DNA of 64,000 nucleotides from Thermacetogenium phaeum DSM 12270 (GCF_000305935.1 NC_018870.1:2155001-2219000), one strand, 5' to 3'. Positions 1-64,000 are shown, numbered from the stretch's first letter. The notes: a model not told the origin generated them from the sequence alone. Translations and numbers: made by a program.

Positions 1-93
1 CCCGGGAAAAAGGCGAAAAATCATGGCCTGACGGATCACAACAGGGAAACAACGGCAATAGCATCGATCAACCGCCGGCCAAACCGCCTTAAT

Positions 94-122
94 AAAAAAC
101 CCTGCCGCTAACGCGACAGGGA
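94..122 (-). terminator. Intrinsic terminator of the ech operon
   Basis: On the minus strand a hairpin CCCTGTCGC-gtta-GCGGCAGGG is followed directly by TTTTTT. It lies about 30 bp beyond the echF stop and should end the echABCDEF transcript. Confidence 0.85.
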
Positions 123-152
123 ACCGGCAACTGCTTCCCTTCACCAAGAAAG

Positions 153-503
153 TTATTCTTTCTCCTTCTTCCCCTTAGCAATATGAACTTCCACAGCCTT
201 TGTATAGAAAGGCGGACGCCACTTGTTGAAGGAGTTTATAGCATCCTTGTTGCAGGCCTCAACACAGACATTGCAGACAATGCAACGCGCCGGATGAAAG
301 ATCAGTTCCTTCTTCTCTTTATTGATCTCAATGGCATCGGCCGGACAGCGCCGGGCACAGTTCCCGCACAGAATACACTTTTCATCATTAAACTCGATGT
401 GCCCTCGCACCCCGGGCGCAGGCTCCCGTACCTGGACGGGATACATTCTGGTGGCCGGCCCGCCGAAAAAGTTGCGAATAACTGTAGGCAGCATCACTGG
501 CAT
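153..503 (-). CDS. echF: Ech hydrogenase subunit F, 2x[4Fe-4S] ferredoxin (NuoI/EchF-like)
   Basis: This 116-aa polyferredoxin should relay electrons between soluble ferredoxin and the EchC/EchE hydrogenase core on the cytoplasmic face of the membrane. Two CxxCxxCxxxCP-type clusters are visible: CILCGNCARRCP near residues 43-54 and CIVCNVCVEAC near residues 73-83. The ATG at 503 is preceded by AAGGAGGTGG; an upstream start would extend it into echE. It is the last gene of the ech operon, 29 bp after echE, and an intrinsic terminator follows. Length and position match EchF of group 4 hydrogenases. Confidence 0.9.
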   Translation of the reverse strand: MPVMLPTVIRNFFGGPATRMYPVQVREPAPGVRGHIEFNDEKCILCGNCARRCPADAIEINKEKKELIFHPARCIVCNVCVEACNKDAINSFNKWRPPFYTKAVEVHIAKGKKEKE

Positions 504-532
504 TATGCTCCACCTCCTTTTTAATTCCACCG

Positions 533-1615
533 CTACCTTTCGGTGCAACTGATGCACGGATCAATGGAAAGGACAATAATCGGAACATCAGCCAGTTCGC
601 ATCCGGGCAACATCACCAGTAGAGACGGAATATTGGCATAGGTCGGTGTCCGCACACGCAGGCGTTCCAGGTTACGGGTACCGTTTCCTTTAGCGTAGTA
701 GAAAACCTCACCTCTCGGCTGTTCCGCTCGGAAAACAGCTTCATTGGCCGGCGGGTTTCCTTTCGGCCGAACGCTGATCTCCCCTTCCGGCATCTTGCTC
801 AGGGCTTCCAGCTGCAGGTCGATGGCCTGGAGGGTCTCCCGAGCCCGCACGAGGGCCCGTGCATAGCTGTCTCCGTCTGTCTCCACGATGGGTTCAAATC
901 CCAGCTCGCCGTATGCCTGGTACCCCTGCATCCGGCAGTCTTCCTTGACCCCCGATGCCCTCAGGTGCGGCCCAGCACATCCGAGCTGAATGGCCTGCTC
1001 TTTGGTCAGGACTCCCTTTCCGACCGTACGCGCTTTGACGGTGTAGTCAGTAGCCAGGACGTTGATCAGGTCCCCGGCTTCCTTTTTGATCTCCATGAGG
1101 ACCTTTTCGCAGATCTTCTTCTGCTCCTCATTGATGTCGCGGCGGACACCCCCCACAATCGAAACCGACTGGGTGACGCGGTGCCCCGCCGTCAGCTCCA
1201 TCAGGTCGAGGATTTTTTCCCTGATCCGCCAGAACTGCATGAACATGCTTTCAAAACCAAAGGCATCGGCAAGCAGCCCCAGCCAGAGCAGATGGCTGTG
1301 CGTTCTGCTCATCTCCGAAAAGATAGTGCGCAAGTATTTGGCACGAGGCGGTATCTCCATCGGCCAGAGCCTTTCCACAACCTCGCAGTAGCTTATCCCG
1401 TGGATGCAGCTGCAGATACCGCAGATGCGCTCACACAGGTGGATATTCTTCGGGTAATCGTTCAGCTCGCAGGCCTTCTCAATCCCGCGGTGTCCGTAAC
1501 CGATGGCCGGCACAACCTCAACCACTTTTTCATCCTCATAGGTTATCTTCAACTGAATCGGTTCCGGAAGTACCGGGTGCTGCGGGCCGAATGGTGCAAT
1601 CGTGCGCGGTGCCAT
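533..1615 (-). CDS. echE: Ech-type [NiFe] hydrogenase large subunit
   Basis: This 360-aa catalytic subunit should carry the NiFe active site of a membrane-bound energy-converting hydrogenase (H+ reduction with reduced ferredoxin, or the reverse). Both Ni-binding cysteine pairs are present: RICGICSCIH near residues 64-73 and DPCISCTER at the extreme C-terminus. This separates it from its NuoD homologue, which lacks these cysteines. The protein ends three residues after the last CxxC, so there is no C-terminal propeptide to remove, as in CooH/Ech-type enzymes. Its ATG directly abuts the echD stop codon (TAA-ATG), so the two are probably translationally coupled. Confidence 0.93.
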   Translation of the reverse strand: MAPRTIAPFGPQHPVLPEPIQLKITYEDEKVVEVVPAIGYGHRGIEKACELNDYPKNIHLCERICGICSCIHGISYCEVVERLWPMEIPPRAKYLRTIFSEMSRTHSHLLWLGLLADAFGFESMFMQFWRIREKILDLMELTAGHRVTQSVSIVGGVRRDINEEQKKICEKVLMEIKKEAGDLINVLATDYTVKARTVGKGVLTKEQAIQLGCAGPHLRASGVKEDCRMQGYQAYGELGFEPIVETDGDSYARALVRARETLQAIDLQLEALSKMPEGEISVRPKGNPPANEAVFRAEQPRGEVFYYAKGNGTRNLERLRVRTPTYANIPSLLVMLPGCELADVPIIVLSIDPCISCTER

Positions 1616-1993
1616 TTACTTGCCCCCCTTTCCGCCAGCGGCCCGATCCTTCAGCATTGGCAGCACCGGGCTGTCCTTGCCTAAGAGCATATGGCCGCCG
1701 AAGTCAATGGCCATCCCCTTAACCTTCAATCCGAAGAGCTCCGACATCTCGTTTTCAATGAGAACGGCGGTGAGGTAGATCCCCGTGATGCTGGGAACTT
1801 CCTCATCTTTGCCGACTACAATCCTCAGGCCTGCCATATCCATACCCGGGCTGTAGTTGAAATAATAGGTGACTTCCAGATTATCACCCAGGTCGCTGCA
1901 GACGGCGGTCACAAACCGGGCCTTGGCGTCGGCAAACTTTTGAACCTCTTTTAAAAGGTCGTCCTTGCCGATTTCTTTGATGTTCTCGATCAT
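1616..1993 (-). CDS. echD: Ech hydrogenase subunit D (NuoC-like)
   Basis: This small 125-aa hydrophilic subunit resembles the NuoC/30-kDa domain, with a typical segment near LEVTYYFNYSPGMDMAGLRI and a C-terminal MSELFGLKVKG stretch. It has no cofactor motif and probably has a structural role between EchE and EchC. Its start overlaps the echC stop (ATGA). The identification rests mainly on fixed operon order (A-B-C-D-E-F) and the NuoC-like sequence. Confidence 0.85.
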   Translation of the reverse strand: MIENIKEIGKDDLLKEVQKFADAKARFVTAVCSDLGDNLEVTYYFNYSPGMDMAGLRIVVGKDEEVPSITGIYLTAVLIENEMSELFGLKVKGMAIDFGGHMLLGKDSPVLPMLKDRAAGGKGGK

Positions 1994-2427
1994 TTCGCCA
2001 CCCCCACTGCTTTCGCCAGTTTTTGCAGGGCCAGCACCACACCGTCAATGATAGCTTCGGGACGCGCCGCACAGCCCGGCACATAGACGTCAACCGGCAG
2101 CACCTTGTCAACACCGCCCAGGATGTTATAGCAGTTATGGAAGACTCCGCCGCTGCAGGCGCAGGTGCCGACAGCAATCACCATCTTCGGATCTGGTACC
2201 TGGGAATAGAGGTTTTTCAAGACCCTGGCAGTGCGGTAATTGACGGGCCCGGTAACAACCAGAACATCCGCGTGCTTCGGGTTGCCCATGTTGACCATCC
2301 CAAAACGCTCCACATCATAGAGGGGTGTTAAACAGGCCAGCACCTCAATATCACAGCCGTTGCAAGAGCTGTTGTCAAAGTGCAGAATCCACGGAGACTT
2401 AATCTGCGAAGCTCGAATAATACCCAT
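1990..2427 (-). CDS. echC: Ech hydrogenase small subunit (NuoB-like)
   Basis: This 145-aa subunit should bind the proximal [4Fe-4S] cluster that passes electrons to the NiFe centre. The ligand pattern of the NuoB/hydrogenase small-subunit family is visible: CNGCDIEVLAC (residues 23-33), GTCACSGG (about 87-94) and PGCAARPEAI (about 116-125). There is no twin-arginine signal, consistent with a cytoplasmic-facing group 4 enzyme. The ATG follows directly on the echB stop. Confidence 0.92.
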   Translation of the reverse strand: MGIIRASQIKSPWILHFDNSSCNGCDIEVLACLTPLYDVERFGMVNMGNPKHADVLVVTGPVNYRTARVLKNLYSQVPDPKMVIAVGTCACSGGVFHNCYNILGGVDKVLPVDVYVPGCAARPEAIIDGVVLALQKLAKAVGVAK

Positions 2428-3288
2428 TTAAGACACCCCCTTCATGAAATACAAATAGGCGATATTCAGAATGCAGAGCACCAGACCGACGGCCCAGGTA
2501 AACCTCACCATCCAGCCGGCGGTCATACGGGCATTGATGTTGTCAATAATGAGCTCCAACACAAATGCCGCCAGGGCGATAAGTATCTCCACCCAGAGCG
2601 GGTTCGCCCAGAACAGGGCGATCAGCCCGAGCACCAGCACCAGCTCATACCATTCGGTAAGTGTGACCAGGGCGTAATAGGGGCCGGAAATCTCCGTCAT
2701 GATCCCCTTCACCAGCTCCTGGTGGCCGTGATGGGAAGTCGAGATGTCAAATGGTGACTTCCGCATCTTGATTGTCAGCACCACCAACAGGGCAATGAAG
2801 ATCGGCCAGAGCTTCGCCAGCAGCGGTGTCGAGCTCTCGAAGATCTCGCTGATCATGAAGCTCCCGTTCGTTGCAAAGACTCCCAGCGCCATCAGGAGCA
2901 GAACCGGTTCATAGGCAAGGATCTGCAACAGCTCGCGGTTCGCACCGAAGTGGCTGTACGGGGACTTGCAGCTGAATCCCGCCAGCACAAAGCTGATCCC
3001 GGCAAAACCGAGCAGGAACACCAAGAGCAGCAGGTCCTGCTTGAGCACCAGCATTACCAGAGCGGCAATCATAAAGATCAGATAACCGTAAAGCCAGATG
3101 AACTGTGTCCTGCTGGTAGCGATCCTGGTTTTACCGAGCAGCTTGAAGAAGTCGTAAAACGGCTGAATCAACGGAGGGCCGTAGCGCCCCTGCAGTCTGG
3201 CCGTAATCTTTCTGTCGATACCGGCCAGCAAACCGCCGATCAACGGAGCAACGATAATGGCGACGATCGCTATCCATACCTGGTTCAT
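2428..3288 (-). CDS. echB: Ech hydrogenase membrane subunit B (NuoH-like)
   Basis: This 286-aa polytopic membrane protein corresponds to NuoH/HycD and should anchor the hydrogenase module and link electron transfer to ion translocation. A conserved cytoplasmic loop GIDRKITARLQGRYGPP (about residues 21-37) and several hydrophobic segments are clear. I chose the ATG at 3288, which overlaps the echA stop as ATGA and has GGGGGTGGG upstream. A longer reading frame begins with an implausible Cys/His-rich stretch. Confidence 0.92.
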   Translation of the reverse strand: MNQVWIAIVAIIVAPLIGGLLAGIDRKITARLQGRYGPPLIQPFYDFFKLLGKTRIATSRTQFIWLYGYLIFMIAALVMLVLKQDLLLLVFLLGFAGISFVLAGFSCKSPYSHFGANRELLQILAYEPVLLLMALGVFATNGSFMISEIFESSTPLLAKLWPIFIALLVVLTIKMRKSPFDISTSHHGHQELVKGIMTEISGPYYALVTLTEWYELVLVLGLIALFWANPLWVEILIALAAFVLELIIDNINARMTAGWMVRFTWAVGLVLCILNIAYLYFMKGVS

Positions 3289-5270
3289 AAGCCCACCCCC
3301 AGCACAATGCCGAACATGATGACGAGCAGGGCGATGGCAACAGTATAGACCCACGGATCCAACGCCTTTTCTCCAAGGGCATCCTTAAAGTAATATCCGC
3401 CCAGCTGAAGCTTGGCTTTTTCGTCACCGGCGCTGATCCACTCGTCGGTGTCCGTACTATCGCCCACCTGCTCACCGCACAGGTAAACAGGCCGGAGTTC
3501 CTGCGGCTTCAAACCGATCACGAGCAGCGGCATGACTATGGCCACTGCAAAGACAATAAACAGCGGCCACACCGGGTAGGACCCTAAAAGTTCCACGCCC
3601 ACCCTGGAGAAGGCAGCCGCCCCTCCCGGCAGCACGATATTCCAGCCCTCTGTGAACACATTACCGATGGCGATAACATTGTTAACGGCGAACTGGACAA
3701 ACTTCTCATAAACAGGCGCCACACCGATGCCGAATACGAAAATGCCGAGAACCAAAACCCATAAGGGCACAGAATAGCTCAGAGACAGCGACTCCAGCTT
3801 CCTACCCAGCCGCGGCAGAACCTGCAGGAGCCTCCCCAGCCACTTCGCCCAGAAGACCATGGTGGCGGCACTGGCCAGGATAAAGAGAAATGCTGCCAGC
3901 GGAATCAGATATGCAGCCTCCAGGGCCATCCACTTGCCGAGCAGCATTCCGAAGGGAGGCAGAAACATAGACAGCATGCCGATGGCGGTAATGAATGTGG
4001 TCAGCGGAGCCTTCTCGGCCAGACCCTCCATATCCTCGATCTCCCGGCTCCAGATCAGGTGCTCGATGGTACCGGCGCACAGAAAGAGAAGTCCCTTGGA
4101 GATGGCGTGGAAGATGATCAGCAGGATCCCCGCCGCTATGGAAAGCTCAGTATTGATACCGGCGCACGCAATTATCAAGCCCAGGTTGGCGATAGTCGAG
4201 TAGGCCAGGACACGCTTACCTGTAGTCTGGCTGATCGCCAGCACGGATGCCGCAAAGAAGGTAAAAGCTCCACAGATGGCTACCATAATCCCCAAAAGAG
4301 GATTAAAGGCAGGAGCAAGCCTGAGCACCAGGTAGACTCCGGCTTTGACCATCGTGCTGGAGTGGAGCAATGCAGAAACCGGTGTCGGCGCCACCATCGC
4401 TCCCAGCAGCCAGGTTTGGAAGGGCATCTGGGCGGCCTTGATCATACCGGTGAAGCACAGCAAAGCCACCGGCAACAAGAGCAGCACCTCTGCTCCACCG
4501 GACTGGATAATAGTACTGACCGTCAGGTATTCCACGTCGCCGCCATAGGTTTGATAGAGATAGATCATGGCCAGAACCATGGCGGTACCGCCGATGGAGT
4601 TCATCCACAGCGCCCGGGCACCGTTGTTGATTGCCTCTTTGGTGAGGTCGTGAGCGATCAACTGGAAGCAGCAGAGCGTGGTGACCTCCCAGAAGAAGTA
4701 CAGCCACATCAGGTTGTTGGCCATAACCAGGCCGTTCATCGCGCCCAGGAACATTACCAGCCAGAAGAGGAAGCGGGACTGACGGGACTTTTCCAGGTTC
4801 AAATGATGCTCATGGTCGAACATGTAGCGGATGGCATAGACGCAGATGAGAGAACCGATGATCGAAATAACCAGCACCATCACAACGGAAAGCTGGTCGA
4901 TCACGAAAGCCGGTTTGATCTCCTCCAGAGCTTTGCTCGCCCCCATCCCGAACTCCCACCAGGCCAGCGGTACGATCTGGGTCAGGGCAAAGATGAAAAC
5001 GAGCCAGTTCTTCAGAGACAAACCGACGTAAATGTAGAACAGCAGCATTGCATAATCAAGAATGGTAATAATCGTACCCCACATATGGCTCTCCGGAGTA
5101 TACTCCACCGGAAGTCCTATTTTTAGGAAGTAGATGGAGTTGACGATAAGCACTGCTGCCGTTAGAATTACGATTAATCCGCGCAACTGATACTGACGGA
5201 TGATGAAGACGAGAATTCCTGCTATAAGTGGAAGCAATATCGCAATTGCCAACATCCACTCTAGAGTCAT
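3285..5270 (-). CDS. echA: Ech hydrogenase membrane subunit A (NuoL/Mrp antiporter-like)
   Basis: This 661-aa polytopic protein is related to NuoL/NuoM/MrpA antiporter subunits and is the likely ion-pumping subunit. It carries the proton_antipo_M core around MVAPTPVSALLHSSTMVKAG and lysine/histidine-bearing membrane helices such as FHAISKGLLFLCAGTIEH. The ATG at 5270 has a GGGGGGAG ribosome-binding site; an in-frame TTG 18 bp upstream is less likely. It is the first gene of the six-gene ech operon. Confidence 0.92.
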   Translation of the reverse strand: MTLEWMLAIAILLPLIAGILVFIIRQYQLRGLIVILTAAVLIVNSIYFLKIGLPVEYTPESHMWGTIITILDYAMLLFYIYVGLSLKNWLVFIFALTQIVPLAWWEFGMGASKALEEIKPAFVIDQLSVVMVLVISIIGSLICVYAIRYMFDHEHHLNLEKSRQSRFLFWLVMFLGAMNGLVMANNLMWLYFFWEVTTLCCFQLIAHDLTKEAINNGARALWMNSIGGTAMVLAMIYLYQTYGGDVEYLTVSTIIQSGGAEVLLLLPVALLCFTGMIKAAQMPFQTWLLGAMVAPTPVSALLHSSTMVKAGVYLVLRLAPAFNPLLGIMVAICGAFTFFAASVLAISQTTGKRVLAYSTIANLGLIIACAGINTELSIAAGILLIIFHAISKGLLFLCAGTIEHLIWSREIEDMEGLAEKAPLTTFITAIGMLSMFLPPFGMLLGKWMALEAAYLIPLAAFLFILASAATMVFWAKWLGRLLQVLPRLGRKLESLSLSYSVPLWVLVLGIFVFGIGVAPVYEKFVQFAVNNVIAIGNVFTEGWNIVLPGGAAAFSRVGVELLGSYPVWPLFIVFAVAIVMPLLVIGLKPQELRPVYLCGEQVGDSTDTDEWISAGDEKAKLQLGGYYFKDALGEKALDPWVYTVAIALLVIMFGIVLGVGL

Positions 5271-5628
5271 GTACTCTCCCCCCCTCAAAACATCCTATTT
5301 GGTTGGTAGTCGTCGCTTAGCTATCGATCCCTTCTTTAAATAAAAACACCTCCCAAGAAAAACGCTTATTCGGCAGCCTGGCAACAGCTGCCAAACAACC
5401 GGCCCCCGATCCCTCCTTTCTACCGATTTTGGCGGCACAGAAGTGCCCCTTTCTCTTTTACCGACAGCGAACCAAAACACAGTCAGTAGATTATATTCGG
5501 CGTAATTTGTAAAATTCCTGCCTGTCCTTCAAAAAAAGAGCATCCCCCCGGCGTAAGTATCATTTTAGGCCGTAAGGCAATAAAATTGCCCTGCTCAAGC
5601 GCTTATTTATCCTCTAAAGGAATGCCAT
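5271..5628 (-). promoter_or_regulatory. Leader/intergenic region upstream of echA
   Basis: A 358-bp gene-free stretch upstream of the ech operon. On the minus strand it holds two compact hairpins, GGCAC-ttct-GTGCC (5434-5447) and GGCAGC-N9-GCTGCC (5372-5392), then a purine-rich run before echA. I could not match it to a riboswitch class and see no convincing -35/-10 pair. A short frame at 5295-5480 looks non-coding. Confidence 0.35.
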
Positions 5629-6249
5629 TTAAATGGTTATCAGATCCTTGATCTGTTCGAAGCGTCCCGTACCGATCCCCGAGACGTTCATGAGATCTTC
5701 GGGGGTCTTAAAGGGGCCGTGGGTGCTGCGATAGTCAACAATGCGTTGAGCCAGCGTCGGCCCAATTCCCGGGAGGTTCTCCAGCTCCGCTGCCGACGCC
5801 GTATTGATATTGATCTTACCGCCGGCAATACCGGCTCCGCTCAAAGCCCCTCCGCTCCCGGCTGCCGTCCCGGAGAAAGCGGCACCAGCGGCGGTTTCCG
5901 GCGCTTCCCCAACTTTGGGGACATAGATTCTTTCACCGTCAACCAGCCGGCGCGCCAGATTGAGGCTGTCAACGTCGGCATCCGGCAGGGGCTGCGCCTC
6001 CCTCACCGCGTCGTTAACCCGGCAGCCCTCATCAAAGAAGTAAACTCCCGGTCTGCTTACGGCACCTGCAACATGAACGGCCAGGCGCTTCGCCGGCTGT
6101 TCGTCTTCCTGCTTCTTCGGTTCAATGACGGTGACCTCGGCCGCGGCCCGCGCCGCCACCCAGTTGGCATAGCGATAGCCCCCGGCAAAAAGCAGCGCCG
6201 CCGCCAACAGCAAAAGAACGGCTTGTGCTCTTCGGTTCATCTCCCACAC
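5629..6249 (-). CDS. comEA: ComEA-family DNA-uptake protein (SLBB + helix-hairpin-helix)
   Basis: This 206-aa membrane-anchored DNA-binding protein is of the competence ComEA type, thought to bind incoming DNA outside the membrane. In order: a basic N-terminus and one membrane helix (about residues 9-27), an SLBB-like domain (about 54-110), a Gly/Ala linker, and a C-terminal double HhH with KININTASAAELENLPGIG and the second hairpin MNVSGIG. The start is a GTG with a G-rich sequence upstream; an ATG nine bases inside is also possible. No comEB/comEC lies beside it, so a functional competence system cannot be judged here. Confidence 0.88.
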   Translation of the reverse strand: MWEMNRRAQAVLLLLAAALLFAGGYRYANWVAARAAAEVTVIEPKKQEDEQPAKRLAVHVAGAVSRPGVYFFDEGCRVNDAVREAQPLPDADVDSLNLARRLVDGERIYVPKVGEAPETAAGAAFSGTAAGSGGALSGAGIAGGKININTASAAELENLPGIGPTLAQRIVDYRSTHGPFKTPEDLMNVSGIGTGRFEQIKDLITI

Positions 6250-6306
6250 GGTTTTCCCCCCGAATGCAGCCGACTACGATCAACGACCGCCAAAGCGGCC
6301 AGGCTT

Positions 6307-6852
6307 TCACCTGTGAAAAAGATTCGCCGTCTTCTCTTTCTCAAAGGCGAGCAGCCATTCTTTCAGGGCAGGCCCCCCGCCGGAATAGTAGCCGGCCCGC
6401 CCGTCGCTGCGAATGACGCGGTGGCAGGGGATGAACAAGGGCACCGGATTGGCAGCCATGGCCTGTCCCACTGCCCGGGCAGCCCGCGGCCTGCCGCAAG
6501 CGGCTGCTACCTCGCCGTAAGAACGCGCCTCTCCCGCAGGTATCGACCGAACTACCTGGTATACCTTTCTCTGCCAGGGCGTGAATTTCCTGCCGTCAAG
6601 AGGCACCGTAGCAATCGCTTGAAAGTCGCCGCTAAAATAGGCAAGCAGCGCTTCTACCGCTTGCCACAACAAGTATTCCCTCCCGCTGCCCCTTGGGTTT
6701 TGCGGCAACCTTATCCGATCCCCGCCACCTTCATTCTCCTGCAGCAGCGGCCAGGCACATTCCACCACACCAGACTCGGAAACGGTAAGGCGCGCCCGTC
6801 CGTGAGGGGTGTCTACAAAAGCCGTCAAATAATCCAGGTACACCGGCCTCAC
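6307..6852 (-). CDS. ogt: Methylated-DNA--protein-cysteine methyltransferase
   Basis: This 181-aa suicide enzyme removes O6-alkyl groups from guanine by transfer to its own cysteine. The active-site motif PCHRV is at about residues 141-145 (LFIPCHRVIRSDG), preceded by the family's winged-helix DNA-binding segment (FTPWQRKVYQVVRSIPAGEARSYGEVA) and followed by GYYSGGGPALKEWLL. The length is usual for Ogt/MGMT. It starts at a GTG. It lies between leuS and comEA on the same strand. Confidence 0.93.
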   Translation of the reverse strand: MRPVYLDYLTAFVDTPHGRARLTVSESGVVECAWPLLQENEGGGDRIRLPQNPRGSGREYLLWQAVEALLAYFSGDFQAIATVPLDGRKFTPWQRKVYQVVRSIPAGEARSYGEVAAACGRPRAARAVGQAMAANPVPLFIPCHRVIRSDGRAGYYSGGGPALKEWLLAFEKEKTANLFHR

Positions 6853-6897
6853 CCGCTAATCAGCGATTTAGAAAAAACCTCTGCCTACCGGCCTCGG

Positions 6898-9378
6898 TTA
6901 CTTCACCACAAGGTTGACCAGCTTCCCGGGTACGCACACCACTTTGACCAGGTTCTTCCCCTGCAGCAGCTGGTTGATCCGGGGCTGGGCGAGCACCAAT
7001 TCTTCTAATTCTCTGTTGCTCAGGCCCACCGGGACATCCAAATGGTCCCGTACCCGCCCGTTGACCTGCACTGCAATGTTGATCTCCTCTTGCTTAAGAG
7101 CCTCAGGGTCGGCCTCCGGCCACTTCTGTTCGTGAACGCTTCCCTTCCCCCCGATCGCCTCCCACAGCTCTTCGGCCAGATGAGGGGTGAAAGGAGCCAA
7201 AAGGGTAATCAGAACGGAAATCCCCTCCTTCAGCACATCCCGGTGCCACTCCTGTTCCGCCGTCCCCTCGGTATAATGGTAGAGGGCGTTTACCAGTTCC
7301 ATGATGGCGCTCACAGCGGTATTGAAATTAAACCTCGTCTTGATGTCCTCTGTCACGCGCTGGATGGTCCTGTGAATAGCCCTGCGCAGCTCCCTCTCCT
7401 GGCTTCCTAAGGCCCCGGCGTCCGGGGTGTTCCCGGTATCCCTGATCACGGGGGCAAGGCTCTGCACCAGCCGCCAGACTCTGTTGATGAAACGGTAGGC
7501 ACCGTCCACACCCTGGTCGCTCCAGTCCAGGTCGCGCTCGGGAGGCGCCGCAAAGAGGATGAAGAGCCGAGCGGTATCTGCTCCGTAATTCTCGATAATC
7601 TCCTCCGGGCTGACCACGTTCCCCTTGGATTTGGACATCTTGGCGCCGTCCTTGAGCACCATTCCCTGCGTCAGGAGGTTTGTGAAGGGTTCGTCGCAGG
7701 GCACCAGCCCCTGATCGTAGAGGACCTTGGTAATAAACCTGGAGTACATCAGATGCAGGATGGCGTGTTCCACACCGCCGATATACTGGTCAACCGGCAT
7801 CCAGTAGCGCACCTTGCTGGAGTCGAAGGCCTGCTCCCGGTCCTGCGGGCTGCAGTAGCGCAGGAAGTACCAGGAGGAGCAGACAAAGGTATCCATGGTG
7901 TCGGTCTCCCTCCGGGCGGAGGCACCGCACCGCGGGCAGGTAGTGTTGAGAAAGTCCTCCGCTTTGAGCAAGGGGGATTCCCCGGTGGGCTCAAAGGCCA
8001 CATCCTCCGGAAGCAGCACCGGCAGGTCCTCTTCCGGCACAGGGACGATCCCGCAGCGGTCGCAATAGATGATGGGAATGGGTGCCCCCCAGTAGCGCTG
8101 CCTGGAAATGAGCCAGTCGCGCAGGCGGTAGTTGACCTTCTCCCTGCCGCAGCCCTTCTCCTCGGCGAATTCCGTGATTTTCAGCCGTCCAACCTCACTG
8201 TCCAGACCGTCGAACCTGCCGGAGTTGACCATCACACCGGGACCATCATAGGCCTGCTCCAGGGTTGCGGCATCCAAATTTTTGCCCAGCGGCTGAATAA
8301 CCACCCGAACCGGGAGGTTGTACTTGCGGGCGAACTCCAGATCGCGCTGATCGTGGGCGGGGACCCCCATCACCGCACCGGTGCCGTACTCGAGCAGGAC
8401 GTAATTGGCAACCCAGATGGGTACTTTCTCCCCGCTGATGGGGTTGACGGCATAGGCGCCGGTGAAGACCCCCTCTTTCTCCCCTTCGGCGGAGGCGCGC
8501 TCGATCTCGCTCTGCTTTCTAACCTTCTCCACAAATTCCATCACCTGCCGGGCTTCCGCCTTGCCTCTGATCAGTTCCTCCACAAGGGGGTGCTCCGGCG
8601 CCAGGACGAGATAGGTAACGCCGAAAACGGTGTCCGGGCGAGTGGTAAAGACGGTTATCCGGCTCCCGTTTTCGGCCAGGAACTCCAGCTCCGCCCCGTG
8701 GCTTTTGCCGATCCAGTTCTCCTGCATCAGCTTCACCTTTTCCGGCCAACCGGGGAGCTTCTTCAAGTCGTCCAGGAGACGGTCAGCATAATCGGTAATC
8801 CGGAAGAACCATTGTTCCAGATCTCTGGTGGTCACCTCAGTATCACAACGCTCACAGCGACCGCCAACCACCTGCTCGTTGGCCAGCACCGTGGCGCAGG
8901 AGGGGCACCAGTTGACGGCCTGCTTCTTCCGGTAGGCCAATCCCCTGTGGTACAGCTGCAGAAAAAGCCACTGCGTCCATCGGTAGTATTCTGGGTGGCA
9001 GGTGGTCACCTCCCGTGACCAATCGTAGCTGAGCCCTAGGGAGCGCAGCTGCCTGCGCATGTTTTCGATATTCCCCCAGGTCCACTTGGCCGGAGGAATG
9101 CGGTTCTTGATGGCGGCATTCTCCGCCGGGAGGCCGAAGGCGTCCCAGCCCATGGGATGCAGGACATTATACCCGTTCATCCTGTAAAAGCGGGCGATTA
9201 CATCGCCGATGGCATAATTGCGGACGTGCCCCATATGCAGGTTTCCCGAAGGATAGGGGAACATCACCAGGCAGTAGTACTTCTGCCCTGCGGCATCCTC
9301 CGTTGCCCGGAAGGCATCCGTCTCCTCCCAGCGCCGCTGCCACTTCTTCTCGATCAAGCGGAAGTTATACTTTTCCAC
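6898..9378 (-). CDS. leuS: Leucine--tRNA ligase
   Basis: This 826-aa class I aminoacyl-tRNA synthetase charges tRNA-Leu. The HIGH-type signature is [15 protein letters not shown] near residue 40 and the KMSKS loop is [16 protein letters not shown] near residue 580. The editing (CP1) domain is present with [12 protein letters not shown], as is a Zn-like cysteine set (CPSC...CERCD). The start is a GTG with weak spacing from GGTGA. Upstream on the same strand are four tandem group II introns and a leucine-type T-box leader with its own promoter at 12454-12482, so expression should depend on tRNA-Leu charging. Confidence 0.97.
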
Positions 9379-9474
9379 AACACTTCACCATCCGTCATCT
9401 CTTGCTTAAGATTAAAAACCGTTATCGGCTACAGATCGCAAGCCCATCATTTCCTTTAAGACTCTTCTTTGTTA

Positions 9475-12122
<2,648 letters not shown>

Positions 12123-12126
12123 ATTG

Positions 12127-12157
12127 AAAACTCCCGCCCCTCAGTCAGGGACGGGAG
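12127..12157 (-). terminator. T-box-controlled terminator of leuS
   Basis: On the minus strand CTCCCGTCCCT-gactg-AGGGGCGGGAG is followed by TTTT. The 5' arm overlaps the sequence after the T-box motif that would form the alternative antiterminator, as in Bacillota T-box leaders. It is also the docking site for the intron array. Confidence 0.9.
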
Positions 12158-12192
12158 TTTTTCCCGTGGTACCACCCAGCTTGGCAAATAAA

Positions 12193-12267
12193 TGGTGGAG
12201 CTGGCGGGAATCGAACCCGCGACCTCTTCCATGCCAAGGAAGCGCGCTCCCGCTGCGCCACAGCCCC
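12193..12267 (-). tRNA. tRNA-Ala (anticodon GGC)
   Basis: The 75-nt minus-strand sequence folds as a full cloverleaf: acceptor GGGGCTG with CAGCTCC, D arm GCGC...GCGC, anticodon arm CTTCC-TTGGCAT-GGAAG with anticodon GGC, T arm GCGGG-TTCGATT-CCCGC. CCA is encoded. It has no promoter of its own that I can see and lies inside the leuS T-box transcript. Confidence 0.95.
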
Positions 12268-12453
12268 ATCTATTTACCCACTCGATTATTGCAGTTAACG
12301 CCTGCCGACGGTAGCGGCTACACGAAGTTCACCGCTACTGCTCCCGGGCGAGTTCGACCCCCGGCATGCCACCGGCTCCCACCTCGTTCCACCGGCTCTC
12401 TGAAGGCCGCCAGGAGTGGTCTACTACTCCCGTTCCTCGCATTTACTGATGAC

Positions 12454-12482
12454 ATTATATGAAATATAACGCCTTATGTCAA
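12454..12482 (-). promoter_or_regulatory. Consensus sigma-A promoter for the leuS leader
   Basis: On the minus strand TTGACA (12477-12482), a 17-bp spacer and TATAAT (12454-12459) form a perfect consensus promoter. Transcription should start near 12447, just ahead of the T-box stem I. Confidence 0.9.
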
Positions 12483-12636
12483 CAGTCAATTCGCCACCAT
12501 TTGCAGAACGACCAATTCCTCCACAATTTAAACCTAACTGCACCTCATCCGCACAACTCATTGAACTTCTTCAAGAGAGCTGAACATCCCCGCCATCCAA
12601 CTTTTTTGTTAACATTTTTAGGACCTTAGAAGGAAC

Positions 12637-12664
12637 TTGTTCAACAACATCGTATTAGTAAAAT
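12637..12664 (+). promoter_or_regulatory. Possible promoter for the c-di-GMP riboswitch transcript
   Basis: TTGTTC (12637-12642), a 16-bp spacer and TAAAAT (12659-12664) lie about 30 bp before the riboswitch. The match is moderate; it is the best pair I see. The stretch 12483-12636 shows nothing else. Confidence 0.4.
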
Positions 12665-12691
12665 TAGACAGCAAAACCGATAATTCGATCC

Positions 12692-12776
12692 GAGAAAGGC
12701 AAAACCGTCGAAAGACGGCGGCGCAAAACTAGAGGGGCTACAGCGGTTGCTCCGCCAGGCCAGCCAGTTGCCGGTT
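12692..12776 (+). promoter_or_regulatory. Cyclic di-GMP-I (GEMM) riboswitch
   Basis: The core pattern of the class is present: AAAGGCAAAACC, a GAAA tetraloop on stem CCGTC/GACGG, then GGCGCAAAACTAGAGGGG followed by CTA, a second hairpin, and the closing CAGCCAGTTGCC that pairs back with GGCAA. An intrinsic terminator follows about 15 bp later, so control is probably transcriptional. Whether c-di-GMP turns the gene on or off cannot be told by eye. Confidence 0.85.
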
Positions 12777-12789
12777 CCTGATTAAGATC

Positions 12790-12838
12790 AGAGAAGGGCC
12801 TGAACTGCGCTGTACGTTGAGATCGGGCCCTCTCTTTT
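12790..12838 (+). terminator. Riboswitch-controlled terminator
   Basis: AGAGAAGGGCC ... GGGCCCTCTCT followed by TTT forms a strong hairpin with an 18-20 nt loop between the riboswitch and the transglutaminase start. It is the likely expression platform. Confidence 0.8.
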
Positions 12839-12866
12839 GAAACCGTTTTCTTCTGGAGGTCAAAAA

Positions 12867-13754
12867 TTGAACAGGAAGAAATTTCAACTTTTCCTCATCA
12901 GTCTGGCTTTAGCATTCACCGCCGTTCTGTCCAGCGGCATCCCGGCAGAAGGCACCTACAGCATCGGTTTTCGAACGGCTTCAATCGAGATCACAAAGCC
13001 CGTTGCCAGCGGTGTGTCCTGCGACGGCATCCTCCAAACGGAGGGAAAATCGGACCTTCAGCAGGTCTGGTTCTGTCTGCGGGGCCCTGAGGGGGAAATC
13101 GCCACTTACCCCGTTCCCGTCAGCAACGGCCGCTTTCAGGCGAACATTCACCTCCGTTTCGGCCCGGGCACCTACACCGTCTGGGCAGGGGACAATCCCT
13201 ACCACTTCGACGGCAAGATCAGGTTTCTGGTAGAAAACAGGTCACAGTCCGATACGAGGTACCTTGCACCCTCGGCCTACGTTGACAGCGATAATGGAAA
13301 GGTCGCCGCCCTGGCCTCTGCCCTGGCCAATGCCCGTTTGACTGACAGAGAAAAACTGGAGGCCATCTACGATTGGGTGACCGGAAACATCAGCTACGAT
13401 TACTGTGCTTACAAAAGCGGCCGCAACCTTCTGGTCAAAGCCAGCACGACGCTGGAGAAGAAGACCGGAACCTGCCGTGACTATTCCTTCGTTGTGGCCG
13501 CCCTGGCCCGGGCGGCCGGTTTGCCCGCCCGGGTGATCTACGGCAAGGTTTTTGACAGCGATGCTAAGGTATGGTATGACCACGCCTGGAATGAGGTATA
13601 CGCCGATGGGCGCTGGATTGTCCTGGATGCCACCCGGGATGCAGGCTATGTCTCAAACGGACGCTTTGTCCCCGCTCCTTCTCGGAAACACTTCGATCTA
13701 ACCGATGAAGCATACAGCAGATACTACAGCAACCAGACCTATACAATCCACTAA
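12867..13754 (+). CDS. Secreted transglutaminase-like protein
   Basis: This 295-aa exported protein has a C-terminal transglutaminase/protease-like core. The triad is visible: Cys in TGTCRDYSFVV, His in YDHAWNEVY and Asp in VLDATRDAG. A signal peptide with a hydrophobic stretch (LFLISLALAFTAVL) precedes an Ig-like N-terminal region (about residues 30-130). I chose the TTG at 12867 because it follows GGAGG at good spacing; an upstream frame start lies inside the terminator. The gene sits behind a c-di-GMP-I riboswitch, suggesting a role in surface or matrix remodelling (cross-linking or proteolysis). The exact substrate is unknown. Confidence 0.85.
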   Translation: MNRKKFQLFLISLALAFTAVLSSGIPAEGTYSIGFRTASIEITKPVASGVSCDGILQTEGKSDLQQVWFCLRGPEGEIATYPVPVSNGRFQANIHLRFGPGTYTVWAGDNPYHFDGKIRFLVENRSQSDTRYLAPSAYVDSDNGKVAALASALANARLTDREKLEAIYDWVTGNISYDYCAYKSGRNLLVKASTTLEKKTGTCRDYSFVVAALARAAGLPARVIYGKVFDSDAKVWYDHAWNEVYADGRWIVLDATRDAGYVSNGRFVPAPSRKHFDLTDEAYSRYYSNQTYTIH

Positions 13755-13795
13755 CTGGATCTCAGAAAATAAGACGGCGCCGCCTCCTGGGGGGA

Positions 13796-14761
13796 TCACC
13801 TTTTGCCCTCCCTTCTCCTGAGCAGCAGAACACCGGCTCCGATCAGAACCACCCCAGCGTACACCGCTGCGAACAGATTGCCGCCCGTAATGGGGAACTC
13901 TCCCTTTGCCGGAGGGAACGCAGGCTTCCCCTCCGGCGGAGGTATCACTGGCTCAGGCTGCTCACCTGCGGAGGGCGGCCCTGCCGGCGGCCCTACCACG
14001 CCCGGTTCCGCCGGCACATCGATCGGTTCGTCATCCCCTCCCGGCGGCGGTTCCGGTTCGCCCGGTTCTCCTGGGACACCCGATCCTCCGGGCTCTTCGG
14101 CGTCGTCGGCCCCGCCGGAGTCCTCATCCACCGCTGCAGCAACGGCGATACTGAAATTATATTTGCCTTTCTGGGAAACACCGGGCAGTATATGAAACTC
14201 CAGATACCCCTCGAAGAGCTCTCCGGGGCCCTGCAGGGGCTTCTCCTCAACGCTCCAGCGCACCTCGATCAAGGCATCTTCCGGAACATCTCTGCAAACA
14301 ACCTCTCCCCCGCTGCAGAGGTAATAGAGAGAGCCATTTTCCAGAATCTGCGACCGGCCCTCCCAGCCGAGCACCGCCCTTTCTATGCTGATCGGCACCC
14401 ATCCATTGTTCTTGATACCGCAGGTAATAATGTTGTAATAGCCGGGATAAGCATTGCTGACAGTCAGGTCAATCCTGTCCGGAACGCCCTCACCGTCACT
14501 GCCGGCATCCCCCCAGAAATAGACCGTCTTGGAGACATCCTTTCCCTCCGGACAGGTGCGCACATTCTCTAAACCGGGATCACATGTTGGATCGGGCCCG
14601 GTGTCGCGCTGCTCCAATAGGTTCCTGTCAAAACCCCAACTCACCCGGCTCGTCTGGGCGGTGGGCCTTACTTCCAGGTTGCCGGACCACCTGGCGAAGC
14701 CGTAATTCATCAAAGATAAGGCCAGGAGCATGTTTACTAATAGCAAAGCCGCTCTCCTCAT
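13796..14761 (-). CDS. Fibre-like surface protein with SipW-type leader and FPITG anchor
   Basis: 321 aa. The N-terminus (LALSLMNYGFARWSGNLEV) matches the pattern of SipW-cognate signal peptides seen in TasA/camelysin-like proteins. The middle has motifs shared with neighbours: CPEGKDVSKT and DLTVSNAYPGYYN. A Pro/Gly/Glu-rich linker (about residues 215-285) follows, then FPITGG (about 289-294), a hydrophobic helix and RRREGKR, which is the layout of a sortase sorting signal. It probably sits on the cell wall as a terminal or base subunit. It is the last gene of a minus-strand cluster that includes the signal peptidase. No sortase gene lies in the window. Confidence 0.75.
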   Translation of the reverse strand: MRRAALLLVNMLLALSLMNYGFARWSGNLEVRPTAQTSRVSWGFDRNLLEQRDTGPDPTCDPGLENVRTCPEGKDVSKTVYFWGDAGSDGEGVPDRIDLTVSNAYPGYYNIITCGIKNNGWVPISIERAVLGWEGRSQILENGSLYYLCSGGEVVCRDVPEDALIEVRWSVEEKPLQGPGELFEGYLEFHILPGVSQKGKYNFSIAVAAAVDEDSGGADDAEEPGGSGVPGEPGEPEPPPGGDDEPIDVPAEPGVVGPPAGPPSAGEQPEPVIPPPEGKPAFPPAKGEFPITGGNLFAAVYAGVVLIGAGVLLLRRREGKR

Positions 14762-14816
14762 CCCTTAACAATACACCCCTCTCTTGGAGATGTTCCGGGG
14801 TTCTATCTATCCGCCC

Positions 14817-15938
14817 TCAAGTATCGCCGAAGCTCTGATCCCGGCGGCTTGCCGCTGCCCCCGCCGAATGATGGGTCCTGCCGTTAAAAAGAGCAGCAGC
14901 ATTGATGCACTGATCGAATTCGGCAACCCGGCAGCTGTACACCGTCAAACCGTCAATTACGTAACAGGTGAACTTGTGAGGGAGCACCCCCTCCTGATAG
15001 ATCAACGGCTTGCCGGCCTCATCGGCTACCTTCACCAGGTCCTCCAGAGATGAAAGGGAAACTGTGATGAGGTCCTCCGGCAGGGAGAAGTCATCTCCGG
15101 CCCGCACCATTCTGTCCCCGTGCTGCCTCCAGACCACCTGCACTAAATCTGGGCCGGCAGAATTCCTGCCTTCCGTTACCAGGGAAAAAACAACCAGAAG
15201 AAGAAGGAGAGCAACAGGAAGAATGCAAGCCTTAATCCTTCTCTCTTGCGCATCGGGGTCGGGGATCTGAACCGTCCTCGTCAGGGCAGCGCTCTTTTGG
15301 GGCGTCAGGTTGCCGACGATCCGGAACTCACCGGATGTGAGAGGTATTTCCATTGTCGGCGCCAGTTTTTCGGCAACCCTGCCGGCGGCGGATCTGGCCT
15401 CTAAATCAATGTCCGCCCTGATGACGAGCCTGGGCTCTCTGGCATTTACCCCCAATTCTTCATTAACACTCTTTAGGAACTGGTTGTAGGACTCCAGATT
15501 GATGGTAAACGGCCTGCTGAACACTAAAGTTTTTCCCGTCGCCTGCACCGCCGTTTCCGGAACGAGGATAAACTCCTTGCGCCACATCTTAGGTGCTTCA
15601 ACCACCGCAACAATCCTGTAATCGGCTTTCATCTCAGCGGCAGCATCGGCAGTGAATCGATAGCTGCAGACAGCATCGATTGATTTGACCAGCTTGGCGT
15701 AATAGGTTTGGCCGGAGCCGAGGGGCGTTTCGTTGAAAATACTGTTTGGCCTGATCTGAACCTGATAATCAATCTGCCCCCGCTGTTCATAACTGTACAC
15801 GGGGAGATTCTTGCTCACCACAGTCGGCTCCCGGTAAACCCTGTAAAGGTTGTAAAGGGAAGCGGCCAGCAACAGCATCAGCAGAAGAAGGATGGCGATT
15901 CTTACTTTCTTGCCCAGCTCGATCTTGCCCAGGCGCAC
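14817..15938 (-). CDS. DUF5305-like membrane protein
   Basis: 373 aa with an N-terminal membrane helix (about residues 12-30), a large extracytoplasmic region beginning VYSYEQRGQIDYQVQIRPNS, a second helix (ILPVALLLLLVVFSLV, about 240-255) and a roughly 115-aa cytoplasmic tail. The organisation and the YxY-Q-G-xxxYxV-x-N pattern resemble DUF5305 proteins, which occur beside SipW-type signal peptidases. The start lies 12 bp after the peptidase stop, so they are one operon. It may assist processing or export of the fibre proteins; this is inference from position. Confidence 0.6.
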   Translation of the reverse strand: MRLGKIELGKKVRIAILLLLMLLLAASLYNLYRVYREPTVVSKNLPVYSYEQRGQIDYQVQIRPNSIFNETPLGSGQTYYAKLVKSIDAVCSYRFTADAAAEMKADYRIVAVVEAPKMWRKEFILVPETAVQATGKTLVFSRPFTINLESYNQFLKSVNEELGVNAREPRLVIRADIDLEARSAAGRVAEKLAPTMEIPLTSGEFRIVGNLTPQKSAALTRTVQIPDPDAQERRIKACILPVALLLLLVVFSLVTEGRNSAGPDLVQVVWRQHGDRMVRAGDDFSLPEDLITVSLSSLEDLVKVADEAGKPLIYQEGVLPHKFTCYVIDGLTVYSCRVAEFDQCINAAALFNGRTHHSAGAAASRRDQSFGDT

Positions 15939-15950
15939 AGTGTTTCCCCC

Positions 15951-17126
15951 TCAGATAAACAGTTTTCTAGCGGCTATCGACGCCCAGCCCAAACGCGGGA
16001 TTACCAGCACGACCTTTCCCTTAACCTGCCCCTGCTGCACCGGCTCGTCTGGTTGGTCGTTGTCGTCCCCCTTTGTAATAAACTTCCGGTCAAAACCGGC
16101 GCCTTCAACCTCAATCACCCGGTGAATCGTTGGAATCGGCGAACCCTCAACCCTGTAGGCAATAATGTCACCTACCGTCAGAAGATCGGGGTTTTTTCTG
16201 GCAATGATCACGATGTCCCCTACTTCCAGGGTCGGCCGCATGCTTCCGCTGTAGATGACCGCCGGTCGCACCGGGAACACCCCGAGGGAAAACCAGATGG
16301 TGACCACGGCGGCAACTCCGAAAACCGCCGTTCTTACCATCCCCTCCCCGGTTGTTCTCTTTCTGCGGCGGGAGGCAAGCTGAGAAGCATAATACTCCTG
16401 GATAATTGCCAGACCCACCAGAGGAACAACCGTACCGGTAAGAGCCTTCATCGCCCAGTTGAGGTCCGGTAGCACCGGACAGAACCACTCAAAAGCCTCG
16501 AGCAATCCCCTGTAGACAAGAGCAGGCAGCGCACCCCCCCACATGGCCAGAAAAGAGGCCAGCAAATGCTCCATAACGATGGGATGCACCGAGGACCCGC
16601 AGAACTGAGTCCAGGTCTCCAGTGTGCTCTCCGGCCCAGGGATCTGTTTGGCCGGGATGTCGATCACGGCGAAGAGCAAGGCCAGCAAAACGGGCAAAAA
16701 GGCAGCCGGCCTGTGCAGGAGCCTGTTGAGCAGCCAGGCGCGGCAGAGCTCCATACCCAAAAGCCCTGACGCAACGTACACCAGGTTGAACAGGATTCCC
16801 CTGAGTGTGAAAGAGTAAGGGCTCTTCCCGAAACCGCTCAGAAAACCGGCCACCACCATCAGGTAGATCTGAAAAAGAGCAACCCCGCCGGCCAGTCTGA
16901 TCAGCAGCGGCAGCATCCGTTTTTTCCCCACCCCCCGGTAGCGAGGCAGGTGCAGGAAATACAGGATGATAAGCAGCCAGACCGCCGGCTGGGCTACATA
17001 AACCCCGTAAAAACCGGGCAGAATGCGCGGCAACACGAAGTCAAAGAGCAGGGGAACTGTACATGCCAGTCCGCAGCCCAACAGCCAGTCACATGGAAGT
17101 CTGAGTTTCCCATTGGAGAAGCTCAT
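15951..17126 (-). CDS. SipW/ER-type signal peptidase I fused to a polytopic membrane domain
   Basis: 391 aa. Residues 1 to about 255 contain multiple predicted membrane helices with no family I recognise. Residues about 265-391 are an S26B signal peptidase: catalytic Ser in YSGSMRPTLEVGDIVII, His in IPTIHRVIEVEG (in place of the bacterial Lys), then FITKGDDNDQPDEPV. The Ser/His pair is typical of the SipW and eukaryotic/archaeal type. The ATG at 17126 follows GGAAGGAAAGG. It probably cleaves the unusual leaders of the adjacent fibre proteins. SipW is normally under 200 aa, so the N-terminal extension is striking. Confidence 0.85.
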   Translation of the reverse strand: MSFSNGKLRLPCDWLLGCGLACTVPLLFDFVLPRILPGFYGVYVAQPAVWLLIILYFLHLPRYRGVGKKRMLPLLIRLAGGVALFQIYLMVVAGFLSGFGKSPYSFTLRGILFNLVYVASGLLGMELCRAWLLNRLLHRPAAFLPVLLALLFAVIDIPAKQIPGPESTLETWTQFCGSSVHPIVMEHLLASFLAMWGGALPALVYRGLLEAFEWFCPVLPDLNWAMKALTGTVVPLVGLAIIQEYYASQLASRRRKRTTGEGMVRTAVFGVAAVVTIWFSLGVFPVRPAVIYSGSMRPTLEVGDIVIIARKNPDLLTVGDIIAYRVEGSPIPTIHRVIEVEGAGFDRKFITKGDDNDQPDEPVQQGQVKGKVVLVIPRLGWASIAARKLFI

Positions 17127-17305
17127 TGCCTTTCCTTCCCACCGGGGCCGGCCTAATGCACCGGAACCGGTCAATCCGGCCGACCACAAAGGGTCTTCCA
17201 CCACCCGCAATCATCAGCAATTGGGAGGTGAAGAGCGCCGGGACTTCACTTCGCAGCGCTCCCACCCTACATCAAAGCGCTCCGGCTACACCGGCGAACG
17301 ACCGC

Positions 17306-18493
17306 TTAAAGGGAAACCGTAAAGGTAAACACCCCGGGATCGACGCCATCCCTGACCCGCAATGCGATCGCAATCGCCTTCCTTCTGCCAGGCTGAATAA
17401 CAGAATCACTGCTCTCTAGCAACCGCAGTTCCATCTCCTCGGGGTTGCTGTTGATGATCTTCAACTGGCCTATCGGGATCGGTTTCGTCCCCGTATTCTT
17501 CACATCAAGCACGATCTTGTTGTAATAGGCGGGGTAACCGTTATTGACCGCGACTTCCGCCAGGTCGTACATCCCATCCCCATCTGTGTCCTCCCTGGCA
17601 ATCGCTGTTGATGCCAGATTGGCATTGGTTTTGGTGATGCCCCCGAATTCCGGATCGCAGGTCCAGTCTAACCCGACGTCCTGCTGCTTGCACCCGTAGA
17701 TGTACCACTGCGCAGGTACCTCTGTAACGGTAACCGCCGCTGTGTCTGTGTCGGTAAGAACCCCGTCACTCACTTCCAATCTGGCCGTACCCTGATAAAC
17801 GCTATCCCAGGTAAAAGCCGCACAGGGATCCGTCGTCCACTCGGTATCCCAGTTGCCGTCATTGTCAAAATCCCAGCGGTACTGGAGCTGGTCACCATCG
17901 GGATCGGAGGAACCGCTCCCATCGAAAGCAACCGAGGAACCTACAAAAGCCGCATAGGGGCCGCCAGCCTCCGCTACCGGAGGGTTGTTATAAGGTGGTT
18001 CATCGATATAAATGTCCCCTCTGATGATGAACACGACATCATCGAAGTCGCGATCCCCTCCGCCCCTCAGGTCCTCAAAACCGACCTCCCAGGTCTGGAA
18101 ACCCATCTCGGTTACAACGGCATGTACCTGGCCATCGCTGTTCCTCTCCCCCGGCCCTGTGAACCAGGTTCCCTCCCGGCTGTTGGAAATAAAGAATATC
18201 AATTCCGTGCCGGCGGGATACCTCCCCAGATCGATTACCGTACCTGGGGTAAGGCTGTGGCCATAGCCGATATCTCTGCGCTCCGGACTCCATAAGCCGA
18301 AGAGGTTGTTGAGATCCGCTGTTGCGGGCAACATTTCTATAGTAACATCGCTATCTTCGGTAAGAACGATGATCTTTGCCGCAGGATAGAGCGCAGCTTC
18401 AGCTTGCCCCAAACCGAAGAAGCCAAAAGCCAGAACCAGCCCTAAACCCAATAAAACGAGGTTGATGAGGATCACTGACGGCTTTCTCTTCAT
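17306..18493 (-). CDS. Secreted PKD-domain protein with DUF4114-like and fibre-type C-terminal domains
   Basis: 395 aa. Signal peptide (LINLVLLGLGLVLAFGFFGLGQAEA), a DUF4114-like domain ending GGGDRDFDDVVFIIRG (about residues 120-160), a PKD domain (NPPVAEAGGPYAAFVG ... YRWDFDNDG, about 170-255), and a C-terminal module starting WYIYGCKQ with TCDPEFGGIT and NNGYPAYYNKIVLDV. The last module is nearly duplicated in the protein at 21487-23364. The ATG at 18493 follows AAGGAGG. It is probably an extracellular matrix or adhesion protein secreted by the general route. Confidence 0.75.
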   Translation of the reverse strand: MKRKPSVILINLVLLGLGLVLAFGFFGLGQAEAALYPAAKIIVLTEDSDVTIEMLPATADLNNLFGLWSPERRDIGYGHSLTPGTVIDLGRYPAGTELIFFISNSREGTWFTGPGERNSDGQVHAVVTEMGFQTWEVGFEDLRGGGDRDFDDVVFIIRGDIYIDEPPYNNPPVAEAGGPYAAFVGSSVAFDGSGSSDPDGDQLQYRWDFDNDGNWDTEWTTDPCAAFTWDSVYQGTARLEVSDGVLTDTDTAAVTVTEVPAQWYIYGCKQQDVGLDWTCDPEFGGITKTNANLASTAIAREDTDGDGMYDLAEVAVNNGYPAYYNKIVLDVKNTGTKPIPIGQLKIINSNPEEMELRLLESSDSVIQPGRRKAIAIALRVRDGVDPGVFTFTVSL

Positions 18494-18667
18494 TCCTGAA
18501 ACCTCCTTCCCCCCTACTATAGGGGTCAATATTCACCGCCTTCCGGGTCCAAAAGACCGGAGCTTTGACAACCGAACAATCCTCCTGTGGGTGCCGAACA
18601 CCCAGCGCATAAAGATTTGATAATTCCGGGTGGGACTTATCCCACCCGACATTCAACAGGTTTGCTT

Positions 18668-19363
18668 TCAATCAACTACGCTCCCGGCCGGGATCGGGCT
18701 CTCATTCCACTGGACACCCTCAATGCTCAGGCTGAAGCTGTATTGATCGTTCTGAGCGGCAGGCTGCAGCACATGGAAGCAGATGCTCTCGCTGAGCACC
18801 TCTCCCGGGTGCTGCTGGGCGCTGACGTTGTCCTGGAACATGACCTCGATCACGGCGCCGTTCTCCTCAGGGCTCACAAAACCGTCATCATATTCGCTGA
18901 TGATGGAGCCGTTGCTGCAGAGGTAGTAGACAACCCCGCTTTCCAATTCAGACTCAGTTTCCATCCACGTCAGCTCGGGAATCTGCACGATAACCGGTAT
19001 GGTCCCCGCGTTAATGACATCGAAGGTTATCTCGTTGAAGTAGCAGGGGTAGGCATTGGAAACGGTGATGTCGAGGGTGTCCTTGACGCCGTCCTCATTG
19101 GCGTCTGTGACCTCAACAGAGGTAGAGCCCACATCCTTGCCCTCTGTGTCCTGATCATAGTTGAGCATCCCGCCCTCCATCTCGGAGTGCCAGTCGGTCC
19201 CCTCGTCGAGCTGCCATACGCTTTCATCGAAGATCCCCCACTTTACCGAGCCGCTCTGAGCAGTGGCTCTTACCACCACAGAGTCCGACCACTTGGCAAA
19301 GCCGAATCCCATCAGAGCCAGAGCAAGCACCACAACCTGGCAGACAAGCGCTTTCTTGCGCAC
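18668..19363 (-). CDS. SipW-cognate fibre-like secreted protein
   Basis: 231 aa starting at GTG 19363 after GGGAGG. The leader LALALMGFGFAKWSDSVVV has the G-x-x-x-A-x-(W/F)-S-D pattern of TasA/camelysin precursors cleaved by SipW-type peptidases. The mature part shares TEGKDVGST and DITVSNAYPCYFNEI with neighbours and looks all-beta. There is no anchor at the C-terminus. It is likely a secreted structural subunit, paralogous to the product of 20209-20877. Confidence 0.72.
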   Translation of the reverse strand: MRKKALVCQVVVLALALMGFGFAKWSDSVVVRATAQSGSVKWGIFDESVWQLDEGTDWHSEMEGGMLNYDQDTEGKDVGSTSVEVTDANEDGVKDTLDITVSNAYPCYFNEITFDVINAGTIPVIVQIPELTWMETESELESGVVYYLCSNGSIISEYDDGFVSPEENGAVIEVMFQDNVSAQQHPGEVLSESICFHVLQPAAQNDQYSFSLSIEGVQWNESPIPAGSVVD

Positions 19364-19496
19364 GATCGCACCTCCCTTTTCTATAAAGCATCTAATTAAA
19401 GGAGTACAAAACCATCCAAACGGCATCTTAAATAAATAAACTTAAGCAAAACTGTGACGGCAGCTGCGGCATCCTAAAACCAAGGACTCCAGTCGG

Positions 19497-20093
19497 CTAT
19501 CCCCTATCGTTCCAGCGGCAGGCGTCCGCCCAGATGCTTAAGGAAGCCTCTTCCGCAGAGCAGCCGGGGTGAAACTGCAGTTCAATGCACATCCTCTGCT
19601 GCGGATCGAGCAGCACATCTCTGACCGCTCTCTGCAACCGCTTGATGCCGCTGCCGTTCTCCCGGTAACCGTTGGGGAGGCTGACCTCCCATTTTTGAAG
19701 GCACCCGTTCCCGCACCCATCCAGCGAGATGCCTTTAATCCTGGCCGGGATCGTCCCACCGTTGCCGATCTCGAGAGCGGCGGTAATTCTGCAGCCGTTG
19801 CAGCCGCCCCCGAAGAAGAGATCCACGTACTCATAGTAGTCCGTCTCCGAGACGGCGCAGACCCAGGGGCCCTCGGCATAGCTTACAGATGGCGGGTTCA
19901 CCCTTTCAGGCTCCTGGCTGCGGCACCGGCCGCACATCCAGGCATCGGCATCCTCGCACCTGATGCCCACCCCCAGCCATCCCGTAGCCGCGTCGGCGTT
20001 GACCAGCAGGGTATCCGACCAGCTGGTGTATCCCGCACCGATGATCATCAGCGAAAAGAGCATTACCAGGCAGAAGAACAGCGGTCTTTTCAC
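19497..20093 (-). CDS. Cysteine-rich SipW-cognate secreted protein
   Basis: 198 aa from GTG 20093 (GGGAGGG upstream). The leader LMIIGAGYTSWSDTLLVNADAATG fits the SipW-cognate pattern. The mature protein is rich in cysteine, with paired motifs WMCGRCRSQ, GGGCNGCR, GCGNGC and CxxxCxW, unlike the other paralogues. It may be disulfide-stabilised or metal-binding. It lacks the clear AYPxYYN motif. Operon position and leader support membership of the same secreted system. Confidence 0.65.
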   Translation of the reverse strand: MKRPLFFCLVMLFSLMIIGAGYTSWSDTLLVNADAATGWLGVGIRCEDADAWMCGRCRSQEPERVNPPSVSYAEGPWVCAVSETDYYEYVDLFFGGGCNGCRITAALEIGNGGTIPARIKGISLDGCGNGCLQKWEVSLPNGYRENGSGIKRLQRAVRDVLLDPQQRMCIELQFHPGCSAEEASLSIWADACRWNDRG

Positions 20094-20135
20094 TCCGGTG
20101 CTCCCTCCCGCGAGCAATAGTAGAAAACTTTTATG

Positions 20136-20184
20136 GCAGCGGGTAAGGGGGCATAAGTGGCCCCCTGCATCCATAACCCGCTGC
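20136..20184 (-). terminator. Nested hairpin between two fibre genes
   Basis: GCAGCGGGT and ACCCGCTGC enclose GGGGGC/GCCCCC, a strong two-tier hairpin just after the 20209-20877 gene. Only a weak T-rich tail follows (CATAAAAGTTTTC). It may terminate partially or stabilise the upstream mRNA so that the first subunit is made in excess. Confidence 0.55.
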
Positions 20185-20208
20185 ACACGGACAAATTATC
20201 AACAGGTA

Positions 20209-20877
20209 TTACTCCGCCACCGGCCCGAAAACTTCGTTCCACTGGGCGACATTGATAGTGATGGTGCCTGTAGTGGTGGCCTCTTCCGGGGCAAGTTCTT
20301 CGCCGATCTCTTCTATAATGCACAGGTTTACTTCGACTTCGATAAACCCGTCCTGGTGGAGCTGGATGTACTTGAGGGCATCAAACAGGTCGTCCCACGA
20401 CGTCTCCCCTTCGGAACTAATAACATCGTCATACTGCTCCAAGCCGTTGGACGCAGGGTTATGCACCGTTATCTTCCAGCTCGCCACCTTGATGAAATCG
20501 CCCAACTCGCCGTCCCAATTGGGGCCAATCACATCCTCCACCTTGACGGGTACGGTGCCCACTCCGTTGATTCTGAACATGAAGCCGGGCTGATACCACG
20601 GATAGGCGTTGCTGATGGTGACTTTAATCGTATTTTCATCAACATTGACGCACTCAATGCTCGCAACATCCTTGCCCTCGCTGTTGTTCCCGGGCGGAAT
20701 ATTGGGGTCGGGCCCCTCGTCATTAACACCTAGGGCTTCGATCTCGACATCCACGTTACCGGTTGCCACTTCAGCGTTGATCGCCACAGTATCCGACCAC
20801 TTGGCGAAGCCAAAGCCCATTAAGGCCAGGGCAAGCACCGCCACGATGCAGATAAGAGCAGTCTTTTTGGGCTTCAT
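20209..20877 (-). CDS. SipW-cognate TasA-like fibre protein
   Basis: 222 aa with an ideal AAAGGAGG site before ATG 20877. The leader LALALMGFGFAKWSDTVAINAEVATGNVDVEI closely follows the SipW-cognate signature (hydrophobic core, G-F-A-x-W-S-D-T, then N/A-rich). The mature region carries SEGKDVASIECV and KVTISNAYPWYQPGF and is acidic. It is the best candidate for the major fibre subunit, given its strong translation signals and the large hairpin after it. The closest named relatives by pattern are TasA/CalY. Confidence 0.75.
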   Translation of the reverse strand: MKPKKTALICIVAVLALALMGFGFAKWSDTVAINAEVATGNVDVEIEALGVNDEGPDPNIPPGNNSEGKDVASIECVNVDENTIKVTISNAYPWYQPGFMFRINGVGTVPVKVEDVIGPNWDGELGDFIKVASWKITVHNPASNGLEQYDDVISSEGETSWDDLFDALKYIQLHQDGFIEVEVNLCIIEEIGEELAPEEATTTGTITINVAQWNEVFGPVAE

Positions 20878-21486
20878 AAGATTTTCCTCCTTTATTTGTT
20901 ATCGGAATTCAGCTCACAACTTCTCCCTTCTCTCCCAATCATATCCTGAAACAGCTTCCTCTTTTCACCCCCCGTTTCCCTGTTGTTGCCAGGTCGGCTT
21001 TGATATTCAAATCAGATCCACGTTCAGAGCAGAGAATCGGACAACTCCCGCTTCCGTTCCCAGATTAAGAGGTGCTGCCACAACCCCCCGGCCAGCCCCA
21101 AGATACCATGAGCCTCTTCTCAACCGCTATTGACCGCGAGGGGGAAAAAGGGATGGATCGGGAAACCGCGAAAACAAAGCCGGATTAATACCCGCCCGGA
21201 TTTCAGGGCCTGCATCGGGGAAAGGGGGGCGGTAGGATTAATCGGTATTAAGCCTGCCCTCATTCGATCCCCGGCCCCGGGGGTTGTGGATCCGGCCATC
21301 CGGCTTCGACCAGCGCAGCCGGATTCACCGGCAGCAGAGCTGCCCCGTCTCCAAGTCCTTGGCAAAAAGGCGACCCCGGTCGGATAGTGTGCAGGCTCCC
21401 GGCCGGGGCAACAAGAAGCGGGCTGTGATAGCCCGCTTTCACCGGTAAAAAATTTTTATTGATTCCAACCGGGGCCGACAGACCCT
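20878..21486. other. Intergenic region, 609 bp
   Basis: It holds no credible gene. A perfect hairpin AAGCGGGCT-N5-AGCCCGCTT lies at 21416-21438, some 50 bp past the stop of the 21487-23364 gene, and may mark transcript end; it lacks a T-run on the minus strand. The rest presumably contains the promoter of the 20209-20877 gene, but I see no clear -35/-10 pair. Confidence 0.4.
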
Positions 21487-23364
21487 TTACAGGGAAACCG
21501 TGAAGGTGAACAAGCCCGGTGCAGCACCGTCCTTGACCCGCAGGGCAATCCCGATTGCCTTCCTTCTCCCCGGAGCAATGGAGGAAGCGGGGCTCTCCAG
21601 CAGCCGCAGCTCCAGCTCCTCCGGGTTGCCGTTGGCTATTTTTACCTGCTCCAGCGGAATCGGCTCCGTTCCCGTGTTTTTCACATCGAGCACGATTTTG
21701 TTGTAATAGCTGGGATAGCCGCCCTGGACGGTGATTTCCGCCCGGTCGTACATCCCATCCCCGTCGCCGTCATCCCTGACGATTATTGTAGAGGCCAGGT
21801 CAGCAGCGGTTTGAGTGATCCCCCCGAAATCGGAATCACAGGTCCAGTCCAGCCCAGTGTCCAGCTGCTTGCATCCGTAGATGTACCACTTCAAGAGCGG
21901 CAGGATGATGTAGTTCTCTGTGTAAACCTGCGAGCGGTTCCCCGCTCGGTCGACGGCGAAGAACTTGAGAACCGTGTCGGCCGCAATCTCAAGCGGCCCC
22001 TCATAAACCGGGCTTTCCTTTCCGGGCTCACTACCGTCGGTGGTGTAGTAAAAGGTGGCCGGTTCCGACGCCGCAAGGGTTACGCTCTGCGCCCCGCTAT
22101 AGGTGCCTCCGAGGGGATTCGCCGCCGCTGAGGGAGCTGTCAGGTCGATGTTGATGCCGCCAACAGTGCAGCTAGCGGTGTTCCCCGCCCTGTCGGCAGC
22201 CGTCCCGGTGACCTCAAGGCCCTCCCCCTCGGTGGTGAGGAGCACATCCGGGGTCACGCTGGCGATCCCGGAAACGTCATCTGAGGCCTCAAAGTGAATC
22301 ACAACACCGGTATTGTACCATCCGTTGCCGTTCGGAGCGGTCGTCGGAGCACCGATGATCTCCGGTGGTGTTTTGTCGATCAGTACCACTGCGCTCTTCG
22401 TGGCCTCCACGTTCCCTGCCTTATCGATCGAACGGTAGTAAACGGTTGTCAGGCCTTCGACAGCGATGGTGAAGGGGCCCGCGTAGGTGATCCAGCTTGT
22501 TCCGTCGAAGCTGTACTCGGTGCTGGAAACCCCTGAGCCGTCGCCGTCCTCCGCGTTCAGGGTCGCCACAACATCGGATCGGAACCAGCCGTTATTACCC
22601 GTGATCCCATCCAGATCGATGTTCGTGGATGGTGCCACCTCGTCAGCAAGGGTTATCCTCACATTGTCGATCCTGTGCCAGTGGTTGAAAGCGCCGGTGG
22701 CGCCCGAAAAACCCAGCCCGCCGAAGGTGCGGTCAAGGTCGCCGGGGCTTACGTATTCAAGCATTTTGTTGCCATCGACGAAAACGGTGATATTTCTGTT
22801 GTCGACAACAACACGGGCTTGATGCCACCTGTTGTCCTCGACAACATCGGTGTTGACATACTTCAGGTGATTGTTCGCCCTGTCCTTGATGACGGCAATA
22901 TGGCGCCCACTGGGATCCATACCGTAATGCTCATAGTTATAATGGTTGTCGAACTCCACCCCATAACCTGCCACCGGTATTAGATCCCCCCCTATAAAAC
23001 CGATGACACCCCCGCCACCGGGGGAATAATTTTTATTCTTGTAAAACATCAACACAATCCCGTCGGCCCCCGTTCCTCCACCGGCCAGATAGTTGAACTC
23101 AACCGTAAACTTTCTATCCCTTATTTCGCGGTCCCGGAGCCAGAGGACACCGACCTGGGCGTTATTATTCTGTGTTAAAACCACATCACCCGCTCCTGCA
23201 TCCCTGTAAGCACTCCCTACGTAACTCCACAGACCGGAGTCAGCACTGAAGTCATCAGCGATCGTAAAAGTTCCGGCATAGGCGATTCCTGCCGCTGACA
23301 GGAAACTTACGCAGAGAACGGCAAAGATAAGCGCCGCACCGAAAGCCCTCAATTGTCTTTTCAC
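21487..23364 (-). CDS. Large secreted lectin-like, Ig-repeat matrix protein
   Basis: 625 aa. Signal peptide (GAALIFAVLCVSFLSAAGIAYAG), an L-type-lectin/concanavalin-like domain (about residues 30-240, with VEFNYLAGGGTGADGIVLMF and HYGMDPSGRHIAVI), two OmpL47-like beta repeats (EYSFDGTSWITYAGPFTI; VYYRSIDKAGNVEA), a chitobiase-C-terminal-like module (FYYTTDGSEPG ... FFAVDRAGN) and the C-terminal WYIYGCKQ module shared with 17306-18493. I chose GTG 23364 behind GGAAGGGGG. It probably binds polysaccharide in the extracellular matrix. No membrane anchor is visible. Confidence 0.75.
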   Translation of the reverse strand: MKRQLRAFGAALIFAVLCVSFLSAAGIAYAGTFTIADDFSADSGLWSYVGSAYRDAGAGDVVLTQNNNAQVGVLWLRDREIRDRKFTVEFNYLAGGGTGADGIVLMFYKNKNYSPGGGGVIGFIGGDLIPVAGYGVEFDNHYNYEHYGMDPSGRHIAVIKDRANNHLKYVNTDVVEDNRWHQARVVVDNRNITVFVDGNKMLEYVSPGDLDRTFGGLGFSGATGAFNHWHRIDNVRITLADEVAPSTNIDLDGITGNNGWFRSDVVATLNAEDGDGSGVSSTEYSFDGTSWITYAGPFTIAVEGLTTVYYRSIDKAGNVEATKSAVVLIDKTPPEIIGAPTTAPNGNGWYNTGVVIHFEASDDVSGIASVTPDVLLTTEGEGLEVTGTAADRAGNTASCTVGGINIDLTAPSAAANPLGGTYSGAQSVTLAASEPATFYYTTDGSEPGKESPVYEGPLEIAADTVLKFFAVDRAGNRSQVYTENYIILPLLKWYIYGCKQLDTGLDWTCDSDFGGITQTAADLASTIIVRDDGDGDGMYDRAEITVQGGYPSYYNKIVLDVKNTGTEPIPLEQVKIANGNPEELELRLLESPASSIAPGRRKAIGIALRVKDGAAPGLFTFTVSL

Positions 23365-23850
23365 CCTCTTCTCCCCCTTCCTTTTTTCGGAGTCAACTTC
23401 CTCTTGACCTTTCAACTCTCATTACGAAAGCAGGTCTCCCACTCGTTTAATTCCCCAGGCTCACCCCCCTTCGAAACCTAGCGCCCAGATTCTACGCTTT
23501 CGCTTCCCCTCAGATTGGGGATAATCCTCATTTTCTTTCCCCTTTCAAAGCCACCTCACAGCACGGTTATTCGTCATTACTTTAGCACCTTTTGCCGGAC
23601 AATCGCCATCAACCGCAGGATGAATTGGGGATGATTTGCCGGTTACTCCGGCTTAGTCCCCGGAGCCGGCGTAACCCGCCTCCCCAGCAATAAGAGAGGC
23701 CAGGGCAGCCGCCGTTGAGAGGGGAAGATGACCAGCTTCTTCAAAGAATTATTCAGAAAATAAAAAAAACAGGATTGAATCCTGAAATGCTGTACGGATC
23801 AGCAGGGTAGCGGATACTTTTTTTATTAACGGGGAGGCGAGCTTAACCTT
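23365..23850. other. Intergenic region with a long inverted repeat
   Basis: No gene. A stable inverted repeat (GGTTAC, CCGGCT ... AGCCGG, GTAACC) covers 23641-23676. It resembles a structured leader element, but I could not match it to a riboswitch family. Confidence 0.45.
23762..23784 (-). terminator. Terminator of the LuxR-type regulator gene
   Basis: On the minus strand CAGGAT-tca-ATCCTG is followed by eight T residues. Confidence 0.8.
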
Positions 23851-24492
23851 TCAACCAGCCGAATCGATGAGTCCGTTCTGGATCGCCACAGCTTGCGCCT
23901 CGTGGCGCTTGCGTACCCCCAGCTTGCGGAAGATGCTGCGCAGATGGGACTTGACGGTTGATTCCGAGAGGTAAAGGGTAGAAGCGATCGCCTTATTGGG
24001 AAAATCCCGAATGAGCAGGGCAAGCACCTCCCGCTCCCGCACCGTCAGCTTATCCAGAGCGGAGCTGGGGCGATTATTGCCGGCAGTGTTGTGAAAAAAC
24101 TCGGGGCCAAAGCGCGGCAGGCAGAGCACCCCAGCCACCACTATTAACTCCACCGCATTGACGATCTGGGCAGGCAGCAGGCGGAGCGGCAGGCAGCCTC
24201 TCACCCCTTTCCTCAACAGCTCCATCAGATCGTACTCGCCCGGATCGCGCACCATCATCACCGTCAGAGAAAAGGGGGCCTTTTCTCTGAGCCGGGTGAG
24301 CCCCTGGACGGGATTCCCCCCATTGACCTTCCAGAGCACCACGTCAGGGTAAAGACGGCCTGCCGTCCCCACCAGTTCTGTGGAAGGCACACAGCCCAAC
24401 ACGTCAAAGTGGATATTCTGCTCAAAGGCTGCAGTCAGGCAGTCACACCATTCCGGGGGATCACCGCTGATAAGGATTCGATAATCTCCCAT
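23851..24492 (-). CDS. LuxR-family regulator with degenerate receiver domain
   Basis: 213 aa with a receiver-like domain (about residues 1-115) and a C-terminal LuxR/NarL helix-turn-helix (KLTVREREVLALLIRDFPNKAIASTLYLSESTVKSHL, about 148-184). The usual phospho-acceptor position in the PDVVLMD-type motif reads PDVVLWKV, so the aspartate is replaced by lysine. Acidic residues near the N-terminus are also reduced (ILISGDPPEW). It is therefore probably not controlled by a histidine kinase; none is adjacent. It lies beside the matrix locus and the HD-GYP gene, so it is a candidate local regulator. Confidence 0.85.
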   Translation of the reverse strand: MGDYRILISGDPPEWCDCLTAAFEQNIHFDVLGCVPSTELVGTAGRLYPDVVLWKVNGGNPVQGLTRLREKAPFSLTVMMVRDPGEYDLMELLRKGVRGCLPLRLLPAQIVNAVELIVVAGVLCLPRFGPEFFHNTAGNNRPSSALDKLTVREREVLALLIRDFPNKAIASTLYLSESTVKSHLRSIFRKLGVRKRHEAQAVAIQNGLIDSAG

Positions 24493-24798
24493 CTCACCGT
24501 CCCTCCAGACTCAAGCCACCTTTGATAATCCCGGGTACTAATTCTCTTCCAACCGATGAAATTCCTTCCGTCAAATATGCCGTTTATCGGCAATAATTGT
24601 CGAAAAGTAAGCGTTTGTAGGATCATCGACCACCATGTTTCTTCCGTCGTCAGATCTCAATCAATTTTATTATCTTATTATCTAATCTACCAAAGTGATA
24701 AGACCCTTCCGGCGTTAGAATCGCCGTTCTATAAAAAAGCCGCCCGAAGAGGCGGCCGCCTTTGCTCTTTATGGAAAAACAGGGTTTGCTACATCAAG
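24493..24798 (-). terminator. Intergenic region with terminator after the HD-GYP gene
   Basis: At 24733-24756 the minus strand reads GCCGCC-tcttcg-GGCGGC-TTTTTT, a clear intrinsic terminator ending the rplU-to-HD-GYP gene run. Nothing else is evident in this 306-bp gap. Confidence 0.8.
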
Positions 24799-25761
24799 CT
24801 AAAATATCAGAGAAAACAGCTGTTGGTACTGGCTGGGAAGAAAAGCACCGACCTCGGCTGGCTGCAGGCCGTCCTTTCTTTCCTCTTCAAGGACGTCCAG
24901 GAAGTGCATGACGAGGCGGGGATCAAACTGCGAACCGGCACAGCGGATCAATTCGGCCACCGCCTCCTCGTGCGACAAAGCGCTCCGATAAGGGCGGTCA
25001 GAAGTCATGGCGTCATAGGCGTCAGTGATGGCGATGATGCGCGCCCCTAAGGGGATCTCGCTTTTGGCCAGACCTCCCGGGTAGCCCGTCCCATCGTAGA
25101 ATTCATGGTGATGCCTGATAATGCTGGTAACCCTCTTGGAGACAACGAATTTCTCCAAGATCCTCGTACCAATTTCCGGGTGCCTGCGTACCTCGGCAAA
25201 CTCTTCAAGAGAGAGCTTCGCCGGCTTTTTAAGTATACTGTCGGAGATACCGATCTTTCCCAAATCGTGGAGGAGGGCGGCGCAGTAAACGTCGGACAGC
25301 TCTTCGGAGGACATCCCAATTCTCCTGCCCAGGGCAAAAGAATAGCTGGCAACCCGCTTCAGGTGATTAAGAGAGCCTTCATCCCGCGCCTGAACTGCGG
25401 CTGCCAAAGTATTGAGGGCCGAGGAAAAGAGGCGGTTGACCTCCTGCTTTGTCTCGTCAAGGCTGTTCTCAAGTTCTCTGTATTCCCTTCTCAAAACCCG
25501 GTACCTGTAAGCAAACAAGCAGAACGTATAAACCATCCAGCTGAGGACCAGAAAAAACAGCAGATATTTACCCGCAAGAGTGCCGTATTCGAGGAGGGAC
25601 GCCGCCGAATCAAACACCCCTCCGCCGGCCGCCTGCTCGCATATTTTCACCGTCAGGTACATCGACAGAGCGATAACTGTTACCACAAGCGCAAAAAAAA
25701 TGAATGTCTGGCGCTGTTTCGGCTCGAAGTCGAATTTGAAGAAAGGAGCCGGCAAGTTCAT
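24799..25761 (-). CDS. Membrane HD-GYP domain c-di-GMP phosphodiesterase
   Basis: 320 aa. Two N-terminal membrane helices (about residues 18-37 and 67-85), a short coiled linker (REYRELENSLDETKQEVNRL), and an HD-GYP domain with HDLGKIGISDSILKKP (about 168-183) and HHHEFYDGTGYPGGL (about 216-230). The GYP motif and metal-ligand histidines are intact, so it probably hydrolyses c-di-GMP. It follows rsfS at the end of the housekeeping cluster and precedes the matrix locus that contains a c-di-GMP riboswitch. Confidence 0.88.
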   Translation of the reverse strand: MNLPAPFFKFDFEPKQRQTFIFFALVVTVIALSMYLTVKICEQAAGGGVFDSAASLLEYGTLAGKYLLFFLVLSWMVYTFCLFAYRYRVLRREYRELENSLDETKQEVNRLFSSALNTLAAAVQARDEGSLNHLKRVASYSFALGRRIGMSSEELSDVYCAALLHDLGKIGISDSILKKPAKLSLEEFAEVRRHPEIGTRILEKFVVSKRVTSIIRHHHEFYDGTGYPGGLAKSEIPLGARIIAITDAYDAMTSDRPYRSALSHEEAVAELIRCAGSQFDPRLVMHFLDVLEEERKDGLQPAEVGAFLPSQYQQLFSLIF

Positions 25762-25846
25762 CCCACCTCAAATGGTGTTTGGTGGCAGCTGCATTAGATA
25801 CTTCGACAATATCTGTGATATTTCCTGCCACTTGAGAATTTTTTCG

Positions 25847-26194
25847 TTAGAAGCTTTGAAAGATAACCCGGGAATCTCCCCACAGGCTCTCCAGGTCGTA
25901 AAAAGCCCTGGCCTCCTGGCTGAAAATGTGGACGACGACATCACCGCAGTCCAGCAGAACCCAGCCGGATTCAGGAATCCCCTCCCTTTTGAAGTAGCCG
26001 TCCCGGGACTTCCTGATCTCATCCTCCACCTCCCGGGCAATGGCCGCAAGGTGGTTAGCGTTTCGCCCACTGCAGATGACGAAATAGTCGGCTGCTGGGA
26101 AGATCCCCTTCACATCGAGCACCGTGACATCAAGCGCCTTTTTTCTGGCAGCAGCCTGGGCCGCGGAGATGGCCTTTTCCTGGCCTCTATCCAA
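25847..26194 (-). CDS. rsfS: Ribosomal silencing factor RsfS (Iojap)
   Basis: 115 aa. The RsfS/DUF143 fold is recognisable from ALDVTVLDVKGIFPAADYFVICSG and GWVLLDCGDVVVHIFSQEARAFYDLESLW. The family binds L14 and prevents subunit joining under starvation. It sits in the conserved nadD-yqeK-rsfS order, 18 bp after yqeK. Confidence 0.95.
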   Translation of the reverse strand: MDRGQEKAISAAQAAARKKALDVTVLDVKGIFPAADYFVICSGRNANHLAAIAREVEDEIRKSRDGYFKREGIPESGWVLLDCGDVVVHIFSQEARAFYDLESLWGDSRVIFQSF

Positions 26195-26212
26195 AACCGG
26201 TACACCCTCCCT

Positions 26213-26878
26213 TCAATCCCGAAGGCAATAATAATTCCACGCCGTGATGGTTTGCGGGTGAATGAGCCTGCGCCTTTCCAGGCAGTAGCGCAGCGTCGTT
26301 GCCAGGCATTCCACAAGGGCACGGTCGAGGTCTTCCCCGGCGAGCTGCCGCAGCCGGTTGACACCCGGGAAATCCCTGTCCGCAGCAATGATATCGGCGA
26401 CGTAAACGATCTTAGCCAACATGCTCATCCCCGCTCCACCCAGGGTGTGCAGTGCAATGGCATCCAATACCTCGGGGTTCTCCACCCCCAGTTCCTCTCG
26501 AACGAGGGCGGCTCCTACCGGACCGTGCAGCAGGATAGGAACCTTGCGGTCGATCTCACTAAAAGGAATTCCCCTCTCCTCCGCAAGGCTCAGCAAAACC
26601 TCCCCGGGAAGATCCCGGGCGTAGTCGTGCAAAACCCCTGCTAATTCCGCCTTTTCCCGGTCTACGCCGTAGAGCTCTGCCAGCTTCGCGGCACAGTCCC
26701 GCACGGCCAAGACGTGAGCGTATCTCTCTTCCGTCAGCCTATCCCGCACCACGGCTTCCAAACGCCCTTTCTCTCGTCCCGCTTCCCTCAACCTCCCGGA
26801 AAACAACTTATTGCCGCTATCGTCGTTCGCCGTAAATTCTTGCTCGGTTCCGGCCTTGCTACCCCTTACTTGCAACAT
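26213..26878 (-). CDS. yqeK: YqeK-type HD-domain diadenosine tetraphosphate hydrolase
   Basis: 221 aa. The HD motif is GVLHDYARDL, preceded by a His in RYAHVLAV and followed by HGPVGAALV and HTLGGAGMSMLAKIVYVADIIAADR, which is the YqeK pattern. The family hydrolyses Ap4A symmetrically. The first about 35 residues are an extension beyond the usual length; the ATG at 26878 overlaps the nadD end by 20 bp. Confidence 0.92.
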   Translation of the reverse strand: MLQVRGSKAGTEQEFTANDDSGNKLFSGRLREAGREKGRLEAVVRDRLTEERYAHVLAVRDCAAKLAELYGVDREKAELAGVLHDYARDLPGEVLLSLAEERGIPFSEIDRKVPILLHGPVGAALVREELGVENPEVLDAIALHTLGGAGMSMLAKIVYVADIIAADRDFPGVNRLRQLAGEDLDRALVECLATTLRYCLERRRLIHPQTITAWNYYCLRD

Positions 26879-27479
26879 AGAGCCTTTCCCTTCTGATATA
26901 GGCCTCTACAGCTTCAGGGACCAGATACCTGATGGACCTGCCCTCCCGGACGCGCCTGCGGATATCCGAAGAGGAGATCCCCAGCTGCGGCATCTCCAGG
27001 GGATAAACCCTTGTTCTGTAGTACTTCCCCAACACCTTCTCGACAAAGTGCATGTCAAAACCCGGCCGGACAGCCACGATAAATTTGCACAGAGAAAGAA
27101 GCTGCTCCGGCTCCTTCCAGCCGAAGATCTCCAAAATGGTGTCGCTCCCGGTGATGAAAAACAGCTCGGCTGCGGTTCCGTAGATCTCCCGCAGCTGGCG
27201 CATAGTGTCAACCGTGTAGGTAATCCCCCCTCGCTCGTATTCCAGCCGAGAAACATCGAAGTACGGATTGGTCAAGACGGCCAGGGCAACCATCAGGTAC
27301 CTGTGCCAGAAATCGGTAACCGTTGCGGGTTCCTTATGAGGGGGAATACCCGTTGGAATAAAGATAACTCTCTGTAACCGGAATCTCTCCCTGGCCGCTT
27401 CCGCCGCCACCAGGTGCCCGCAATGAATCGGGTCAAAGGTTCCTCCCAAAATACCGATGCGCTGCTCCTCCATGCTCAC
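26859..27479 (-). CDS. nadD: Nicotinate-nucleotide adenylyltransferase
   Basis: 206 aa. Makes deamido-NAD from nicotinate mononucleotide and ATP. The nucleotidyltransferase signature GILGGTFDPIHCGHL (residues 8-22) and the C-terminal SSSDIRRRVREG are intact. NAD kinase is also encoded in this window, so two NAD(P) steps lie within 11 kb. Confidence 0.95.
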   Translation of the reverse strand: MSMEEQRIGILGGTFDPIHCGHLVAAEAARERFRLQRVIFIPTGIPPHKEPATVTDFWHRYLMVALAVLTNPYFDVSRLEYERGGITYTVDTMRQLREIYGTAAELFFITGSDTILEIFGWKEPEQLLSLCKFIVAVRPGFDMHFVEKVLGKYYRTRVYPLEMPQLGISSSDIRRRVREGRSIRYLVPEAVEAYIRRERLYVASKG

Positions 27480-27571
27480 ACCCCATTTTATCGCCCCGGG
27501 ATGAAAGACGACCGTTCGTCGGGCCTGTTGACGGCGGGCATGGCACCCGGCAATCGCCCGGGGATTCCTTC

Positions 27572-28825
27572 CTAAGAACGCACCTGGCCATTACCGAAGA
27601 TAATGAATTTGGTGGTAGTCAACTCTTGGAGCCCCATTGGCCCGCGGGCGTGCAGCTTCTGCGTGCTGATCCCGATCTCCGCTCCGAACCCGAACTGATA
27701 ACCGTCAGTAAAACGGGTAGAGGCATTCACTAAGACGGCGGCAGCATCAACCCCCTGGACAAACCGGCAGGCCTTCTCGTAGCTGCCAGTAACGATGGCC
27801 TCGGAATGCCCGGTGCCGTAGGTGTTAATATGTTCAATGGCATCCTCGATGTCCTTAACGACCTTTACCGCCAGAATAAGCGCCAGGTACTCGTTCTTCC
27901 AGTCCTCTTCCGTAGCCGGCAGGCAATCGGGAAGAATTTCCCTCGTGCGCTCGCAGCCGCGCAGCTCCACCCCCTTTTCCCGCAGTGCGGAGGACACCAC
28001 AGGGAGGAATTGGGGCGCTATTTCTTCATGCACGAGGAGCGTCTCCATGGCGTTACAAACTCCCGGGCGTTGGGTCTTGGCGTTGACGACGATCCGCACT
28101 GCCATTTCCAGATCGGCATCTTCCTCAACGTAAACGTGGCAGTTGCCCACACCCGTCTGCAGCACCGGAACAGTGGCGTTGTCGATCACCGCCCGGATCA
28201 GTCCCGCTCCCCCGCGGGGGATGAGGACGTCGATGTAATCGTTCATCCTCATCATGATGTTGACAGCTTCCCGATCCGTTCTCTGGACCAGCTGAATCGC
28301 CCCTTCAGGTATACCGGCACCGACCGCCGCCGTGCTGATGACATTGGCCAGGGCGATATTGGAGTTTAAGGCCTCCGAACCGCCGCGCAGGATCACGGCA
28401 TTCCCGGACTTCAAACAGAGGCCGGCTGCATCAACGGTGACATTGGGGCGCGCCTCGTAGATCATCCCGACCACACCTAAAGGCACCCTCATTCTCCCGA
28501 TCCGCAGGCCGTTGGGCCGCGTCCACATCCCGGTCACTTCACCAACAGGATCGGGCAGACCAACCAGCTCCCGCAGGCCGTCCGCCATTTCCTTGATGCG
28601 CTCCGGGGTGAGCAGGAGCCGGTCGAGCAGCGCATTGTTTAGCCCCTTGGCCCTCCCCTCATCCATGTCCACCTGGTTGGCGGCCAGGATCATTTCCTCT
28701 CTCTCTTCCAGCGCCTTAGCCATCGCCTGCAAGGCCTTGTTTTTCACGTCGGTGGAAATACCCGCCAGCCTGTAAGATGCCCTTTTGGCCGCCATTCCCA
28801 TATTCAGCATTTCATTTTCCAGCAT
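27572..28825 (-). CDS. proA: Gamma-glutamyl phosphate reductase
   Basis: 417 aa. Reduces glutamyl-5-phosphate to the semialdehyde in proline synthesis. The catalytic cysteine region QRPGVCNAMETLLVH and ARPNVTVDAAGLCLKSGNAVILRGG are typical. Its start overlaps the proB stop by 14 bp, indicating coupling. Confidence 0.96.
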   Translation of the reverse strand: MLENEMLNMGMAAKRASYRLAGISTDVKNKALQAMAKALEEREEMILAANQVDMDEGRAKGLNNALLDRLLLTPERIKEMADGLRELVGLPDPVGEVTGMWTRPNGLRIGRMRVPLGVVGMIYEARPNVTVDAAGLCLKSGNAVILRGGSEALNSNIALANVISTAAVGAGIPEGAIQLVQRTDREAVNIMMRMNDYIDVLIPRGGAGLIRAVIDNATVPVLQTGVGNCHVYVEEDADLEMAVRIVVNAKTQRPGVCNAMETLLVHEEIAPQFLPVVSSALREKGVELRGCERTREILPDCLPATEEDWKNEYLALILAVKVVKDIEDAIEHINTYGTGHSEAIVTGSYEKACRFVQGVDAAAVLVNASTRFTDGYQFGFGAEIGISTQKLHARGPMGLQELTTTKFIIFGNGQVRS

Positions 28826-29996
28826 ATCCTTTTAACCTCCCCGCTTTGAGTGTGCTGCCGTTAGCGATGATGGTGAGATTGTCCCTGTGCACTACCTCGT
28901 CGTAGTCATGATAGCCCAAAATCATCTTGATCTCCGTGCTCTTTTTTCCCATTATCAACTTTACCTCATCTGAGGAGTAGTTGCTGATACCTCTGGCAAT
29001 CTCCCGTCCGCACGGATCTACCAGGCTGACAACATTTCCCGCCTCGAAAAAGCCAACAACACCGGTAACACCGCCCGGCAGCAGGCTCTTTCCCTTTTTT
29101 AATATAGCCTCCAAAGCGCCGTGATCGATGCGGATCTTCCCCTCAACAGGTGAGCCGAAAGCGATCCAGCGTTTGCGCGCCTTCATCGTTTCTTCGCAGG
29201 GCACGAAAAGCGTCCCCACCCGTTTCCCTTGCAGAATTGCGGCAAGATTGCCCCGTTGCATACCGCCGGCGATCACCATCGGTATCCCCGCCTGCATGGT
29301 AATCCGCGCCGCCTGAAGCTTTGTCTCCATCCCTCCCGTGGCCAGGTGGGAGCCGCGCCCTCCGGCGACCGCCTCGATCTCCGGGGTAATCTCCCAGACC
29401 TCCGGGATCAGCTCGGCATCCCGGTTCTCGTGGGGATCGGCCGAATACAATCCGTCCTGATCGGTCAGGAGAACCAGCAGGTCGGCATCGATAAGACAGG
29501 ACACAAGGGCCGCCAGGGTGTCGTTATCACCAAAGCGGATCTCCTCAACGGCCACGGTATCGTTCTCGTTGACGATGGGTAAGGCGCGGTAACGCAGGAG
29601 GGAATACAGGGTATGGCGGGCATTGAGGTAACGCCCCCTGTTTTTGATATCATCCCGCGTCAGGAGCACCTGGGCAACAGTGATCCCAAAGGGGGCGAAG
29701 AAAGACTCGTAGTTTTGCATGAGGATCCCCTGGCCGACGGCTGCAGCAGCCTGTTTTTCGGGGAGCGTGCGCGGCTTTCCCAGAAGCCCCAGCCTTCCCA
29801 CGCCGGCTCCGATAGCTCCCGAACTGACCAGAACAACATCACGCCCCTCCTTCCAAAGGCCCGCCACATCCTCGACCAGACCCTTCATGCGTTTTAAGTT
29901 CAGGTCTCCCTTGCTGCCGCACAAAAGCCGCGTCCCTACTTTGATGACAAGCTTACGCGCTCCGGTGAGAGCAGCACGGATATTTAAAGACGTCAT
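28812..29996 (-). CDS. proB: Glutamate 5-kinase with PUA domain
   Basis: 394 aa. Phosphorylates glutamate in the first step of proline synthesis. The amino-acid-kinase core (KLVIKVGTRLLCG; LVSSGAIGAGVGRL; VNENDTVAVEEIRFGDNDTLAALVS) is followed by a C-terminal PUA domain. ATG 29996 has AGGGGAG at proper spacing; an ATG three codons upstream sits too close to it. The 240-bp gap upstream to obgE shows nothing clear. Confidence 0.95.
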   Translation of the reverse strand: MTSLNIRAALTGARKLVIKVGTRLLCGSKGDLNLKRMKGLVEDVAGLWKEGRDVVLVSSGAIGAGVGRLGLLGKPRTLPEKQAAAAVGQGILMQNYESFFAPFGITVAQVLLTRDDIKNRGRYLNARHTLYSLLRYRALPIVNENDTVAVEEIRFGDNDTLAALVSCLIDADLLVLLTDQDGLYSADPHENRDAELIPEVWEITPEIEAVAGGRGSHLATGGMETKLQAARITMQAGIPMVIAGGMQRGNLAAILQGKRVGTLFVPCEETMKARKRWIAFGSPVEGKIRIDHGALEAILKKGKSLLPGGVTGVVGFFEAGNVVSLVDPCGREIARGISNYSSDEVKLIMGKKSTEIKMILGYHDYDEVVHRDNLTIIANGSTLKAGRLKGYAGK

Positions 29997-30238
29997 CAGC
30001 CTCATTCTCCCCTATTTCCGCTAATGAGGTCGGCATCCCTTCCCCACGTTTAAATTTTCATAGATTTCTCGAATTCTTAGCCGACGCCCCGAGCACCGAA
30101 AGCCAACAGGCAATCCGGCCATCTCCAATTTTACGGATGGGCTCCATTCGCCGGTAACTGTTGTGTGGGTATTTTTCTGCTTTCCCGCCGGCAATTCCTG
30201 CCGCTTTCCCTTCGTTTTTCACCAGCGGTACTTCTCTC

Positions 30239-31546
<1,308 letters not shown>

Positions 31547-31695
31547 TCACTATCTGCTGCCTGCACTCAAAGCACTAAGGGATTTGACCCGGCTATCTGG
31601 AATAATCATCCCATGAGCTGCCAGAAAAATCGATACGACAAGGGACCACTCCCCAGAAAGGCACCTAGCTGTTGGCCCTGACCCCAGATGACAAA

Positions 31696-31721
31696 TTCCC
31701 CTGGTCTGGCGACCAGGGGAA
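31696..31721 (-). terminator. Hairpin between rpmA and obgE
   Basis: TTCCCCTGGTC-N4-GACCAGGGGAA, then TTTGTC on the minus strand. A partial terminator that could reduce read-through from ribosomal protein genes into obgE. Confidence 0.6.
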
Positions 31722-31746
31722 ACGATCCGCCTTCCCGGAAGAAAAT

Positions 31747-32037
31747 CTATACAGCCTCTGTGTAAACACTGACCCTCTTGCGGTTCTTACCGCAGCCCTC
31801 GTACTTCACATAACCGTCGACAAGTGCGTAAAGTGTATCATCATTACCGCGGCCGACATTCCACCCGGGGTGGATCTTCGTTCCCCGCTGCCTCACAAGG
31901 ATATTTCCGGCCCGCACGAACTGGCCGTCGTATCTCTTGACACCGAGGCGCTTGGCTTCGCTGTCCCGGCCGTTACGGGAACTGCCGACTCCCTTTTTAT
32001 GGGCAAATAACTGCAGATCAAAACCCTCCAGAATCAT
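31747..32037 (-). CDS. rpmA: 50S ribosomal protein L27 with cleavable N-terminus
   Basis: 96 aa. It begins [20 protein letters not shown], the Bacillota-type extension removed after LQLFA by Prp to expose the functional N-terminus at the peptidyl-transferase centre. ATG 32037 follows GGAGG and overlaps the prp end by 20 bp. Confidence 0.97.
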
Positions 32038-32380
32038 GGCGACACCTCCTCACCTCGATATACTTTCCATAGCTCCCGGCAATTCCGTGCATTCCGATTT
32101 CCAGGGTTTGCAGAATAATCCCGGCCGTTTTTTTGTCCTCCTCAGGCAAATCCGGGGGCAACAGCAACCGCACACAGGCGCCTTCCTCCTCCTGGGAGTC
32201 CCTTATGACCGCCGGTTGCCGGGAAAGAAACCGTTTCAAAGCAGCGACGGCCGTCTGGACGAGAGCGGAGACGCCGGCACAGACGATGTCCCTTCCGGGG
32301 GGAGCATACCCGGCATGCCCCCTGACGCAAAACCCTTCCAGTTCACCGCTCTCCCCTTCCACAAATAAGGCCTCAATCAT
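32018..32380 (-). CDS. prp: Ribosomal-processing cysteine protease Prp
   Basis: 120 aa. Cleaves the L27 N-terminal extension. Catalytic His in [11 protein letters not shown] and Cys in [15 protein letters not shown] are both present. The ATG at 32380 overlaps the rplU stop by 8 bp. Substrate and protease are adjacent genes. Confidence 0.94.
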
Positions 32381-32735
32381 CTGTTCCCGACTGCCCGCCG
32401 GACGGTTCCGCCGCGCCATTCTGGCCGCAGAAGATCTTCTGAATCGCCACCTCCGTGTAAAGCTGCCTGTGGCCTTTGCGGCGGCGGTAGTTCTTCTTGG
32501 GCTTATACTTGAAAACCAGTATCTTCTTGGCCTTACCCTGACTCCGCACCAAGGCAGTCACCCGCGCCCCCGGGACATAGGGGGTTCCTACCTTAAAATC
32601 GCCGTCACATTCTACAGCCAAAACCCTGTCAAAAACCACTTCCTCACCTGGAGCGGCATCCAGCTTTTCCACCCGCAGCACGGTGCCCTCGCGCACCTTG
32701 TACTGCTTGCCGCCGGTTTCCACTATCGCGAACAA
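32373..32735 (-). CDS. rplU: 50S ribosomal protein L21
   Basis: 120 aa from a TTG at 32735 that follows AAGGAGG. The start [16 protein letters not shown] and the [22 protein letters not shown] segment are diagnostic. It is about 17 residues longer than usual because of a C-terminal tail ([18 protein letters not shown]). Confidence 0.96.
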
Positions 32736-32867
32736 CTTCCTTCCTCCTTCCGCCGGGATCTTCGAGGGTGGCATCCTTTGCAGGGATGCGCTCTGGCAAC
32801 CCTTCCCGAGCGACTTTTCGGGCATAATCACAAGTGAATTTTAGCATCACCGGTCCCCCGGTGTCAA
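32736..32867 (-). promoter_or_regulatory. Promoter and leader of the rplU operon
   Basis: TTGACA (32862-32867), an 18-bp spacer and TAAAAT (32838-32843) on the minus strand form a good sigma-A promoter. The roughly 95-nt leader contains a hairpin GCATCC-N7-GGATGC and may be an L21-leader autoregulatory element. Confidence 0.75.
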
Positions 32868-32899
32868 GCAAACCGGGGCGTTGAGGGCATTGAGATGGT

Positions 32900-34918
32900 T
32901 CAGTCACCTTTAGAAAGGATATCAAGTTTGCGCAATTTTCTGTAGAGGGAACTACGGGAAATTCCCAGTTCCCGCGCCACCTTGCTAAGATTCCCCTTAT
33001 TTTTGACCAAAAGAAGGGAAATTTCCTGGCGCTCTTTTTCGGCCAGCAGTCGTTTGATCCTGTTTCGCTCGGCGAGCAAGGTCGTTTCTCGGGGCGCCCC
33101 ATCCCCCTCTGGTTGCAAACCGGAAGAGTGTGGGCAGACAATTTCTTCGGGCAGGTGTTCCAGACGGATACTCTGCCCGGCGGCCACATTAACCATCCTC
33201 TCTATCACATTTTGAAACTCGCGGATATTACCGGGCCAGTGGTACCGCTGGAGGCAAGGAATCACGCGGGGGTCCACATCCCTGATGTCAACATGCATTT
33301 TCTTGCAAATCTCTTCGAAGAAGACATCAAAAAGAAGTGGTATATCCTCACGCCGCTCACGCAGGGGCGGTAGGGAGATTGAGATCACGTTTAGCCTGTA
33401 AAAGAGGTCCTCGCGGAAATTACCCCTGGCGACCTCCAGTTTCAGGTCTTTATTGGTGGCACAAATCACCCGCACATCCACGGCAATCACCTTTTCTCCG
33501 CCGATGCGGGTGATTCTTTTGTCCTGTAGTACCCGTAGCAAGGCTACCTGATGTTCCAAGGGCATATCTCCGATCTCATCCAAGAAAAGGGTGCCCCCCG
33601 AGGCCAGCTCGAATTTACCGGGCCTGCCACCCCGCCGTGCCCCTGTAAACGCTCCTTCATCATAGCCGAACAACTCACTTCCGATCAGTTCTCTGGGTAT
33701 GGCACCGCAATTCACCGCGATAAACGGCCCGTTTCTACGGGAACTAGCATTATGAATCGCCTGGGCAAAGACCTCCTTGCCGGTGCCGCTCTCCCCCTGC
33801 AGCAGCACATTGCTGTCGTTGGTGGCAGCCAGTTTGGCCAGTTGCACAGCCTTTAAAAGCTTCTTGTTACGACCAATGATGTCAGCAAAGGTGTAAGTGG
33901 CCTGGGCACCACTGAGGCGGTTGACCAGATTTCTGATTTTATTGATGGGGTTAAGAAAGATCACTCCATCGGTGATCGCACCCTTTTCATCCTGAATCGG
34001 CTTGCCTGATGAGAGGCAATAGACAATCCCCGTTCTGTTGTTAACAATCACCTCCTTGTCGGTATAGCTTTTACCGGTCGTCAGAAGTTCTTCGATACCC
34101 GGGTCCCGCTCAACAAACTCTTTGAACATGGCTCCCCTTATCTCGCTGTCCGGCTTTGACAAGATTTTTTCCGCCGCCGGATTAACCTGTTCGATCAGAC
34201 CGTTCCTGTCCACCACTACAACCCCGTCTGAAACGGTATGGAAAATATTGCCCAGCCGGTTATTGAGCAGGACAAGCTCGCTGTTCCGCCGCTGAAGACG
34301 GAGTTGACTGCGGATTGCCTCCACTGCGGCCACCACCATGCCCAGGGTGTGCGGGTGAGTCTTGAACGAGGGTCCCGACATCTGAAGGGCGCCGATTACC
34401 CTGCCGTCATCATCGTAAATTGGCGCCGCTGAGCATGTCCAGCCATGCACCTTCTGACAATAATGCTCTTCTCCCGAAACCTGAATTGGCCTTCTGATGG
34501 CCAAGGCGGTGCCCAGACCATTTGTGCCCGTCTCCTCTTCTATCCAACTGGCTCCCCTGATAAGATTCAATTCTGCGGCATTTTTGAGGATATCACTGTC
34601 ACCCATAACCTCCATGATGAAGCCCTGTTCGTCGGACAGCAAAACGATGAAACCGGAACCGGCTACAAAATGATAGAGATTGGTCATAAAAGGCCTGGCA
34701 ACGTCGATTAAGCTCCTCTTTTTGTAAAGCAGTGCTTCAAGTTGCTCGGCACTTAAAACCCGGTGGCTGACGCCATCCCATGGGTCAACACCAGCCCGCC
34801 TGGAACGCAGCCAGGACTCCGCTATCTCTGAACGCACGGTAGCGGGGATCTTGCCAGTATTCACGAAGATCTTCCACGCTATGGCGATACTACGGGAAAC
34901 TGTTCCGTTGTTTGGCAT
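32900..34918 (-). CDS. Sigma-54-dependent activator, AcoR family
   Basis: 672 aa. N-terminal GAF-like sensor (about residues 60-210, with EEETGTNGLGTALAI), PAS domain (about 225-335, VSDGVVVVDRNGLIEQVNPAAE), AAA+ domain with Walker A GESGTGKE, the sigma-54 contact loop GAFTGA and Walker B GGTLFLDEIGD, and a C-terminal Fis helix-turn-helix (NKGNLSKVARELGISRSSLYRKL). ATG 34918 has GGGGGAGG upstream; a GTG two codons earlier is possible. It is divergent from an aldehyde dehydrogenase with a -24/-12 promoter, so that operon is its likely target, probably in response to an aldehyde, alcohol or acetoin-like effector. Confidence 0.93.
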   Translation of the reverse strand: MPNNGTVSRSIAIAWKIFVNTGKIPATVRSEIAESWLRSRRAGVDPWDGVSHRVLSAEQLEALLYKKRSLIDVARPFMTNLYHFVAGSGFIVLLSDEQGFIMEVMGDSDILKNAAELNLIRGASWIEEETGTNGLGTALAIRRPIQVSGEEHYCQKVHGWTCSAAPIYDDDGRVIGALQMSGPSFKTHPHTLGMVVAAVEAIRSQLRLQRRNSELVLLNNRLGNIFHTVSDGVVVVDRNGLIEQVNPAAEKILSKPDSEIRGAMFKEFVERDPGIEELLTTGKSYTDKEVIVNNRTGIVYCLSSGKPIQDEKGAITDGVIFLNPINKIRNLVNRLSGAQATYTFADIIGRNKKLLKAVQLAKLAATNDSNVLLQGESGTGKEVFAQAIHNASSRRNGPFIAVNCGAIPRELIGSELFGYDEGAFTGARRGGRPGKFELASGGTLFLDEIGDMPLEHQVALLRVLQDKRITRIGGEKVIAVDVRVICATNKDLKLEVARGNFREDLFYRLNVISISLPPLRERREDIPLLFDVFFEEICKKMHVDIRDVDPRVIPCLQRYHWPGNIREFQNVIERMVNVAAGQSIRLEHLPEEIVCPHSSGLQPEGDGAPRETTLLAERNRIKRLLAEKERQEISLLLVKNKGNLSKVARELGISRSSLYRKLRKLDILSKGD

Positions 34919-35007
34919 CGTCACGCCACCTCCCCCTCTGAAGTCCCGTTTCTCGAAACAGGTCGTATCCCGGCAAACGCCGCCAGTAACAGCTTTAAAT
35001 AATAAAT

Positions 35008-35047
35008 CCAGGGGGTATCTGTGCAGGAGAGCACAGATACCCCCTGG
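35008..35047. repeat. 17-bp perfect inverted repeat in the divergent region
   Basis: CCAGGGGGTATCTGTGC and GCACAGATACCCCCTGG flank a 6-nt loop. It lies about 90 bp upstream of the regulator gene and 380 bp upstream of the -24/-12 promoter. It could be an enhancer site for the activator or a transcription-blocking hairpin. The rest of 34919-35428 shows no gene. Confidence 0.6.
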
Positions 35048-35428
35048 CGTATAGTGCTCTCCTTTCCGTAATGGGAGGCCCGGCGGTTTCCCGCCAGACC
35101 CATTGGCCTGGCAACCATACCTGGCTGGCTTCAGGTCACCAGGCTCGGAGAATTATTCATTCTCTATTCCTTTCAAAAGTTCGTTCGACAATGTTCCCGA
35201 AAATCCTTCCACCGACCAATTAATTTCCGGCTTTTCCATTGAGATACCACTTTCGAACCGAATCCACCGGGGAACCGTACCGGCCTGTCAGGGGAATGTA
35301 GCACAAATTATACAACACCGCGACAATCAGCTTACATCTATTGGCATTCAAGGCGAAAGTCTCCTTCAGGACTCCAAGCTGGATGTAGGAATTAATGAAT
35401 GATATCATGTCCGGCCGGAACCATATCC

Positions 35429-35444
35429 TGGCATGGATATTGCT
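35429..35444 (+). promoter_or_regulatory. Sigma-54 (-24/-12) promoter
   Basis: TGGCAT-N5-TTGCT matches the sigma-54 consensus, with GG and GC elements 12 bp apart. It points toward the aldehyde dehydrogenase about 300 bp downstream and lies opposite an AcoR-like activator gene. Confidence 0.8.
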
Positions 35445-35455
35445 TAGTTAAGTCA

Positions 35456-35747
35456 ACAGCCAAGGAAATATCATCTCCGAACCTGTCCGCCTGTGGCACT
35501 GGCTATGGCAGCAGGTCTGTAGGGTATGTCTGGAAACGGACATACCTCCCGTTATGGAAAGGGGATTTACAACTTGAGTAGCTGGGCCATACCTCTTTCC
35601 GGTATGGCCTTTTTGCAGGGGGTTTATCCCGTCTCCCTGGTAGAGTTTCTATCCAAAGGGGGTGATGGTAAAGAGGGGTTAGAGGAGCCAGCGCCGGTTG
35701 CAGGTTAATGGAGCGAGGTCAAAAAATTAAAAAGGGGGTTTTTTAAA
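35456..35747 (+). promoter_or_regulatory. Long leader with attenuator-like hairpins
   Basis: The leader between the sigma-54 promoter and the aldehyde dehydrogenase contains GGTATGTC-N8-GACATACC (35523-35546) and an intrinsic terminator GGCCATACC-N7-GGTATGGCC-TTTTT (35585-35614). The GGTATG/CATACC arms of both hairpins are mutually complementary, so alternative pairing is possible. I do not recognise the riboswitch class, if it is one. Confidence 0.5.
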
Positions 35748-37223
35748 ATGAAAAAACCGATGGATGACAGTTACAAGCTTTACATCAACGGGAAATGGGT
35801 TGATGGTAAGGAGGGCAAGACTTTCAACACCTATTGTCCCGCCACTGGTGAGCTGCTGGCCACCTGTGTGGAAGCCGGCATGGAAGATGTTGATGAGGCG
35901 GTCAAAGCTGCCTGGAAGGCCTGGGAAACCTGGAAGGACGTTAGCCCCCAGGAGCGTTCCGCCATGTTGCTGAAGATCGCGGATTTGATCGATGAGAACG
36001 CCGAAAAGCTGGCCTTGGTTGAAACCATGGACAACGGCAAGCCGATCCGGGAGACCATGACCATCGATGTCCCCTTGAGCTCAGACCACTTCCGCTACTT
36101 TGCCGCTGCCATCAGGACCGAGGAAGGCGAAGCGGTGATGATCGACAAGGACACCATGAGCATCATTCTCAGGGAGCCCATCGGTGTTGTAGGTCAGATC
36201 ATCCCCTGGAACTTTCCTCTGCTGATGGCCGCCTGGAAGATCGCTCCTGTTCTGGCGGCCGGTTGCTGCACGGTGATCAAACCATCCAATGTTACATCCC
36301 TGAGCCTGCTGGAACTGGCCAAACTGCTTGATCAGGTTTTGCCTCCGGGGGTCGTCAACGTGGTCACCGGACGGGGTTCCACAACCGGCAGGTACATGCT
36401 GGAACACCCCGGCTTCCGGAAACTGGCCTTCACCGGTTCCACCGAAGTGGGTTACAGTATTGCAGAAGCGGCAGCGAAAAAGCTGATCCCGGCCACCCTG
36501 GAACTGGGAGGCAAGTCAGCCAACATCTATTTCCCCGATTGCCCCTGGGAGAAGGCCATTGAAGGTTTGCAGATCGGCATTCTCTTCAACCAGGGCCAGG
36601 TATGTTGCGCCGGTTCCCGCGTCTTTGTCCACGAGGATATCTATGATAAGTTCCTGGCTGAAGCCGTAGCTGCCTTTAACAAGGTCAAGGTAGGTATCCC
36701 GTGGGAGAAGGACACCCAGATGGGTTCCCAGATCAACGAAGGACAGCTCCAGAAGATCCTTTCCTATGTAGAGATCGGCAAACAGGAAGGAGCCAAAGTA
36801 GCCTGTGGTGGCACCAGAATTACAGAGAACGGCCTGGACAAAGGAGCCTTCATGCGGCCGACCCTTCTGGTGGATGTGAACAACAAGATGCGAGTGGCCC
36901 AGGAGGAGATCTTCGGGCCGGTTGCCGTTGTCATCAAGTTCAAGACCGAGGAAGAGGTCATAGCTATGGCCAATGATAGTGAGTACGGCCTTGGTGGGGC
37001 CGTCTGGACGAAGGACATCAACCGTGCCCTCCGGGTAGCCCGGGCAATCGAAACCGGCCGGATGTGGATCAACAACTACAACAACCTGCCGGCACATGCT
37101 CCATTCGGCGGCTACAAGAAATCCGGTATCGGGCGGGAAACCCACAAGGTGATCCTGGAACACTATACCCAGATGAAGAACATCTTTATCAGTCTCAGCG
37201 AGGAGAAGGTTGGCCTCTACTAA
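35748..37223 (+). CDS. NAD(P)-dependent aldehyde dehydrogenase
   Basis: 491 aa. Oxidises an aldehyde to the acid with NAD(P)+. Key sites are visible: IIPWNFPLLMAAWKIAPVLAAG, the general base region ATLELGGKSANI, catalytic Cys in FNQGQVCCAGSRVFVH, and EEIFGPVAVVIKF. It is closest in appearance to AldB/AcoD-type acetaldehyde dehydrogenases. AAGGGGG precedes the ATG. It is driven from a -24/-12 promoter and is followed by a strong hairpin. Confidence 0.92.
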   Translation: MKKPMDDSYKLYINGKWVDGKEGKTFNTYCPATGELLATCVEAGMEDVDEAVKAAWKAWETWKDVSPQERSAMLLKIADLIDENAEKLALVETMDNGKPIRETMTIDVPLSSDHFRYFAAAIRTEEGEAVMIDKDTMSIILREPIGVVGQIIPWNFPLLMAAWKIAPVLAAGCCTVIKPSNVTSLSLLELAKLLDQVLPPGVVNVVTGRGSTTGRYMLEHPGFRKLAFTGSTEVGYSIAEAAAKKLIPATLELGGKSANIYFPDCPWEKAIEGLQIGILFNQGQVCCAGSRVFVHEDIYDKFLAEAVAAFNKVKVGIPWEKDTQMGSQINEGQLQKILSYVEIGKQEGAKVACGGTRITENGLDKGAFMRPTLLVDVNNKMRVAQEEIFGPVAVVIKFKTEEEVIAMANDSEYGLGGAVWTKDINRALRVARAIETGRMWINNYNNLPAHAPFGGYKKSGIGRETHKVILEHYTQMKNIFISLSEEKVGLY

Positions 37224-37232
37224 AAACACCCC

Positions 37233-37258
37233 GCTGGCCGGGGGCCTCCCCGGCCAGC
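37233..37258 (+). terminator. Hairpin after the aldehyde dehydrogenase
   Basis: GCTGGCCGGGG-N4-CCCCGGCCAGC is very stable but has no T-run, so it may act as an mRNA stabiliser or partial terminator before the downstream genes. Confidence 0.5.
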
Positions 37259-37286
37259 AACAGGTTAATGCGAGGTGTTATGACCT

Positions 37287-37508
37287 TTGGAAGCAATCAC
37301 AAGGGAAAGTGTGGTTGAGGACCTGATGGAACAGCACCCAGAAGTTATTTCCTACTTTATCGAACAAGGGATCAACCCCATCTTCTGCGTGGGGGCATTT
37401 CCGGGTTGTCTCGGAAAACTGCTGGAAATCAAGGGGGTGCCGAACCCGGATGCCTTTATCAGGGGATTGAACGATTACCTGTTGGAGCGGACAAAAAAGT
37501 CGGAATAG
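37287..37508 (+). CDS. Small DUF1858-like protein
   Basis: 73 aa starting at a TTG (GAGGTG upstream). The pattern VVEDLMEQHPEVISYFIEQGI followed by FCVGAFPGCLGKLLEIKG resembles DUF1858/hybrid-cluster-associated domains, which often carry a redox CxxC. Here two cysteines are separated (C..GAFPGC). It lies between the aldehyde dehydrogenase and nadK. The function is unknown; a redox-linked role is possible. Confidence 0.6.
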   Translation: MEAITRESVVEDLMEQHPEVISYFIEQGINPIFCVGAFPGCLGKLLEIKGVPNPDAFIRGLNDYLLERTKKSE

Positions 37509-37652
37509 CACCCACCCATTTTTGGACAGGCCGGAAGGGGTTTTTTCCGCTTCGACTTGTCCATTTTTGTTACATCATGGCACCGCCGAGGTCGTTCCAT
37601 ATGCTATCGGCACACCGGGCACGAACCTGACAGGGAAGGGAGGCCTCAGGCA

Positions 37653-38525
37653 TTGAAGATAATAATTGTATACAAGGATGACGCCGGGGCGCAACGGCTT
37701 GCCCGGGAGTTGCACAAGAAACTTGAATCCCGTGGAGCATCCGCTGCTTGTATGGGGTTGAGGGAAATGACAAAGAGTGCTCTCTGGCAAGCGGACCTGG
37801 TATTGGTGCTGGGAGGGGATGGTACCTTTCTGAAAACCGCCCGGTGTTGTGCAACCCAGGGGATACCGGTGCTGGGAGTAAATCTGGGCACAATTGGCTT
37901 CCTGAGCAGCATCGAGCCAGAGCAACTGTTGCAAGAAGTCGACCGGATTCTTAACAGAGATTACCGCATTGAAAGCAGAATGATGCTGGATGTACGCCTG
38001 ATCCGGGATGGTATGGAGGTTTACCACGGACTTTCCATGAATGATGTGGTGATCAGAGCCTGCGTCTCTCATACAATCACGATCGGTCTCCAGATCGATC
38101 GGCTATTTCATACCACCTACACTGGTGACGGTGTGGTTTGTGCCACGCCAACCGGTTCAACGGCCTATTCCTTCTCGGCCGGAGGACCGGTTCTGGATGT
38201 GGACCTTCCCGCACTGGTGATTACTCCTATCTGCCCCCAGTTATCATGTTCCAGAGCCCTTGTAGTTAGGTCATCAGCGCGGCTGGTGTTCGAACTCGTT
38301 GCGGGCCACCCTACAGCTTTTTCGGTGGACGGGGAAGACGAGCTGCCGCTGGCCAAAGGAGACAGGGTGGAGGTCGTCAGATCTCCTGTTACTGCCAAAA
38401 TTGCAGAGGTGTTTCCGGTAAGCAGTTTGGACCGTGTCCTCCGCAGGTTCGAAAGGCTTAACAACACGAGGGCGGAGGCAAGTAACGACATGAACATTCT
38501 GCTGCAATCCTGTTACGTTTTATAG
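37653..38525 (+). CDS. nadK: NAD kinase
   Basis: 290 aa from TTG 37653 (GGGAGG upstream). Makes NADP+ from NAD+. GGDGTFLKTAR, LGVNLGTIGFLSS and the second motif CATPTGSTAYSFSAGGPVLD are intact. It stands 19 bp ahead of the NuoE-like gene of an electron-transfer operon, suggesting NADP+ supply is co-regulated with an NADP(H)-using complex. Confidence 0.93.
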   Translation: MKIIIVYKDDAGAQRLARELHKKLESRGASAACMGLREMTKSALWQADLVLVLGGDGTFLKTARCCATQGIPVLGVNLGTIGFLSSIEPEQLLQEVDRILNRDYRIESRMMLDVRLIRDGMEVYHGLSMNDVVIRACVSHTITIGLQIDRLFHTTYTGDGVVCATPTGSTAYSFSAGGPVLDVDLPALVITPICPQLSCSRALVVRSSARLVFELVAGHPTAFSVDGEDELPLAKGDRVEVVRSPVTAKIAEVFPVSSLDRVLRRFERLNNTRAEASNDMNILLQSCYVL

Positions 38526-38544
38526 GATAAGGAGTGATATTTCC

Positions 38545-39084
38545 GTGGAATGTACTAGTCAGCCTAAGAGCGATCTGGAGGAGCTTTTACGGAACGATTT
38601 TAATACCTGGAGCCGGCTGCAGGAAGTGGTAAAAACATATCGGGGGCAACCCGGCAGCCTGGTGACCGTGCTCCAGCGGGTACAGGCCATCTACGGCTAC
38701 CTGCCGCAACCTGTGATGCGTTACCTGTCCGGGGAATTGCAGATCAAACCGGCCAGAATTTACGGGGTAGCCACATTCTATTCCCAGTTCCGTCTGACCC
38801 CAGTAGGAAAGTACCTGATCCTGCTCTGCCAGGGCACTGCCTGCCATGTCAATGGATCAGAGCGGATCCGCTCAGCTGTCTGTGAGGAACTTCGGATCAG
38901 ACCAGGGGAAACGACGCACGACCGGCTGTTTACCCTGTCGGATGTGGCCTGTCTGGGCTGTTGCAGCTTGGCCCCGGTGATGATGATCAACGGTCAGGCC
39001 TACGGGCCGCTGACAACGGACAAAGCCCTGAAGATCATCAGGGAATTGGCCGCCGGCGAGAAAAAGGAGGAAGCGGCGCCATGA
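38545..39084 (+). CDS. NuoE-like [2Fe-2S] subunit of an electron-transfer complex
   Basis: 179 aa. Thioredoxin-like [2Fe-2S] protein with cysteines in LLCQGTACHVNGSE and VACLGCCSLAPVMMING, the NuoE/HydC/HndA pattern. GTG start behind AAGGAG. Its stop overlaps the next start (ATGA). It probably passes electrons between the NuoF-like flavoprotein and the large third subunit. Confidence 0.93.
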   Translation: MECTSQPKSDLEELLRNDFNTWSRLQEVVKTYRGQPGSLVTVLQRVQAIYGYLPQPVMRYLSGELQIKPARIYGVATFYSQFRLTPVGKYLILLCQGTACHVNGSERIRSAVCEELRIRPGETTHDRLFTLSDVACLGCCSLAPVMMINGQAYGPLTTDKALKIIRELAAGEKKEEAAP

Positions 39085-40835
39085 AAATCAGAGTCGGTAT
39101 GGGCAGTTGCGGGATCGCTGCGGGTTCCCTGAAGGTAAGGGAAAGAATAGTCGAGGAAATTGAGAGGCGAGGTCTGGATCTCCAGGTACAACCCACCGGG
39201 TGTATCGGGATGTGCCATAACGAACCCCTCCTGGATGTCATCACCGGTGATGGAAGAATATTCACCTACGGGCATGTCACTCCCGAGCTGGTGGGGGAGA
39301 TCTTTGAGAAGCACATCATAGGTGGGGTCCCCCTAACGCAACACCTAGTATCCACCAGTGAAAACACCAATGACTTCCTGAAGGAACAGGTACGGGTGGC
39401 CCTGCGCAACTGTGGGGAGATCAACCCGGAATGCATTGACGATTACCTGGACCGGGGGGGCTATCAGGCTCTGAAGCAGGCATTGAGCTCCACCCCGGAG
39501 GAGGTAATTCAAGAGATCCGGGTCTCTGGGCTGCGCGGCCGCGGCGGGGCGGGGTTCCCCACCTGGTTTAAATGGCAGGCGGTCCGCCAGAATCCGGGGT
39601 CTGTCAAATACGTTGTCTGCAATGCCGATGAGGGGGACCCGGGGGCTTTCATGGACCGCAGCATCCTGGAGGGGGATCCCCACTCCGTCTTAGAGGGGAT
39701 GGCCATCGCTGGCTATGCCACTGGGGCAAAGCATGGTTTCATCTATTGCCGGGCGGAATACCCCCTAGCGGTGCGCAGGCTGGAACTGGCAATCGCCCAG
39801 GCCAGGGAACGCGGTTTGCTGGGAAGGAACATTTTTGGTTCCGGCTTCACCTTCGAAGTTGCCGTTAAAGAAGGGGCGGGGGCGTTCGTCTGCGGAGAGG
39901 AAACTGCCCTGATCGCCTCTCTGGAGGGTGAACGGGGCATGCCGCGCCTAAAACCTCCCTACCCCGCCCAGTACGGCTACTGGGGTAAGCCCACAAATAT
40001 CAACAATGTGGAAACCTATGCCAATGTGCCCTGGATCATCTCCCACGGTGGGAAAGCCTTTGCTTCCATGGGCACCGAAAAGAGCAAGGGGACTAAGGTC
40101 TTCGCCCTGGCGGGTAAGATCCGGCGGGGCGGGCTGGTGGAGGTTCCCATGGGCCTGAGCCTGCGAGATGTGATTTTTAACATCGGAGGCGGAATAAAGG
40201 ATAACCGCAGGTTCAAGGCGGTACAGCTGGGTGGGCCCTCGGGCGGCTGTATTCCCGAGAGTCTCCTGGATATCCCGGTGGATTATGAATCGATCAATCA
40301 GACCGGAGCGATCATGGGATCAGGGGGAATGGTGGTCATGGACGATACTACCTGCATGGTTGACGTGGCCAGATTCTTCCTGGATTTCACCCAGAAGGAG
40401 TCATGCGGCAAGTGCGTCCAGTGCCGGATCGGAACAAGGCGGATGCTGGAAATCCTGGAACGAATCTGCACTGGTGAGGGACGCCCCGGTGATGAAGAAT
40501 TACTCGAGGAAATAGCCATCCAGGTCAAGGAGGGGTCATTATGCGGATTGGGGCAGAGTGCACCCAACCCTGTGCTGACCACTCTTCGCTACTTCCGGGA
40601 AGAATACACTGCCCATATCAACGATAAAAACTGCCCCGCCAAACAGTGCAAGGCGCTGATCACCTACCGGATCGACCCGGCTCGCTGCCAGGGCTGCGGT
40701 GCCTGTGCCAGGAAATGCCCGGCAAAGTGCATCAGCGGGGAAAAGAAAAAGCCCCATGTGATCGACCGTGAACTCTGCCTGAAGTGCGGCAACTGTCTAG
40801 ACGTCTGCCATTACAACGCGGTCATCATTGAGTGA
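39081..40835 (+). CDS. NuoF-like FMN/NAD(H)-binding subunit
   Basis: 584 aa. N-terminal [2Fe-2S] thioredoxin-like domain (about residues 1-90), the NuoF core with the NADH site GRGGAGFPTWFKWQ and the FMN region CNADEGDPGAFMDR, the [4Fe-4S] N3-type ligand set ESCGKCVQCRIGTRR, and a C-terminal 2x[4Fe-4S] ferredoxin (CQGCGACARKCP ... CLKCGNCLDVC). The same layout is found in HydB/HndC of bifurcating complexes. ATG 39081 follows AAGGAGG. Confidence 0.93.
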   Translation: MKIRVGMGSCGIAAGSLKVRERIVEEIERRGLDLQVQPTGCIGMCHNEPLLDVITGDGRIFTYGHVTPELVGEIFEKHIIGGVPLTQHLVSTSENTNDFLKEQVRVALRNCGEINPECIDDYLDRGGYQALKQALSSTPEEVIQEIRVSGLRGRGGAGFPTWFKWQAVRQNPGSVKYVVCNADEGDPGAFMDRSILEGDPHSVLEGMAIAGYATGAKHGFIYCRAEYPLAVRRLELAIAQARERGLLGRNIFGSGFTFEVAVKEGAGAFVCGEETALIASLEGERGMPRLKPPYPAQYGYWGKPTNINNVETYANVPWIISHGGKAFASMGTEKSKGTKVFALAGKIRRGGLVEVPMGLSLRDVIFNIGGGIKDNRRFKAVQLGGPSGGCIPESLLDIPVDYESINQTGAIMGSGGMVVMDDTTCMVDVARFFLDFTQKESCGKCVQCRIGTRRMLEILERICTGEGRPGDEELLEEIAIQVKEGSLCGLGQSAPNPVLTTLRYFREEYTAHINDKNCPAKQCKALITYRIDPARCQGCGACARKCPAKCISGEKKKPHVIDRELCLKCGNCLDVCHYNAVIIE

Positions 40836-40852
40836 AGGGGAGGATAGGAAAA

Positions 40853-43800
40853 ATGTTGAAAATAATCATCGATGGGAAAGAACTCGCTGCCAAACGGGGA
40901 CAGACCATCCTGGAGGTAGCCAGTGAAAACGGGATCCACATCCCCACCCTGTGCTATGATGAACGGCTCAAACCCTATGGAGGTTGCGGGATCTGCGTGG
41001 TGGAAGTACAGGGCAGTTCCAAGCTCTTCCGCTCCTGTGCCACTGAGGTTACCGAGGGCATGGTGGTCTTCACAAACACACCTAGGGTCAGAAAATCACG
41101 GAAGCTGACCTTGGAAATGCTGCTGTCTGACCATACGGGTGACTGCCTCGGCCCCTGCACGAGGGCCTGCCCCGCCCATGTGGATGTCCAAGGGTATATC
41201 GGCCTGATCGCCAACAGGAGGTACCGAGAAGCGGTAGCCCTGATCAAGGAGCGACTCCCTATTCCTGCCAGCATCGGGCGAATCTGTCCGCATCCCTGCG
41301 AAGATGCCTGCCGCAGACAGCTGGTGGAGGCCCCTATCTCCATTGCCCATTTGAAGCGTTTTGTAGCCGACCTGGATCTTAAGAGCGGGGAGCCCTACCG
41401 GCCAGAGATCCGGCCGGCCACTGGCAAAAGCGTGGGAATCGTGGGAGCCGGCCCGGCGGGGTTGACCGCCGCCTACCACCTTGCCCGGGACGGTCACGGC
41501 GTAACCGTATACGATGCCATGCCCCAGGGAGGGGGAATGCTACGCTACGGCATCCCTGCCTATCGCCTCCCCAAAACTGTGCTGGATGAAGAAATCCGTC
41601 TTATTGCAGAGATGGGCGTGCGGTTTTGTTATAACACTAGGCTTGGGTCGGATATCAGTATAGACCTCCTGAGGAAAAGGCATGACGCCATTTTTTTGGC
41701 TATCGGAGCCTGGAAAAGCTCCAGCATCAGATGCCCGGGGGAAAACATCCCCGGCGTGCTGGGGGGAATCGACTTCCTCCGGGAGGTCGCCCTGCACGGC
41801 AAGGCCGAGATCGGCAACGTCGTTGCAGTTATCGGAGGTGGTAACACCGCCATCGATGCTGCCCGTACGGCGGTGCGCCTGGGAGCGGAGAGGGTACTGA
41901 TCCTCTACAGGCGGACCAAGGCAGAGATGCCCGCCGAGGATAAGGAGATCGCCGAAGCAGAGGAGGAGGGGGTCGAGTTTAGATTCCTGGTCTCCCCTAT
42001 GGAAATCTGCGCTAGGAATGGCAGGGTTTGTGCCATTCGCCTGCAAAAGATGCAACTGGGGGAACCTGATGCAACCGGGCGCCGGAGGCCGGTACCCATC
42101 CCGGGAGCAGAGGAAACACTTCCGGTGGATACGGTGATCAGGGCCATTGGTCAGAGTGTGCGCCCTGACGGCCTGGCCTGTTTTTCCCTCACCAAGTGGG
42201 GCACCATCGCCGTCGATGAGAATACCATGGCCACGGAGATACCGGGTGTCTTCGCCGGAGGTGATGTGGTCACAGGACCCAGCATCGCCATCGAGGCTGT
42301 CGCCCAGGGGATAAAGGCTGCTCATGCCATCAGTGCCTACTTGAACGGAAGGATACTTTCCCCGAAAAACCAATATGTGGTGGAGCGGCAGGGTCTAAGT
42401 GAAGCGGAATTTATCGATCACCCCCGAATCAACCGTGCCGAGATGCCGCACCTGACACCAGAGGAACGCAGGTACAACTTCCGCGAGGTTAACTTGGGGC
42501 TACAGGAACCGGATGCGCAGGTCGAGGCCTCCCGCTGTCTGGAATGCGGCTGCAGGGATTACTTCGAATGCAAGCTGATCAGGTATGCTCGAGAGTACAA
42601 TGTCCAGCCGGAGCGCCTGTCCGGCAGCAAACACCGGGAGATAACGTCGCAGGACGACCACCCGTTTCTGGAGCTCAACTCCGGAAAATGCATTCTCTGC
42701 GGTTTATGTGTGCGTATCTGTGACGAGGTTATGGGTGTCACCGCCCTGGGCCTGGTACACCGCGGCTTTGATACCGTGGTGGCACCGGAATTCGGCCTCC
42801 CTCTGAGGGAAAGCGCATGCGTTAGCTGCGGCCAGTGCGCCGCGGTCTGCCCCACCGGAGCGCTGATGGAAAGGCAGGCCATCCCCAAAAATGTCCCCTT
42901 GGCCACGCAGGAAAACCCGTCGGTCTGCCCATTCTGTGGTGCCGGTTGCGAACAGGTGGTCAATACCCGGGGGGATCTGGTGCTCCGCTGTCTCCCTGCC
43001 CCCGGCGGCATTCTCTGCGTTAAGGGCCGCTTCGGATTCCAGATCTTCGACCAAGAACGTCTCACCGTGCCCCTTGTACGCCACAACGGGAAGCTGGTGG
43101 AAGTATCCTGGCAGGAGGCCATGGATGAGATAGCAAAAACAGTCAAACGCATCGGCACCGGACGCAGGGATTCCCCTTTTGCCCTCTTTATCTCACCATT
43201 CTGTACCATGGAAGAAGCTCAGGCGGCGATCTGTTTCGGCAGGCAGGCACTGGTGACTGAAAAAATAGGAAGCTTTACGCCCGATGCCGCCCGTGGCCTG
43301 ATGGATATATTCGGCATTATTCCAGACCCACCAGGTTACCAGGAACTGGAGTCGGCAGACCTGATCCTGCTGGTTGGTTCGCTGAATGAGAGCCAGTCTG
43401 TGGCTGTTAAGATCAGAAAGGCGATACAGAGGGGCGCTCGTCTGGCTCTCCTGAGCCCGGAACCCGGACTGGCTGGTGACCTGGCGACCATGTGGGTGAA
43501 ACCCGGAAATAGCGGAAACAGTACTGCCTTTTTAAAACAGGTTCTGGCAGCAGTGGTCAACAACACCCCGGCCACAGGACGTGTCCTCAAGGGATTTACC
43601 GAACTGAGGGATGCGTTGGCCGGAATCACCCCGGGGAGAGATGCGGAGGATCTGGCACACCTATACAGCAGTGCGAAGCAGCCACTGATCGTGGTGGATG
43701 GCAGCACCGTGACCACTGCAGCAGTGCAACTGTTGGCGGACCTTTCCCTGGTAACAGGTCAAACCGGGCGCTTCCGCAGCGGGCTGCTCATCATCACACC

Positions 43801-44329
43801 CGGAAGTAACCAGGTCGGTCTTCGGAAACTGGGCATTGTCACCGGCGATAGCCTGCTGGAGGAAAAACCCCACGGAGTCTTTATCTTTGGTGAGGACCCC
43901 GTTGGGGGAGGTAGCCCGGCATCCGGGCAGTTAAAGAATATGGAATTCCTGGTAGTGCTTTCTCCATTCCTGACCCCCACTGCCCGGCTGGCGGATGTTG
44001 TCCTACCGGGGGCCACGCCCCTGGAAACCGGCGGCACCTTCATCGGCAGCGATGGCAGGGAAAGATCCTTCTCCGGAGTGCGGGATCCTCTCTCCGGCCG
44101 CACAAATCTCCAGATCATCTCCGACTTGGCGGCTGCTCTGGGAGTGGAGCGTCTTCCCGGCAGAGGGGAAAGTGTCCGTTTTTCCGTCAACTCCGTTACA
44201 CCCCACCAAAGGGAAGGGGAAATCCGCCTGGTACTTCCTGAAGACACGGAGCTCTTCAGACTGCAACCGGAGCTGGACCCCGCCCTGAGGATATTCAAAG
44301 CAAGGCTTGTCCGGTCTGGGCTGAAATAA
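40853..44329 (+). CDS. NuoG/GltD(NfnB)/molybdopterin-type fusion subunit (Stn-like)
   Basis: 1158 aa. In order: [2Fe-2S] domain (Cys in CYDERLKPYGGCGICVVE), a GltD/NfnB-like flavoprotein (about 95-530; ACPAHVDVQGYIG, VGIVGAGPAGLTAAYHLA, VIGGGNTAIDAARTAVRLGA), [4Fe-4S] ferredoxin pairs (CILCGLCVRICDE; CVSCGQCAAVCP, about 605-675), a CPFCGAGCE cluster domain (about 695) and a shortened molybdopterin-oxidoreductase-like region to the end. I see no obvious Mo-coordinating Cys/Sec. With NuoE and NuoF partners this resembles the Stn complex of Sporomusa, an electron-bifurcating NADH/ferredoxin:NADP+ transhydrogenase. A formate-dehydrogenase-like role is the alternative. Confidence 0.8.
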   Translation: MLKIIIDGKELAAKRGQTILEVASENGIHIPTLCYDERLKPYGGCGICVVEVQGSSKLFRSCATEVTEGMVVFTNTPRVRKSRKLTLEMLLSDHTGDCLGPCTRACPAHVDVQGYIGLIANRRYREAVALIKERLPIPASIGRICPHPCEDACRRQLVEAPISIAHLKRFVADLDLKSGEPYRPEIRPATGKSVGIVGAGPAGLTAAYHLARDGHGVTVYDAMPQGGGMLRYGIPAYRLPKTVLDEEIRLIAEMGVRFCYNTRLGSDISIDLLRKRHDAIFLAIGAWKSSSIRCPGENIPGVLGGIDFLREVALHGKAEIGNVVAVIGGGNTAIDAARTAVRLGAERVLILYRRTKAEMPAEDKEIAEAEEEGVEFRFLVSPMEICARNGRVCAIRLQKMQLGEPDATGRRRPVPIPGAEETLPVDTVIRAIGQSVRPDGLACFSLTKWGTIAVDENTMATEIPGVFAGGDVVTGPSIAIEAVAQGIKAAHAISAYLNGRILSPKNQYVVERQGLSEAEFIDHPRINRAEMPHLTPEERRYNFREVNLGLQEPDAQVEASRCLECGCRDYFECKLIRYAREYNVQPERLSGSKHREITSQDDHPFLELNSGKCILCGLCVRICDEVMGVTALGLVHRGFDTVVAPEFGLPLRESACVSCGQCAAVCPTGALMERQAIPKNVPLATQENPSVCPFCGAGCEQVVNTRGDLVLRCLPAPGGILCVKGRFGFQIFDQERLTVPLVRHNGKLVEVSWQEAMDEIAKTVKRIGTGRRDSPFALFISPFCTMEEAQAAICFGRQALVTEKIGSFTPDAARGLMDIFGIIPDPPGYQELESADLILLVGSLNESQSVAVKIRKAIQRGARLALLSPEPGLAGDLATMWVKPGNSGNSTAFLKQVLAAVVNNTPATGRVLKGFTELRDALAGITPGRDAEDLAHLYSSAKQPLIVVDGSTVTTAAVQLLADLSLVTGQTGRFRSGLLIITPGSNQVGLRKLGIVTGDSLLEEKPHGVFIFGEDPVGGGSPASGQLKNMEFLVVLSPFLTPTARLADVVLPGATPLETGGTFIGSDGRERSFSGVRDPLSGRTNLQIISDLAAALGVERLPGRGESVRFSVNSVTPHQREGEIRLVLPEDTELFRLQPELDPALRIFKARLVRSGLK

Positions 44330-44699
44330 GCTGGCCAACTGGCCGGATATCCATGTCGCAGGCCGGGCAGGAGCCCGGCCTGCTGAGTTTGTGCTACTGA
44401 TCCGCAGGCTCAACATAGGGATTTCCTCCTGTGCGTTTGTTTTGTTTTCTTCTTCTTATTAAACAATTCGCCACAGGAGCCGGAATCCCTAGATTTATAT
44501 GCATCTTCAAGGAACTTTTGCTGAGTTTTTCAGCGGATTCTAGGAACCTAGGTAGGCTTGGAAACCTCTATGCCATCGGCGGTTAATATCACATACCCCT
44601 GTTTTCTTTTAATACAATGGTAGGGTGTGCGGAAGATGGGCCAAACCTTGGCGCTACCTTTGGGCCTGCTTGAACTCATCACACGACAGCCTCGTCTTT
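44330..44699. other. Intergenic region with a terminal hairpin
   Basis: GCAGGCCGGGC-N4-GCCCGGCCTGC at 44358-44383 is a likely transcript end for the preceding operon, though T-poor. No gene is seen in the remaining 300 bp, which is more AT-rich than its left side. Confidence 0.5.
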
Positions 44700-45098
44700 T
44701 CATAGAGTAGATGTGGTGGCCAATCTTTTTAACTTGTTTTCCGCCGGAATAAGCTTAGTTTCATATTCTTTAATTTTAAAATTTAACCTTTCCAGCGCTC
44801 TCTCCATTTCTTCAATGCGGGAAAAAAGTTTCTCCCGTTGCTCGATAAGGATTTGTTTTCTGGCCTCTATAGTTTTGTCGCCTTGCTGGAGCAGCGTAAC
44901 ATACTCGACCAGCGTTTCAACTTGAACACCTGCGCTGCGCATACATTTAATGAATTCAATCCACTTACAGTCTTCCTCCGTATAATTCCTGATACCGCTT
45001 TCGTTGCGACTTACCCTGGGGATCAGTCCAATACGCTCGTAGTAGCGGAGTGTATCCGGTGAAAGGCCAAATCTTTTGCTTACTTCCGCAATCGTCAT
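44700..45098 (-). CDS. MerR-family transcriptional regulator
   Basis: 132 aa. N-terminal winged helix typical of MerR (MTIAEVSKRFGLSPDTLRYYERIGLIPRV), then a long coiled coil (EQREKLFSRIEEMERALERLNFKIKEYETKL). No cysteine metal site is apparent, which fits the AdhR/YfmP-like branch responding to aldehydes or similar. A MerR-type operator lies in its own promoter and another upstream of the iron alcohol dehydrogenase. Confidence 0.9.
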   Translation of the reverse strand: MTIAEVSKRFGLSPDTLRYYERIGLIPRVSRNESGIRNYTEEDCKWIEFIKCMRSAGVQVETLVEYVTLLQQGDKTIEARKQILIEQREKLFSRIEEMERALERLNFKIKEYETKLIPAENKLKRLATTSTL

Positions 45099-45124
45099 GT
45101 GGTTTCACCTCCAATGTTCAATAT

Positions 45125-45155
45125 TATCTAATACTTTGAGTTAGCTCCAAGTCAA
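45125..45155 (-). promoter_or_regulatory. MerR-type promoter/operator of the regulator gene
   Basis: On the minus strand TTGACT (45150-45155) and TAGATA (45125-45130) are 19 bp apart, the long spacer that MerR activators correct. The spacer holds CTTGGAGCTAACTCAAAG, a near copy of the perfect operator at 48395-48412. Confidence 0.75.
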
Positions 45156-45158
45156 GGG

Positions 45159-45197
45159 TTTTAAAATAGTAGCACTACGCGTGCTACTATTTTAAAA
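45159..45197 (-). terminator. Terminator after the cupin gene
   Basis: A 17-bp perfect inverted repeat (TTTTAAAATAGTAGCAC / GTGCTACTATTTTAAAA, loop of 5) with A/T-rich arms that can act in both directions. It separates the reductase operon from the merR promoter. Confidence 0.8.
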
Positions 45198-45230
45198 AAC
45201 GAAGCTTCTAAGTCAAGTTTGCCCAATATA

Positions 45231-45668
45231 TTATGCCTCTTCTTCTATTTTAAGTCGCAAATAATATTCATCAGAAACAGGTTCCATCCATTCGACTTCA
45301 CCCTTTTGAGGATTGGCTGTAATCGCGATATGAGAAAGCCAGCTATCCTGAGCCGCTCCATGCCAATGTTTTACATCCGGCTGGATTTTTACAACGTCTC
45401 CTTCTTTGATTATCTGTACAGGCCGGCCTTCTTCCTGATAATAGCCTCTGCCTCCGGTAACAAGCAAAATCTGTCCGCCAGGGTGTTTATGCCAATTGTT
45501 CCTTGCACCCGGCTCAAAAGTAACATTATAGATTGGACAATTAAAGACGCTGTCGTTAGAAACCAATGTTTCAACCCAGACAGTTCCTCTAAAATACTCA
45601 TTTTCGATTTTTTGCCCAAGCGGGAAAATTATGCTGCTGCCTAAATTTCTTAGTTCGGTTTTTCCCAT
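45231..45668 (-). CDS. Cupin-domain protein
   Basis: 145 aa. Single-domain cupin with motif 1 NNWHKHPGGQILLVTGGRG and motif 2 GDVVKIQPDVKHWHGA; the His/Glu-type metal ligands are plausible. Such cupins often accompany alcohol/aldo-keto reductase clusters. The substrate is unknown. It is the last gene of the MerR-linked operon. Confidence 0.85.
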   Translation of the reverse strand: MGKTELRNLGSSIIFPLGQKIENEYFRGTVWVETLVSNDSVFNCPIYNVTFEPGARNNWHKHPGGQILLVTGGRGYYQEEGRPVQIIKEGDVVKIQPDVKHWHGAAQDSWLSHIAITANPQKGEVEWMEPVSDEYYLRLKIEEEA

Positions 45669-45687
45669 TCTTATTTCCCCTTTTCCT

Positions 45688-46218
45688 TTATGATATCAAA
45701 CCGAGTCTCTCAAGCCAGTCTGCAACATCCTTGTCTGCTCTGTTAACATTGCTTCCTCGAATAGCTAAACCGGGCAGTACCTTTGCATTCGGACAAAGTT
45801 TCTTGATGTCGCGCTCACTGCTTCCCATTCCGCTGCCTTCATGTGTGCAAAATGGAACAATGGTCTTTCCCGCGAAATCATAAGACTCTAAAAATGTAAA
45901 CACAGCCATCGGCATCGTTCCCCACCAATTGGGATAGCCGAGGAAAATTACATCATAAGAATCTATATCATCTAGTTTATCTGTAAGTTCCGGTCTGGCA
46001 TTCTGCCGTTTTTCTTCCTTTGCTACTTCTGTTGTTTCTGTATAATCTTCCGGATATGCCTTTACCGTTTTAATTTCGAACACCTCGCCACCGATTAGTT
46101 CCTGTATTTTCTTTGCTGCTACCTCTGTATTTCCAATCGGCAGATTCATAATCCTGCCATTGACATAATTATTTCCCCTTCGAGAAAAATAAGCGATAAG
46201 AAACTTTGAATACGCCAA
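45688..46218 (-). CDS. Flavodoxin family protein
   Basis: 176 aa. Flavodoxin-like fold with the FMN loop ILIAYFSRRGNNY-type N-terminus, the YDVIFLGYPNWWGTMPMAVFTFLE segment and PFCTHEGSGMGSSERDIKKLCP. It could carry electrons or reduce quinones/carbonyls. It lies between the cupin and aldo/keto reductase genes with short gaps. Confidence 0.88.
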   Translation of the reverse strand: MAYSKFLIAYFSRRGNNYVNGRIMNLPIGNTEVAAKKIQELIGGEVFEIKTVKAYPEDYTETTEVAKEEKRQNARPELTDKLDDIDSYDVIFLGYPNWWGTMPMAVFTFLESYDFAGKTIVPFCTHEGSGMGSSERDIKKLCPNAKVLPGLAIRGSNVNRADKDVADWLERLGLIS

Positions 46219-46259
46219 TTCCTATACTCCTTTCAAAATCACTGTTTTTCATTTGCCCA

Positions 46260-47147
<888 letters not shown>

Positions 47148-48353
47148 TTACATTGCCATACGCAGTATTTCTACAATATCTTCCTTTCGCAGAGGGGGAC
47201 GACCTGGAAGCCTTCCTTCTTCATCCCGAAGCACTTTCAGCGTCTCTTCCGCATAACCGAAAAGCATTTCCTCGGTAATTTCTCCAATGCCCAACTCCGA
47301 CAGGCGTGTGGGACACCCTATGGAACGCAAAAACCCTTCAAACCTATCAATACCCTCCATAGCCAGGCTCAAGTCGTCTTTGCCCGTTGCCGCAAGGCCA
47401 AAAATACGCTGAGCAAATTTGGCAAACCGGTCGGGACGGAATCTTGCAGCAAAGCGCATCCAAGCCGGGTTCACGACTGCCAACCCTGCTCCATGGGGAA
47501 TATCGTACAGTGCGGAAAGTGTGTGTTCAATCTGATGCACTGGATAAGGAGCATTTACCCCTGCTTGAACCCAACCATTCAGGGCAACAATTGAAGCCCA
47601 CTGGATTTGTGTACGTGCTTCCAAATCACTTCCATTATTAACTGCTTTTGGTCCCCACTCTAAAACTGTGAGCATAACTCCTTCAGCAAACCTATCTTGA
47701 AGAGGAGTCCCGTCTATACCGTTAAAATAACCCTCTGTCACATGGGTTATTATGTCGCAAACCCCGAAAGCTGTGTGGTTCTTGGGCACTGTTACCGTAA
47801 GTTCAGGATCCACCACTGCCACACGAGGATAGAGAACCTCTGCCTGAACGAATGTTTTTAGCTTTTCTCCTTCATCGTCAATTGTGATCACCGCACCGTT
47901 GTTCATTTCCGAGCCAGTTGCCGCCAGGGTAGGAACAGTGATAATGGGGAGAGCTCGCTCTGGCAGCCTGGGCACTTTTCCTGCCCGCACAAGCATATCC
48001 CTGGGATGTCCTTCATAAAGGACTGAGGCTGCAATTACTTTTGAGGCGTCCATGACGCTACCGCCACCCATACCTATAACCACATCACATGCTTCATTTT
48101 TTGCCACCTCTGCAGCACGCACCACAGTTGACAGACGTGGGTTTGGCTCAACACCAGAGAATTCCACCACTGAAACACCCGCTGCTTTGAGACTTGCTAC
48201 CGCTCGGTCAAATGCTCCGCTTTTCTTTACACTTCCTCCGCCAATGACGAGCAGTGCTTTTTTACCATACGGACGCACCGCATTTCCTAACTGCGCCAGC
48301 GAACCAGCACCAAAGATGAGCCGGGTTGGGTTATAAAATTGAAATTTTATCAT
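47148..48353 (-). CDS. Iron-containing alcohol dehydrogenase
   Basis: 401 aa. Group III metal-dependent alcohol dehydrogenase/carbonyl reductase. The NAD(P) loop GMGGGSVMDASKVIA and metal-ligand region AFGVCDIITHVTEGYF with later HQIEHTLSALYDIPHGAG are intact. It is probably reductive (butanol or aldehyde reductase type). It is the first gene of the operon behind a perfect MerR operator. Confidence 0.93.
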   Translation of the reverse strand: MIKFQFYNPTRLIFGAGSLAQLGNAVRPYGKKALLVIGGGSVKKSGAFDRAVASLKAAGVSVVEFSGVEPNPRLSTVVRAAEVAKNEACDVVIGMGGGSVMDASKVIAASVLYEGHPRDMLVRAGKVPRLPERALPIITVPTLAATGSEMNNGAVITIDDEGEKLKTFVQAEVLYPRVAVVDPELTVTVPKNHTAFGVCDIITHVTEGYFNGIDGTPLQDRFAEGVMLTVLEWGPKAVNNGSDLEARTQIQWASIVALNGWVQAGVNAPYPVHQIEHTLSALYDIPHGAGLAVVNPAWMRFAARFRPDRFAKFAQRIFGLAATGKDDLSLAMEGIDRFEGFLRSIGCPTRLSELGIGEITEEMLFGYAEETLKVLRDEEGRLPGRPPLRKEDIVEILRMAM

Positions 48354-48385
48354 AGGTAATACCTCCCTCCCTATTTTGCGAGATT

Positions 48386-48416
48386 AGTTTAGCACTTGGA
48401 GTTAACTCCAAGTCAA
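48386..48416 (-). promoter_or_regulatory. MerR-type promoter with perfect palindrome
   Basis: Minus strand: TTGACT (48411-48416), a 19-bp spacer and TAAACT (48386-48391). The spacer holds the 18-bp palindrome CTTGGAGTTAACTCCAAG (48395-48412). This is the classical architecture of MerR-activated promoters and drives the Fe-ADH/AKR/flavodoxin/cupin operon. Confidence 0.88.
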
Positions 48417-48427
48417 GCGCTTTAATC

Positions 48428-48822
48428 AGTGACATCCTTCCCTCAATGAATTGAGGGGCATCCTCAAGCGCGGGATGGTAGCTTTCGCCGCAGGTTAGCC
48501 AGCATTCCCCGGATGTCCGGATCATCACCTTGGCCTTAAAGGGTGCCACACTCCCCTTTCTCGCAGGGTCATGCCCCGAGAGCATCGAGCGCTCTAGCGG
48601 CAATGTTTATAGCTCCAACTCTGTCTGCATCAGACTGGTAGCCGCATTTCGTGCATTTGAACCAGCCCTGCTTCTTCCGATTGTAGCGGGAAACATTCCC
48701 GCACTTGGGGCATGTCTTAGAAGTCTCCTTGGGATCGACGTAGATTACGGGCACGCCTTGAAGCGCAGCTTTATACTCGATGAACGAGGCCAGCTCCCGG
48801 AAGTTCCAGCCCGACATCATTC
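48428..48822 (-). pseudogene. 3' fragment of an IS605-type tnpB element (copy A)
   Basis: About 395 bp nearly identical to 58255-58647. It has the right-end hairpin CCCCTCAATgaATTGAGGGG and the TnpB C-terminus with the zinc finger TCPKCGNVSRYNRKKQGW and the last RuvC aspartate (QSDADRVGAIN). Homology stops abruptly at about 48822, where IS21 remains begin. Confidence 0.88.
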
Positions 48823-48823
48823 C

Positions 48824-49567
48824 GCAACTGCCTGGAAAAGGACAGCAAAGCCCCCAGAAAACAACGACACACAAGCCACAGGATCTTTAAGCGGCTCCAG
48901 GAAGAGTTAGGGTGGATCCGTAACCGCAGCCAGACAGTTGGTGAGGCCTTCGCAGTGGAACAACAAGCCCTTACGGCGCTCCCCAAATATCGGATGTATT
49001 ATGAGGTGACCCCCAGAGAGGAATTGATTAAACTCTACGCAAAGCAGCTTAAAATTTCGACCTTCAGCCAGTATAAGGAGCTGATCCACGAAGCCCAACA
49101 AGATGGCTGGTGCTATGAAGAATTTTTATATCAGCTGATGAAAACTGAGGTTGAAAAAAGGCAGCAAAATCAACTCAAGTGGAGAATCAAAGCTGCCAGT
49201 TTCCCTGTGATAAAAACCCTCGATACATTTGAAACCACTATTCAAGCTCATTGCGTAGCGGACGGAGAGGGCAAGCATCATCATTAGCACAAACCTTGAA
49301 TTTTCCCGCTGGACGGAACTATTTGAAGACCCGATGTTAAGAGCGGCATTAGTCGACCGCTAAAACATAAGCGCACATCTTGAACATGAATGGGGAATCG
49401 TACCGGATGAAACACCGTCAGCCTTCAAAGGAATAACAGGCCAAGACCCTTTAGTTAGTCTTCGCAAACAAAGATCTATCTCCTTTGCACTGGATGGTTC
49501 AGTTTCAAAAGATCAGGGTGGATCACTTTTTTGGATCAAGTGGATCACTTTTTAGTTGACGATCACA
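48824..49567 (+). pseudogene. IS21-family remnant (istA end, istB with internal deletion)
   Basis: The + strand encodes an IstA-like C-terminal piece (ELGWIRNRSQTVGEAFAVE), then an IstB-like N-terminus (LKISTFSQYKELIHEAQQDGW ... IKAASFPVIKTLDTF). Next comes an abrupt jump to an IstB C-terminus (STNLEFSRWTELFEDP), with a stop and a frameshift before AHILNMNGESYR. The middle of istB is missing. The right end has direct repeats of GTGGATCACTTTTT typical of IS21 termini and ends in CA at 49567, within a CRISPR repeat. Confidence 0.8.
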
Positions 49568-49610
49568 TGGAAACAAACCGAGATGCGGAGAAATCAACAA
49601 ACACAGCAAG

Positions 49611-52600
49611 GTTTCAATTCCTCATAGGTAGGCTGGAAACGGTGGTAAGTTGGGCTGGGCCTTTGTGGGATAGTGCGTTTCAATTCCTCATAGGTAGGCT
49701 GGAAACCTTTTGCGGAGCTTCCTATGAGTGGGCCATATCCGGGTTTCAATTCCTCATAGGTAGGCTGGAAACACAGGAACCATTTCGTCCGACATGGTCT
49801 CTACCTCCGTTTCAATTCCTCATAGGTAGGCTGGAAACGATCCCCCGCCCTCCGCTGCAGGCGGTGAACAGTGTGTTTCAATTCCTCATAGGTAGGCTGG
49901 AAACCAGAGAAAATCAGTAAAATCAAGGATTGACGGGGCTTTGTTTCAATTCCTCATAGGTAGGCTGGAAACTCTTAATTACTAGGCGTTGCCGCTGTCA
50001 CAACGCCGGTTTCAATTCCTCATAGGTAGGCTGGAAACCAAGTTGAGCCTGCTGGTACGCCGTCATATTCTGAGTTTCAATTCCTCATAGGTAGGCTGGA
50101 AACCCGGCAACAGGAAGCAGAAATCAAACCGGGGGAAAAAGGTTTCAATTCCTCATAGGTAGGCTGGAAACTGCCATCAAGCAGGGCCAGGACGCATGGA
50201 CGACCGGGGTTTCAATTCCTCATAGGTAGGCTGGAAACCGCGGAGCGAGTACGAGTTGAGAACCTATGTGGGCGTTTCAATTCCTCATAGGTAGGCTGGA
50301 AACTCGGCACCACGAACCCGGATTCGCCTTATCACTGGCGTTTCAATTCCTCATAGGTAGGCTGGAAACTCAACCTGGCGGTGGCGAAGAAGCTTGCCGG
50401 CTATCGTTTCAATTCCTCATAGGTAGGCTGGAAACGGTAGATGGGTGACGGTCAGCACCGGATAGGGCGATGGTTTCAATTCCTCATAGGTAGGCTGGAA
50501 ACCCGGCGTGGCCGGACACCGTGCCGGTTTTCTGTTCGGGTTTCAATTCCTCATAGGTAGGCTGGAAACGAGGGGATGAACCGGTTGGCAATCCGTAAAA
50601 GCTTGAGTTTCAATTCCTCATAGGTAGGCTGGAAACTAAATCAGCGCTTACTGGTAGACGCCTTTCTGAAAGCCAGTTTCAATTCCTCATAGGTAGGCTG
50701 GAAACATCCGCCGCAGCTACGAGGAGGAGGTGTGATGATGCGGGGTTTCAATTCCTCATAGGTAGGCTGGAAACCCTAAACGGTGATAGTTTATGAGGGT
50801 ACGGATACTGCGGTTTCAATTCCTCATAGGTAGGCTGGAAACTTGTCCACGCACCCGGAGGCCGTGCATGTCCTCGTAAGCTTGTTTCAATTCCTCATAG
50901 GTAGGCTGGAAACTACTATTGCTGGTATTATTCTTAAACACTGGAAAGGTTTCAATTCCTCATAGGTAGGCTGGAAACCGCGGAGCGAGTACGAGTTGAG
51001 AACCTATGTGGGCGTTTCAATTCCTCATAGGTAGGCTGGAAACTCGAGGAAGGCGGATGGCGCTGGGTTAGGGATGAGAGTTTCAATTCCTCATAGGTAG
51101 GCTGGAAACTCATTGAAAACGCCGTGGCTTTCTTGATGCTTTCTGGGTTTCAATTCCTCATAGGTAGGCTGGAAACGGGCAGGTGGCCCTGACAAAGAGG
51201 ACATCGACTGGGGGTTTCAATTCCTCATAGGTAGGCTGGAAACGGATGGCAGAAGTATACAAGCAACCGGCAGTTGCGGGTTTCAATTCCTCATAGGTAG
51301 GCTGGAAACCTGCATAGCCTTTTTCCACTCCGGCTCCAGCACTTCAGGTTTCAATTCCTCATAGGTAGGCTGGAAACCCAGGGTTCTTTGAGAACCTGGG
51401 GAGCATAGAGCCAGTTTCAATTCCTCATAGGTAGGCTGGAAACCCACTAGGTACTGCCCGAAACTTTTTGCTTCAGCTTGTTTCAATTCCTCATAGGTAG
51501 GCTGGAAACAAGCTCAGTTGCGAACGTATGACGGAGAGAATGCGGAGTTTCAATTCCTCATAGGTAGGCTGGAAACCTTATGTGCCGGGAGGTGGTGGCC
51601 GGTGGCGGAAGTGTTTCAATTCCTCATAGGTAGGCTGGAAACTTCAGTCCGGCCAGGAATTCCTTCCATCCTACACTGTGTTTCAATTCCTCATAGGTAG
51701 GCTGGAAACTCACCAGGTACTTCTTCGTGCCGCTCTCGCCGCCCTGTTTCAATTCCTCATAGGTAGGCTGGAAACCTGGATTGGCGAGGGCGAGGAAAAA
51801 CCGGAGACCGGCGGTTTCAATTCCTCATAGGTAGGCTGGAAACTGTTGAAACGGCTGCTCTGGAAGCACTTGAGATGATGTTTCAATTCCTCATAGGTAG
51901 GCTGGAAACGTTAGGAAACTTTATGGGGGGGGTGTCTGATGCCTAGTTTCAATTCCTCATAGGTAGGCTGGAAACGGATCCGGAAGTTAGTATCGGTGGT
52001 TAGGGGAATGGGTTTCAATTCCTCATAGGTAGGCTGGAAACACATGGGTAAGGTCTGGGCATTCGGTCCTGCTTTACTGTTTCAATTCCTCATAGGTAGG
52101 CTGGAAACTAATTGAGTACCTGCAGGCTATGGAGAACGGGGAAGGTTTCAATTCCTCATAGGTAGGCTGGAAACTCCTGAACATCTGGCCAGAAGCGCTG
52201 ACTTTATGATTGTTTCAATTCCTCATAGGTAGGCTGGAAACTTGCCAAAAACCTGCTTTCAGGCAAAGCTGATTACCAGTTTCAATTCCTCATAGGTAGG
52301 CTGGAAACCCAGGGTTCTTTGAGAACCTGGGGAGCATAGAGCCAGTTTCAATTCCTCATAGGTAGGCTGGAAACCGCTACTCGTCCTGCTCCTGCATGGA
52401 CGAGGACGAGGTTTCAATTCCTCATAGGTAGGCTGGAAACATATCTCATTTCTGGGTCTCTGGTGAGGCGACCGATGTTTCAATTCCTCATAGGTAGGCT
52501 GGAAACCGTATAGGAGATAGTGCCGTCTCCGCCCTCCGCGCTAGTTTCAATTCCTCATAGGTAGGCTGGAAACTTGAACGGATAGGTGGAGATACGCTTC

Positions 52601-55600
52601 CCCCGATTGGGTTTCAATTCCTCATAGGTAGGCTGGAAACGTTTAAAATGCGAAGAAAAGGAGGCCGAGCTTATGAGTTTCAATTCCTCATAGGTAGGCT
52701 GGAAACCCAAACAACCTAATCAGAAGTTACTCGATGAGGGTGTTTCAATTCCTCATAGGTAGGCTGGAAACTACTGATGAAATGCTAGATTATTGGGCAT
52801 CAAAACGCATGTTTCAATTCCTCATAGGTAGGCTGGAAACTTGGATAAGAAGTAGGGAAATAGTTTTAAGGATAGGGTTTCAATTCCTCATAGGTAGGCT
52901 GGAAACTCTCGAAAAAATCAGCCACTTTTTCAACAGGAAACGGTTTCAATTCCTCATAGGTAGGCTGGAAACTGCCGAAATGGATTTAGACCATAACCTG
53001 GTTATCACGTTTCAATTCCTCATAGGTAGGCTGGAAACGCCCAGATCGGAACCTGTCCCTCACCCCGGCTTGTGTTTCAATTCCTCATAGGTAGGCTGGA
53101 AACAGGGGTATTCTCCTGACGTTCTCGAGGAGGAGACTACGCGTTTCAATTCCTCATAGGTAGGCTGGAAACCAAAAAGGGGGATCGCAGACTATTCATA
53201 AAAAAACAAGTTTCAATTCCTCATAGGTAGGCTGGAAACTTCAACCTCGCGCCGCGCCTTCTCCTGCGCGGCCTGTTTCAATTCCTCATAGGTAGGCTGG
53301 AAACAGGCGGGAACTGTATCGTAGATATTTCTAGAGCCAGTTTCAATTCCTCATAGGTAGGCTGGAAACAAGGCGTTGACTATGCGGAGGTGGAGGAGTA
53401 CCTGCTGTTTCAATTCCTCATAGGTAGGCTGGAAACGCCGGTAACCTCTTGAGCGAGTGCCTTGTTACCTTTGTTTCAATTCCTCATAGGTAGGCTGGAA
53501 ACTAATTTGCAAACCCAAATGATGCTACCGTTTTAACCGTTTCAATTCCTCATAGGTAGGCTGGAAACCGGGATTTTGTGAGATGTGGACCCTGGGAGGG
53601 CCTGAGTTTCAATTCCTCATAGGTAGGCTGGAAACCGATAAGTTGATTTTTGAGTTTGAGGACCCAGTACCAAGTTTCAATTCCTCATAGGTAGGCTGGA
53701 AACGCCAAATGGAATACTTTCCGCATCGCTGGTCCTCCGTTTCAATTCCTCATAGGTAGGCTGGAAACCCGTATTAAGGGCACGCTCATAGTCCCGTGTG
53801 GCCAGTTTCAATTCCTCATAGGTAGGCTGGAAACTTTGTTCAAGTCCTTAAATTGCATCACACCACCACGTTTCAATTCCTCATAGGTAGGCTGGAAACC
53901 TTGGATTAAGACGAAAACAAAAAGCCCCGGCCTCTGTTTCAATTCCTCATAGGTAGGCTGGAAACGACCGGCGGCGAGGGGGTACCGGTGAAGAATGCGA
54001 TGTTTCAATTCCTCATAGGTAGGCTGGAAACATGAGAATTTGCCCGGTAGCATCGGAAACCAGTGCTTGTTTCAATTCCTCATAGGTAGGCTGGAAACCA
54101 GCGTTCTTCTTCTCCCACTCTACCCGGTACGCCTCGTTTCAATTCCTCATAGGTAGGCTGGAAACTTCTGGGCCTTTTCCATCACGCTCGCGAATTTCTC
54201 GTTTCAATTCCTCATAGGTAGGCTGGAAACGGCCGTAGCAACGAAAAACTGGTCAAGGACTTGATCGTTTCAATTCCTCATAGGTAGGCTGGAAACAATT
54301 ACACTTGAGGTTGACGAAGAAGATTTATTCCAAATGTTTCAATTCCTCATAGGTAGGCTGGAAACTTGATCAGAATATCGCCGAAGTCAAGCACACCGGG
54401 TTTCAATTCCTCATAGGTAGGCTGGAAACGAGCACGTCCTGGCCGCCGCCGGAAACAGATACGTTGTTTCAATTCCTCATAGGTAGGCTGGAAACTTCTC
54501 GGCCGGCAAAATTTCGATTTTACCCCTATCATGTTTCAATTCCTCATAGGTAGGCTGGAAACGCAGGTCGCAGGGTGACCGACGGCCAGCTTTTGTCGGT
54601 TTCAATTCCTCATAGGTAGGCTGGAAACGTCTTCTTCCAGATCTGCCGTGCCTCATCATCTAGCGTTTCAATTCCTCATAGGTAGGCTGGAAACGTGTTG
54701 AAATTCCTGGACGCCTTCTACTTCGGCGACGTTTCAATTCCTCATAGGTAGGCTGGAAACTAGCGGAAAGTGGACTGGTTGCAATTTCGATTGGCTGAGT
54801 TTCAATTCCTCATAGGTAGGCTGGAAACCATTATAATTCTTGCGTAGCTTTGCGCCGCCTTGACAGTTTCAATTCCTCATAGGTAGGCTGGAAACGTTAC
54901 GGCCCCAATTTTGAGCCGTTTTACACGGATTTGTTTCAATTCCTCATAGGTAGGCTGGAAACGTGGGTCAAGGCCAACCCGGTTCTGCAGGAGGACAACG
55001 TTTCAATTCCTCATAGGTAGGCTGGAAACGCGTACGTGCAGTCATAGTCATCATCATAATCAGTGTTTCAATTCCTCATAGGTAGGCTGGAAACGGTGTA
55101 ATGTGAGAATAGGTTTAGATTATAGGATTAGTTTCAATTCCTCATAGGTAGGCTGGAAACCCTGCAAACCTTCTACCACCGGCACCTCATCACTGGGTTT
55201 CAATTCCTCATAGGTAGGCTGGAAACAAACAAACTGCTCTATTTTCTTTTCTTCCATTTTATGTTTCAATTCCTCATAGGTAGGCTGGAAACGGCACTTG
55301 GCACATGATCAACGTCAAGCCCGACATCGGTTTCAATTCCTCATAGGTAGGCTGGAAACGAAGGGGAGGCTGAATTATATGACGCTGGATGAATATGTTT
55401 CAATTCCTCATAGGTAGGCTGGAAACCCGGGATTGTGGACTGTTGGATTTTATGACCCAAATGGGTTTCAATTCCTCATAGGTAGGCTGGAAACTATATG
55501 TCAGTAGTATTATCGGTGCGGCCAAGAAGAGTTTCAATTCCTCATAGGTAGGCTGGAAACGCAACACGCCCTAGGTACATAAAATATCTACATTTTTGTT

Positions 55601-56549
55601 TCAATTCCTCATAGGTAGGCTGGAAACCGGTTATGATGCCTGGCTGGTCGAGACCGAGGGGGGTTTCAATTCCTCATAGGTAGGCTGGAAACTCCACTAT
55701 CCGTGTAAGAATGTTGAGATGTGCTGCGTTTCAATTCCTCATAGGTAGGCTGGAAACACAGTCATACCTAGACATACTACACGGGCGCATCTGTTTCAAT
55801 TCCTCATAGGTAGGCTGGAAACGCAATCATCCAAACATCAATATGGTGCTAACAGACTGTTTCAATTCCTCATAGGTAGGCTGGAAACTAGAAAGCGACC
55901 TGGTGCTGTTGAGGTATCTGAAGGGTTTCAATTCCTCATAGGTAGGCTGGAAACCCTCCCAGTATAGCTCGGCTACTGCGATGAAATCACGTTTCAATTC
56001 CTCATAGGTAGGCTGGAAACTTTCCCACAAAGATAAAGCTGAGCGGGAAATATTGTTTCAATTCCTCATAGGTAGGCTGGAAACTCCCACCCCTTTTAAT
56101 AATAGGGAGCCTGCTTTTCCTGTTTCAATTCCTCATAGGTAGGCTGGAAACCCTTACAGGTATCGCATTAACCTTCCTCAAACCCTCGTTTCAATTCCTC
56201 ATAGGTAGGCTGGAAACGCTCTTCGGATTTGACCATCCAGTCCCTACTGTTGAAGTTTCAATTCCTCATAGGTAGGCTGGAAACTTAGGTAAAAAGGTGG
56301 TCTTCTAGTTCCAGAAATTCGTTTCAATTCCTCATAGGTAGGCTGGAAACGTGCGAGGTAAATGTTAGGAGCAGATTGATAGTTTTGTTTCAATTCCTCA
56401 TAGGTAGGCTGGAAACATGCTCCTAGGTATGGATGTGGTGAAAGATGACATGGTTTCAATTCCTCATAGGTAGGCTGGAAACTTGCACCTCCCACCTTGC
56501 GGCCACGCCGTTGGCATCGGTTTCAATTCCTCATAGGTAGGCTGGAAAC
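49611..56549 (-). CRISPR. CRISPR array, 105 repeats / 104 spacers, type I-B-like
   Basis: I located 105 copies of a 30-bp repeat that begins GTTTCAATTCC and ends GGTAGGCTGGAAAC on the + strand, with spacers mostly 34-39 nt (one of 41). I saw no variant repeats in the array. Read on the minus strand the repeat ends ATTGAAAC, the 5' handle of type I-B (and some type III) crRNAs, so transcription is probably right to left, with the leader at the right. Two spacers occur twice. A 7-nt repeat stub (TGGAAAC, 49568-49574) plus a 36-nt spacer precede repeat 1, so the array once extended further left. No cas gene lies in the window. Confidence 0.98.
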
Positions 56550-56720
56550 CAGTTCGGGGCGCACGAATACAGCCTCTTCATTCTGGCTGTTTTCTGGATG
56601 GTGCCTCCAGTTCGGAAGCCCGACACACCGATAGCCCGCGTTTTGCGTCAGTTTACACTCTTCAGCATGTTGTCGTCGATCCCCAGTGCTTTTTGCATTA
56701 TTGGACATCGACGACAATTT
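56550..56720 (-). promoter_or_regulatory. Probable CRISPR leader
   Basis: The sequence right of the last repeat, read on the minus strand, leads into the array. It contains an inverted repeat TTGTCGTCGAT ... ATCGACGACAA (about 56668-56717) around an A-rich AATGCAAAAAGCA segment. Its side agrees with the direction implied by the ATTGAAAC handle. A frame at 56523-56717 looks non-coding. Confidence 0.55.
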
Positions 56721-56901
56721 CCCTGCCGGAGTTCGAAATTTTACAAAGGAACAAACATCTACAACGCCAGAACGAAGATCGCGGAGGGAGAAAAAAGGCG
56801 TCCACTCAGGGCTGATACCAGAAAGGGGTCGGTCCGCGGGGCAGACGTGAGGGGCTGGGAACTTGCCTCATCGCACGCAACAAGGCGATACCCGCTTTGG
56901 T

Positions 56902-57074
56902 TCTCCATCCCTTGCAGGCAGGCCGGAAACTTTAGGCATCTCAGCGAGGCGCACGACAGCTATTCGGTTTGATCCCTCGTAGGTAAGCTGGAAACAGAGG
57001 AGGTTTGCAGCAGGTTACCATGAAACCGTGTAACACTCTCGAGATTTTGATCCCTCGTAGGCAGGGCAAGAAAC
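56902..57074 (-). repeat. Three degenerate CRISPR repeats
   Basis: Near 56902-56930 (GCAGGCAGGCCGGAAAC), 56966-56994 (TCCCTCGTAGGTAAGCTGGAAAC with changes) and 57045-57074 (ATCCCTCGTAGGCAGG ... AAGAAAC) the sequence resembles the array repeat at spacings of about 64 and 80 bp. They lie upstream of the leader and look like the decayed end of another array. No gene is seen in 56721-57200. Confidence 0.7.
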
Positions 57075-57201
57075 TTCCTGCAGTATGCGCGGGTTATCGC
57101 AAATCGCGGCGGTTCCAACCCCTTGGAGCTAACCTATAAGCATTTTTCGACACAAATGCAAGAAAATCCTTCCTGTTGTTCCTATCCTTTGAAGATTCGA
57201 T

Positions 57202-57231
57202 CTGCACATTCTGTGCAGAATGTGCTATCAT
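57202..57231 (+). promoter_or_regulatory. Promoter/operator of the toxin-antitoxin pair
   Basis: A palindrome CTGCACA-ttc-TGTGCAG (57202-57218) overlaps a weak -35 (TGCACA) placed 17 bp before an extended -10, TGCTATCAT (57223-57231). This fits autorepression by the antitoxin. Confidence 0.65.
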
Positions 57232-57251
57232 GAAGGTAAGAGGTGAGGCTG

Positions 57252-57671
57252 ATGCTGGAAGAATTGAAGTTTACCGAAGCCCGCGGCGGCTTCTCGGCTC
57301 TTTACAACAGAGTCTTCAACCACTACCGGCCGGTGATCATCAGGCGCAGGCAGGCGGAAGAGGTCCTGGTCCTGCGAGCCGATCTCCAGAAGCTGCTCCT
57401 GGAAAAGTACAGGCTCAAACCGGAGGTCATTCGGGAAGAGGACGGATCTGTCACCCTTGCCCTGGATGAGCTCGAGCTTTACGCCAACGGCCGGACGGTG
57501 GAAGAGGCCACGCAGGAACTGGTCCAGGACCTGAAGTTCTATGCCCAGGACTACCTCGAACGCTCCCAGCTTTTCATCAATGCTCCCAACCGGCGGGCGC
57601 ACTTCCCGTACATCCTGCGCGTACTGCTCTGCGACAGCGACGAGGAAATCCGGAGCCTGCTGGAGATCTGA
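57252..57671 (+). CDS. Phd/YefM-like antitoxin
   Basis: 139 aa. The N-terminal EARGGFSALYNRVFNHYRPVIIRRR ... EEVLVLRADL is the Phd/YefM DNA-binding pattern. The C-terminal half (DELELYANGRTVEEATQELV) would neutralise the toxin. ATG 57252 is preferred over a GTG three codons upstream because GAGGTGAGG precedes it. The toxin gene follows after 2 bp. A palindromic operator lies in the promoter. Confidence 0.75.
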   Translation: MLEELKFTEARGGFSALYNRVFNHYRPVIIRRRQAEEVLVLRADLQKLLLEKYRLKPEVIREEDGSVTLALDELELYANGRTVEEATQELVQDLKFYAQDYLERSQLFINAPNRRAHFPYILRVLLCDSDEEIRSLLEI

Positions 57672-57673
57672 AA

Positions 57674-57898
57674 ATGCCCCCTAAGTTTGGGGACTTGAAG
57701 CGATACTGCGAAAAGAACGGTTGGGTGCTGGTCCGAAGCAGCGACCACTGGTACTATGAGAATGTCCTGGCCGAGGGAACCGTGCTTCGGACGAAGGTGA
57801 GCCGAGCGGTACACAAAGAAATTCCGAAGCAGTTGTGGCAGAGGATTCTCAAAAAACAGCTGAAGATAACTGAAAAAGAGTTTTGGGAGTCTCTTTGA
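57674..57898 (+). CDS. HicA-like toxin
   Basis: 74 aa. The start KFGDLKRYCEKNGWVLVRSSDHWYYEN resembles HicA/YcfA mRNA interferases (dsRBD-like fold with a G-S-x-H active-site region; here RSSDHWYY). The usual Gly is changed to Ser. It follows an antitoxin of the Phd type rather than HicB, an uncommon pairing. An inactive relative cannot be excluded. Confidence 0.65.
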   Translation: MPPKFGDLKRYCEKNGWVLVRSSDHWYYENVLAEGTVLRTKVSRAVHKEIPKQLWQRILKKQLKITEKEFWESL

Positions 57899-58029
57899 AG
57901 CATTTTCTTTTCGTGTTCATCCTGATACCCTCTCAGCAGCATCCATCCCGCCGGAAGGGATGCCCCTGAAACCTCACTTCTCCGTCGTGGCCCGCACAAT
58001 AACGACAAGGTAACACCCGCAGTGCAGCG

Positions 58030-58140
58030 AGACAATGCGCCTGCTCGCCTAGAAGGATGTTGACCAGGAGTGGGCTCAAAGGTCCGCCCTGGGGCGTCCC
58101 CCAGGAGGGGTGGATACATCATGATGGCGTGATTTTCGGC
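58030..58140 (-). pseudogene. Fragment of a group II intron reverse transcriptase
   Basis: The minus strand encodes GTPQGGPLSPLLVNILL, the conserved RT motif around the catalytic fingers/palm of intron-encoded LtrA-like proteins, embedded in sequence without a continuing frame. Surrounding positions 57905-58253 also lack an intact gene. It is a scar of an intron or its maturase next to the IS element. Confidence 0.75.
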
Positions 58141-58254
58141 AACAAGATCGTCGGCAAGAATATCCCCTGCGCAATTGATGACGCGTCGGTTGATTCTGTT
58201 ATGCCTCACGTAGCCCCAAGGTTCATGGGTAATGAGATGTTCCTTCTCGTGACA

Positions 58255-59622
58255 TCCTCCCCTCAATGAATTGAGGGGCATCCTCAAGCGCGGGATGGCA
58301 GCTTTCGCCGCAGGTTAGCCAGCATTCTCCGGATGATCCGGATCATCACCTTGGCCTTAAGGGGTGTCACACTCCCCTTTCTCGCAGGGTCATGCCCCGA
58401 GAGCATCGAGCGCTCTAGCGGCTATGTTTATAGCTCCAACTCTGTCCGCATCAGACTGGTAGCCGCATTTCGTGCATTTGAACCAGCCCTGCTTCTTCCG
58501 ATTGTAGCGGGAAACATTCCCGCACTTGGGGCATGTCTTAGAAGTCTCCTTGGGATCGACGTAGATTACGGGCACGCCTTGAAGCGCAGCTTTATACTCG
58601 ATGAACGAGGCCAGCTCCCGGAAGTTCCAGCCCGACATCATCCGGTTGAACTTCTTGGATCCTTTGGTCCGTTCCCGGATGCCCAGCAGGTTTTCCAATG
58701 CAATCGCCTTGCTTTCAGCTTTCGCGATCTCGACAATACGCTTGGAAATACAGTGGTTGATATACCGCATCCATCTTCGTTCACGACCTGCTTCTTTCTT
58801 GACACGGGACAGTCTCCCTACCTGCTGGAGCGCTTTCCGCCGTTCTGCCCAACGCTCTTTTCGCCACCTTATCTGGCGGCCATCAAAGAAGATGTTGTTG
58901 GACAGCACAGCCAGTTTGACAATACCGAAATCGACCCCAATAATGCCGCCCGGCTCCTTATAGGATGTTTTATAAACCAGTGATTTTTATAAACCAGTGA
59001 TATTGAAACGTACCATTCACCACTCTCCCTCTGCCATATCTCCATAGACCCCTGTCGACAGGAACCTCCTGCCAGGTCTTGGAGCCTTCTGGCGTGGTAC
59101 TCAGAAGCAGCAAGAGGCATGGTTATCTGGCTTCTGCCGGAGGAGACGGGAAACTTGATAACCCATGTTCCCGATGGTAGCTGGTGAAGAGAGTAGCAGT
59201 CCTGCCGCACCATTACCGGAATTGTTTTCTCAAACTTAGGTGGGCCGGCCTTTTTGCCCCTGCGCTTTGGGAAAGAGAGGAGCGCTTGGCGGATAACACT
59301 TTGAGCATGGCGCACTGGAGCGTGCCCCGGTTAAGGTCGAAGAGGTCACGCGCTCGCTGGTAGGTTTCCCGGTTTAACCGGGTACGGCTGGTAGTATTGA
59401 GAATTTCTGCTTGTTCCAGAAACCAGGCACATGCTTGCCTGTAGCTTTCTAGCATTCGGCTCATTTTCTCCAGTTTGCCTTTGTTGGGCTTAAGGAGCTT
59501 GACTCTTAGAGTTACCGTCTGCATTTGGGCCTCTCCTCCGGTTTGCTTAAACTATAGCACAACCGGAAGTATAAACCAAGCCGCCATTCATCCCTTGATT
59601 GAAATCAGGGGCATTCTGGCAG
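58255..59622 (-). mobile_element. IS605-group, TnpB-only (IS1341-like) element, copy B
   Basis: About 1.37 kb bounded by subterminal hairpins: right end CCCCTCAATgaATTGAGGGG (58262-58281) and left end CCCTTGATtgaaATCAGGGG (near 59591-59612). It carries only tnpB, with no tnpA transposase. The left end interrupts a VanW-like gene remnant. The sequence between tnpB and the right end is where a TnpB-guiding omega-RNA would be encoded. Confidence 0.8.
58390..59524 (-). pseudogene. TnpB RNA-guided nuclease gene, frameshifted
   Basis: Three overlapping frames together cover a full TnpB of about 375 aa: N-terminus MQTVTLRVKLLKPNKGKLEK (59524), the middle with KAGPPKFEKTIPV, and the C-terminus with RuvC motifs GGIIGVDFGIVKLAV (D), KAIALENLLG (E) and QSDADRVGAIN (D) plus the CPKC/CTKC zinc finger. 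One shift lies near 59290. The other is a 17-bp perfect tandem duplication (58968-58984 / 58985-59001) whose removal restores the frame. All catalytic residues are otherwise intact, so inactivation looks recent. Confidence 0.88.
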
Positions 59623-59624
59623 GA

Positions 59625-59824
59625 AATTTGTAAACCTGGTATGTATATAATATGGGTCGATCCGACCGCCATTCACCGCACAAATGAGTGTCGGTCAGCC
59701 AGAGGCGCAGGTAAAAGGTCTGGTTGGTGTCGTTTCTGACCTGAAGGTCAATATAGTTAAAGAAAACAGTAGCGCCACTCCCAAAGGGGTTTTTAGCTGG
59801 GCAGGAGGCAACATCCGTATCCAT
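59625..59824 (-). pseudogene. VanW-like gene fragment
   Basis: The frame NPFGSGATVFFNYIDLQVRNDTNQ ... WLTDTHLCGEWRSDRP ... YTYQVYK matches the C-terminal part of VanW-family proteins. It is cut at its 3' side by the IS605-type left end. The N-terminal part is missing. The stretch 59825-60117 holds a hairpin GCCATTC ... GAATGGC (59884-59921) and no gene. Confidence 0.7.
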
Positions 59825-60117
59825 TTAAGAATCCGCTACCCAACTTCAGCGGAGTATGAAAAAGAATTTTTACAAAACTTCCGCCATTCATCTCCCGGTT
59901 GGATACCGGGAAACGAATGGCAGCCGGTTATTTTTCCGGTGGTCGTGCTCTCTATGAGCGATTAGAACGGATACTGCCACCAAAAAACAAGCAAGATCAA
60001 GGGAGTATCAAGGGATAAAGGGTTTTCCCTACGGCCGGTGTCAGGCGGGCTGCAAGGTTATATTTGATGCTTCAGCAAAATAACTTTAACTAGAATACTT
60101 TTCAGGAGGCTGAAGCG

Positions 60118-60693
60118 ATGAGTATGGAACCGCCAGAAACAAAGGGATGTGTAACACCCGCTGTTTTTAAGTGCGCTTACCCTGCACCTTACCCAGAAGT
60201 ACGGGTGGCCGGACCAAACCCTAAATATGCCCAGCTGCTGTTGGAAGATTATGCTGGTATGGTCAGTGAGTTGACAGCTGTAACCCAGTACATCTATCAT
60301 CACTTCGTGCTGGAAGATGAAAACAGGGAGGTGGCGGACCTACTATCCTGTATAGCACTTGTGGAAATGCATCACCAGGAAATACTTGCTCAAACAATAA
60401 AAATGCTGGGCGTTAATCCCCGTTACAGAACCATAGAGAGGAACAATACTGAAAGGTATTGGAATGCAACCTTTGTTTTCTATGGAACTTCTCTTTGTGA
60501 CCGGCTCACAGCAGATGTCGCCAGTGAATGGGCGGCTATTGCCAACTATCGTAAACACCAGCGCATGATCGATGACCCGTATGTCAAGAAAATCTTGGAT
60601 AGGATCATCTTAGATGAACTGCACCACGTTGTGTTGTTCAATCAAGTAATCGAAAAGTACTGCCAACCACATTTTCCTAAGTACAAAACGTAA
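60118..60693 (+). CDS. Ferritin-like dimetal protein
   Basis: 191 aa. A four-helix ferritin-like domain with paired metal motifs: ELTAVTQYIYHHF, ALVEMHHQEI, and later ASEWAAIANYRKH and DELHHVVLF. This resembles rubrerythrin/CotJC (Mn-catalase-like) proteins of Clostridia. It probably protects against peroxide or oxygen. AGGAGG precedes the ATG region. Confidence 0.82.
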   Translation: MSMEPPETKGCVTPAVFKCAYPAPYPEVRVAGPNPKYAQLLLEDYAGMVSELTAVTQYIYHHFVLEDENREVADLLSCIALVEMHHQEILAQTIKMLGVNPRYRTIERNNTERYWNATFVFYGTSLCDRLTADVASEWAAIANYRKHQRMIDDPYVKKILDRIILDELHHVVLFNQVIEKYCQPHFPKYKT

Positions 60694-60756
60694 GCTGGTT
60701 TTAAAGCAATAACACTTAGAAGCATCGATTGTGTAATATTACTGCGACTCTCTGTT

Positions 60757-61146
60757 TTAATGTTCAGCTTTTTTTCTGCACAGAACCAAGCCCAGGCCCA
60801 GACCGACCCAGCTCCCGGCAAAAGCCAGCAACCAGGCGTAAATCAAAGATTCTGGCCACGCCGCTTCCATGCCTGCAAACCAGGCTACCATCGGTGCAAA
60901 TGCCCCTGCCCAGGCCAGAATGAAGGGCAACTTGACTGAATATTTTCCCGCCTGCCAACCGGCAGGAGTGCCTGACAACAACATAAGAAAAGCCCATCCC
61001 ATGATCAATGCCGCGGCTGCCCGATCGCCTAAGCCCAGGGCCTTAATACCTTGTATATCTAACAAAAATATTCCACTAACAAAGCCAGCTGTTCCAACCA
61101 AAAGAGCAGGAAGAATTCTTTCCGTTAAACCGGGCTCATTCCGCAT
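60757..61146 (-). CDS. Small polytopic membrane protein, unknown
   Basis: 129 aa with about four hydrophobic helices (ILPALLVGTAGFVSGIFLLDI; AAALIMGWAFLMLLSG; FILAWAGAFAPMVAWFAGM; LIYAWLLAFAGSWVGLGLGLVLC) and short loops. I recognise no family. It is convergent with the ferritin-like gene and follows the Bcr/CflA gene. Confidence 0.65.
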   Translation of the reverse strand: MRNEPGLTERILPALLVGTAGFVSGIFLLDIQGIKALGLGDRAAAALIMGWAFLMLLSGTPAGWQAGKYSVKLPFILAWAGAFAPMVAWFAGMEAAWPESLIYAWLLAFAGSWVGLGLGLVLCRKKAEH

Positions 61147-61224
61147 TTCACATCACCCAAATATATATTCGCTCCTCAATAACAATTTCCTACTGCCCGG
61201 GTGCAGTGGTTCGGGCGGTGCCTT

Positions 61225-62454
61225 TTAGTCATGCACCTGCCGGATGAAGGGCTTGTTTGCAGTCCACACCCAGAGCGCCTCACAGAGCAGACCGGTGATG
61301 GCTGTTAATACTCCGAGGGCGACGATGGTGTTCCCCCAATCGAGGGAGATGATGCTCATGCCGACACTTCCCATCAGGATGCCGAAACAGCTTATCAGGG
61401 AGGAGGCAGAGCCGGCATCACCCGCCTGCTGCTCCAGCATCAGGTTGGTACCGGGAGGACGCACGCAGCTTCCGGCCAGAGATGAGGGGAGTAAGGTAAG
61501 GGCGAACAGCCAGGGTCTGAAGTTGCCCAGCATGGTTATCAGCACCCCGCTCAACGCCACCACCAGAAAACAGGAGCTGATAATCGAGCGGCGGCTGAAG
61601 CGCTTGGACAGCTGCAGGTAGAGCATGGGCCCCGCTATCAACCCCATAGCGTTTAGGGCGAAGTAGTAGCTGTAGGTCTGCTCGCTTAAGCCGAATCCGT
61701 CGATATAGATATAGGAGGAAGAGGCAATGAAGGCCATCGAAGAGATTCCGAGGATCGAGAAGACGGCCAGCAGGGATGTGAAACCGGGGTTTTTGAGGAC
61801 CGTTCCCAGCCTCCCCATCGTCTGTATTATCGTCCCTTCGTAATGATGCTCGATGGTTTCCTCCATGGCCAGGGCCCCGGCCAGCGATAGAAGCCCGATG
61901 CCGGCCAGGGCCCAGAACACCCCCCGCCAGGTGGTAAACTTCAAGAGGAAGGCTCCCAGCACAGGAGCAACGGCAGGTGCCAGGAGCACCATCGACTGAA
62001 CCAGGGCCAAAACGGCCTCACGCCTCCTGCCGCTGTAGAGATCCTTGACCATGGCCGTTGCCACAGAACCGGCGGCACTACCTCCCACTGCCTGGAAGAC
62101 GCGAAAGACGATCAAGAGATAAATGCTCTCGGCACAGGCGCATAAGGAGCTCGCCGCCGTGTAGACGGCCAGACCAATGAGCAGGATGGGCTTTCTCCCG
62201 TATTTATCGCTTAAAGGACCCCAGAGCAGCGTGCCGGCGCTGAAAAAAAGGAAAAACAGGATCAGGGTGAGGTTCGTCAGGTGTACGGAAGCCCGGAAGT
62301 ACTCCGCGATACCGGGCAGGGACGGAAGATAGAGGTCCGTGGAAAGAGGAACGAAGGCGCTCAGCAGACCGAGCAGGGCGAGCAATCCCTTTTCCCCTAA
62401 GTATTTCTGCTTGCGGTTGATGTTGACGTCCGGAATCGACTCGGTTCTTAGCAT
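61225..62454 (-). CDS. Bcr/CflA-family MFS drug exporter
   Basis: 409 aa with 12 predicted helices. The family signatures STDLYLPSLPGIAEYF (helix 1) and WGPLSDKYGRKPILLIGL (loop 2-3) are intact. It should export bicyclomycin-like or other small molecules by H+ antiport. It is a single gene; no regulator of its own is obvious. Confidence 0.92.
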   Translation of the reverse strand: MLRTESIPDVNINRKQKYLGEKGLLALLGLLSAFVPLSTDLYLPSLPGIAEYFRASVHLTNLTLILFFLFFSAGTLLWGPLSDKYGRKPILLIGLAVYTAASSLCACAESIYLLIVFRVFQAVGGSAAGSVATAMVKDLYSGRRREAVLALVQSMVLLAPAVAPVLGAFLLKFTTWRGVFWALAGIGLLSLAGALAMEETIEHHYEGTIIQTMGRLGTVLKNPGFTSLLAVFSILGISSMAFIASSSYIYIDGFGLSEQTYSYYFALNAMGLIAGPMLYLQLSKRFSRRSIISSCFLVVALSGVLITMLGNFRPWLFALTLLPSSLAGSCVRPPGTNLMLEQQAGDAGSASSLISCFGILMGSVGMSIISLDWGNTIVALGVLTAITGLLCEALWVWTANKPFIRQVHD

Positions 62455-63185
62455 TTCTTCTCCTTCATACAGTTAAGATAAATATATTTCATGAAACTCG
62501 AACGTTAACAGTTAACCCCATCATTTCTGACTAAAGATGTCACTAGAAAATTGTAATCAGATAAAAAAATAAAATCAATGGTAAGAGATCTACACGAGGG
62601 CACCTCACCGCATCTCACTCCGTTCGTTATCCTGTGCATTGTTTATTTCGTGGTTGGGATCTGCTGAAGCAGGAAAAAACCGGGGCAGGGGTTCTGATGT
62701 CCGCACACGCCCTAGATACAGCAGAAAAGGTATGTGATTCCATTTATATTGATCTCAAAAGGAAAACTGCTGATGAGAGAAAACCTGACACAAATTCGGC
62801 AAACCTGCGGACTGCCGGAGGGATCCCTGCTGAAGTGTTTTAATAAACTGCTGGAAAACAGCCGATGACACCAAAACAGCTTTTTTACAATGGCTTCGAT
62901 CAGTGTGAAAATTAAAATACACCGCATGGAGCACAAGCATTGATTGGGCAGCAGCTCTCTACATCATTATCCCAGGTCTTATCATAGCAGCTATCTGCGA
63001 CTGTGGAGCCACCTACCTGCCTGGTCAGTGGGGCCGTCCACAAACACACCTTCACTGCTATTATGTAACAAAATGGGTGGCATGGAAACATTTCGTTTGC
63101 CACCATACAGAATAGGGAATGTAACTTCAAACAGAAAATGCTGCCCGCTAATAGTAATAACAATAATACAAGCCCTGACGCATTA
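62455..63185 (+). pseudogene. Intergenic region with ABC-transporter ATPase relic
   Basis: Within this 730-bp gap, 62650-62869 encodes a C-terminal ABC ATPase fragment: DLLKQEKTGAGVLMSAHALDTAEKVCDSIYI. After a frameshift it continues as LTQIRQTCGLPEGSLLKCFNKLL before a stop. The Walker motifs are missing. A following stretch (WAAALYIIIPGLIIAAI, from 62945) may be a permease fragment. The rest holds nothing I can name. Confidence 0.7.
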
Positions 63186-63626
63186 TTAGTATTTACGCAG
63201 GTAATAGATATAATGCCCGAAATAGATAACAACCACAGCCAGGAGAAAGATACACGCCTCTATGGGGACCTTTCCGCTGCTGCCTGTTTCACCACCGATA
63301 TAAGCCAGAAGAAGCAGGCACCCCCAAAGAATAGTGACATGGGCTGTTTTCCCGGTGATATACTCGGCGCGTTCATCGGGCTGGAGGGAAGCAGCACTCA
63401 CAGCACCAGATTTTAGTTTGACTACCTTTTTGGCGGAAACCAGCATCATAATGATGTAAATTATCGCACCCGCAAGCCAGAAGAGTGTTACAGGAGAATC
63501 AAGTTCATTTCGGAAATAAGAGATCACAAACCAGATCACTGCTCCCAACAGATAGATTCCCCCGAAAATGATATAGGTGTAAAGAGCTTTAAGTGTGCTT
63601 TCCTTCTTTCTCATCTTCCCATTCAC
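63186..63626 (-). CDS. Four-helix membrane protein, partner of an XRE regulator
   Basis: 146 aa with helices near residues 17-38, 46-63, 95-112 and 120-140 and a cytoplasmic loop LQPDERAEYITGK. The DER-type loop and pairing with a small XRE gene 11 bp upstream recall DUF2178-like membrane proteins in regulator/membrane pairs. Function unknown. Confidence 0.65.
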   Translation of the reverse strand: MNGKMRKKESTLKALYTYIIFGGIYLLGAVIWFVISYFRNELDSPVTLFWLAGAIIYIIMMLVSAKKVVKLKSGAVSAASLQPDERAEYITGKTAHVTILWGCLLLLAYIGGETGSSGKVPIEACIFLLAVVVIYFGHYIYYLRKY

Positions 63627-63637
63627 CTCTCTCAGTC

Positions 63638-63844
63638 CTATTCCCAGTCAGTGCTTTCCAGTTGAAAAACCTCTTCCAAAGGCACCTTGAAAACATGTGC
63701 CAATTTTAGGGCAAGCACAATAGAGGGTTTGTACCGGCCCGCCTCCAGGGAGTTGATGGTTTGACGTGAAACCTGGACTAAAGATGCCAAATGTTCCTGT
63801 GTCCAACCTCTTTGCTCACGCATTGCGCGGATGTTATTGATCAA
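63638..63844 (-). CDS. Small XRE-family regulator
   Basis: 68 aa from TTG 63844 (GGTGGTGA upstream). Almost only a helix-turn-helix: NNIRAMREQRGWTQEHLASLVQVSRQTINSLEAGRYKPSIVLALKLAHVFKVPLEEVF. Two operators flank its promoter, so it probably represses itself and the membrane-protein gene. Confidence 0.88.
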   Translation of the reverse strand: MINNIRAMREQRGWTQEHLASLVQVSRQTINSLEAGRYKPSIVLALKLAHVFKVPLEEVFQLESTDWE

Positions 63845-63861
63845 TATTTCACCACCACACT

Positions 63862-63922
63862 TGTAAAGCATGCTTTACATCATTATAGCAAAGAGGACGA
63901 TCTATGTAAAGTCTGTTTTACA
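63862..63922 (-). promoter_or_regulatory. Promoter with two XRE operators
   Basis: Minus strand: -35 TTTACA (63905-63910), 17-bp spacer, -10 TATAAT (63882-63887). A perfect palindrome TGTAAAGCATGCTTTACA covers 63862-63879 at the start site, and a similar TGTAAA-N6-TTTACA covers 63905-63922 over the -35. The stretch 63923-64000 shows nothing further. Confidence 0.85.
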
Positions 63923-64000
63923 TCTCCAGTGCATTTTTTCTTAAGAGGCAAAAACTCTTCACGCTTGGTGGTCTATACTACCTTTCTTCCCGGTGGCTTA

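Follow-up and report, generated by a model that had tools for sequence, protein, structure and literature searches.

Gene content and distribution of the locus

The window analysed here is a stretch of 64,000 nucleotides from Thermacetogenium phaeum DSM 12270 (NC_018870.1:2155001-2219000); at positions 13796-23364 it carries eight genes, all on the minus strand, which read from the sequence in the order H, G, F, E, D, C, B, A. Six of the products (A, D, E, F, G and H) are secreted, while C is a signal peptidase and B a DUF5305 protein; the gene content thus bears out an initial annotation, according to which secreted proteins, a SipW-type signal peptidase and a DUF5305-like protein are encoded together here. 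The starts of H, F, E, D and C are chosen in-frame starts. From G to A the intergenic gaps are ~12 to 180 bases; between H and G the gap is ~0.6 kb, so that H may form its own transcription unit. A promoter scan returned sites no more numerous than in shuffled sequences.

Gene G (20209..20877) encodes a predicted fibre subunit of the major type, with the leader GFGFA/KWSD (the slash marks the predicted cleavage site) and AQWNE at the C-terminus; E (18668..19363) is a second subunit with the same leader and VQWNE close to its end. The subunit F (19497..20093) is Cys-rich, with 11 cysteines in its mature part, and A (13796..14761) is a subunit with a proline-rich spacer and a C-terminal sortase-type signal. 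The products of D (17306..18493; DUF4114 and PKD domains) and H (21487..23364; an L-type-lectin-like region, OmpL47-type repeats and CHB_HEX_C) both have ordinary signal peptides and end in a subunit-like domain, at 17309..17707 in D and 21490..21888 in H. Gene C (15951..17126) encodes an archaeal/SipW-type signal peptidase fused after six N-terminal membrane segments, and B (14817..15938) a DUF5305 membrane protein with two transmembrane segments.

Just downstream of the operon end, on the plus strand, lie a c-di-GMP-I riboswitch aptamer (12688..12775), a terminator-like hairpin (12796..12838; GGGCCUG...CGGGCCC followed by UCUCUUUU) and a gene for a secreted transglutaminase-like protein (12867..13754), which converges on A and has a TTG start after GGAGGT in a frame open from 12837. 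On the other side, both on the minus strand, are a LuxR-type regulator (23851..24492), whose receiver domain is degenerate and gave no match in a domain search, and a membrane HD-GYP protein (24799..25761), probably a c-di-GMP phosphodiesterase. In genomes of the same family, the LuxR-type regulator and often the HD-GYP gene likewise adjoin the locus, as do genes of the rsfS/nadD/proA/obg type (named by eye).

A search with an alignment of the signal peptidase recovered 46 related loci in Bacillota, Chloroflexota, Archaeoglobales and Thermoplasmata (one MAG), although some of their labels (a Flavobacteriales MAG, 'Lutibacter') seem to reflect wrong binning or naming. The recurring core consists of subunits, the peptidase fused to six transmembrane segments and DUF5305; when the contig is long enough, the fused peptidase is nearly always accompanied by both partners, the DUF5305 match in Archaeoglobales being weak (~1e-7). 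A single-sequence DUF5305 scan of the genome contigs gave no match, the related loci having been recovered with the peptidase alignment, and a DUF5305 search of plasmids gave none either.

Subunit fold, leaders and predicted processing

A single β-sandwich domain is common to all six secreted proteins: it is found in G, E, F and A, and forms the C-terminal end of D and H. When a profile of 58 subunits was run against the 2.94-Mb genome, six places matched, all within the locus and with no seventh copy, so the grouping is not due to chance. The same profile matched AbpX of the archaeon Pyrodictium abyssi (PDB 9sj2) at E=4.9e-18 and TasA (8aur, 5of1) at E=4e-4 to 6e-4, the alignment staying in register through QWN at the end of TasA; 53 of the 58 subunits have a motif of the Q-[WF]-N type close to the end. 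The AbpX match was also obtained with a 13-sequence profile (E=2.8e-12) and with G as a single sequence (E=6.8e-5). We therefore assign the subunits, by sequence comparison, to the TasA/camelysin/AbpX superfamily, and the matches to AbpX and TasA argue against a new fold family. The "new family" of fibre-like proteins that had been proposed for this DNA is not supported; NCBI already offers models that match many of the relatives, TIGR04088 for leaders dependent on SipW and TIGR04090 for proteins like BsaA, the latter matching 16 of 58 at E up to 0.1. Sequence identity of the subunits to TasA itself is low. The nearest Pfam family is PF12389 (TasA/camelysin), to which G scores 17.0 bits, below the cut-off of 22.5; a search of the whole genome with PF12389 gave no match, and the NCBIfam TasA model (NF046066) did not match G.

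Structure prediction for a TasA-like fold, which the annotation had put forward as a check, was run on G, and the AlphaFold2 model is a confident sandwich (pLDDT 91.4). In a Foldseek search with this model the TasA fibre came second by E-value and had the top probability (0.99) among the matches listed, but with a TM-score of 0.40; AbpX was absent from the matches listed. The fibres of both ABPx and TasA are reported to be donor-strand-exchanged (PMC11952670).

The leaders fall into two groups. A shared motif, G-x-x-x-A/S-x-W-S-D, had been claimed for three of them; it is fully kept in G and E (GFGFAKWSD), while F has T at the A/S place (GAGYTSWSD) and A carries a degenerate version (NYGFARWSG). 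With the leader/donor motif, A, E, F and G score between 22 and 47 bits, whereas D reaches -17 and H -9. The leaders of D (AEA/ALYP) and H (AYA/GTF) are of the ordinary AxA type, and the lectin and PKD members are accordingly no SipW-type precursors. If the subunits are cut before x-W-S, as the predicted site GFGFA/KWSD implies, the P2' position would be taken by Trp, a residue that hardly varies among the relatives. For TasA, an aromatic residue at P2' goes along with inefficient cleavage by the general signal peptidase of E. coli and with cleavage by SipW, and the same study names the P2 Trp as the residue that blocks (PMC10269814); by analogy, the aromatic P2' residue predicted for the window subunits would fit the TasA/SipW case.

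At the start of the AbpX fibre chain, QWSETL aligns with KWSDTV of G. The chain begins QWSETLSLSATISTG, and its counterpart in G is the 15-residue segment KWSDTVAINAEVATG (20758..20802, minus strand), the putative donor strand. The W-S-D...TG segment is among the best-conserved mature parts, with W27, T39 and G40 conserved to at least 90%. In the AlphaFold2 monomer of G, residues 29-43 are without a strand and residues 21-40 are among the few stretches of lower confidence. A second AbpX entry, 9rhp, carries the same 15 residues at its C-terminus, after GGG, and we infer that it is a self-complemented construct with a permuted donor strand.

The signal peptidase C is well above the cut-off of TIGR02228 (E=4.5e-24; 85.1 bits against 51.85) and well below that of the SipW equivalog model NF046067 (E=2.6e-12; 46.7 bits against 190). 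Its motifs SGSM, IHR and KGD supply Ser, His and Asp, in place of Ser-Lys, and a genome search found it to be the single archaeal-type peptidase in the genome. The neighbouring protein B matches DUF5305 (PF17231) at E=3e-42 and 144.9 bits, above the gathering cut-off of 29; its model shows an outer domain rich in beta structure, with a membrane helix on either side, plus a small inner domain that holds the conserved stretch SIEDLVKVADExGKP. A sequence search of DUF5305 against the PDB gave no significant match. By fold, B matched LEA/Ig-like sandwiches (Af_0446, the luminal domain of TMEM106B) and the fimbrial subunit AggA, at TM-scores below 0.2 on the query, and we give these matches no functional weight. 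We did not find DUF5305 named in the literature searched. Since it always stands beside the peptidase, B probably acts at the membrane in assembly or holding.

Candidate caps, wall anchor and c-di-GMP switch

In both D and H a binding module is followed by a subunit domain that lacks a donor strand. The tails, each made up of the final 133 residues, share 75% identity and match a subunit from Ammonifex (locus L030) at E=2e-24, and E, A and their orthologues at E of about 1e-10 to 1e-13. The match begins at the point where the ordered fold of G starts; both the donor segment and the C-terminal QWN strand are missing. In FimH, a binding domain is likewise followed by a pilin domain without a donor strand. 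Domains of this kind could accept a strand but not donate one, and should for this reason cap the ends of a fibre; we put a FimH-like capping role of D and H, as judged from these sequence features, at just short of an even chance. A 61-genome search found no second fusion of this type in 60 relatives, the matches being orthologues of A, so the arrangement looks lineage-specific.

Protein A ends in FPITGG, a membrane segment and RRREGKR (13799..13900, minus strand). This sorting signal is on its own below the cut-offs of PF00746 and TIGR01167; the orthologues of A carry LPKTGG or MPRTGG. The genome encodes one sortase, far from the locus. In an independent Bacillota locus (L045), a subunit gene is followed by those for the peptidase, DUF5305, a protein with LPYTGG at its end, and a sortase (PF04203, 1.6e-30), and the position of this sortase beside the anchor protein supports a wall anchor. 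It is likely that A is anchored in the cell wall through its sortase signal; having both a donor strand and this signal, it is the likely base of the fibre.

The riboswitch is the only c-di-GMP-I riboswitch in the genome. It precedes the transglutaminase gene and not the fibre genes themselves, and directly before H or G neither a c-di-GMP nor any other riboswitch was found at E<1. The same arrangement recurs in L045, where a c-di-GMP-I riboswitch, a hairpin and a transglutaminase gene (E=4e-77 to the window copy) are convergent with the anchor-sortase end. A c-di-GMP riboswitch lies close by in 8 of 42 related loci (9 of 43 scanned loci), which we judge to be an enrichment; it is of class I in L023 and L045 and of class II in L026, L042, L044, L055, L059 and L064. 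In L044, L055, L059 and L064 the genes that come after it encode a histidine kinase, a regulator, a subunit and the peptidase, the kinase having been checked against Pfam in L044 and L064. Transglutaminase genes are found near few of the related loci, and near two loci they have the Cys, His and Asp motifs. On balance we consider it probable that the fibre system is under c-di-GMP control, and the transglutaminase-like enzyme may cross-link or process the fibre.

Proposed assembly and comparison with known fibre systems

The initial annotation had read these genes as dedicated to secreting and assembling an extracellular fibre of several components, and this view is well supported by the homology to AbpX and TasA, the dedicated peptidase and the 46 related loci. 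The class of fibre, as predicted from the genes alone, is very likely one of TasA/AbpX-type donor-strand exchange. Our reading of the whole, at a probability of roughly 0.8, is a wall-anchored, SipW-processed, donor-strand-exchange adhesive fibre of this thermophilic anaerobe that is probably regulated by c-di-GMP. We suggest that G, E, F and A would be exported through Sec and cut by C before x-W-S (GFGFA/KWSD in G), freeing a 15-residue N-terminal donor strand that would complete the beta-sandwich of the next subunit, as in TasA and AbpX. Protein A would offer its donor strand while its sortase signal fixes it to the wall, likely as the base. Cut by the general signal peptidase, D and H would carry lectin, CHB_HEX_C-type or PKD modules and cap the fibre ends, and B would act in the membrane beside the peptidase as an assembly or holding factor. 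Through the riboswitch and its terminator, c-di-GMP would act on the transglutaminase-like enzyme, and thereby perhaps on cross-linking or processing of the fibre.

The steps of polymerisation and end-capping have to be weighed against other ways of using the same parts. That the subunits make a loose matrix or a camelysin-like monomer coat, and not donor-strand fibres, seems to us improbable: the Pfam family nearest to G is indeed that of camelysin, even if G falls below its cut-off, and the D and H tails keep the sandwich without a donor strand, which suggests that the domain may fold alone, but the W-S-D...TG segment is highly conserved, corresponds to the start of the chain in the AbpX fibre and lies unpaired in the G monomer model. 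Improbable too is a covalent polymer, in which the sortase or the transglutaminase would join the subunits, as happens in sortase-assembled pili, leaving donor strands a secondary role. The sorting signal occurs on A only, with none in G, E or F, and the transglutaminase gene is near few loci; moreover, C. perfringens BsaA is reported to have polymerised without the neighbouring sortase SrtB (PMC7395162). The sorting signal on A and its orthologues, the sortase gene beside the L045 anchor, the Cys, His and Asp motifs of the transglutaminase genes near two loci and the resistance of BsaA polymers to SDS and formic acid (PMC7395162) speak for covalent joining.

D and H might be integrated along the fibre or be free EPS-binding matrix proteins, their tail being a generic surface-binding module; this is a serious possibility, though one that we hold to be somewhat less than even. 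The 75% identity of the tails looks like a recent domain duplication, such fusions are absent from the relatives searched, and a tail without the QWN strand that most subunits possess might be self-contained. Against this, the tail is homologous to the subunit domain of the locus (2e-24 to the L030 subunit, 1e-11 to 1e-12 to E and A), and it starts where the ordered fold of G starts, as an accept-only subunit requires. For the donor-strand fibre that we favour, one may speculate about a full polarity system of Gram-positive type, with a sortase-fixed base, a shaft that donates and accepts, and accept-only lectin/PKD caps. It would be an adhesive pilus resembling that of FimH but arisen separately, on the TasA/AbpX scaffold; DUF5305 would be its hitherto unrecognised assembly factor, and the transglutaminase, switched by c-di-GMP, would lock the fibre. 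In this complete form we consider the idea rather unlikely.

The fibre type is already known; as far as we could find, the combination of parts and the repeated link to a c-di-GMP switch are apparently undescribed in the literature searched. TasA-type fibres are mostly known as plain biofilm shafts, and the locus provides separate candidates for base, shaft and tip. DUF5305 emerges as a partner whose conservation extends from Bacillota to archaea, and the recurring riboswitch link makes regulation directly testable. Among the relatives are syntrophic acetate oxidisers such as Syntrophaceticus schinkii, for which cell-cell contact is important.

The FimH-type tip adhesins of chaperone-usher pili are of an unrelated lineage, and the locus has neither chaperone nor usher; D and H resemble them in joining a binding domain to a donor-strand-less subunit domain, their placement at the tip being a prediction. 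For the BsaA pellicle fibres of C. perfringens, a single operon, sipW-bsaABCRSD, provides SipW together with a number of secreted subunits and a two-component system; the part of the report available mentions no lectin or PKD fusions, DUF5305, sortase-type anchor on a subunit or c-di-GMP switch (PMC7395162). The tapA-sipW-tasA operon of B. subtilis and the sipW-calY/tasA/CapP genes of B. cereus likewise pair a dedicated archaeal-type peptidase with beta-sandwich subunits, and the QWN end of Bacillus TasA aligns with the window subunits. In Bacillus fibres the first donor strand is supplied by TapA (PMC10903470, PMC10151520), whereas the window has no visible TapA, its peptidase is fused to six transmembrane segments, DUF5305 is present, and G is under both the TasA and the camelysin family cut-offs. 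The subunit domain is the same as that of AbpX (9sj2, 9rhp) and of the archaeal bundling pili (AbpA, Pyrobaculum calidifontis), and AbpX shares with the window subunits a mature N-terminus of the form x-W-S-[DE] and a donor segment ending in TG. In Archaeoglobales, AbpX-type subunits have the fused peptidase next to them, along with a weak relative of DUF5305, and in a Thermoplasmata MAG DUF5305 lies beside such subunits. Compared with AbpX and AbpA, the window is bacterial and has four different subunits, one of them with a sortase signal, together with two adhesin fusions.

Leader and introns upstream of leuS

The gene leuS (6898-9378, minus strand) is preceded by a T-box leader (12144-12446, minus strand), the specifier of which, read by eye, is CUC (Leu). 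A whole tRNA-Ala(GGC) gene (12193-12267, minus strand) sits inside this leader, within the helix that precedes the T-box sequence; the layout is kept in three of the related loci from other genomes (L021, L022 and L025), and a literature search found no published description of a tRNA gene inside a T-box leader. Between leader and leuS lie four ORF-less group II introns (9475-12038, minus strand), arranged as an exact head-to-tail tandem with a spacing of 662 bp. Three of the four copies are identical across a 522-base probe, and several more copies, full or partial, occur at other sites in the genome.

Riboswitches and CRISPR array

Two molybdenum/tungsten cofactor riboswitches (35043-35162, minus strand; 35463-35580, plus strand) form a divergent pair, pointing away from one another. 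A CRISPR array of the CRISPR-DR2 type (49611-56549, plus strand) holds ~105 repeats at a nearly constant spacing of 65-70 bp.

Neighbours of the fibre loci

The LuxR-type regulator adjoining the fibre locus (23851-24492, minus strand) is conserved at this position in relatives, although in the window it lacks the usual phospho-acceptor Asp, the sequence there being VVLWKVNG; no receiver domain was recognised in its sequence. In both Archaeoglobales cases, the fibre locus is followed by a large secreted protein (L048, 12089-14437; L060, 11974-14502; both minus strand). The two proteins share a start and end pattern and may be peptidases of the C25 type.
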